Positions 1 to 34,707 of a DNA stretch of 34,707 nucleotides are shown in pieces (position 1 is the first letter of the stretch; each line of letters begins with the position of its first letter). A model generated the notes under the pieces. The model was not told where the DNA came from. It saw only the letters and a list, made by a program, of their open reading frames with translations, and made no database searches. A program made the translations under genes and the position numbers. Source of the stretch: Candidatus Zixiibacteriota bacterium (GTDB taxonomy: Bacteria > Zixibacteria > MSB-5A5 > GN15 > FEB-12); the NCBI GenBank assembly GCA_020348905.1, contig CP070756.1, forward strand, positions 3,232,342 to 3,267,048, given 5' to 3'.

Positions 1-164
1 ACAAAGACGAATACCCGTATATCACACCGGATGGGAGGTATCTGTTCTTTAACAGCAACCGCCCCTCATCGATAAACAAGAGACCGATTCCGGATGGACC
101 GGGCAATATCTACTGGGTCGACGCAAGTGTCATCGAACAGTTCAGGCCGGATGAGCTGAAATGA
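1..164 (+). CDS. C-terminal end of a PD40/TolB-like beta-propeller protein (partial)
   Basis: An open frame enters from the left edge (first full codon at base 3) and ends at the TGA at 162-164. The 53 visible residues include ITPDGRYLFFNSNR, the signature of a WD40-like/PD40 propeller blade (TolB-type), in which the PDG turn is followed by a hydrophobic strand and a SNR-like end. A final blade strand with NIYWVD and a short tail follow. Such proteins are usually periplasmic or exported and bind proteins or cell-wall fragments. The start, any signal peptide and other domains lie outside the window, so the full function cannot be given. Confidence 0.7.
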   Translation, partial: KDEYPYITPDGRYLFFNSNRPSSINKRPIPDGPGNIYWVDASVIEQFRPDELK

Positions 165-448
165 GCAAACCGGCAGCCGAGATCCTCCCGTCACCAGACC
201 CACCTGCCCGGGGACTGATCTGGATGAGACTTCTGTAAGATTCATTTAATACGGCCACTGCGGCTGTGCTGGTCTCAGCCAGCTTCAAAGTGAACTTCCC
301 GTCCGGCTCAATTTGTGTCTCCGGCTTTTGCGGCAAGAGCAGACCCTATTAATGAGTGGCCCAGTATGGAATCTCTTGGCAATATCCATTGTCTTACAAC
401 GATTTACGCGACAATTTGACCAAAATAACGCCCTCGGGTAGAAATAAT
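165..448. other. Non-coding stretch before the efflux operon
   Basis: No convincing gene is visible between the stop of the PD40 protein and the TetR promoter. A 64-residue minus-strand frame (142-336) overlaps the real gene end, has no recognisable motif and no good ribosome-binding site. The right part becomes AT-rich toward the promoter. There is no hairpin followed by a T-run, so no terminator is called for the upstream gene. Confidence 0.5.
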
Positions 449-462
449 TTGACAATTTAACG
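413..462 (+). repeat. Direct repeat of a promoter-like element
   Basis: The segment AATTTGACCAAAATAACG (413-430) recurs as AATTTGACAATTTAACG (446-462), differing by one indel and a few substitutions, with 33 bp between copy starts. Each contains a TTGAC core resembling a -35 box. This may be a duplicated promoter, giving tandem starts, or a duplicated activator site. The second copy holds the better -35 (TTGACA, 449-454). Confidence 0.45.
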
Positions 463-508
463 AAACAATTGTTATATAACTATCGTAATCTAACACATGT
501 TATATAAC
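449..508 (+). promoter_or_regulatory. Promoter of the TetR-RND operon with two identical palindromic operators
   Basis: TTGACA (449-454) and TATATA (473-478) are separated by 18 bp, giving a plausible sigma-70 promoter. The -10 box lies inside the perfect palindrome GTTATATAAC (471-480), which is repeated exactly at 499-508, 28 bp downstream. Two identical 10-bp palindromes around the transcription start, just ahead of a TetR gene, are what an autoregulated TetR operon would show. The assignment of these sites to this TetR is inference from position. Confidence 0.6.
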
Positions 509-530
509 CTTTGTATGGGAATTATCCGTT

Positions 531-1118
531 ATGCCGCCCAAAGTGAAATACAGTAGGGAAGATGTGATCAAGGCAGCTCTGGAGGTAGTCGAGGAATGCG
601 GTCTGCGGGAACTTACCGCTCGCAGGGTCGCCGCCAAGCTGGGATCCTCCACAGCACCGGTGTACAAACATTTCGTCACTATGGACGAGTTGGCCCTGGC
701 GGTGATCAGGGAAACTCAGAAGATGTTACTCGACTACACCTCCCGGCCTTATACCGAACGAGTCTTTTTGAACATGGGAACCGGCACTGCCATGTTTGCC
801 TGCGAACACGGTCAGCTGTACCGGGCCCTGCTGTTGGAGGGGGACAGCTATGGCGACGTTGTTCATGAGATTTTGGAAATCCTGGAATCGGAGCTGATCA
901 CGGATACCAGGTTCACGATGCTTTCGGCCGCTGAAAGACGCGGGCTTCTGCAGAAGATGTGGACATTTACGCATGGCCTGGCATCGCTGATCTGCGTCGG
1001 GTTGATCAAGGACTGCAGTCAGGAGTGCATAATAAAGACTCTATTGGATGTCGGTGGCGATGTTATCGGCGCGACACTGGCAAAACACGATAGTCAAGCC
1101 AAAGACCGAAGAAAATAA
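531..1118 (+). CDS. TetR/AcrR-family transcriptional regulator of the efflux operon
   Basis: A 195-residue protein with an N-terminal TetR helix-turn-helix (about residues 8-55). The recognition region reads LTARRVAAKLGSSTAPVYKHF, matching the family pattern in which the helix ends in a Y-x-H-F. The rest is a helical ligand-binding and dimerisation domain with no recognisable subfamily signature. It is the first gene of an operon; the next gene starts 11 bp after its stop and encodes an outer-membrane barrel, followed by TolC and RND genes. By family habit it should repress its own operon and be released by a pump substrate. Two identical palindromes directly upstream (471-480, 499-508) are the obvious candidate operators. 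The ligand cannot be predicted. Confidence 0.9.
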   Translation: MPPKVKYSREDVIKAALEVVEECGLRELTARRVAAKLGSSTAPVYKHFVTMDELALAVIRETQKMLLDYTSRPYTERVFLNMGTGTAMFACEHGQLYRALLLEGDSYGDVVHEILEILESELITDTRFTMLSAAERRGLLQKMWTFTHGLASLICVGLIKDCSQECIIKTLLDVGGDVIGATLAKHDSQAKDRRK

Positions 1119-1129
1119 AGGCAAAAACA

Positions 1130-2047
1130 ATGAAACATGCTAACTCCATTAAGACGTTATTCACAAACGTCATCGTTATAAGCGTCGTGGTCATCGCAGG
1201 AAGTTCCCTTGTGCTTGCCCAGGCAGGACCGACACTATCGATCAGTCATGACTTTCTGCCCCATCAAGATTTTGATGAGCCAATCGAACTGGACGACGGT
1301 ACTACTCTCGAAGACGCCCAGGTAAGGTTAAGCAGATATCGGGCAACACTTACCTACCCGATTGTCTTCTCCGGAGGACGTACTATTTTAGTAAACGATT
1401 TTTCGTACCAGTTAATCGATTTCGAGTACAAAAACTGGGAGTACCCGTTGTCGCGTCTGCATTCGGCCAGCTATACCCTGATGTTGCAGCACCGCCTGTC
1501 GCAGAAATGGTCAGCGTGGGTATTGGGAACGCCGTCGATGGCTTCCGATCTCAAGGCCGAAGTCTCCGAAAAGGACTTCAATTTCCAGGTTGTGACTGCT
1601 TTTATCCGCCACTTTAGCGAAAGACTCTCTGTGGGCATAGGTGTAGCCTATTCAACTCAGTTCGGCAGCGGCGAAATCCTCCCGATATTAGCTTTTGACT
1701 GGAACAATGGCAAGAACCTGATGGCCAGGGCCATCCTTCCGGCGAGCTTCGAATTCTGGTACCGCCCGGATCCTATTTTCGATATTGGCTTGCTGGTTTC
1801 CGGTGATGGGAATAACTTCCGCGGCGATCCCGAAATCTACGGCGTTGCGAACCCCGAATTGAGATACACCATGCTCACCGTGGGGCCGGCGGTTAAAATA
1901 AACGTTTCCAGGCAGGTTCGCGTTAACATCGAGGCCGGGTTGATTGGCCTTCACCGATTCGAATTCTACGACGCTGACGATGAGGCCGGCTCATACGATC
2001 TCAAACCGAGTCAATACCTTCGAGTCGGTCTCCAGTATGGCGGTTGA
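1130..2047 (+). CDS. DUF6268-like outer-membrane beta-barrel protein
   Basis: A 305-residue protein with an N-terminal signal sequence (hydrophobic about residues 12-30, cleavage near LAQA). The body alternates hydrophobic and polar residues in amphipathic strands rich in Tyr, Phe and Trp, and ends in a strand of the form YLRVGLQYGG, as expected of an outer-membrane barrel. The overall pattern resembles the DUF6268 family, which has no established function. It sits between the TetR and TolC genes, 11 bp and 33 bp from its neighbours, in the place where a periplasmic adaptor gene is usual. It shows no adaptor features: no lipoyl/barrel-sandwich motif and no coiled-coil hairpin. A role as an accessory porin or outer-membrane partner of the pump is inference. 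Confidence 0.6.
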   Translation: MKHANSIKTLFTNVIVISVVVIAGSSLVLAQAGPTLSISHDFLPHQDFDEPIELDDGTTLEDAQVRLSRYRATLTYPIVFSGGRTILVNDFSYQLIDFEYKNWEYPLSRLHSASYTLMLQHRLSQKWSAWVLGTPSMASDLKAEVSEKDFNFQVVTAFIRHFSERLSVGIGVAYSTQFGSGEILPILAFDWNNGKNLMARAILPASFEFWYRPDPIFDIGLLVSGDGNNFRGDPEIYGVANPELRYTMLTVGPAVKINVSRQVRVNIEAGLIGLHRFEFYDADDEAGSYDLKPSQYLRVGLQYGG

Positions 2048-2080
2048 TGACTGAGGGAAACTATTGAGGAGGAATTCAAA

Positions 2081-3502
2081 GTGAGTTGTTTACGATTATT
2101 TGGGTCATTGCTAATTATCTCGATCGGCCTGGGGACAGTTTCACTGGCCGATACAGTAAGCAGGGAGATTTTCCTACAGCAACTTAAGCAGACTCATCCG
2201 GTGTTTCAGATAGAGAAGCTCACCACGCAGATCGAAGAAGCGGAGCGCAGCAGCTTTCTTGGGGACCAGGACTGGCGGGTGCAGTCGTCGGTATTCTACT
2301 CGCACGATGAACCGGCTGTCGCGATATCCGGCCCGGAAAAGACCGATGCCCTTTCAGTATCCGGTGGTGTGGAACGATTATTCTGGAGTACCGGGGGAAC
2401 ATTGTCGGCCTCGCTTACCTCGGGCTATGCCAGTCTCGAAGCCGAACCATTCCTGGGTCTTCCCGAATCGTTCTTCCAGAATCAGCTAACGGTAGCTTAT
2501 GCTCATCCTTTGCTCCGCAACAAGAAAGGCCGGCTCGATCGGCTCGCTTACGATTTGAAGGAGTTCGATATCGACCTGTCGGAGGTCGCGGCGATGGAGC
2601 GTGAAGAAGATTTTCTGATCCAGGCTGCATCGAGATTCCTCGACTGGGTGTTCTTGACCGAGCAACATCGCATTGTAACTGAACGACTGAGTTTGAGTGA
2701 AGAAGAACTGTCCCGGACACGCGAAAAGCGAGATGCCAACCTGGTTGACGAGGTTGACGTCATCAGAGCTGAGGACGCGGTTCGTATCGCGCGACAGAGC
2801 CTTCTGCTGGTTGAATCTCAATGGAAAGCCCTTCAGGCGGAGTTGGCGGTCCTTGCGCAAGACAGCAGTTACTATGGTGCCACCCCTGAATACGATTTGT
2901 ATCAGGCCGAGCCGCTTCCCAGCCTCGACCAGGCCATTTCACGACTGAAGGCTGATTCGAGACTGCTGGAGACTGTTGGCATTCGACTCGAACAGCTAAA
3001 GACGGTGCGCTCCGGGTTCATGGAACTGGAAAAGCCAGACCTGTCATTGGTGGCTCGCCTGGACCTGCAGAGCGCAGAGACGGCTTTCGGAAATTCGCTG
3101 GCGGTCGATAAGCCGAGCGCCCGTGTCGGTCTGCAGCTGGGCTTCCCCGTGGAAAACCGAATGGCCAAGGCCAAAGTTACACAGACCGATCTTCAGGCCA
3201 TGCAGCTGGAGAAACAACTGGAGGACCTTGATCTCGAGCTGTCGTCGGCAGTAGCCAACGTACTTACCCAGCTGAAGCAGCTCGAGAAGGTGCTGGAGTT
3301 GAACCGGGAGCAGATAGAATCTGCCAGCCGGAAAACTCAGGAGGAACTGACACTATATGAGCAGGGCCGGGGTGAACTTACCTTCGTAATTCAGAGCCGA
3401 GATAGTGAGCAGGCAGCTCAACTCACCTACGCTGCAAACGCCCTTAGTTATCACAGGCTTGTTCTCCAATACCAGTCCCTCATGGATCAATTTCACCGTT
3501 AA
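2081..3502 (+). CDS. TolC-family outer-membrane efflux protein
   Basis: A 473-residue protein starting at GTG, supported by a strong GAGGAGG ribosome-binding site (2066-2072). A signal peptide occupies about residues 1-23. The remainder has the OEP architecture: two repeats of long alpha-helical coiled coils (heptads around residues 145-240 and 345-460) flanking beta-strand segments. The segment AVDKPSARVGLQLGFPVENR followed by a long coiled coil matches the second OEP repeat, and GRGELTFVIQSRDSEQAAQL matches the conserved end of the second hairpin. It should form the trimeric outer-membrane and periplasmic exit duct for the RND protein encoded 21 bp downstream. The family normally needs an adaptor to dock, and none is encoded in this operon. 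Confidence 0.88.
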   Translation: MSCLRLFGSLLIISIGLGTVSLADTVSREIFLQQLKQTHPVFQIEKLTTQIEEAERSSFLGDQDWRVQSSVFYSHDEPAVAISGPEKTDALSVSGGVERLFWSTGGTLSASLTSGYASLEAEPFLGLPESFFQNQLTVAYAHPLLRNKKGRLDRLAYDLKEFDIDLSEVAAMEREEDFLIQAASRFLDWVFLTEQHRIVTERLSLSEEELSRTREKRDANLVDEVDVIRAEDAVRIARQSLLLVESQWKALQAELAVLAQDSSYYGATPEYDLYQAEPLPSLDQAISRLKADSRLLETVGIRLEQLKTVRSGFMELEKPDLSLVARLDLQSAETAFGNSLAVDKPSARVGLQLGFPVENRMAKAKVTQTDLQAMQLEKQLEDLDLELSSAVANVLTQLKQLEKVLELNREQIESASRKTQEELTLYEQGRGELTFVIQSRDSEQAAQLTYAANALSYHRLVLQYQSLMDQFHR

Positions 3503-3523
3503 GGGGGTACCGGGAGAAGCGTC

Positions 3524-6500
3524 ATGGAATCATTTTTCCGTTTTTTTGCTGAGCGCCACAAACTGGCTACCTTGATAACAATAATGACCATCCTGCTCGG
3601 TTTGAGCACCTTGCTGGGCATCAAACGCGACATGTATCCGCACGTCGACTTCGGTACAATGGTCATCACGACCAGCTATCCCGGCGCCTCACCGGAGGAC
3701 GTGGAGCTGAACGTAACCAACAAGATTGAAGATGAACTGAAAATCGTCACCGGGATCGATAAAGTTACTTCGGTATCGCTGGAAAACACCTCGTCCATTG
3801 TCGCTACCATTGACATCGATGCCGCCGATCAGGACGAAGTGAAGACCGATATCAGGGAGGCAGTCGGCCGTGTCACCGACTTTCCACCAGCGGTCACAGA
3901 GTCCCCCTTCGTAACCGACATCAGCTCCTCGGACATGGATGTAATCGAAGTTGGGCTTTCCGGAGAGATTCCGTATCAGGAACTGAGGGAACTAGCGCGG
4001 ATTTTCGAGAAAAAGCTGAAGAATGTTCCCGGCGTTTCCCGGTTAGAGCGGTTTGGCTATCGTTCAAGGGAAATCAAAGTGGAGGTGTCGCCCGATGCGA
4101 CCACCCGGTACCAGGTTCCCCTTCGTGAGATTATCGCCGCCATTCAGAGCCGCAATATCCACGGCACTGCGGGCACTTTCGAGTCGTACACCAGCGAGAA
4201 GAACCTGGTGACCCTGGCTCAATTTCGCGATCCGCTGGAAGTGGGCGACGTTATTGTGCGCTCGACGTTCGATGGGCCGGTTATCAAGATCAAAGACCTG
4301 GCGGTGTTAAGGGACGAATTCGAGGATGAAAAGATACAGTCGCGGTTAAACGGTGAGGCGGCTATCTCATTTCTCGTTTTTATAAACGAGACCGCGGATG
4401 CAATTCGTACCTGTGATGCCGTGAAGGAGCTCGTCGACGAGGAACGCGAGCTTCTCCCTGAAGAGGTCGAAATCCTTTACATCAATGACGCCTCCCGCTA
4501 CGTTCGCGACAGCTTTGATGTCGTCCTCTCCAACGGCGCCATCGGCCTTATTCTGGTGCTGATTGTCCTGGCCATTTTTCTGAACGTTCGCATCGCCTTC
4601 TGGGTAGCCCTTGGCATCCCGGTGGCGCTTCTTGGCACCATCTTCATGCTGCCCGTGTTCGGTATGTTTCTGGATACAGTCACACTGACGGGTATGATCC
4701 TCGTCATTGGCATTATTGTCGATGACGCTATAATTATCGCGGAGAACATATATCGTCGCCGGGAGAAGGGTGACGACCCAGTGGACGCGGCTGTAAACGG
4801 CATTCGGGAGGTATTCCGACCGGTAGTCACAACAATTCTAACGACGTTCCTGGTGTTTGCCCCCATGTTCTTCATGCCGGGTCTTTTCGGCAAGTATATC
4901 GTACCGATACCGCTGGCCATTAGCCTGGCCCTGTTCATTTCGCTGGGAGAAGCCATGGTGGCACTTCCGGCTCATCTGCTTCCCGGGCTGCGTCGCCAGA
5001 GCGCACAATCAATCAGCCGACGCTGGTTTGGTGCCTTACGAGAATGGTACCGTCACGCCGTATTTCACATACTCAGGTTCCGGTACCTTTTTGTTCCCCT
5101 GTTCATAGTATTCCTTCTCGGATCGATGTGGTACGCCGGCAATTACTTGAAGATCCTGCTCTTTCCGGGAGAGACGGCAGATTCATTCTATATGCTGGTT
5201 ACCCTTCCCAGCGGATCATCGCTGCAGGCAACCTCGGATAAGATGGGCGAGATAGAACAGCTGGTGAGAGCCCTGCCGGGTGATGAGGTCGCATCATACA
5301 ATACACGAATCGGCATCAATTATACCGAAGTCGAAATCTTTGTTGCGGCTGAAAGCGAGAACTACGCCGCCCTGAGAATACGCCTGACTCCATATTCAGA
5401 GCGAACCCGAACAGCAGACGAAATCGTTGAGCAGCTTCGCTTGAAGACCCAGGAGATAGAGGGTATCGAGGATATTATATACTTAGTGGAATCGGGGGGA
5501 CCGCCGGTTGGCAAGCCGGTAAATATTCGAATAGTGGGATCCAACGATGAGCTCAGGAAGCAACTGACCGATTCGGTCGTGGCCTTTCTGGGTTCGACTG
5601 CGGGCGTGAAAGATATTGACCGCGACGACAAACCGGGAAAAGATCAGGTTGAAATCCTGCTCAACTATGACCGGCTGTCCCGGCTCGGGCTGACGGTTGC
5701 CGATGTGGCACAGAACGTCCGGATCGCGTACGACGGTGAAGTTGTGACCAGTGTCCGCTACGGCGATGAGGATGTCGATTTCCGGGTTATGATGAAGAAG
5801 GATGTTCGCAAAAGGCTGGACTACCTGGAAAGCCTGCCTATTCCCAATCGGCAGGGCCGGTTGATTCCCCTTAAGGATGTTGCCCGGCTGAAAATCGGTC
5901 CCGGCCCGTCAGCCTATCGCCATTATGACGGAGAGCGAACGATCACGATACAGGCCAATGTGGATACCGATGTCGTGACGCCGCTGGAGGTCACCAATGC
6001 CACCCTCAACCACTTCGACATAAACCGCGACTGGCCCGGCATGCAGCTTGGTGTAGGCGGCGAAGCTTTTGAGACTGAAGAATCGGTAGCCAGTCTTCTC
6101 CGAACCATGATAATCGCCGTTCTGGCAGTATACTTCCTGCTGGTAATCCTGTTCAATTCATTCTCTCAGCCGCTAATAGTGATGGTGGCAATTCCGTTCG
6201 GAATTACCGGCGTGATCATTGCTTTCGGCTTTCACGGTCAGCCGTTCAGCTTCACGGCCATCATGGGCATCATTGGTCTTTCAGGCGTAGTGGTAAACGA
6301 CTCGCTGGTGATGGTCAACCATATAAATGATCTCAGGGTGAGGCGATCGAGAGAGAGTGTAATGAAGATCGTAGCCGACGGCACCGCTGACCGGTTGCGG
6401 GCAATAATCCTGACAACTATTACCACTGTGGCCGCTCTGCTACCTCTGGCCTATGGAATCGGCGGAACGGCCGTATTCATGGCGCCGATGGCGCTGGCCC

Positions 6501-6616
6501 TGGGATGGGGACTGCTGTTCGCCACGCCTCTCACACTGATACTGGTGCCGTGTTTGTACATGATCGGACAGGATTTGGTCAGGCTGAGGGGCAGCAAACG
6601 GCTCGGATCCAGCTGA
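3524..6616 (+). CDS. RND-family efflux permease (AcrB/MexF-like superfamily)
   Basis: A complete 1030-residue RND pump, an inner-membrane proton-driven exporter. TM1 lies at about residues 13-32, followed by the porter-domain motif SYPGASPEDVE (51-61) and two large periplasmic loops (about 35-330 and 560-860). TM4 carries the proton-relay pair D400-D401 in GIIVDDAIIIAEN. The second half has the matching VVVNDSLVMVNHIND motif in TM10. Length and two-fold repeat are normal, with no frameshift. A good GGGAG site precedes the ATG. It is the last gene of the TetR-barrel-TolC-RND operon. Sequence alone does not separate drug, lipid or small-molecule export; there is no clear metal-efflux signature. 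The missing adaptor gene is unusual. Confidence 0.93.
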   Translation: MESFFRFFAERHKLATLITIMTILLGLSTLLGIKRDMYPHVDFGTMVITTSYPGASPEDVELNVTNKIEDELKIVTGIDKVTSVSLENTSSIVATIDIDAADQDEVKTDIREAVGRVTDFPPAVTESPFVTDISSSDMDVIEVGLSGEIPYQELRELARIFEKKLKNVPGVSRLERFGYRSREIKVEVSPDATTRYQVPLREIIAAIQSRNIHGTAGTFESYTSEKNLVTLAQFRDPLEVGDVIVRSTFDGPVIKIKDLAVLRDEFEDEKIQSRLNGEAAISFLVFINETADAIRTCDAVKELVDEERELLPEEVEILYINDASRYVRDSFDVVLSNGAIGLILVLIVLAIFLNVRIAFWVALGIPVALLGTIFMLPVFGMFLDTVTLTGMILVIGIIVDDAIIIAENIYRRREKGDDPVDAAVNGIREVFRPVVTTILTTFLVFAPMFFMPGLFGKYIVPIPLAISLALFISLGEAMVALPAHLLPGLRRQSAQSISRRWFGALREWYRHAVFHILRFRYLFVPLFIVFLLGSMWYAGNYLKILLFPGETADSFYMLVTLPSGSSLQATSDKMGEIEQLVRALPGDEVASYNTRIGINYTEVEIFVAAESENYAALRIRLTPYSERTRTADEIVEQLRLKTQEIEGIEDIIYLVESGGPPVGKPVNIRIVGSNDELRKQLTDSVVAFLGSTAGVKDIDRDDKPGKDQVEILLNYDRLSRLGLTVADVAQNVRIAYDGEVVTSVRYGDEDVDFRVMMKKDVRKRLDYLESLPIPNRQGRLIPLKDVARLKIGPGPSAYRHYDGERTITIQANVDTDVVTPLEVTNATLNHFDINRDWPGMQLGVGGEAFETEESVASLLRTMIIAVLAVYFLLVILFNSFSQPLIVMVAIPFGITGVIIAFGFHGQPFSFTAIMGIIGLSGVVVNDSLVMVNHINDLRVRRSRESVMKIVADGTADRLRAIILTTITTVAALLPLAYGIGGTAVFMAPMALALGWGLLFATPLTLILVPCLYMIGQDLVRLRGSKRLGSS

Positions 6617-6957
6617 CCGTAAGCGTCACTCTGATTTAAGGGCCCAAATTAAGGTCTCCGTTTTATTTCGCCGGTGTCCGGTCGCCGAATCACGACAGCA
6701 GCAGCGCGCACTTTCCCTTAAGTCGCTTGGAGGTCTTGACTTATCCCGTGTGGTGAGACAGTTCCAGATCCCGGCAGCGGCCGGTAAAGCTCCCTGACTC
6801 AATCCGCCCACAGAGAATATACGACTTGCGGGGTCCACATACTCGAATTTCGCAATCACCACGCGAACTGACTGCGTAGTTCATTAACTGACCGTATCCG
6901 GAAAAAAGATACGCCGGATAACATCACAACCCATCCCGGTATCAAGGAGACAAGAGA
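6617..6957. other. Intergenic region between the RND and OsmC genes
   Basis: About 340 bp with no supported gene. A 78-residue minus-strand frame (6626-6862) has a low-complexity composition, no family resemblance and no ribosome-binding site. An imperfect structure, CGTATC (6893-6898) and GATACG (6908-6913), surrounds a short A-tract ahead of the OsmC gene and could be an operator or leader hairpin. No T-tailed terminator follows the RND gene. Confidence 0.5.
6893..6913. repeat. Inverted repeat upstream of the OsmC gene
   Basis: Arms CGTATC and GATACG (6 bp, perfect) are separated by 9 nt containing AAAAAA. It lies 45-65 bp ahead of the OsmC start codon, a position compatible with an operator or a 5' leader hairpin. 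A direct function is not shown by the sequence. Confidence 0.35.
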
Positions 6958-7524
6958 ATGTCTGTAAAAGATCAGAAAAAACACAACGGCGTTGATGTGG
7001 ATCAACTGATGCAGACCGTTAACGCCATCAAGGACAACCCCGAGCTGGCCAGGTTCAATTTTCGCGCCAACTCCACCTGGGTAAACGGGGGGCATTCCAA
7101 GACGACTATCAAAGGGTTTTATGGCGCGGGACAAGAAGACACCTCGCGCACCAAGCCCTTTGTGATCGACGGCGACGAACCGCCGATACTTTTGGGAGGG
7201 AACGCCGGTCCCAACGCGGTTGAATCAGTGCTTCAGGCGCTGGCTTCCTGCCTGATGGTGGGCTTTTCTTATAACGCCGCCGCACAGGGTATAAATGTCC
7301 GAAGCATTGAGCTCGATTTAAACGGCGAGATCGATCTTCACGGCTTTCTCGGACTTTCGGACAAAATTCGCCCGGGGTACGAGGGGATCAACCTGGTGTA
7401 CAAAACGGACTGCGACGCTCCGCCGGAGAAAGTTGCGGAAATCTGGGCTCATGTTCAGAAAACTTCGCCTGTTCTGGATATCCTGACAAATCCGGTCCCG
7501 GTGACCATCAGTCCCGGCCGATAA
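6958..7524 (+). CDS. OsmC/Ohr-family protein with only one of the two usual cysteines
   Basis: A 188-residue cytoplasmic protein with an excellent ribosome-binding site (AAGGAGA, about 9 nt before ATG). The OsmC fold is recognisable: N-terminal beta strands, then NAGPNAVESVLQALASCLM (helix with Cys98, the peroxidatic position), a strand-rich middle, and a C-terminal SPVLDILTNPVPVTI strand. Classical OsmC/Ohr hydroperoxide reductases have a second Cys in the helix before this last strand; here the position is KTSPV with Ser170. Cys152 lies in a different place. It may therefore belong to the single-Cys OsmC-like subfamily, and thiol peroxidase activity should not be assumed. It stands alone, with convergent genes downstream. 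Confidence 0.88.
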   Translation: MSVKDQKKHNGVDVDQLMQTVNAIKDNPELARFNFRANSTWVNGGHSKTTIKGFYGAGQEDTSRTKPFVIDGDEPPILLGGNAGPNAVESVLQALASCLMVGFSYNAAAQGINVRSIELDLNGEIDLHGFLGLSDKIRPGYEGINLVYKTDCDAPPEKVAEIWAHVQKTSPVLDILTNPVPVTISPGR

Positions 7525-7605
7525 GACATACGTTTTCCAGGACTGATCCATTCATTATAGGAAACACTGGATTTCCGGGGGAGAGAAAGTAAGTTTGCTC
7601 AGCCG

Positions 7606-7620
7606 CCGACAACGTGTCGG
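7606..7620. terminator. Hairpin between convergent OsmC and GNAT-C39 genes
   Basis: CCGACA-ACG-TGTCGG forms a perfect 6-bp stem with a 3-nt loop in the 138-bp gap between two convergent genes. Neither side has a proper T-run, so it is only a weak candidate for a bidirectional terminator. Confidence 0.3.
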
Positions 7621-7662
7621 ACAAAGAGAGTCGGTGCGGCAGGCTACTGTTTAGCAGGACAG

Positions 7663-8790
7663 TTATTTTTTCTTTGACGGCACGGCGTCTTTGCCTACCA
7701 GAAGCAGGCAACGATACACTTCTTTGCCGAAACGGGCCATGCGAAGGAACTCGGATTTTTCGATGCGGAGGTGTCTCGCCTGCGAACGATCTCTCTTATA
7801 GGAATCCACGTCGGGATCGTGGATGAAAACGCTGTCTTTATCGAATCCGGTCACGACCACCCAGTGGGGTACCCGATCGCCCGTAAGGCGATAAGTGCTG
7901 ATCATTACGATTGGCAGCATGCCGCGATGCAGGGCCGCCACGATTTCGTCCGTACCGTAGTCATAGATGGCGCTGCCCAGACCCGCCTTCCTGGCTTTGC
8001 GTTTCAGATCGTTGTGAACGACTTTCATGACCTCGCGTTTCCTGGGAATGCGCACCGACTTAAGCATGGGTGTAGTGTCCATAGACATTACGATATGGCA
8101 GAACAGCCCGCGGTTCAAAGCCGACAGGGCCAGACCGAAACCGTCGGTGCCGCCAAATCCGGACGCCATGAATATCAAGGTGGCCTCTTTCCATAGGGTC
8201 ATTTCCATAGCCCGGTTCAATTCGGTATCGGGGTAATAGTACTTTAAGGCCATCATCAGGCAGGCCGGGCCGCAGGTGAAGTCGAGCGTTTGATGATAAT
8301 AAGGTACTTTGTATCGGAGCTTTGCCGGAACATCCAGGTCGATTACCTTGGACATCTTAAGGCCGGCTGTTCCGTCATCGTAGTAATCCGGCATTGAGCG
8401 AATGATGATATAACCCTGTCTTTCGTAGAATTTGATGGCACGGTCGTTGTCAGCCCGCACCTCGAGCGTCATCTTCTCGCAGCCCCGGCGGGCGGCTTCC
8501 AATTCGCACTCCTTGAGAAGCCTCAGGCCAAGACCCCGGCCTTGGTAGTCCGGGTCAATGGCGACATTGTATAGGCGTGCCCCCTGATGTGACTTGCGCC
8601 ACAAAATACAAGCCGCACCGGCCAGAGCGGATCGATCTTCCAGCACGAAATTCGTTGCCGGGGACTCGGTGAGAAGATAATCTATCTGGTCCCGCGTGAA
8701 GCGATCGGTCTCGAACGCCTTTTCTTCGAGTCGAAAAAGGGAATCCAGATCGTGCTCGGTGGCTAATCGAATATGATATCTCGGTTTCAT
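7663..8790 (-). CDS. GNAT acetyltransferase fused to a C39-like cysteine peptidase
   Basis: A 375-residue two-domain protein. Residues 1-150 are a RimI-type GNAT with acetyl-CoA loop QGRGLG (83-88) and a C-terminal NDRAIKFYERQGY signature. Residues 160-365 are a papain-like peptidase of the C39/DUF3335 type: catalytic Cys173 in DFTCGPACL, His309 in VPHWVVVTGFD and Asp325 in IHDPD form the expected Cys-His-Asp arrangement. This fusion is known beside RLAN-RimK ATP-grasp genes, and here the RimK gene ends 4 bp upstream. It is the last gene of the minus-strand operon. A role in trimming and/or N-acetylating a peptide made by the neighbouring ligases is inference. No signal peptide or TM segment is present, so it acts in the cytoplasm. 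Confidence 0.9.
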   Translation of the reverse strand: MKPRYHIRLATEHDLDSLFRLEEKAFETDRFTRDQIDYLLTESPATNFVLEDRSALAGAACILWRKSHQGARLYNVAIDPDYQGRGLGLRLLKECELEAARRGCEKMTLEVRADNDRAIKFYERQGYIIIRSMPDYYDDGTAGLKMSKVIDLDVPAKLRYKVPYYHQTLDFTCGPACLMMALKYYYPDTELNRAMEMTLWKEATLIFMASGFGGTDGFGLALSALNRGLFCHIVMSMDTTPMLKSVRIPRKREVMKVVHNDLKRKARKAGLGSAIYDYGTDEIVAALHRGMLPIVMISTYRLTGDRVPHWVVVTGFDKDSVFIHDPDVDSYKRDRSQARHLRIEKSEFLRMARFGKEVYRCLLLVGKDAVPSKKK

Positions 8791-8794
8791 CGCA

Positions 8795-9676
8795 TCATCT
8801 CGCCGGCAAAAGAAAATTGACCAGGCGCTCGTAAAGCTCGCCGTTTACCTGGTCCTCGTCGCCGGCGTTTATGGTGGGATTGTCATTGACCTCAATGACC
8901 AGAAATCCATCACCATGTTGTTTCAGATCCACGCCGTACAGACCTTTGCCAATCGCCCTGGCTGCGTTCAAAGCACATTGAATGAGTCCTGTCGGTGCTT
9001 CATCCAGTGGTATCCCTTTCACAGGACCGTAGACGGTCTTACCATCGGGTGTATAGGTTAGTATTTTCCAGCGCCTCTTCGGAATCACGTACTTACAAAC
9101 ATATAGCGGCTCACCATCGAGCACTCCGACCCGCCAGTCGAACTCTGACTGGATGAACTGCTGTGCCACCACGCGATCGGCTCGACGAAGAAAACGACGG
9201 GCGGCCGAGAGAAATTCCTCAACTGTCGAGGCTCTTTCCACATAAATCGAAAAGCTGCTGTTCGGGGCCTTTATTACCACGGGTTGACCAAGTTCATCAA
9301 ACATCTGCCGAGCCAGGGCAGGACCAATCTGGTGGCGATCGATCATCCTGGTCTGGGGAATCGGCACACTACCTTTAATCAGGTGCTGATACATATTAAC
9401 CTTATCACAGCAGATCCGTATGGAATCGGAATCGTCGATCACCCTGATCCCGTGCATCTCGGCGGTGCGGGCCGCCACATACGCCGAGTTCAACGGGTCA
9501 GTCAGCGCGCGGATGTAGATAGCATCATACTCGGGTATTTTGTACATATCCGGACGAAACAGAAAGTCCACCCGATGATCCAGCTTCCTTGCGACCTGAC
9601 TTAAGCGCATGAGGGCATTCATCTCATCAGCGCTTGAGATGGTATAGCGTTCGACGTATACCCCTAACTGACCCAC
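8795..9676 (-). CDS. RimK-type ATP-grasp amide ligase
   Basis: A 293-residue ATP-grasp enzyme starting at GTG and overlapping the RLAN gene by 13 bp. The early part holds the pre-ATP-grasp fold (IYIRALTDP, then IDDSDSIRICCDKVNMY, equivalent to the RimK IDDPESILRC region). ATP-grasp motifs follow: Lys136 in PVVIKAP, the adenine-binding QQFIQSEFDWRV (172-183), Asp250 in YGVDLK, and Glu262/Asn264 in IEVNDNP for metal binding. It should activate a carboxylate as acyl phosphate and join it to an amine; RimK relatives add glutamate or make short peptides. Elsewhere this domain is usually fused behind RLAN in one polypeptide; here it is a separate frame. The substrate is unknown. Confidence 0.9.
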   Translation of the reverse strand: MGQLGVYVERYTISSADEMNALMRLSQVARKLDHRVDFLFRPDMYKIPEYDAIYIRALTDPLNSAYVAARTAEMHGIRVIDDSDSIRICCDKVNMYQHLIKGSVPIPQTRMIDRHQIGPALARQMFDELGQPVVIKAPNSSFSIYVERASTVEEFLSAARRFLRRADRVVAQQFIQSEFDWRVGVLDGEPLYVCKYVIPKRRWKILTYTPDGKTVYGPVKGIPLDEAPTGLIQCALNAARAIGKGLYGVDLKQHGDGFLVIEVNDNPTINAGDEDQVNGELYERLVNFLLPAR

Positions 9677-10344
9677 GACACGCGCTCCTCCAGGTAATCT
9701 TTCTCGCGAGAACCCAGATCCTCGATGAACAGAGGCGCCACATCGCTCAGGAGAAACTCGTTACTCCCGGTCCGGATTACTCGCACCTTCGCCAGGGGGA
9801 TACCAAACACTTCCCAGATCGTACGCGAGAGTTCCCGAAACCTGGGCTGCAGCGCCCATCCCAGCACCGACCTGAAGTATTCAATCTTTCCACCGACGGG
9901 AATCTCCTGACAGCACACGGCATAGGTGAAATTACGAGTCAGCGACCTAGCGATACTTTTTACCTTCCCGGGTTTAAGAACCACCCGCCCCTTCAGTGTG
10001 AACGGGTTGATCGGATCGACAATTACGGGCGGCTCAAAGTAACCGTTGCTGATGTAACATTCCGGAACAGGCGCGCCCGCCTGTCTGGCCTTTCCAAGAA
10101 ACAGTGGTGGGACGTAGGCATCGAGCATCTCTTTGCAGGTGGGCCGAATAGCCTTCCCGGCGTTCTCGCAGTCCAGTGAGAGGTAGTACCCATCACTCAG
10201 ATAATCATAATTGCCGGCCAGGTTGACCAAAGCGTCCGAACCAGACAAACTGGCCAGAGAGCGCTTGGGATCATTCTTACCCAAATCTTTCTTCGCCTCC
10301 TTTGATCGCACGAATCGGCCCTCCTTAGACGAACCGGAAATCAT
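9664..10344 (-). CDS. RLAN-domain protein (RimK-like ATP-grasp N-terminal domain) as a free-standing gene
   Basis: A 226-residue protein. After a basic, low-complexity N-terminus (1-35), residues 39-75 contain LVNLAGNYDYLSDGYYLSL and a following AGKAIRPTCKEMLD, which match the RLAN domain (NL-x5-Y-x2-S/D-GYY-x-SL, then the IRP motif). The C-terminal part with a VRVIRTGSNEFLLSDVAPL segment matches the end of RLAN just before the ATP-grasp. RLAN is of unknown function and normally covalently linked to RimK-like ligases. Its ATG overlaps the zinc-ribbon stop (ATGA) and its stop overlaps the RimK start, so translation is coupled. It likely forms a complex with the downstream ligase and helps bind substrate; that is inference. 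Confidence 0.78.
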   Translation of the reverse strand: MISGSSKEGRFVRSKEAKKDLGKNDPKRSLASLSGSDALVNLAGNYDYLSDGYYLSLDCENAGKAIRPTCKEMLDAYVPPLFLGKARQAGAPVPECYISNGYFEPPVIVDPINPFTLKGRVVLKPGKVKSIARSLTRNFTYAVCCQEIPVGGKIEYFRSVLGWALQPRFRELSRTIWEVFGIPLAKVRVIRTGSNEFLLSDVAPLFIEDLGSREKDYLEERVSWVS

Positions 10345-10556
10345 CTATCCCAATCACTGCCGGTGGATTCCCGATCATAGTAGTCGCTGGGGTCGTAATC
10401 CTCACCGCGGCGTTTCGACCGGGATCCACCCACTTCGAATTCATGATCGCAGTCGCCGCAGACGTATAGATCTATCCCATCCTCGAACGACTCCTGCAGC
10501 AACACATCGGTGCTGTTACAGCGGGGGCATTTTCTCTTTTTTCTGGACGATTCCAT
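10341..10556 (-). CDS. Small zinc-ribbon protein
   Basis: A 71-residue protein when started at the ATG at 10556, which has an AAAGGG ribosome-binding site at a good distance; a GTG at 10586 would add ten residues but has weaker support. Two CxxC knuckles (Cys10/Cys13 in CPRC, Cys33/Cys36 in CGDC) form a treble-free zinc ribbon, followed by an acidic, Asp/Tyr/Ser-rich tail likely to be disordered. The stop overlaps the RLAN start by 4 bp. It could act as a carrier or scaffold protein for the ligases, in the way that LysW, with its acidic C-terminus, carries substrates for a RimK-like ligase, or as a structural partner. The analogy to LysW is inference: the tail ends in DWDR, not the EDWGE-type end of LysW. 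Confidence 0.75.
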   Translation of the reverse strand: MESSRKKRKCPRCNSTDVLLQESFEDGIDLYVCGDCDHEFEVGGSRSKRRGEDYDPSDYYDRESTGSDWDR

Positions 10557-10675
10557 AAGTCGAACCCTTTTGCTTAACTCAAACACGAGACCTCAATTGT
10601 AAAATCCTGTATTTTTCATCTGGTGCATTGGCGTCGGCAGCGAACACTGAAAACTGCCATCACCCGACAATCGCT

Positions 10676-12055
10676 TCAATGATTTGTCGCCTGCCCTTTT
10701 ATGCCATGGTTTTCCACAAGATTCGTGGAGTTTGACGGCCCTATCGACGTGGGCAATTCCACGCATTTCGGTAGCGGCTTGATGAACTCTTGCCTGAGGC
10801 TGTATGTGTAGGCACCCTGATTGGGTACCAGCAGTATGTCGCCCTCTTTGATGCTTTGGCCAAAATAGCTGTAACCCCAGATATCATGGGGTGTGCATAG
10901 CGATCCCGCTACCAAACACTCGTGCTCTCGAAGGTCCGGGCGCGTCAAATTGATGACAGGGAAGTAATCGGTTTCGAATCGTTCCCAACCAACGGCATTC
11001 GTGCCGCCATCGGTTATGATCAGGTCCGACGACTTGACGTCGTTCACCGTTAGCAGCAAATGCATGGCATCGTTACAGAGCCAGCGACCAGGTTCCAGAC
11101 ATATAGTGCATTTCACATCCTCGGGTAATTGCCTGCTGAGAGCGCCCGAGATATGGTCGGCAAAATGGGCAATCGAACACGCTGACCACTTGTAGTGCTT
11201 GAAAGCCTCATGCTCGACTTCATCGAGCGCCGCCTGGACAATTCCTTGCGGCGTGGCTGCTTTCTGAAGCCATTCCCCCTGCTCGGGCCAGAAACCGCCG
11301 CCGACATCAATAAAGCGAATACTCCGTCGATACTTTTTTTCCAGTTGTCGCAATTCGACACCCAGTCGTGCGATGAAAATCACCTGAGATTCCGGCTTGA
11401 GGTTCCAGCTGATATGAAACTGAAGACCGCACAGATCCACGTGTTTACACCTGCTGGCCGCCTCAAAGAAGTCGGAAAGGCTCGCAAGCGGTATACCGAA
11501 CTTGCGCCATAGCCCCGATTCATCGGTCGCCAGCCGCACTCCGGCACGCACCGAGACTCCGGTCTGACCGGCTATTCTCTCGAGCTTCGTCAACTCGCTG
11601 AAACTGTCAATCAGAACGGTAACGTAATCGGCATTATCTACGGCAAGCTTAAGTTCATCCAACCGCTTGCCGGGGCCGCTAAAGACGATATCTCTGCTGC
11701 CCCAATTCAGGGCTGACTCTAGCTCCAGCCCACTCGATACATCGAGGCCCAGCCCTTCTCGAACCAAGGTCGTTGCGACGGTCGGATGGCTATTGCTCTT
11801 TAAGGCATAGTATACCCGGGTATCTGGAAGCACGGCCGAAAACGCGTCTCGAAACTGTCGGGCCCTGTTTACCAGAGTATCGGTGTCGATGGCGTACAGC
11901 GGCGAACCCTCATCGCGAATTGCTCGAAGAAAATCTTCGCGTCGGTCCAGAAGAGACTGAACAAACCTCCTCAGCTCCTGATCATCAAGCCGCGGGACCC
12001 GTCGACTGAGCAGCTCGGCAGCCTGAAGAACGAAACCAAGCGAACCGTGAGTCAT
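10676..12055 (-). CDS. PLP-dependent decarboxylase, alanine-racemase fold (LysA/ornithine decarboxylase group)
   Basis: A 459-residue enzyme of the fold-type III decarboxylases. Motifs seen: PLP lysine Lys86 in VYYALKSNSHP, His214 in LQFHISWN, the phosphate-binding glycines in DVGGGFW (250-256), EPGR (321-324), the second-subunit Cys387 and Asp391 in SLCTPHDIWG, and GAYTYS (414-419). An N-terminal extension of about 50 helical residues precedes the usual start of the barrel. Group members decarboxylate meso-diaminopimelate, ornithine, arginine or carboxynorspermidine, or a carrier-bound amino acid; the substrate cannot be fixed here. It overlaps the upstream ATP-grasp gene by 71 bp, with its own GGAGAAG site, and lies in an eight-gene operon, which argues for a specialised rather than lysine-biosynthetic role. 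Confidence 0.88.
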   Translation of the reverse strand: MTHGSLGFVLQAAELLSRRVPRLDDQELRRFVQSLLDRREDFLRAIRDEGSPLYAIDTDTLVNRARQFRDAFSAVLPDTRVYYALKSNSHPTVATTLVREGLGLDVSSGLELESALNWGSRDIVFSGPGKRLDELKLAVDNADYVTVLIDSFSELTKLERIAGQTGVSVRAGVRLATDESGLWRKFGIPLASLSDFFEAASRCKHVDLCGLQFHISWNLKPESQVIFIARLGVELRQLEKKYRRSIRFIDVGGGFWPEQGEWLQKAATPQGIVQAALDEVEHEAFKHYKWSACSIAHFADHISGALSRQLPEDVKCTICLEPGRWLCNDAMHLLLTVNDVKSSDLIITDGGTNAVGWERFETDYFPVINLTRPDLREHECLVAGSLCTPHDIWGYSYFGQSIKEGDILLVPNQGAYTYSLRQEFIKPLPKCVELPTSIGPSNSTNLVENHGIKGQATNH

Positions 12056-13340
12056 GATACTTCTCCACGTTGATAATAATCTTCTCTCTTAGATCATCGC
12101 ACTGTCTGATAAGGCATATATCCGGGTGAGGTTCAAATATGACGTGACCCAGCAGCCAGGAATCGTAATCCTCGGGAGGAAGGGTAATCTCGTGCCCCGG
12201 AGCGCGCTTGATAAATATCTCCTTCACGCTCGGATCCTCGGCGAGCTTCTCACAATTCACGCCGGCAAGCACGCCGCCCTGATTGGCAAAAAAGCGCATG
12301 CCAACATGCTCTTTCCAGAGGCTCCGTTCAGGAATGGCGTACTTTCGACATTCGGCGAAGTCCAGAGCCAGTCCGATAGTATCAAGACCGCAGCATTTCC
12401 TTATCAGGGGCGGTAGACAGTCGCCGCCAATTCTGGGGGTCAGTTCCAGCAGCACTATTGATTCGTCGCTAATTATAAAATCCACCATACAGATAGCGCG
12501 GGTAATCCCCAGCGCCTGAGCGGCGCGGCTTAGTGTCACCTGGAGCTCTTCGTTTCTGATGCGCCCGGGTAATCTTGCCGGAACCAGGTAAGCCACGGTT
12601 GTTCCAAATGAGAGTGCGTCACAGCGAAGCTTTTTGGCAACACGAACCAGCGTAACATCGTCATGGTCAATTATGAAATCAGCACTGTACTCGCGGCCAT
12701 CAATGTACTCTTCGGCCAGAACCGGCTGGTCAGGCGGGCACTCACCGGCACCGGCCGGGTTGATGTGATACATCGGCTGTTGCCCCCGCTGGGCCAATCC
12801 CGTCTTTATCATCCGGAAAGCAGTCGTCAGGTCGTAACGATCACGGCATTTGAAGGTTAGTTCGCTGCCTGACCCCATCGGCGGTTTGAGCACGACCGGG
12901 GCGCCAAGTCTTTCGAATAGCGGTAGCGCATGCCACTCGGTGGGGACCAGTTCCACCCTGGGACAACCGACGCCGCTCTCGGCCCATCTTTTCTTCGACA
13001 GAAACTTGTCTCGAGACAGTCGGACCGACTGCAACGAAGGAAAAGACAAACCAAAGTGCGTTGCCAGCCTGGCTGCCAAGCTCAACCATTCACAGTCATA
13101 ACAGGCAATACCACCCAGACTCTGATTCTTCATCTGCAGGTGTTCTTCAAGCGCCTTGACCACTTTCTCGTAGTCGAGCAATCGGCACACAATCTCGCTG
13201 GCTTCGTCCGGCTTGACCTCGGTTGAGCCTTCACGCTGCGAGGTGTCGGTCAGGAAAAGGGCTCTCCCCGGATGTTGTCTGTAGATGTACGCGATATAAT
13301 CCGGGGTGGTCCCTACCACTAATGTACGTCGGTCAGGCAT
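11985..13340 (-). CDS. ATP-grasp carboxylate-amine ligase
   Basis: A 451-residue enzyme when started at the ATG at 13340, preceded by a GGGAG site; a longer frame to 13436 would overlap the neighbour by 104 bp and is not favoured. Residues 5-100 look like a pre-ATP-grasp domain; the ATP-grasp proper has Lys152 in PVVLKPPMGSGS, the hinge LAEEYIDGREYSADF (208-222), Asp287 in MVDFI and Glu299 in LLELTPRIGGD, as in the carbamoyl-phosphate synthase/PurK-like ATP-grasp_4 group. It should form an amide bond between a carboxylate and an amine through an acyl phosphate. An 8-bp overlap with the upstream gene and a 71-bp overlap with the PLP decarboxylase indicate coupling. It is the second, unrelated ATP-grasp in this operon. 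Confidence 0.87.
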   Translation of the reverse strand: MPDRRTLVVGTTPDYIAYIYRQHPGRALFLTDTSQREGSTEVKPDEASEIVCRLLDYEKVVKALEEHLQMKNQSLGGIACYDCEWLSLAARLATHFGLSFPSLQSVRLSRDKFLSKKRWAESGVGCPRVELVPTEWHALPLFERLGAPVVLKPPMGSGSELTFKCRDRYDLTTAFRMIKTGLAQRGQQPMYHINPAGAGECPPDQPVLAEEYIDGREYSADFIIDHDDVTLVRVAKKLRCDALSFGTTVAYLVPARLPGRIRNEELQVTLSRAAQALGITRAICMVDFIISDESIVLLELTPRIGGDCLPPLIRKCCGLDTIGLALDFAECRKYAIPERSLWKEHVGMRFFANQGGVLAGVNCEKLAEDPSVKEIFIKRAPGHEITLPPEDYDSWLLGHVIFEPHPDICLIRQCDDLREKIIINVEKYHDSRFAWFRSSGCRAAQSTGPAA

Positions 13341-14331
13341 TTGGAACTCCCGGTACCGCTGACCAGACCGCCGACTTCGAAGTAGACCGAGCAGCACTGA
13401 TTCTTTCCGCAGGCATTGCCTTGGCCGGTCCCTCAATCAGATAAAGTGGGGCCGGGGTGAGATGGAACAGTGTCTTCCAATTGAAGTCACCACACAGAAA
13501 ATCCACGCTGTCGAGTTTGTGCTCGCAGGCATAGGTCATATGGTGCACATTAATGAGTTTGGCTATGCCCGGAAACCCGGCACCAGTACCGCCGGCCAGC
13601 ATGGTCAACATTCCGTTATACAGACTGCCCAGATCCACTGCGGCCGGTTCACCGTCAACGACTATCGTCACAATGCGTAACCAGTCACGCTCTCGCAGCA
13701 GATGCATCAGTGAGCGAAAGCTTTCGAGAAAGCGAAGGTCGTGGAAATACGACAGGTTACCGAATCGGCTAATGTTCATCTGACACAGAATCTCGAAGTC
13801 TTCCGGCTGATTGTAACGCCATTCAAGAGCGCGACTATCCCAGCCGGTCAGTTCTTTTCTTAGCCTCTTGGCCGTTTTGTGCGAGAAAGTCTCGAAGTAA
13901 CGGTTCATATCGTACTGGTAGGATTCCGGTACAAACAGATACCCTATTTCGTCTACCCGTTCATGGGTGCCGCCCCAATAATCATCGGCGCGCAGATAAC
14001 GGAGTTGATAAGGTCCATCCAGAGTTGCCAGCATGGTGTTCAGAATCTCTTCGCTGCCGGCGATTATCCTGTTCTGCTCCAGCCAGGTCTTTCCCTCCCA
14101 GGTCTCACCGGGAAAATAATTATACTGCCCGGTTTCCTCGTTCCAGCTAAGGGGCAAGAAACCTTTGACCGCACCGGACTCTTCCGCCACGATAAAGTGT
14201 AGCGGATGATTATAATGACGGTGAAAGCAATCCCGAACTTCCCAGAGATCGGAAACCAGTTCGGTCGGCATCAGCCGCTGCCACAGTTCGCGGCACTCAC
14301 CGATATCGGTGACTGTTCGAACGCGGTACAT
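13333..14331 (-). CDS. FemAB/BioF2-like GNAT acyltransferase
   Basis: A 332-residue protein with two GNAT-like halves. The N-terminal half (1-130) is degenerate. The C-terminal half (about 140-300) matches the Acetyltransf_6 (BioF2-like) pattern: a basic helix SHKTAKRLRKEL, then a strand pair IVVDGEPAAVDLGSL and the FPGIAKLINVHHMTYACEHKL helix ending in DFLCGDFNWKTLF. Relatives include FemAB-type aminoacyl-tRNA-dependent peptide formers and acyl-CoA N-acyltransferases; which donor is used here cannot be told. It begins 2 bp after the stop of the AdoMetDC-like gene and overlaps the ATP-grasp start by 8 bp, so it belongs to the same pathway. The last 30 residues are basic and probably disordered. 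Confidence 0.8.
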   Translation of the reverse strand: MYRVRTVTDIGECRELWQRLMPTELVSDLWEVRDCFHRHYNHPLHFIVAEESGAVKGFLPLSWNEETGQYNYFPGETWEGKTWLEQNRIIAGSEEILNTMLATLDGPYQLRYLRADDYWGGTHERVDEIGYLFVPESYQYDMNRYFETFSHKTAKRLRKELTGWDSRALEWRYNQPEDFEILCQMNISRFGNLSYFHDLRFLESFRSLMHLLRERDWLRIVTIVVDGEPAAVDLGSLYNGMLTMLAGGTGAGFPGIAKLINVHHMTYACEHKLDSVDFLCGDFNWKTLFHLTPAPLYLIEGPAKAMPAERISAARSTSKSAVWSAVPGVPNA

Positions 14332-14333
14332 GA

Positions 14334-14798
14334 CTACTGCCTCAGGTTCACGTGCGTAATGCAGCGCGAACCACCAAAAAATTCCCTGGCGAACCTCTCT
14401 ACCACCGCCGGGTCGTACGGCTTGCAGCTGAAGACATCCAGATAGGTAGTATTGGTGGCGTTGGCAAAGTGAGCCGAAATAAGCGATGTCTCAATAAGCT
14501 GTGTCATCGAGAAACCGGCCACTCGCTCATCCTCGCCAAAATTGACCACCACGCATTCGCCGAATCGTTTCATTTCGATCAATTCGCAAAGCTGGTAGAC
14601 GAAGCGCTTTATCGCCTCCGCGTCACGAATGGTGTCCGGGTTGCAGTCATAGATGTCAAAGCTGCAGGCCAGACCCCAGGCTCCTTCTATGTCGCTGGAG
14701 CTATACTGATTCAGTTCATCATAAGCCGAGAGTCGAGCTACGGCCCCGCTCACGGCGTTAGCCACTTGAAACGCCTGTTTCATTCTCTTTCTCTCCAT
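14334..14798 (-). CDS. S-adenosylmethionine decarboxylase-like pyruvoyl enzyme, probably with altered substrate
   Basis: A 154-residue protein matching prokaryotic class 1b AdoMetDC/SpeH over residues 41-152. The N-terminal ACSFDIYDCNPDTIRD matches the family's L-x-A-D-L-Y/F-x-C-x-P start. The self-processing site is Ser105, within IETSLISAH; cleavage there would turn Ser105 into the pyruvoyl group. His110 and Cys125 (DVFSCKPYD) keep the exact spacing (5 and 15 residues) of the processing His and catalytic Cys in SpeH. The HTWPE motif after the His, typical of true AdoMetDC, is replaced by HFANAT. Some class 1b homologues are known to have become ornithine or arginine decarboxylases, so activity on another amino acid is likely. 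It is the first gene of the operon. Confidence 0.85.
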   Translation of the reverse strand: MERKRMKQAFQVANAVSGAVARLSAYDELNQYSSSDIEGAWGLACSFDIYDCNPDTIRDAEAIKRFVYQLCELIEMKRFGECVVVNFGEDERVAGFSMTQLIETSLISAHFANATNTTYLDVFSCKPYDPAVVERFAREFFGGSRCITHVNLRQ

Positions 14799-14876
14799 TC
14801 AAATTCCAGTCACGATCCCGAATACACCACGGGGCAAATCCCGTTGCGCCGAGGTCGTAATTGACTATTCAGTTTT

Positions 14877-14897
14877 CGGATTAGTTAAAACTATCCG
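14877..14897. repeat. Inverted repeat in operon leader (A)
   Basis: CGGAT-t-AGT, loop TAAA, ACT-ATCCG: an 8-bp stem with one bulged T. It lies 79 bp upstream of the AdoMetDC-like start on the minus strand. Candidate operator or leader hairpin. Confidence 0.4.
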
Positions 14898-14932
14898 CTT
14901 TAAGCCTCGTTAGAGACTTGTGGGATACGTGA

Positions 14933-14951
14933 TTCAGGTTTTAAGCCTGAA
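14933..14951. repeat. Inverted repeat in operon leader (B)
   Basis: TTCAGGTTTTAAGCCTGAA is a 9-1-9 inverted repeat with a single mismatch that would still pair as G-U in RNA. Its inner TTTAAGCCT is shared with a second site at 14899-14907. A size of 19 bp fits a TetR-type operator. Confidence 0.45.
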
Positions 14952-15015
14952 GCCGCCTTCCCGTGCATCCTGTCGGTTTCTCCTTCTCAATCACAGAACA
15001 CTTTTGGCGACTATC

Positions 15016-15033
15016 GAGCATCAATGGATGCTC
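15016..15033. terminator. Hairpin just after the TetR stop
   Basis: GAGCATC-AATG-GATGCTC gives a perfect 7-bp stem and a 4-nt loop, 8 nt downstream of the TetR stop on the minus strand. No U-tract follows, so termination would be partial or factor-dependent; it could also be an attenuator controlling read-through into the operon. Confidence 0.4.
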
Positions 15034-15041
15034 AACTACGG

Positions 15042-15686
15042 CTATGGGAGCGCCTCTTTGGCGAATCGCGCCAGACTGGTAACAAAGGCACCCCTGAGCG
15101 AAATGAATTCCTTATCGATATCCTGATCAGTCGAGGCTATTATCGCAAACGAGTAATAGCCTGCCATAAATCCGGCAATAGCGCTGGCTATACGACGAAG
15201 TCGTGCGTCTTGAATCGGTTCCGATGTGCCGGCTTCGATCAGTTCTTCAATACTCCTGGCGTATTTCAAAAACGGCTTTTTAAGACCATCGTATGATTCT
15301 TCCAGAGTCAAATCAGCTCGACCCTGGTAATACAGCACGAAGTCCTGCCATCGATTTGAAAAGAAACCGATGTGAGCCTGGATTATTCCATCCAGTACCG
15401 CCTCAAGACCCTTCTTGTCAGCGCCTTCTTTATTCATGCGATTTGTCAACTCGGAGAGGACGTCTTCCACCATGAGGTTGATCAACCGCTCCTTGGTCTT
15501 GAAATGATAGTAGAAACTGCCACGAGCAACATCGGCTCGCTCAGCTATCTCATCTACCGAGGCCGAAAGCCCTTTCTCGGTGAAAACAGACCGGGCAGCG
15601 GTCAGGAGCTTGCTTCGAGTTCTCGCATAGCCTCGCTGCTGTCGGGACTGTCTTCCGGGCTCTTCTTTTGGTTTCGCAACATTCAT
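15042..15686 (-). CDS. TetR/AcrR-family regulator upstream of the eight-gene operon
   Basis: A 214-residue protein when started at the ATG at 15686. A longer frame reaches 15761, but a strong promoter occupies 15733-15761, so the shorter start is chosen. The TetR DNA-binding domain spans about residues 22-68, with SVDEIAERADVARGSFYYHFKTKERL as HTH and following helix. The C-terminal domain is all-helical and contains a TetR_C-like helix rich in Ile and Ala (IASAIAGFMAGYYSFAI). The gene is co-oriented with, and 243 bp upstream of, the amine/ligase operon. Its own promoter contains two palindromes. Control of both itself and the operon is likely but inferred. Confidence 0.9.
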   Translation of the reverse strand: MNVAKPKEEPGRQSRQQRGYARTRSKLLTAARSVFTEKGLSASVDEIAERADVARGSFYYHFKTKERLINLMVEDVLSELTNRMNKEGADKKGLEAVLDGIIQAHIGFFSNRWQDFVLYYQGRADLTLEESYDGLKKPFLKYARSIEELIEAGTSEPIQDARLRRIASAIAGFMAGYYSFAIIASTDQDIDKEFISLRGAFVTSLARFAKEALP

Positions 15687-15709
15687 CTTATGTACACGCC
15701 TGCAACAAT

Positions 15710-15761
15710 CTGACACTACTGTCAGTTTCGATATTATCGTCAAATTTGACAAAAACGTCAA
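15710..15761 (-). promoter_or_regulatory. Promoter and palindromic operators of the TetR gene
   Basis: On the minus strand a TTGACG -35 (15756-15761) and GATAAT -10 (15733-15738) are spaced by exactly 17 bp. The spacer contains the perfect 12-bp palindrome GTCAAATTTGAC (15739-15750), and the expected start region contains CTGACA-CTAC-TGTCAG (15710-15725). Repressor binding to either would block transcription, consistent with autoregulation. The promoter location also decides the start codon of the gene. Confidence 0.7.
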
Positions 15762-15974
15762 GAAAAAGTTCCTGATTTTTTCATTTTTTTTGCCTTTGAG
15801 TGACGAAGCCCCTTTTGGAGAGCTTAACCCGGGCCTAAGACATTTATCTACAAGGGTTTATAATGGCCGGAGGGCCTTGAAAAACGGGATTAAGCTTATT
15901 TGGAGCCTTTTAATTGTGACACAAGAGGTTAGGCCATGGAGGGATCTGGTTGAAGTCGACCCGTTTATTGTCGG
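15762..15974. other. Gap between TetR and GNAT genes
   Basis: 213 bp without a convincing gene. A 90-residue plus-strand frame (15790-16062) overlaps the GNAT gene end and has no family features. A T-rich patch (about 15776-15790) lies beyond the promoter and reads as A-rich upstream DNA for the minus-strand TetR gene. Confidence 0.45.
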
Positions 15975-16415
15975 TCAGGGTAGTTTTTCCATCCGCACAT
16001 GGGTATCGGTTTCGCCGATCCTTTTAAATCCCAGCCTCTCGAAGAAGGCCAAGGCTTGGTGATTGACCTTCAGCACCCGCAGCTTGACCGGATATTTTGA
16101 CGCCGCTGCTTCACTCATGATTTGCTCCATACATGCCCGGCCGATGCCCTGACGTTGATGATCTGGAAGAATGAGAAATTGATTGATACGCAGGCCATCA
16201 TGTTCGTGGGCGGTGGTCAAGATGCCCACGTCAGTGTCCGCCAACTGAATCACACTGAATTCCTGCGTGGCGAAGCGCCGCTCGTGTAACTTCCGTTGCT
16301 CAGTTTCATCCCAACCCCATACCTGATCAATATACTTCCCCAGTGTTTCCTTCTTTACTCGAAAAGCGAACTCGCTGTCAGAGGCGGTGACTTTCCTGAG
16401 TTTGAGATCCTCCAT
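15975..16415 (-). CDS. GNAT-family N-acetyltransferase
   Basis: A 146-residue single-domain GNAT when started at the ATG at 16415; a TTG at 16433 would add six residues. Motif A is seen as QFLILPDHQRQGIGRACME (acetyl-CoA pyrophosphate loop Q-x2-G-I-G), and motif B as VNHQALAFFERLGFKRIGET. The N-terminal LRKVTASDSEFAFRVKKET is a typical first GNAT strand and helix. The acceptor is unknown; the overall look is that of small stand-alone acetyltransferases acting on small molecules or N-termini. The gene stands alone between a TetR gene and an RRM gene, with no operon partner visible. Confidence 0.88.
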   Translation of the reverse strand: MEDLKLRKVTASDSEFAFRVKKETLGKYIDQVWGWDETEQRKLHERRFATQEFSVIQLADTDVGILTTAHEHDGLRINQFLILPDHQRQGIGRACMEQIMSEAAASKYPVKLRVLKVNHQALAFFERLGFKRIGETDTHVRMEKLP

Positions 16416-16822
16416 TCTAATAGTATGGGACAAGCACAGTCAGCAGGCCAGCGAAAAGAACTGGTTAAGGGAAGAGGGAGGAACTCAGCACCTCCCATAC
16501 TGGTTTCTCTGTGGCACAATGACTTAGGGGGCAACATGACCAAATAAGACCCGTTTTACTTAATTCCGGTGAGGGTTGGGTGGAAAATAAATAGCGTTCT
16601 GCGATAATAATCGTAGGTTTTTCGCTGCGGAACCGATATAATCAACAGTCAACATTAATTTGAGTTCGGCCTTTATCGCAGTCTTGTTTTAGTCTACAAC
16701 TCTCCGCTAAAGCTTAATCTCGAATTGACCGCGCAATCGTGCGCAATATTTAATGTTATCTTGGAGTATCTGACCCCATGGGAGCGCAGTTCACTTCGGG
16801 ATAAGCAATCACGGAGTGTAGA
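16416..16822. other. Divergent intergenic region between GNAT and RRM genes
   Basis: About 400 bp without a supported gene. It contains a 9-bp inverted repeat pair, AGTATGGGA (16422-16430) and TCCCATACT (16493-16501), near the GNAT start, and a probable promoter for the RRM gene at its right end. The long AT-rich leader before the RRM gene is typical of genes whose expression changes with temperature or growth, but no known cold-shock motif is visible. Confidence 0.4.
16725..16754 (+). promoter_or_regulatory. Putative promoter of the RRM gene with a spacer palindrome
   Basis: TTGACC (16725-16730) and TTTAAT (16749-16754) are 18 bp apart. The spacer holds the inverted repeat GCGCA-ATCG-TGCGC (16731-16744). 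Transcription would begin about 60 nt before the ATG at 16823. Confidence 0.4.
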
Positions 16823-17113
16823 ATGAATATCTACATCGGAAACTTGTCGTTCGATACGACAGAAGATCAATTACGCCAGGCCTTCGCGGGTTTTGGTGAA
16901 GTCTCAACCGTAAGCATCATTGCGGACAAGTACAGCGGTGAATCCAGAGGCTTCGGCTTTGTCGAGATGTCGTCGAAAAAAGAAGCTATTGCTGCCATCA
17001 GCGGTCTCAATGGCCAGGAGCTGAACGGACGCGAGCTGAATGTCAACGAAGCGAAACCGCGCACCGATGGTGGTAATCGCAACGGTGGTAACCGCTACCG
17101 GAAGTCGTACTAA
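16823..17113 (+). CDS. Single-RRM RNA-binding protein
   Basis: A 96-residue cytoplasmic protein made of one RNA recognition motif. RNP2 is IYIGNL (3-8), with aromatic Tyr4, and RNP1 is RGFGFVEM (42-49), with Phe44 and Phe46 that stack on RNA bases. A short Gly/Asn/Arg-rich tail (about 80-96) follows, as in bacterial and cyanobacterial Rbp-type proteins. Such proteins are abundant in many bacteria and are often linked to cold or stress adaptation. The gene is monocistronic: a long 5' region with a promoter-like element precedes it and a strong intrinsic terminator follows. The ATG has a GGAG site (16813-16816). Confidence 0.95.
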   Translation: MNIYIGNLSFDTTEDQLRQAFAGFGEVSTVSIIADKYSGESRGFGFVEMSSKKEAIAAISGLNGQELNGRELNVNEAKPRTDGGNRNGGNRYRKSY

Positions 17114-17168
17114 AGTTGACATAATGAAATCCGCGTCGATTCCGGCGCGAGGTTGATTTCTAAGGAGG

Positions 17169-17194
17169 CCGGTCTTTGACCGGTCTCTTTTTTT
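17169..17194 (+). terminator. Intrinsic terminator after the RRM gene
   Basis: CCGGTC-TTT-GACCGG forms a 6-bp GC-rich stem with a 3-nt loop, followed within 5 nt by a run of seven T. This is a standard rho-independent terminator about 55 bp after the stop codon. Confidence 0.85.
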
Positions 17195-17404
17195 CATCTC
17201 GATAGGTTACCTTAACGAGACGGCAAGTTTCTGGAGATAGCCTGAATTGAAGGGCACAGCCCCACTTATCTTGATCGCGCTGTAAAAGAAGCACCTATGT
17301 GCGATTGCGGCCAAAGTGAGACCGTCTCCTTTTACCCACTCAGAAAAAATTGACTTTCCTATTGCTATGTGGCCAAATTACAGCATGCTCCGATTAAAAT
17401 TCTG

Positions 17405-17428
17405 CGGTCACAGTGTAACACTTGACCG
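17405..17428. promoter_or_regulatory. Near-perfect inverted repeat ahead of the ECF sigma gene
   Basis: Arms CGGTCA-c-AGTGT and ACACT-TGACCG flank a single central A, giving 11 paired positions with one bulged C. It ends 22 bp before the sigma-factor ATG. It may be a regulator site or an RNA hairpin close to the AAGGG ribosome-binding site (17442-17446). Confidence 0.45.
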
Positions 17429-17450
17429 AAATAGTAGTCTTAAGGGTTAG

Positions 17451-17996
17451 ATGAGAGGCGATAACCGAAAGCAAGTTCGCTTCTATGAACTGCTCGAGCC
17501 GGAGCTGCCGCGCCTGCAGGGGTTCTGTCAGAAGCTCGCGGGTGACTCCGAGCAGGGCGATGACCTTGCCCAGGATGCCCTGTATGATGCCTGGAAAGGC
17601 TTCGGACAACTTCGCTCGGAAACGGCTTTTAAAGCCTGGCTCTATCAGATCGTTATCAATCGGTACCGGACGAATCTGAGGCGGTTCAGGAAGCAGTCGG
17701 ACTCGACCCTGCCGCTGACTGTTGATGTGGCCGATGACAGCCAGTCGCAGGTACGAATGGCCCGCGACAGACTGAGAATTGCCATGGCGAGTCTGTCGTC
17801 GAAAGACCGGGCTTTGGTTACGCTTCACGAACTGGAAGGATGGTCGTATGCTGATCTGGCGGAAATGTTCAAAACCAGTTCCGGGGCCATACGAACGCGG
17901 CTCACGCGCTGCCGGCGACGGATGCGGGAAACACTGCTTCGCCATCTGGAAAGTACAGACGAAAGTCCCATACTGATAGGAGTTCGCAAGGAATGA
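17451..17996 (+). CDS. ECF-type RNA polymerase sigma factor
   Basis: A 181-residue sigma-70 family protein with only regions 2 and 4. Region 2 (about residues 10-80) contains EQGDDLAQDALYDAWKGF and the FKAWLYQIVINRYRTNLRR promoter-melting segment. Region 4 (about 110-165) contains LSSKDRALVTLHELEGWSYADLAEMF followed by SSGAIRTRLTRCRRRMRE, the -35-binding HTH. The stop overlaps the start of the anti-sigma gene (ATGA), the usual arrangement for an ECF pair. The ATG has an AAGGG site. ECF factors control envelope or stress regulons and often their own operon; the target promoter cannot be read from the window. Confidence 0.95.
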   Translation: MRGDNRKQVRFYELLEPELPRLQGFCQKLAGDSEQGDDLAQDALYDAWKGFGQLRSETAFKAWLYQIVINRYRTNLRRFRKQSDSTLPLTVDVADDSQSQVRMARDRLRIAMASLSSKDRALVTLHELEGWSYADLAEMFKTSSGAIRTRLTRCRRRMRETLLRHLESTDESPILIGVRKE

Positions 17997-19318
17997 AATG
18001 TCGTGAAACAAAAGAGAAACTGAACAAATTGGCGGAAAACCTTCTGACCGCCGAGGAGAAGCAGGCTCTAAATGAGCACCTGGACCAGTGTCCGGACTGC
18101 GCGCGACTGGTTCTTGCCGAACAACTGCTAACCGATGACATCGACCGGATTCGCTCTACGCAGCCGTTACGCCCTATGACTGTTGATCAGGTTCGTAAGG
18201 CGATTGCCGATCGAGAAGAACGTTACCAGAAGACAGGATTAGGAGCACGAATAATGCGACAATTAAGCAATACCGTAAATACTCGTCCGCGGCTCAGCCT
18301 CGCCATGGCGGCCGCTTGCGTTTTGCTGCTTGCCAGTGTCCTGGTGCCCTTTGAGGGCAGCCGCCCGGTCGGCTACCAGGTTGCCTTTGCGGCCCCGGGC
18401 CAGGACCTCGTGTTGAACCGTGAAAACGCCGAACGGATGCTGGCTGCGTTGCGCCTGGGCAATGCCCGCATTGCGGTTGAGCAGACCGACTCCGAGCCCG
18501 AATATGTAATCGCCCCCCTCAGAGACACGGCTGAGGTCAATAGGTTGAGGGCGGCACTCGATTCGCTCGGCTGTAAGCGAGTCCGCACAGATATTGCCTC
18601 CCAGAAACCCGAAAGACGGACCATCTGGAAGGTTATATTTAGCGATGACGCGTCTGAGAGCGACCGTTCGCGGGAAGACGGCTACCTGCAGAAATCCGGA
18701 CCTACTGACTTCAACGACCTCACCGAAGCTCTCGGGGACAATATTATCCTGTGGTTGCCAACCGACTTTCAATCCAGTGAGAGTCTGTCAGGAATCCTGG
18801 TGGAAAAGCAGGGGGAGAAGTCCAGCATCTGGCTGATGGGCAAAGAGGGGAGGATTTCGGAGGACGACTGCGGCTGGCATCAGTTTCTGAACAACTCGGT
18901 TATGAATACTGAAACCCCGGATGGAAAGCCAGCCACCTTCAGACTCTACGAAATCGAAGACGTCCGCAGGCTGGAGAAGATGGGATACAATTTCGCAACC
19001 ATGGAATGGGGCGCGCCGCGACAGGTTCCCATCCCCGGCATGGGCCCGCGTCTGGACGAGGTTACATTCGATGTGTCCACTCGCGAGACCGTTATCGAGT
19101 ACATGATTCCCCAGGCTTACGAAGTATCGATAGTAATCCTCGATGAAGACCTCAGCGAGATTCGCGTCCTTCTTGATTGTATGCCGCTTGCCGGGATTTA
19201 TCAGGTCGGCTGGGATGGGCTGGATGCCGACGGCAACCCGGTCGGACCGGGATCATATTTTTGCCAGTTCACGGCAGGAGACTATGTTGAGATTCGGGAG
19301 GTAAGACTGGAGCGTTAG
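17993..19318 (+). CDS. Membrane anti-sigma factor with zinc finger and FlgD-like Ig domain
   Basis: A 441-residue protein. Residues 1-40 form a zinc-binding anti-sigma domain, with Cys3, His29, Cys33 and Cys36 (HLDQCPDC). One TM helix lies at about 101-118 (LSLAMAAACVLLLASVLV). The remaining periplasmic part of about 320 residues has a middle region of unknown fold and ends in a FlgD-like Ig domain (about 360-441), with TRETVIEYMIPQAYEVSIVI, then GIYQVGWDGLDADGNPVGPG and SYFCQF strands. That end resembles the FlgD-Ig tails often found on secreted FCB-group proteins. The cytoplasmic domain should hold the sigma factor; the large exterior may sense envelope state. The combination is unusual for an anti-sigma factor. 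Confidence 0.85.
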   Translation: MKCRETKEKLNKLAENLLTAEEKQALNEHLDQCPDCARLVLAEQLLTDDIDRIRSTQPLRPMTVDQVRKAIADREERYQKTGLGARIMRQLSNTVNTRPRLSLAMAAACVLLLASVLVPFEGSRPVGYQVAFAAPGQDLVLNRENAERMLAALRLGNARIAVEQTDSEPEYVIAPLRDTAEVNRLRAALDSLGCKRVRTDIASQKPERRTIWKVIFSDDASESDRSREDGYLQKSGPTDFNDLTEALGDNIILWLPTDFQSSESLSGILVEKQGEKSSIWLMGKEGRISEDDCGWHQFLNNSVMNTETPDGKPATFRLYEIEDVRRLEKMGYNFATMEWGAPRQVPIPGMGPRLDEVTFDVSTRETVIEYMIPQAYEVSIVILDEDLSEIRVLLDCMPLAGIYQVGWDGLDADGNPVGPGSYFCQFTAGDYVEIREVRLER

Positions 19319-19360
19319 CTCGCGATATCGAATTGAACTGACAGGTCCGTCGTTCATACA

Positions 19361-19386
19361 GGAGCATCACCGTGATGCTCCTTTTC
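19361..19386 (+). terminator. Intrinsic terminator after the sigma/anti-sigma operon
   Basis: GGAGCATCAC and GTGATGCTCC flank one C (about nine usable base pairs), followed by TTTT. It lies 43 bp after the anti-sigma stop, before the convergent DUF3795 gene. Confidence 0.8.
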
Positions 19387-19422
19387 ATTATTAAACCGGG
19401 GACATTGAGTTTGGCCGGTTGC

Positions 19423-19857
19423 TCAGTCGGCCTGTCCTTTCCCGACAACAAATTTATGCGTAAAGTACTTCTTCCGGATTGTCCCGGCTTCTTCCTGCGC
19501 CCAGCGGTCAACTCCAAGTTTTTTGATCCGGCAGAGATTGAATAACTTCATATTATGAGGAAACCTGTCGGCTCCATCGGCCAACGGCGCGAGGTACGAG
19601 CAGGGGAAGTCATCACAGTCACAGCAGAATTCCACCTTTTTCTCCTTTGCGCAGTCAAGAGTCGCGCAACTTCCGGCTGACAGGTGAAAGTGTTTCCCGT
19701 CCTGCCGGCGGCAACCTTTACATGAAATCTCGTCTTTTGGAACCCCCATTTTTGCGTGGATAAACTCAGCCATTTGATCGGTTAGGTTATCCTCATAGAT
19801 TTCGCAATTGAAGCAGTCCAGACCGCACGGTGCGGTAAGTTCTCGGTTGTTTGGCAT
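19423..19857 (-). CDS. DUF3795 cysteine-rich protein
   Basis: A 144-residue protein starting at the ATG at 19857, chosen because AAGGAGA lies directly upstream and because a longer frame would run into the SDR gene. It shows the DUF3795 pattern: APCGLDCFNC (about residues 9-18), then CKGCR, a Cys in the middle, CAKEKKVEFCCDCDDFPC, and a C-terminal helical part. Eleven or more cysteines in CxxC-like groups suggest metal or iron-sulfur binding. The family has no established function. The gene begins 10 bp after the SDR stop, so both are probably co-transcribed. Confidence 0.88.
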   Translation of the reverse strand: MPNNRELTAPCGLDCFNCEIYEDNLTDQMAEFIHAKMGVPKDEISCKGCRRQDGKHFHLSAGSCATLDCAKEKKVEFCCDCDDFPCSYLAPLADGADRFPHNMKLFNLCRIKKLGVDRWAQEEAGTIRKKYFTHKFVVGKGQAD

Positions 19858-19867
19858 AGTCTCTCCT

Positions 19868-20740
19868 TCATTGTCTGCTATCGCTTGCCAACGCATTATC
19901 CTCAAAAAAGACCTTCAACTTCTCTTTTCCGTAGGGCGGAGCCACGCCATCCATGCTAAGCGCCGTCATCATGAACTCAATCGGACCGTAAGTCTTTACC
20001 GAAGTGAATAACCTCATCACCGGTAGATAGGCCCGTACCAGCCAGAGGGGAATGTACGATATTTTCGGTTTTCGATTCAGGGTCTCAAATGCCAACTCGG
20101 CAATCTGGTTGTGAGTGAAAGTTTTCGGGCCGCCAACCAGTATCTCCTGTTCTGTTCCACCAAGGGCAGCCACGCACCTTTCGGCCAGGTCCTGTCCGTG
20201 AATCGGATTGATTCCGAATCTCCCATCACCAAACAGATAGACCGTTCCCTTGTTCGCCATCCTCAGAAATTCCAGCATGTCGGAAAAAAATCCGGTCGGC
20301 CGCACTATGATGTAGTCGAGCCCCGAAGCTATTAGTTCCCTGACAAACTTCTCCTTTGCCTCGATAATCTTCAGCTTTGACATCAGATGAGCGTTATACA
20401 CCGAGACGTACTCAAATCTCGATACTCCGGCACTCAGTGCGTAATGAAGCAGATTCTTATTTCCCTGGTAGTCAACGTCCATGTAGGTGAAACCGTCCTT
20501 CTGGCGGGTGATACCGAGCGCGCTGATCACGTAGTCAATCTTATCACAGATTCCATTCAATGAGTACGGATTTGTAACTTCGCCGACAAACAGATCGTCG
20601 ATGAATTTATCGAGGTGAGCCAGCTTATCGGAATTCCTTGCCAGCGCGCGAACCCGGTAGCCCTGCCTTTTTGCCTCTCTTATCAGGTGTTGTCCCAGGT
20701 ATCCGGTGGCCCCCGCTATAAGTACTGACTTACCTGCCAC
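19868..20740 (-). CDS. NmrA-like atypical SDR (NAD(P)-binding protein)
   Basis: A 290-residue protein starting at GTG, with an AGGAAAGG site. The nucleotide-binding motif GATGYLG (10-16) follows the first strand, and ALARNSDKL with Arg after the second strand suggests NADP preference. DYVISALGIT is the fourth strand. A Y-x3-K pair is not evident (FEYVSVYNAHLMSKLKIIEAKEKFV contains Tyr and Lys but in an unusual spacing), as in NmrA/NDUFA9-type proteins. Such proteins often act as redox sensors or in complex assembly rather than as true dehydrogenases. It shares an operon with the DUF3795 gene. The substrate is unknown. Confidence 0.85.
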   Translation of the reverse strand: MAGKSVLIAGATGYLGQHLIREAKRQGYRVRALARNSDKLAHLDKFIDDLFVGEVTNPYSLNGICDKIDYVISALGITRQKDGFTYMDVDYQGNKNLLHYALSAGVSRFEYVSVYNAHLMSKLKIIEAKEKFVRELIASGLDYIIVRPTGFFSDMLEFLRMANKGTVYLFGDGRFGINPIHGQDLAERCVAALGGTEQEILVGGPKTFTHNQIAELAFETLNRKPKISYIPLWLVRAYLPVMRLFTSVKTYGPIEFMMTALSMDGVAPPYGKEKLKVFFEDNALASDSRQ

Positions 20741-21032
20741 GCTGCCTTTCCTAACCTGAGGGTCAACATCCTAATCCGCCGGGACAGAAAAATATCTCTA
20801 AATAAAGAGTAAGTTGAACTGCGGGTTGATGGCAAGGATAATAATCGTGAAAGGACACTGGCCGCCGATCAGGGTCCAAGTGCTAGTATCGCTTAGACTT
20901 ATCCGGCACGAGAGAGTCCGGAACCACAAGATGAGGTATATTTAGCGCGCACTCCGACACCGTGAAACAATGGAGCAGCCAATGCGTCATATATATATGA
21001 TGGGATAGTCTATCATCAACGGACCACTTTAG
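20741..21032. promoter_or_regulatory. Divergent promoter region between SDR and the beta-lactamase lipoprotein
   Basis: A 292-bp region between genes transcribed away from each other. It contains AT-rich segments for two promoters and a cluster of palindromes at the right end (20987-21018). No ORF or RNA gene is recognised. Confidence 0.45.
20987..21018. repeat. Adjacent palindromes ahead of the first cadherin/beta-lactamase gene
   Basis: TCATATATATATGA (20987-21000) is a perfect 14-bp palindrome. It is directly followed by GATAG-T-CTATC (21004-21014), which extends to TGAT...ATCA at 20998-21018 with a 2-nt bulge. They lie 15-45 bp before the ATG at 21033 and could be operators or a leader hairpin. 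Confidence 0.45.
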
Positions 21033-22781
21033 ATGACGAAGAATAATCGATCTTTCGGAGGGGCCCTATTCACGAGACAGCTTCGGTATCTGATCTCTGC
21101 GGCTTTTATTCTGGGCAGCATGGTCTTTATCGCCTCCTGCTCCGGCGACGGAGGCGATTCTTCGGTATCATCTCTCTCAGAACCCCCGGTTGTTGAAGAC
21201 ATACCGGATCAGACTATCAATGAAGGTGAGGTGTTTGCGACAGTTTCTCTCGATCAATACGTATCCGACCCGGACAACAGCGACGCCGAGATTACCTGGA
21301 CCCTTAGCGGAGCCGATTCGCTGAGGGTTTCTATTGACTACGGCCAGATTGCCACCATACGGCTACCGTCGCTTGAATGGAACGGTTCCGAAACAATAAC
21401 TTTCACAGCGTCCGATCCGGCGGGTAATTCCTCAAGCGACGAGGCCGTTTTCAGCGTTACAGGCATCAATGATGCTCCCTACATGCTGGATATCCCGCGT
21501 CAGGTCATTTATGAGAGTTACACTTTCGACGCCATAACCCTGGATAACTATGTCTTCGATCACGACAACACCGCCGCAGAGATGACCTGGACCTGCTCGG
21601 GCAACGTCGATCTAAGCGTTGTGATAGATCCCTATCGCTTTGCCAGAATCACCATCCCTGACGCCAGTTGGACGGGTAGTGAAACGATTAGTTTTCGGGT
21701 TACCGATCCCGGCGGACTATCCAGTGAAGGTGTCGTTTCGCTTGTCGTCAACCCTGTCGTCCATGAGCCGCTGGTACTTGACGACTGGCCGGTATCGACT
21801 CCGACTGAGCAAGGCATTGATTCAGAATTGGTGCACAATACTTACCTGACGGCGGCAGGAATAGACCACCTTTACAGCCTGTTGCTTGTCAAGAACGGCT
21901 ACCTGGTTGCTGAGTGTTACTTCAATGGAACGAGTGTGGATCTGGCCATGCCCACGGCGTCGGCCACCAAGAGCTATACCTCGGCCCTGACGGGCTTAGC
22001 CTTGCGAGAAGGTTACCTGACCAGCCTTGATCAGAAGCTGATTGATTTCTTTCCCGAACTTTACTGGGCCGGCACTGACCCCCGGAAAGGTGATATTACT
22101 ATTCGCCAGATACTTCAGATGCGGTCCGGCTATCCGTGGGAAGAGGTCGACGGCTATTTCGATGACTTTATCGACGCCGTTCTTAACTGGATTCCGCTGC
22201 TTATCGAATTTCCACTGATGAGCGACCCGGGAACCCGGTACGGATATTCCAATATGACGGCCCATATCATGGCTGTGATTGTAGCCAGAGCCGTTGATAC
22301 CGATCTGCTGCCCTTTGCCAACACCTTCTTGCTCGACCCGTTGGGATATGAAAGAGTCAACTGGCCCAGAGATAGGAACGGGTACTATGTCGGGCATGGT
22401 GATGCCTCCTTCAGACCGAGAGACATGGCCAAATTTGGGTTGTTATACCTTAATGGCGGCGTTTACGATAATACCCAGATAATCCCGGCCGATTGGGTTA
22501 CCGAGTCCCTGACACCGTATTCAACCAACATCTATGGCCACGACATACTTAGCAACATAACTAACCTGTCTTACGGATACATGTGGTGGATCGGAGAGGC
22601 GGGTAATTACCATATCCAGTTTGCCTGGGGGAACGGCGGACAACTTATTGTACTGGTGTCTGATCTGAATATGGTGGTGGTTACAACTGCCGACAATTTC
22701 GTGTTCCAGTGGGATCATGAACACTGGCTTATGCATAAATCCGTCCTGGAGATGGTGGGTGAATTCATTTCTTCGCAGTGA
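21033..22781 (+). CDS. Lipoprotein: two cadherin-like domains plus beta-lactamase-type serine hydrolase (copy 1)
   Basis: A 582-residue exported lipoprotein, with lipobox IASC (Cys36) after a hydrophobic stretch. Residues 50-240 hold two tandem cadherin-like (Ig-type) domains, each opening with PP..DIP-Q..I-E and ending in a GxSSSDxxxFSV-type strand. Residues 248-582 are a class C beta-lactamase/PBP fold: SxxK motif SATK (310-313), YSN (405-407) and a WGNGG (532-536) strand in place of KTG/HTG. These are the catalytic Ser, Lys and Tyr positions, so an active esterase, amidase or peptidase is likely; antibiotic resistance is not implied. A near copy follows at once. Confidence 0.88.
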   Translation: MTKNNRSFGGALFTRQLRYLISAAFILGSMVFIASCSGDGGDSSVSSLSEPPVVEDIPDQTINEGEVFATVSLDQYVSDPDNSDAEITWTLSGADSLRVSIDYGQIATIRLPSLEWNGSETITFTASDPAGNSSSDEAVFSVTGINDAPYMLDIPRQVIYESYTFDAITLDNYVFDHDNTAAEMTWTCSGNVDLSVVIDPYRFARITIPDASWTGSETISFRVTDPGGLSSEGVVSLVVNPVVHEPLVLDDWPVSTPTEQGIDSELVHNTYLTAAGIDHLYSLLLVKNGYLVAECYFNGTSVDLAMPTASATKSYTSALTGLALREGYLTSLDQKLIDFFPELYWAGTDPRKGDITIRQILQMRSGYPWEEVDGYFDDFIDAVLNWIPLLIEFPLMSDPGTRYGYSNMTAHIMAVIVARAVDTDLLPFANTFLLDPLGYERVNWPRDRNGYYVGHGDASFRPRDMAKFGLLYLNGGVYDNTQIIPADWVTESLTPYSTNIYGHDILSNITNLSYGYMWWIGEAGNYHIQFAWGNGGQLIVLVSDLNMVVVTTADNFVFQWDHEHWLMHKSVLEMVGEFISSQ

Positions 22782-22888
22782 CGTGGGAAATGAATGTAAC
22801 CTACCCGATGCTGCGAAACTGGCATATTATGCGCACACTTCTGAGAGCATTCAACCGCGCTTTCGTCGGCAAAGGCTCACGCTGGACA

Positions 22889-24631
22889 ATGAAGAGTATT
22901 CCAACTCTCCCACTCGTCTCGGGTAAAGAATGGTCCCGGCATGGGTTCTTGACGGCGCTGGTCCTCGGAACGGCCATCTTTATCGCCTCCTGCTCTGACA
23001 ACGGAGATGATTCCTCGGTATCATCGGACTCACAACCGCCGGTTGTTGAAGGCATACCGGATCAGAGTGTCAATGAAGGTGAGGTGTTCGCAACCATTGC
23101 CCTCGATCAGTACGTTTCTGACGCTGATAACACCGATTCCGAGATTACCTGGACCTTCAGCGGAGCTGATTCGCTAAGAGTAACTATCGATTACCCCAGG
23201 ATTGCCACCGTACGACTTCCCTCAATGGAGTGGAACGGTTCTGAAACGATAACCTTCACGGCGAATGATTCGGCCGGTAATTCCTCCAGCGACACCGCCG
23301 TTTTCACCGTCAATGGCGTTAATGACGTTCCCTACGTGCTGGACATCCCGCCACAGGTCATTTATGAGAGTCTAACCTTCGACGCGATAACCCTGGATGA
23401 CTATATCTTCGATCACGACAACACCGCCGCCGAGATGACCTGGACCTACTCGGGCAACGTCGATCTAGCGGTTGTGATAGATTCCTATCGCTTTGCCAGA
23501 ATTGCAGTTCCTGACCCCGGTTGGACGGGCAGTGAAACGATCACCTTTCGGGCTACCGATCCGGCCGGACTATCCAGTGAACGTGCCGTTACGTTCATCG
23601 TCAAGCCTGTCGTTCATGACCCGCTGGTACTTGACGACTGGCCGGTATCGACTCCGGCCGAACAGGGTCTGGATACGGAGTTGGTGCACAATACATATTT
23701 GGAAGCGGCAGGAATAGACCACATTTACAGCCTCCTGATAGTCAAAAACGGCTACCTGGTTGCTGAGTGCTACTTCAACGGAGCATCGGCGTCCTTTGCC
23801 TCGACCATGGCGTCAGCCACCAAAAGCTGGACCTCGGCCCTGACCGGCCTAGCTCTACGGGAAGGTCACCTCACCAGCCTGGATCAAAAGATGGTTGATT
23901 TCTTTCCCGAACTTAACTGGGCCAGCACTGACTCCAGGAAAGGTGATATAACTATTCGCCAGATGCTTCAGATGCGGGCCGGGTACCCGAATGAGGATGA
24001 GTATTACTGGGATCTCTTGCTGGAGAACTTCTATCAAGATTTGAGTCTGATGCTGGTCGAGTTTCCGCTGTCTTTCGACCCCGGAACGGATCGCGCGTAC
24101 TCCAATCTGACGTCACACATGATTGGAGTGATTGTAGCCAGGGCCTCCGACACCGACCTTAAATCCTTGCTCCAGACTCATCTTCTTGACCCGTTGGAGT
24201 GCGGGCCGGTATCCTGGCCGGTGGACGGGCAGGGATACTGTGTCGGCTGGGGCGGTTTATGTGTCCGTCCGAGAGACATGGCCAAATTCGGACTCGTGTT
24301 TCTAAACAACGGCGTATACAAAGGTACGCAGGTTATCCCGGCTGACTGGGTAACCGAATCGCTGACGGCGTACACAACATCCATTACTGAATGGCGATAT
24401 ACCGATCATTTGACCGACATCAACTACGGATACCAGTGGTGGGGCGGCAGGGCGGGTACTCACGATGTTCATTTCGCGGCGGGGGCCTGCGGCCAGCTGA
24501 TTGTCATAGTGCCTGACATGGATATGGTTTTGGTTACTTCTGCCGAGAAGACTCCTCTTTTTGACCCTGAGTCAGGTCACCGGTTTGTATCCATCGTGGA
24601 CATGGTCGCCAAATTCATCTCTTTACAGTGA
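22889..24631 (+). CDS. Lipoprotein: two cadherin-like domains plus beta-lactamase-type serine hydrolase (copy 2)
   Basis: A 580-residue paralogue of the upstream gene, matching it across its full length. The start at 22889 gives a signal peptide of the same size as copy 1 (lipobox IASC, Cys35); a longer frame from GTG at 22778 is possible but would add 37 atypical residues. It keeps SATK (309-312) and a YSN motif (AYSNLTSHM). The C-terminal strand reads AAGACGQL where copy 1 has AWGNGGQL, and the region before it diverges, including a stretch with several Cys. This suggests divergence of substrate after a tandem duplication. The next gene begins 12 bp downstream. Confidence 0.87.
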   Translation: MKSIPTLPLVSGKEWSRHGFLTALVLGTAIFIASCSDNGDDSSVSSDSQPPVVEGIPDQSVNEGEVFATIALDQYVSDADNTDSEITWTFSGADSLRVTIDYPRIATVRLPSMEWNGSETITFTANDSAGNSSSDTAVFTVNGVNDVPYVLDIPPQVIYESLTFDAITLDDYIFDHDNTAAEMTWTYSGNVDLAVVIDSYRFARIAVPDPGWTGSETITFRATDPAGLSSERAVTFIVKPVVHDPLVLDDWPVSTPAEQGLDTELVHNTYLEAAGIDHIYSLLIVKNGYLVAECYFNGASASFASTMASATKSWTSALTGLALREGHLTSLDQKMVDFFPELNWASTDSRKGDITIRQMLQMRAGYPNEDEYYWDLLLENFYQDLSLMLVEFPLSFDPGTDRAYSNLTSHMIGVIVARASDTDLKSLLQTHLLDPLECGPVSWPVDGQGYCVGWGGLCVRPRDMAKFGLVFLNNGVYKGTQVIPADWVTESLTAYTTSITEWRYTDHLTDINYGYQWWGGRAGTHDVHFAAGACGQLIVIVPDMDMVLVTSAEKTPLFDPESGHRFVSIVDMVAKFISLQ

Positions 24632-24643
24632 CAGGAAAATTGA

Positions 24644-25657
24644 ATGTTCAGCGATGTCCGAGTCCGATGCGAGCGCCCGCCTGCCGCGGATTTAGGCCAG
24701 AAAGGGTTCCAGGCATCTAATGCATCTGTCACGCTCTGGTCTCTGTTATGTCTGTTAACAATACTGGTGACAACCTCAATCATCCTCACGGGATGTAGCA
24801 GAGGCTCCAACCCAATAGCCCTGTTCGAAGGACAGTGGATTTCCGATATCCCGTTTACCTATTCGATCGGAAACAGCGAATACACGATACCTCATGATAA
24901 CAGAATCTATGAGAGTGCCAACTTTCTGATCTTCAGCGATGCCAGCGGTGACGGTGTTAAAAAGACGATAGCAATAATAGCGGAAACCAAACTTCAGGAA
25001 TTGAAGCAGGCATTTGATATTCCGAGCAGCGAAGAACTGGGAATCACCGGTCGAAGTACCAAAATAATGATATATGCCAATCGAAACATGCTATCCCGCG
25101 ATACCCAGTATTTCCCCTGTGGCATAATCCTCTATTCACTTGATTCTCGTTACTGGGTTGATGTCGATCCGGCAACTGATCCACCGATACTGGATATCGA
25201 GTCCTTCCCACGCTTTTTTAAACACGAGTTGATGCACGTGTTTCAACATCTATTAGGTTTGGGGCTGGATGGCTATGATGATTGGCCGGAGGTATGGTTT
25301 TCAGAAGGCATCGCCGAGTACGTATCGGGCGGGACTTTTTTTTATTTTGCAACCATGACGGACGTCAATTCATGGTTGGCCCAAGCCGATCACGTCAATC
25401 CCATATCAATTGGCAGCTTTCAGGATTATCCGGTACCACTCGAGCGAGTAGGTGAATACTATCCCATGTTCCATCTGGCGGTAAGATACCTTCTATCTGA
25501 AGAAGGTAACGGCAAAAATCTCAATGATGCAAAAAAGCTATACGAAGCATTGCGAAATGGTGATACCTTTGCCGACGCGTTTGAAACCAATATGGGCGTG
25601 AGCCCGGACTACTTTGAAGAGAATTTTTACGACCTTCTCTCGCAGTTCTTACAATGA
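24644..25657 (+). CDS. Zinc metallopeptidase-like lipoprotein (HExxH, gluzincin type)
   Basis: A 337-residue lipoprotein with a long N-terminal region, hydrophobic segment (about 30-49) and lipobox LTGC (Cys51). The zinc-binding HELMH (194-198) is followed 23 residues later by EGIAEY (Glu221 as third ligand), the pattern of the MA-clan gluzincins. The Glu195 base is present. The rest of the sequence does not match a named family that I recognise. It starts 12 bp after the second cadherin/beta-lactamase gene and so belongs to the same operon. The three products are all surface or periplasmic hydrolases; concerted action on peptidoglycan or surface peptides is inference. Confidence 0.8.
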   Translation: MFSDVRVRCERPPAADLGQKGFQASNASVTLWSLLCLLTILVTTSIILTGCSRGSNPIALFEGQWISDIPFTYSIGNSEYTIPHDNRIYESANFLIFSDASGDGVKKTIAIIAETKLQELKQAFDIPSSEELGITGRSTKIMIYANRNMLSRDTQYFPCGIILYSLDSRYWVDVDPATDPPILDIESFPRFFKHELMHVFQHLLGLGLDGYDDWPEVWFSEGIAEYVSGGTFFYFATMTDVNSWLAQADHVNPISIGSFQDYPVPLERVGEYYPMFHLAVRYLLSEEGNGKNLNDAKKLYEALRNGDTFADAFETNMGVSPDYFEENFYDLLSQFLQ

Positions 25658-25702
25658 TTCGTACGGCTGCTCGTCGCTATCCGAAGACATGAAATAAACG
25701 GG

Positions 25703-25719
25703 CCGGATAGCGAATCCGG
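25703..25719. terminator. Hairpin between convergent zincin and ABC permease genes
   Basis: CCGGAT-AGCGA-ATCCGG has a perfect 6-bp stem and 5-nt loop between two convergent genes. There is no T-run on either strand, so it is a weak terminator candidate. Confidence 0.35.
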
Positions 25720-25740
25720 GGGTAGAGTGAATCGGCGCCA

Positions 25741-27198
25741 TCACCGTAGATCATACTTTCCGAAGGCAACAAAGGCCACCACAAAGCTGAGAAGCGAGGC
25801 CATCACAATCAATCCGAAATCCACCACGGCCGGGGTTACCGCTTCGGCCACCGTTGCTACGGGCGGCGTCAGGCGTGGCAATCCGGTCAGGTCCAGACCG
25901 GAGCTCTCACGCGGCAGGTCAATATTGAACTTGCCATCCGATGTCGACGATACATGTATGCGATCGGTGAGGCCGGACTCTTCCTGCTTCTTTTTGGTGA
26001 AAGCCAGAAAAACCTCTCGAAACTCGGTGAAAGCCTCGGTGTAGCGCGACTTCAGATTCATATCCGTGCCGGCGATAGAAATCGCACCCAACTGAAAGGC
26101 TGAGGCCGGTGATATTCGCGACAGGGCAAAGGCCAGCTTCTGTTGAACAACCTTACGTCTTTCCAGGTCATCGAGTAGTTGCCGTTCATGATCTTCTATC
26201 TTTTGCTCCATCAACTGGCGCAGGGAGTCTTCCTCCTGCATCCGATTCCACAGCACCTTTTCCCACTCTTCGTCGGTCATCTGGTCTGGATCGGCCTTGG
26301 CTGCCTGCCAGCGTTCACGTGCCTCCTCATGGAACTGCTTCCACTGGTCGCTGGCGAAGGCGTCTCGCTGGCCTTCGATCTCGGCCATGCGTGGAACCTC
26401 AATGATGCTCCCTGCCGCCATCACACCCGCCCGCGGTATAATCATGATAAAGCCCACCCAGCAGACAAGGCAGACGAGAAACGAAATCGACGAGCGACGG
26501 GTGAGAGTCGATATCATCACGCCGAAGAATATAAAAAACGTGAATAGGGCCAGGGCGAGCGCGATCAGAGACGTTACCCTTACCCAATCTCCGGGCAGCA
26601 TCGGCACCCGGAAAACCATGACCAGCAAAACGGCCAGCAACGTCGGTATTAGAATTGACACCACCAGGCCGAGCCACGCCCCCACGGCTTTGGCTATCAG
26701 GTATTGTGCGCGTGGCACGGCATTTGAGAATACCAGCCGTAGTGTTCCGCCCTCTTTCTCGCCGCTTATGGCGTCGTAGGTGAACAGGATTGCCAGAAGT
26801 GTCAGAACGAACAAAACGATGAAAGTGAAATCGACAAATCTAAACAGGGCGAAGATAGGATCCTGGGAGTAGGTACTCCCCATCAGCTTCACGTTCAGCC
26901 GGTCGGCTATAATAGACCACCGTCCGACATCAAATGTCAGTCCCGCCGCGAATATCTGGAGCGGGTCGGGTCGGCGAAAGACCTTATCGGCAAGATTACC
27001 CCAGGATGTCTGCTCCTGCAGTCGTTGTTCGTTCAGGTCAATGGCAGCCTCGTACTGTTTCACCGACGATCGATACTCCGCAATGCCCGTGCAGACCGAT
27101 ATCAGTATCAGAGCAGAGCAGACGGCGAAGGTCGCGGTAAACTTGGGGCTTACCAGTATGGCCTTTAGTTCTTTTCTAATCAAAGTGGCCAGCATCAT
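25741..27198 (-). CDS. ABC-2-type permease (second of two paralogues)
   Basis: A 485-residue inner-membrane protein. TM1 lies at about residues 18-38; a loop with charged residues follows; then a cluster of TM helices (about 135-270), including the conserved SGEKEGGTLRLVFSNAVPR segment that couples to the ATPase. A large, hydrophilic coiled-coil-like region (about 285-440) lies on the outside, and a final TM ends in FGKYDLR. This layout resembles ABC-2 permeases with a large extracytoplasmic insertion. The paralogue upstream shares the coupling segment and the F-G-(K/R)-Y-D-(L/V)-R end. It is the last gene of a five-gene operon. The substrate is unknown. Confidence 0.88.
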   Translation of the reverse strand: MMLATLIRKELKAILVSPKFTATFAVCSALILISVCTGIAEYRSSVKQYEAAIDLNEQRLQEQTSWGNLADKVFRRPDPLQIFAAGLTFDVGRWSIIADRLNVKLMGSTYSQDPIFALFRFVDFTFIVLFVLTLLAILFTYDAISGEKEGGTLRLVFSNAVPRAQYLIAKAVGAWLGLVVSILIPTLLAVLLVMVFRVPMLPGDWVRVTSLIALALALFTFFIFFGVMISTLTRRSSISFLVCLVCWVGFIMIIPRAGVMAAGSIIEVPRMAEIEGQRDAFASDQWKQFHEEARERWQAAKADPDQMTDEEWEKVLWNRMQEEDSLRQLMEQKIEDHERQLLDDLERRKVVQQKLAFALSRISPASAFQLGAISIAGTDMNLKSRYTEAFTEFREVFLAFTKKKQEESGLTDRIHVSSTSDGKFNIDLPRESSGLDLTGLPRLTPPVATVAEAVTPAVVDFGLIVMASLLSFVVAFVAFGKYDLR

Positions 27199-27215
27199 AT
27201 TCTCCTATGGGTTTC

Positions 27216-28622
27216 TCATCGTACGTCGTAACGACCGAAGGCCAGGAATCCGCCGGCGAAGAACAACAAATTGAAGATTGTCAAAATCCCCATATCGACC
27301 GCCGCGACCGCCACCGACTGTTGCAGTGGGACAGGTTGGTAGCCGAAGCGCGGCAACTCGTTGGGGTCAATCGGTTCCTGGTTACTCTCACCGATTTTTA
27401 TAACTTTCATGCCGGCGGCCGGATTCAGGCCCGTTTTCTCTTTGATGAATTGACCGTAACTGTCCTGATAGTTCGAGGCCTCGTCGACGAAGTGCTCCTT
27501 GAGCGTGAGAAAAGTTCCGGCCAGAGCCGAGGTGGCAAGAGTAAGCGACGTCGACGGCGATACCCTGGCGATATTGAAGGCGAGCCTCTGCTGCTGCTGC
27601 TCTCGATTGTGACGTTCCTCGTCGAGCCTCCCCCGATAGATCTGCATTTTTGCCTCTCGCACGTCCATAAGCGAATCCATAAACCTGGCGAAATCGGTCG
27701 CGGCACAGGCCGTGTTCGCCTTGGGCTGAAAATCAGCCATCAGATCGCGCGATTCCTTCCACAATTGTTCGCGGTAGCTGGCCTTCTGCGTAGAAAGATA
27801 ATCAACTGAAGGGACTTCGACAGCTCGCCCGGCAAGAAGCACCGATACGCGGGGAACGACCAGCACGCCTACAATCCATATCACCAGCATGGCCAGAAAA
27901 GAACTGGAGGATCGATGAGTGATGGCTGAAACGAATACCGACATCGTGAGAAACACTCCGAAATACAAAAGACCGGTCAGAACAATGAGCAGTAGCCGAA
28001 GCCATTCTCCGGCGCTCAATGAAATCCCCATTATCGGCAATAGAAGGCAGCCCGCCCCAACGGCAATCAACAACGAAACCGTCAGAGCCGCCCCGGAACC
28101 GACCAACTTACCTGCTATAAAAATATGTCGCGGTACGGCATTGGCCAGCGCCAGTCGAAGGGTACCGCGCTCCTTCTCGCCACACACCGCATCAAAACCG
28201 AGCAGTATGGCGAATAGCGAAAATACAATCTGGAAAATGAATTCCAGATCGAGAAACCGAAAGACAGCGTAGATGGGATCCTCGCTGTAGCGGCTGTCTG
28301 TCGCGGTGAGTTCACCCCGTCCCGTTACCGTAATGGTCCGGCCAATATCGTTGGACACGCCGGAAACGAGCGCGGCCAGCGGTTGCGGCGGCAAGAATAC
28401 CCGGTGTTGTTCCATCTGATTCCAGTCGGTGAGGCCATCCAGTTGACGAAGGTTTTCGGCTGCCGAGGCCTCATATTGCCGTTGATTGAGATTGTGACGG
28501 GTGGCGCCGACCAGAAAAGCGCCTATTATAAGCACGGCCGATACGACGAAGGTCAGCAAGAACTTGGTCGATCCGAGCAGGTCACGAATCTCTTTCTCGA
28601 CTAGAGCTCGAAACATAATCAT
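27216..28622 (-). CDS. ABC-2-type permease (first of two paralogues)
   Basis: A 468-residue membrane protein with the same layout as its neighbour: TM1 at about residues 20-40, coupling segment CGEKERGTLRLALANAVPR, a helix cluster, a hydrophilic extracytoplasmic region (about 280-420) and a last TM ending in FGRYDVR. Its start overlaps the ATPase stop by 4 bp. With the second permease it should form a heterodimeric transport channel driven by the ATPase. The similar ends and coupling motifs show the two arose by duplication; overall identity looks only moderate, so the event is old. Confidence 0.88.
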   Translation of the reverse strand: MIMFRALVEKEIRDLLGSTKFLLTFVVSAVLIIGAFLVGATRHNLNQRQYEASAAENLRQLDGLTDWNQMEQHRVFLPPQPLAALVSGVSNDIGRTITVTGRGELTATDSRYSEDPIYAVFRFLDLEFIFQIVFSLFAILLGFDAVCGEKERGTLRLALANAVPRHIFIAGKLVGSGAALTVSLLIAVGAGCLLLPIMGISLSAGEWLRLLLIVLTGLLYFGVFLTMSVFVSAITHRSSSSFLAMLVIWIVGVLVVPRVSVLLAGRAVEVPSVDYLSTQKASYREQLWKESRDLMADFQPKANTACAATDFARFMDSLMDVREAKMQIYRGRLDEERHNREQQQQRLAFNIARVSPSTSLTLATSALAGTFLTLKEHFVDEASNYQDSYGQFIKEKTGLNPAAGMKVIKIGESNQEPIDPNELPRFGYQPVPLQQSVAVAAVDMGILTIFNLLFFAGGFLAFGRYDVR

Positions 28623-29392
28623 ATCTCCACCACATCAGCGACCTGCGGTGACTGGCTATGTCCGGCCATGTGCTGCATGTAAATCTGCACCAGGTCCTGA
28701 CCCTGCAATTCCGAAGCTTGCTTCTGCATTATCATCCGACCCCGATCCATAATCGCAATTGTGTCCGCAACTTCTCTGGCCCGAAATATATCGTGGGTCG
28801 ACATAAGAATAGCCTTGCCTTCCTTCCTGAGCGAATCGAGAAGCTGAACAAAATCGTAGCCTGCTTTGGGATCCAGCCCCGCCGTAGGTTCATCGAGCAA
28901 TATCGCCGGAGCGTTCTTTAAAATGGCTATGGCTATTCCGCACTTCTGTCGCATGCCTTTGGAAAAACCCTTGAGACGTTTGTTGTGCGACCCCTCGGAC
29001 AGACCAACCCTCAACAGGACATCGCGGTAATCCCTGGTCCGGTATTCATTGTGCCCGCTCAGCCGGGCGAAGAAGTCGAGATTCTGAATTGCCGTGAAAT
29101 TAGGGTAAAGCACAACATTCTCTGATACGAATGCCAGTTGCGATTTTGCTTTGAGCGGCTCAAGGTGGGCTGCCACGCCGTTGACGCGGGCCTCACCCTC
29201 GGTGGGGTCCAGAAGGTTAAGAAACAGATTTATGGCGGTTGTCTTGCCGGCCCCGTTGCCACCCAGCATGGCGAACAGTTCACCGGCATGTATGGCGAAA
29301 TTGACATGATCCAGCGCCAGGACCCCATCTTCATATCGCTTGGTCAAGTCGATCGCTTCCAGGACGGGGTGGTTGTCATAATTTGTCTTCAT
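28619..29392 (-). CDS. ABC transporter ATP-binding protein
   Basis: A 257-residue ATPase. Walker A is GGNGAGKTT (44-52), the signature is FSKGMRQK (143-150), an LSGGQ variant common in ABC-2 exporters, Walker B is ILLDE (164-168) with DEPTAGLDP, and the switch His is His200 in STHD. A Q-loop-like SENVVLYPNFT lies at about 90-100. It powers the two permeases encoded directly downstream. The upstream neighbour, 38 bp away, is the NEW3 membrane protein. Family members of this type export lipids, polysaccharides, peptides or act on membrane assembly; the sequence does not select one. Confidence 0.95.
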   Translation of the reverse strand: MKTNYDNHPVLEAIDLTKRYEDGVLALDHVNFAIHAGELFAMLGGNGAGKTTAINLFLNLLDPTEGEARVNGVAAHLEPLKAKSQLAFVSENVVLYPNFTAIQNLDFFARLSGHNEYRTRDYRDVLLRVGLSEGSHNKRLKGFSKGMRQKCGIAIAILKNAPAILLDEPTAGLDPKAGYDFVQLLDSLRKEGKAILMSTHDIFRAREVADTIAIMDRGRMIMQKQASELQGQDLVQIYMQHMAGHSQSPQVADVVEI

Positions 29393-29430
29393 AAATTTTC
29401 CGCACCTCTTCAGTAAGGGGTTGTTTCTGT

Positions 29431-30933
29431 TTAGCGACGGGATAAACGAATCCCGAACACCACAACGCCCGCCACCAGACCAATCAGCAAAGTGACGATG
29501 GCCAGGGTACCGATCAGGCTGGTCTCGGGTTTCACCTCGACCGTAACCGTCTTATCTTCAGCGGTCACGGGCTCGGTGTTGGACAGGCCACTGGTACGAA
29601 GCCTGACCTGGTACTTACCTACCGCCACATCCGACGGCGGAGTAAAGGTCAGAAACACGCGGGCTTCTTCATTGATATCAAGCGACGGAACAACTCTTGG
29701 CTCTACGGTCCGGGACCAGCCAAACGGCAGGTCAACACTAAGCTCAATGTTATCGAGCCGATTGCTGCCCTCGTTGACGAGATCAACATACATTTCGACC
29801 GCACCGTCGGCATTTATCGCATGATACAGCTGAGGTGCGCGGACGCTGATGTCACCCTTGCCCCTCGGTATCAACTCCAGCCGCACATAACCGACTTCCA
29901 GCGCTTCCAGCTCCGTTTCGGTCCAGTTGCGCTCACGGAGATCTTTCAGGTCATCGATTTTCTCCCTCGGCAGGACCAGCACATAGAAAGGAATCGGCTT
30001 GTCCATGAGCACTTCGCTCGATGGTCGGTCCGGCAGTGACACCTCGAGTGCTGCCCGCTTGGTGCGATTTCCCTGGGTGAACTTAACCTGACTCAGTCGC
30101 ACCTGACCGGTTGGATCCTTGAAGAAGCGGCCGATCTGTTGTGGCAAATTGACCACTTCCAGAGAAAACGTGTTGGAGGTCCCGGAGAAAAGCTCCATGG
30201 TAAGGTCAAAAGATGACGAGGTGCCCAGTTCCACCTCCTGCGAAAACTGCTCCGACTGCACCGCCACCCGATCGACCGAGGCATCTTTCTCCAGGAATAC
30301 CTTCATGCGACGCTCGACGCCGTTTGCGTAATAAATGAATATCGTTACCGCATCGAGGTCCTGAAGTAACTCGAAATCCAACCTGATCGGTTCATCAAAC
30401 CGCAATTGACTGATCTTGGCTTCGTATGGCCGACTGATTATCGCCCCATCATCGTTTTGAATAGACACATATACATTATGAATAACGTCGGGCTGAAGAG
30501 AACGAAACAGCTCATCATCCATACGCAGCAGTTGCTGAAATTCAGCCGTACCACCCGATGTGTTGGCAATCGTCAGTCTGACATGCTTGGATTCGTCGGC
30601 GGCCTGGTACTTGACCGCCCGGGCCACCGATACATACTGTTCCTCAAAAAGCACCGCCAGTAGCGACTGTTGATAATTAACCTCGGCATCGTAGAATCTC
30701 GCCCGGCTCTGCTCCAAGTCAAGCGAGGTGATCATCCCCTTTTCGAACAGTTGCTGCTGTCGTTCATACTCAGCCCGGACTGCTTCATAAGCTTGCTTCG
30801 CCCTTTTCAACCCAAGAAGCCTGTACTCATTGTCCCTTTGATTGAACGGGTTAAATATCTGAGCCGAAGCAGCTGTCGCACAAACAAGAAGAATTAATGC
30901 GAACAGGCATTTGTGAAGATCTACCCTGGTCAT
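29431..30933 (-). CDS. Membrane-anchored protein with OEP-like coiled coil and NEW3/Ig domain
   Basis: A 500-residue protein with signal peptide (about 1-24). Residues 38-115 form a coiled coil whose EYERQQQLFEKGMITSLDLEQS stretch (in parts) resembles the TolC/HlyD hairpin pattern L-x-x-x-G-x-I-(S/T). Several Ig-like beta regions follow; residues 365-470 match the NEW3-type module (VDLVNEGSNRLDNIELSVDLPFGW, then NEEARVFLTFTPPSDVAVGKYQVRL, in parts). A TM helix at about 475-495 with basic tail anchors the C-terminus, so most of the protein is periplasmic. NEW3 proteins often accompany ABC-2 exporters. Here it may bridge the transporter to envelope components. It overlaps the PDZ gene by 4 bp. 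Confidence 0.75.
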   Translation of the reverse strand: MTRVDLHKCLFALILLVCATAASAQIFNPFNQRDNEYRLLGLKRAKQAYEAVRAEYERQQQLFEKGMITSLDLEQSRARFYDAEVNYQQSLLAVLFEEQYVSVARAVKYQAADESKHVRLTIANTSGGTAEFQQLLRMDDELFRSLQPDVIHNVYVSIQNDDGAIISRPYEAKISQLRFDEPIRLDFELLQDLDAVTIFIYYANGVERRMKVFLEKDASVDRVAVQSEQFSQEVELGTSSSFDLTMELFSGTSNTFSLEVVNLPQQIGRFFKDPTGQVRLSQVKFTQGNRTKRAALEVSLPDRPSSEVLMDKPIPFYVLVLPREKIDDLKDLRERNWTETELEALEVGYVRLELIPRGKGDISVRAPQLYHAINADGAVEMYVDLVNEGSNRLDNIELSVDLPFGWSRTVEPRVVPSLDINEEARVFLTFTPPSDVAVGKYQVRLRTSGLSNTEPVTAEDKTVTVEVKPETSLIGTLAIVTLLIGLVAGVVVFGIRLSRR

Positions 30934-31736
30934 TGATTCACGCGTCTCTTTATTACCCTGGCGCCTTCTGTTGCTTCCGGTTTAGCGAACGCCATCTCGA
31001 CCGTCTCGTCGCCGCGAGTCACCGTCAAATTGATCTGGTCGCCGACACTCAGACCGGCGATCAGCTCGGCGAATTGTGCGGGCGACGTGACACTTGTGCC
31101 GTTGCAGACAGTGATGATATCTCCCTTCTGCAGCGTCATACCAGGTATTGTAGACGTCCCACCCGGCAGTATTTCATCTACTCTCACCTGATTCTCTTTG
31201 CCAATCAACATCAACGAAAGGTCACCGACCACCTCCATCGTTTCGCCGGGTCCACAGGAGGCTGTCTTAACCATCAGCTGGGGACCTTCAAGTTTGTCTG
31301 GATCGGCTTTTGGGAAAGACACCATGCGAATTGAACCGTCCCGCCTGACCGCCAGTTTGATTTCTTCTCCGATCGCCAGACTGTTCAAAATCCCATTAGC
31401 TTCCTCTGCACTTTTGAAGCGCTTACCGTTTATCATCACCACTACATCGCCTTGACGGAGATCCACGTCACGGTATGCCGCCATCCGTTGGGAGGCAGAT
31501 GTCGGCTCAATCAGAACTTTCAGACTGTCATTCTCAAATACCAGGACGCCACCAAGCTCATTGAGCATAACCACCTGGTCCGGGCTAAGCACCATTCTAT
31601 GCTTCTGCGTGCCGGAAGCCCCCTCAGCAGCCTGCGACCCCGCTGCGCATTGAGCGTACAACGGCGATGCTGAGATAACGGCAATCCCGAGAAGCCCCCC
31701 GGCCCAGCCTGTTAACTTCTTGGTAAGACTCCGCAT
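30930..31736 (-). CDS. Periplasmic protein with two PDZ domains
   Basis: A 268-residue protein started at the ATG at 31736, which has a strong AAGGAG site; the longer frame to 31784 has a poorer start. Signal peptide residues 1-29 (cleavage near SPLYAQ). PDZ1 (about 60-142) includes LRQGDVVVMINGKRFKSAEEANG, and PDZ2 (about 165-252) includes LQKGDIITVCNGTSVTSPAQFAELI, the typical G-D-I/V-x-x-x-N-G loop. No protease domain is present, so it is a binding or scaffold protein. First gene of the ABC operon, directly downstream of a regulator-binding-site array, and divergent from the two-component genes. Confidence 0.85.
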   Translation of the reverse strand: MRSLTKKLTGWAGGLLGIAVISASPLYAQCAAGSQAAEGASGTQKHRMVLSPDQVVMLNELGGVLVFENDSLKVLIEPTSASQRMAAYRDVDLRQGDVVVMINGKRFKSAEEANGILNSLAIGEEIKLAVRRDGSIRMVSFPKADPDKLEGPQLMVKTASCGPGETMEVVGDLSLMLIGKENQVRVDEILPGGTSTIPGMTLQKGDIITVCNGTSVTSPAQFAELIAGLSVGDQINLTVTRGDETVEMAFAKPEATEGARVIKRRVNQ

Positions 31737-31784
31737 TCTTTGCTCCTTTCTTTTTCCTGTCGTTTCACGGGTTCTCTTACGCAT

Positions 31785-31813
31785 TAGATAACGCGTTGGT
31801 TGCCAACTACATA
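31785..31813 (-). promoter_or_regulatory. Putative activated promoter of the PDZ-ABC operon
   Basis: On the minus strand a TATCTA -10 box (31785-31790) is 17 bp from a poor -35 (TATGTA, 31808-31813). The first of the GTTA repeats begins at 31814, touching the -35, as at promoters activated by OmpR/PhoB-type regulators. Confidence 0.45.
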
Positions 31814-31849
31814 GTTAAGGTAGGTTACCTGGTGTTAAAAGATGTTAAA
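31814..31849. promoter_or_regulatory. Four GTTA direct repeats in 10-bp phase: probable response-regulator binding array
   Basis: GTTAAG, GTTACC, GTTAAA and GTTAAA begin at 31814, 31824, 31834 and 31844: an exact 10-bp period, so all face the same side of the helix. The array lies between the PDZ-ABC operon (-) and the histidine kinase/OmpR-type regulator operon (+). OmpR-family proteins bind such direct repeats as tandem dimers. Assignment to the regulator at 33574 is inferred from position. Confidence 0.65.
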
Positions 31850-31887
31850 GGGCCTGATTACTTCTTCGGATTGCCGTATATTTGATT

Positions 31888-33570
31888 ATGGCCTTGTCGA
31901 ACAGGAAAGTATCCGCCGTGGCAGCCCTCATTGCCGCGGCGCTCACCGGGTTGGTCTTACTGCAGCTGTACCTGTTGAGAAACGCCATGGACCAGCAAGA
32001 GGCCGCATTCGACGCGAACGTGCTCTCGGCTATGAACTCGGCGGTACTGGGCCTGGCAGACGACGAGGCTGTAGCCGCTGCAATCGACATTGCTTCGTCA
32101 GATACATCCCGACATGAGTTATCGGTCATTGCCATGATGGCGACCGGCAATGCGGCCGAATGTAATCCGATGGATTCCGCTTATGACGAAGATTCCACCG
32201 AAGTTGACGTGATGAAGCTGCGGGAACAGCAGATACGGTATTACGTTCCTTCCCCACAGAGAGTAGTCATGCGGATGCATCGACTCGACGACAAAACGGA
32301 TTCTATTCTCACTGACAGTTTCCTGCCGACCGGCACGCACCATATTGTGGTCGACAGCAGCCTGGCCGCCGAAGGGTCTTATCAGATCACTATGACATCC
32401 GACAGCGGCTGCAGTTTCATACCGCTCTCGGGTGATGTCACCCTGGAAACCGACAGTTCTCGATACGATTTGGTGCGGCGGGTAGTCACTCAGCTGGCCG
32501 GCCGCGAGATCAAGCCGATTGAGGAACGAGTGGATACTACCCGGCTCAAGGAACTACTGGACAACCGACTTACTAAGGTCGGAATAGACCTGGAATACGC
32601 CTGGGGAATCACGGCTGACACAGGAGAATTTTTCTGGCTGGTGTCGTCGAAACAACATACTGATGATCTCATGCGGTCACAGTTCAGAGCACAACTTTTC
32701 TCGCACGATCTCTTTCCCACCCGCGCCAGTCTGGCGCTATTCTTTCCCGAAGCGGGGTCGTTCCTGTGGTGGCAATCCGGCCCCCTGCTCGCCGCGACTC
32801 TTCTATTCGTCCTGATAATCGTATTTTGCTTTGCCTACGCCATCAGGGCGCTGATAGTCCAGCGCCGTCACGCGGCTTTGATGGTAGACTTCGTCAACAA
32901 TATGACACACGAGTTCAAAACGCCCATTTCTACGGTCGCTCTTGCCTGCGAAGCCATCCAGCGTACCGACATAATTGGCGACACTGACCGCGTTAAATCT
33001 TTCTCCGAAATGATCCAGGCCGAAAACCGTCGCATGCGAAGACAAACCGAAAAGATCCTGCAGATGGCCGCCTTGGAGGAGAGTGACTACGAACTGAAAC
33101 TGGAGGATGTGGATGTCCACTCCGTAATAACTGAAGCCCTGAGTGCGATCTCGCTGATGGTTGACAAGCTTCAGGGTCAGATCGAGTCCCACCCCGATGC
33201 CACACGTCATAATATAAAGGCCGATCGGGTTCACGTCGCGGCCATGATCAACAATCTACTGGATAACGCATTGAAGTACTCGCCCGATCATCCACACATC
33301 ACCGTGCGAACACGAAGCACGAGCGATGGACTTCATGTAATAGTCGAGGATCGCGGTGTCGGCATAAGTGCCGACCATGTCAGGCGGGTATTTGACAAGT
33401 TTTACCGGGTACCGTCCGGCAATATTCACGATGTCAAGGGCTTTGGCCTGGGCCTGTCGTACGTAGCGCTTATGATGAAAGCCCACGGCGGCAGCGTAAA
33501 ACTTGACAGCGAACCGAAGCGGGGCACCACGGTGGAACTATGGTTTCCGTTCAAAGATCATCGCGACTAG
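31888..33570 (+). CDS. Transmembrane sensor histidine kinase
   Basis: A 560-residue kinase started at the ATG at 31888 (a TTG six bases earlier is possible). TM1 (about residues 10-30) and TM2 (about 298-322) enclose a periplasmic sensor of about 265 residues with no recognised fold. The H-box FVNNMTHEFKTPIST places the phosphorylated His at 341. The N-box MINNLLDNALKYS, G1 VEDRGVGIS and the GFGLGLSYV lid motif complete the HATPase domain. There is no HAMP domain between TM2 and the H-box. The response-regulator gene begins 3 bp after its stop. The kinase probably senses an envelope signal linked to the adjacent ABC exporter. Confidence 0.93.
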   Translation: MALSNRKVSAVAALIAAALTGLVLLQLYLLRNAMDQQEAAFDANVLSAMNSAVLGLADDEAVAAAIDIASSDTSRHELSVIAMMATGNAAECNPMDSAYDEDSTEVDVMKLREQQIRYYVPSPQRVVMRMHRLDDKTDSILTDSFLPTGTHHIVVDSSLAAEGSYQITMTSDSGCSFIPLSGDVTLETDSSRYDLVRRVVTQLAGREIKPIEERVDTTRLKELLDNRLTKVGIDLEYAWGITADTGEFFWLVSSKQHTDDLMRSQFRAQLFSHDLFPTRASLALFFPEAGSFLWWQSGPLLAATLLFVLIIVFCFAYAIRALIVQRRHAALMVDFVNNMTHEFKTPISTVALACEAIQRTDIIGDTDRVKSFSEMIQAENRRMRRQTEKILQMAALEESDYELKLEDVDVHSVITEALSAISLMVDKLQGQIESHPDATRHNIKADRVHVAAMINNLLDNALKYSPDHPHITVRTRSTSDGLHVIVEDRGVGISADHVRRVFDKFYRVPSGNIHDVKGFGLGLSYVALMMKAHGGSVKLDSEPKRGTTVELWFPFKDHRD

Positions 33571-33573
33571 CGT

Positions 33574-34272
33574 ATGGAAAAAGCGAAGCTAAAGATACTT
33601 TTGCTCGAAGACGATCCCAACCTGGGCCTGATCGTGCAGGAGCATTTGACACTCAACGGCTACGACGTCACTCTCTGTGGCGACGGCCAGTCCGGCACGG
33701 AAGCATACCGAACAGGCCCATTTGATCTTTGCCTGGTAGATGTCATGATGCCCAAGAAGGATGGTTTCACTTTCGTCCGGGAACTCCGCAGAGTTGACGA
33801 GCAGACGCCGGTAATATTTCTCACGGCCAAAGAACTCAAAGAGGATCGCATCACCGGTTTCAAGATCGGCTGTGATGATTATATCACGAAACCGTTCTCG
33901 GTCGAAGAACTGCTCCTTAGAATCCGGGCAGTGCTGAGGAGGACCAAGCCGTCCTCGGTGGAAAGCGATGAAACCAGATTCCAAATCGGTGATTACACGT
34001 TCGACAGCCGGTGCAGGGTGTTGAAATACGGCAAAACAGAAAGGACACTTACCGCACGAGAATCAGAATTGCTGCATCTTCTCTGCCGCTACCTTGATCG
34101 GACCCTGCCGCGCGACCAGGCCCTGCGCGAGATTTGGGGCGACGAAGGTTACTTCGCCGGTCGTAGTATGGATGTATTCATTACCAAGCTCCGCAAGCAC
34201 CTTCAGGATGATGACCGGATTTCCATCCTGAGTGTCCACGGCAAGGGTTTCCGGCTGACCATCAGCGACTGA
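33574..34272 (+). CDS. OmpR/PhoB-family response regulator
   Basis: A 232-residue two-domain protein. The receiver (about 6-120) has acidic residues EDD (12-14), phospho-acceptor Asp56 in LVDVMMP, Thr84 in IFLTAKE and Lys106 in YITKPF. The DNA-binding winged helix (about 135-230) has LTARESELLHLL, and the recognition part RSMDVFITKLRKHLQDD with a VHGKGFRLT wing. The gene is co-transcribed with the kinase. Its DNA-binding family recognises direct repeats, which fits the four phased GTTA repeats upstream (31814-31849); control of both divergent operons is likely. Confidence 0.95.
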   Translation: MEKAKLKILLLEDDPNLGLIVQEHLTLNGYDVTLCGDGQSGTEAYRTGPFDLCLVDVMMPKKDGFTFVRELRRVDEQTPVIFLTAKELKEDRITGFKIGCDDYITKPFSVEELLLRIRAVLRRTKPSSVESDETRFQIGDYTFDSRCRVLKYGKTERTLTARESELLHLLCRYLDRTLPRDQALREIWGDEGYFAGRSMDVFITKLRKHLQDDDRISILSVHGKGFRLTISD

Positions 34273-34289
34273 GCTGTTAAGCCGCATGA

Positions 34290-34707
34290 TCAAGCCAGAA
34301 CTTCCGCCAGGAGACGAGCAAGCTTGATTCCGACCGCACCGTTCTTGTCATCATTGTTGTGATAACAGGCCAGACTCAATCCGATCATTTTTCCCGTGTC
34401 CATGACACGTTTAGAAAAATCGGCTGCCTCACCAGCCGATAACCCGCCCGGCTCGGGGAAGTGAACGGCGGGCATTTCCTGAGGGTCGATGACATCGACA
34501 TCGAAGTGAAGCCACAGATCCAATCCCTTTTCTAACAGCGGTCGCAGTCCCGACTCGACTGCCCGACCAATCCCCATTTGCCTTATCTGGTCCCGGTCAT
34601 ATCGGGCGATTGATGACTGCTCTATCATATCCGGCTCCCGGTAACCGAAGACGGCGATTTCAGATTCCTCAAGCATCGGAGTTTGACCGTAAAGATCACC
34701 TAGCACG
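34290..34707 (-). CDS. Arginase/agmatinase-family ureohydrolase, C-terminal part (partial)
   Basis: The frame runs off the right edge; 138 or more C-terminal residues are visible. The metal-binding motif WLHFDVDVIDP supplies the Asp-x-Asp-x-x-Asp ligands characteristic of the arginase fold, and the following EMPAVHFPEPGGLSAGEA is the conserved substrate-side loop (P-x-x-x-x-P-x-x-G-G-L). Family members hydrolyse arginine, agmatine, formiminoglutamate or guanidino acids; the N-terminal half needed to decide is outside the window. The gene is convergent with the response regulator, 17 bp apart. Confidence 0.85.
   Translation of the reverse strand, partial: VLGDLYGQTPMLEESEIAVFGYREPDMIEQSSIARYDRDQIRQMGIGRAVESGLRPLLEKGLDLWLHFDVDVIDPQEMPAVHFPEPGGLSAGEAADFSKRVMDTGKMIGLSLACYHNNDDKNGAVGIKLARLLAEVLA

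Follow-up and report, generated by a model that had tools for sequence, protein, structure and literature searches.

Genes and features of the locus

The window, a stretch of 34,707 nucleotides from the genome of a Candidatus Zixiibacteriota bacterium, contains towards its end a divergent locus of seven genes that is conserved in the phylum, in which a histidine kinase and a response regulator are read in one direction, and an operon encoding an exported PDZ protein, a NEW3-domain protein and an ABC transporter is read in the other (Table 1). Between the two operons lies an array of four GTTA units, a placement that the initial annotation had proposed and that the neighboring genes bear out.

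Table 1. Coordinates of the genes and regulatory features at the divergent locus (positions in the window)
Feature	Position	Strand	Remark
ABC-2 type permease	25741..27198	-	
ABC-2 type permease	27216..28622	-	
ABC transporter ATPase	28619..29392	-	
NEW3-domain protein: signal/anchor, N-terminal coiled coil, beta domains, C-terminal membrane helix	29431..30933	-	
Exported protein with two PDZ domains	30930..31736	-	Start ATG 31736 behind AGGAG 31743-31747
-10 element TATCTA, PDZ/NEW3/ABC operon promoter	31785..31790	-	23 bp from array
-35 slot TATGTA (poor), PDZ operon promoter	31808..31813	-	Abuts array; 17-bp spacer from -10 element
Four-unit GTTA array, proposed operator of the adjacent response regulator	31814..31847	+	Units 31814-31817, 31824-31827, 31834-31837, 31844-31847
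-10 element TATATT, kinase-regulator promoter	31877..31882	+	Start codon 5 nt downstream
Histidine kinase (HisKA and HATPase_c; N-terminal membrane anchor and extracytoplasmic domain)	31888..33570	+	
Response regulator, OmpR/PhoB family, RprY-like, proposed to bind the array	33574..34272	+	

The start codon of the kinase is most likely the ATG at 31888, which is conserved in relatives. The response regulator displays a receiver domain (PF00072, E 3.4e-26) followed by a winged-helix Trans_reg_C domain (PF00486, E 9.3e-16), which is the domain order of the OmpR/PhoB family. Its best curated family was found to be RprY (NCBIfam NF051850), with a score of 291 bits that lies below that family's cut-off of 370 bits, and for that reason the protein is termed only RprY-like. 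In a tree of the regulator, the sequences of this phylum stood apart from those of the Bacteroidota, with most deep forks left open, and solved structures found by sequence provided no tie between the regulator's contact residues and GTTA. A fold search with the NEW3 protein returned only beta-sandwich matches of low TM-score, which indicated no function; from gene content alone, a role of the locus in an 'envelope response' is plausible.

Several additional elements were observed outside of this locus. Two adjacent and clearly duplicated long open reading frames at 21033-24631 (582 and 617 residues) appear, from inspection of their translations by eye, to encode cadherin-like repeats followed by a serine-hydrolase- or beta-lactamase-like part, and a run of genes on the minus strand at 7663-14331, judged in the same way, comprises an acetyltransferase/peptidase fusion, ATP-grasp-like proteins and a PLP-decarboxylase-like protein, and may represent a peptide-ligation or small-molecule cluster. 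The 17-mer TGTTAAGTGCGGTTAAT is found at two distant places in the same genome (L037, G000:C1:212046; and L041, G000:C1:803334), which are perhaps copies of a repeat.

Uniqueness of the array and its conservation within the phylum

When the sequence of the array is read directly, an exact 10-bp period extends across all four GTTA units, as had initially been claimed. A scan for three or more units at this spacing (GTTAN6GTTAN6GTTA), which the initial annotation had suggested as a check, returned the array as the sole such place in the 3,267,048-base genome; when up to three mismatches to the four-unit pattern were allowed, every match apart from the array and its shifted register carried three of them. 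The number of four-unit arrays expected in this genome is approximately 0.0009 from its base composition and 0.0002 from its observed frequency of GTTA, in agreement with the earlier assertion that such spacing is unlikely to arise by chance. A fortuitous and functionless repetition is at odds both with these expectations and with the retention of the array across 37 genomes in which most flanking positions are variable, and that explanation can be regarded as already refuted by conservation.

Paired units (GTTA-N6-GTTA) displayed no enrichment in the same genome, with 43 occurrences versus 79 for a reversed control, and the signal is therefore that of a single array. A wider regulon was considered and rejected on the basis of this lack of enrichment and of the location of most of the inspected pairs inside open reading frames; elsewhere in the phylum, three-unit sites were no more common than those of the reversed control. 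Weaker sites may exist at other positions in this genome.

A pattern scan of 132 genomes from the phylum identified exactly one four-unit array in 37 of them, compared to a single match in all of the genomes for the reversed pattern. All of the arrays that were examined precede orthologs of the kinase-regulator pair and in almost every case face the PDZ/NEW3/ABC operon, and the array persists across relatives while its flanks and neighbors change. Among 98 genomes searched for the kinase at a threshold of E < 1e-40 (the window's own genome included), an ortholog was found in 33, of which 31 carry an exact array and two carry an array with one changed unit, and the array was found in none of the 65 genomes that lack the ortholog. 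The corresponding Fisher p value (1.7e-23) ignores relatedness, and the statistics of this co-occurrence are inflated because the operon is passed on along with the kinase-regulator pair. Of 30 kinase-ortholog loci from these genomes that were placed in one orientation, nearly all display a four-unit array before the kinase, the exceptions being one locus with a changed unit (L025) and one that ends before the place of the array (L026).

The NEW3 protein is present in 40 genomes of the phylum, four of which lack an exact array. Three of these were rejected as true exceptions: in two of them a single unit, in both cases the second, is altered (to GTCA in G017 and to GTTG in G019), and in the third (G042) the contig comes to an end. 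The fourth (G083) possesses the operon, with neither a kinase ortholog nor an array. The architecture of the operon itself varies in places. In one genome (G063) the PDZ gene is absent and the NEW3 gene starts 89 bp from the array; in another (L097, G031:C1) the NEW3 gene is split, with its N-terminal part at the array and the rest approximately 0.7 Mb away (G031:C1:2025384-2026520), as a result of either a rearrangement or an assembly error.

Because the scan selected for them, the 16 GTTA letters do not vary among the 37 arrays. Beyond those letters, an A follows units 1, 3 and 4 in 34, 37 and 37 of the 37 arrays, respectively, and a T precedes units 2, 3 and 4 in 30, 33 and 36 of them. The second unit (31824-31827) is the weakest of the array, and its flanking A is the least conserved.

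Two divergent promoters flanking the array

Conserved promoter elements are found on both sides of the array. On the side of the exporter operon, a TATnnT-like hexamer lies on the minus strand 23 bp away from the array, and the position of its TA is the same in 36 of the 37 genomes. The -35 slot of that promoter is poor, as the initial annotation had indicated in describing a weak element beside the array, and a TTGACA-like consensus was found at this position in none of the 37 genomes. On the opposite side, about 29 bp separate the array from the -10 element of the kinase promoter, and a TATATT-like hexamer is located at an offset of 62-64 from the array start in 31 of the 37 genomes. The start codon lies 5-7 nt behind this element in 34 of the 37, and the kinase mRNA is therefore probably leaderless, a mode of translation that seems to be conserved across the phylum.

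Because two divergent -10 elements flank the array, neither of them covered by it, the array would form the center of a bidirectional promoter. Direct half-sites at a spacing of 10-11 bp near a promoter are the mark of an OmpR-family tandem-repeat operator, and such an arrangement is found here, with a 10-bp period and two conserved -10 elements.

Related arrays beyond the phylum

An alignment of the kinase, used to scan public genomes, recovered 80 loci, mostly from Bacteroidota. Within a region that begins 150 bases before the kinase start and ends 60 bases inside the gene, GTTA-N6-GTTA was found in 34 of 70 loci and GTTA-N7-GTTA in 23, with other spacings in no more than two and the reverse orientation in no more than three. 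When KSB1 and Krumholzibacteriia were left out, a GTTA pair at 10 or 11 bp was present in 44 of 68 loci, compared to an expectation of 0.76 for the same number of loci from dinucleotide shuffles (with a shuffle maximum of 4). The NEW3 protein was not found in the Bacteroidota genomes tested, and among 39 genomes tested outside of the phylum, KSB1 excepted, there was no NEW3/ABC operon.

In the candidate phylum KSB1, the NEW3 protein was found in 19 of 82 genomes. Twelve of those 19 harbor a strong kinase ortholog, and nine of the 12 display a four-unit array; the remainder consist of a genome with three units (G248), one with a two-unit box (G187), and one (G137) in which an unrelated gene separates the operon, which carries four units, from the kinase, which carries a two-unit box. 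In KSB1 genome G198 the operon is present without a kinase ortholog and without an array. In a locus from Krumholzibacteriia (L144), an array of four units lies before the kinase and faces, at L144 2532-3915, a divergent gene for a different protein of 433 residues that is possibly a beta-propeller. It appears from this that the array can be kept when its partner operon is replaced.

These distributions bear upon the question of whether the array might serve solely for autoregulation of the kinase-regulator pair, with the exporter operon as a divergent bystander. The retention of GTTA boxes by related Bacteroidota kinases in genomes that lack the NEW3/ABC operon, and the replacement of that operon by another gene in Krumholzibacteriia, would be consistent with such an arrangement. 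However, the KSB1 operon that is separated from its kinase has a four-unit array of its own, the operon's -10 element keeps the same distance to the array in 36 of 37 genomes, and the array is missing from operons without the regulator (G083 and KSB1 G198); a purely autoregulatory array is accordingly judged to be improbable. It is moderately probable that GTTAA-N5/6-GTTAA is an old binding code of the RprY branch of response regulators, shared by Bacteroidota, KSB1, Krumholzibacteriia and this phylum, and that in this phylum and KSB1 it became a four-unit bidirectional operator, with the regulator serving essentially one locus per genome that unites kinase, regulator and exporter.

A proposed operator for the adjacent regulator

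The array is proposed to be the operator of the adjacent RprY-like regulator and the center of a bidirectional promoter, through which both the exporter operon and the regulator's own kinase-regulator operon would be controlled; on the strength of sequence comparisons, this reading is assigned a probability of roughly 0.85. As suggested by their families, the kinase would phosphorylate the regulator, which by analogy to OmpR/PhoB proteins would then occupy the four GTTA half-sites in head-to-tail order, with two dimers probably sharing one face of the helix. From the position and conservation of the array, the bound regulator would be expected to control the PDZ/NEW3/ABC operon, the poor -35 slot of which abuts the array, and likewise its own operon. 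Autoregulation, a possibility that the initial annotation had missed, is no less likely than control of the exporter operon, because the array holds a nearly fixed position before the kinase promoter.

Recognition of GTTA by this regulator is putative, and is indicated by the company that the array keeps and by its conservation, which leaves some room for a different DNA-binding protein as its occupant. That alternative is very unlikely, given that the array strictly accompanies the kinase-regulator pair in several phyla and among differing neighbors, and that this genome contains no further strong site for a global regulator.

The sign of the regulation is less firmly indicated than the identity of the operator. 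Activation is moderately favored at both promoters, on account of their poor -35 slots and by analogy with SaeR. It is possible, with a lower probability, that the regulator instead represses one or both promoters, with its phosphorylated or unphosphorylated form deciding which. RprY of Porphyromonas gingivalis, which binds its own promoter in gel shifts, has been proposed as a repressor of chaperone genes (PMC3646045), and the array points in opposite directions relative to the two genes; both observations would suit repression. Activation provides a better fit to -10 elements that the array leaves uncovered and to -35 slots unlike TTGACA, and SaeR activates from the same word (PMC5083920). 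As a consequence of the opposite orientations, it is not certain that the same mode of action applies at both promoters.

In nearly all of the genomes that have an array, it is the sole four-unit site, and the system thus appears to act as a dedicated local switch, not as a global regulator. The suggestion of the initial annotation that this is a tandem site of the OmpR/PhoB type is supported by direct half-sites at 10 bp, and that spacing, the loss of which in relatives would have spoken against it, has been kept in 37 exact arrays and in two with one changed unit. Its further suggestion of a linkage between kinase, regulator and exporter is well supported by a locus shared by two phyla and by the absence of the array where the operon occurs without the regulator.

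Comparison with known systems

Regulators of the OmpR family, such as TorR, CpxR, PmrA and PhoB, recognize direct half-sites that are spaced by approximately one helical turn and are bound in head-to-tail order; four decamers are known for TorR, and repeats of 10-11 bp for the others, with half-site words that include GTAAA (CpxR) and CTTAA (PmrA). The array differs from those operators in its word and its regulator, and they are not known to be associated with a divergent kinase/exporter locus of such gene content. The kind of device is already known, and its one-site-per-genome distribution here is unusually clean.

The SaeR box of Staphylococcus aureus (GTTAAN6GTTAA), copies of which are carried by the sae promoter itself (PMC5083920), resembles the array in its half-site word GTTAA, its direct repetition and its use by a response regulator of the OmpR/PhoB family. 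Unlike the array, SaeR boxes have an 11-bp period, consist of half-site pairs and serve many scattered target genes, whereas four half-sites at a period of 10, here and in all 37 arrays, occupy one genomic site between two divergent operons. The second unit of the array often lacks the second A of GTTAA, and the regulator is nearer to RprY than to SaeR.

The closest curated family is that of RprY, related loci of which (mostly in Bacteroidota) display GTTA pairs upstream of the kinase, although the regulator described here scores below that family's cut-off. In P. gingivalis the partner kinase RprX has been lost (PMC3646045, PMC6032018). The words 'motif', 'consensus' and 'binding site' are absent from those two papers, and judged against them, the proposal that RprY-type regulators use the GTTA pair as their box appears to be new. 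The comparison offers a precise candidate operator in a lineage that seems to have received little study, together with a prediction of the DNA word that such regulators recognize in Bacteroidota. It also ties an uncharacterized PDZ/NEW3/ABC exporter to one sensor kinase, which should aid the search for its signal and substrate.
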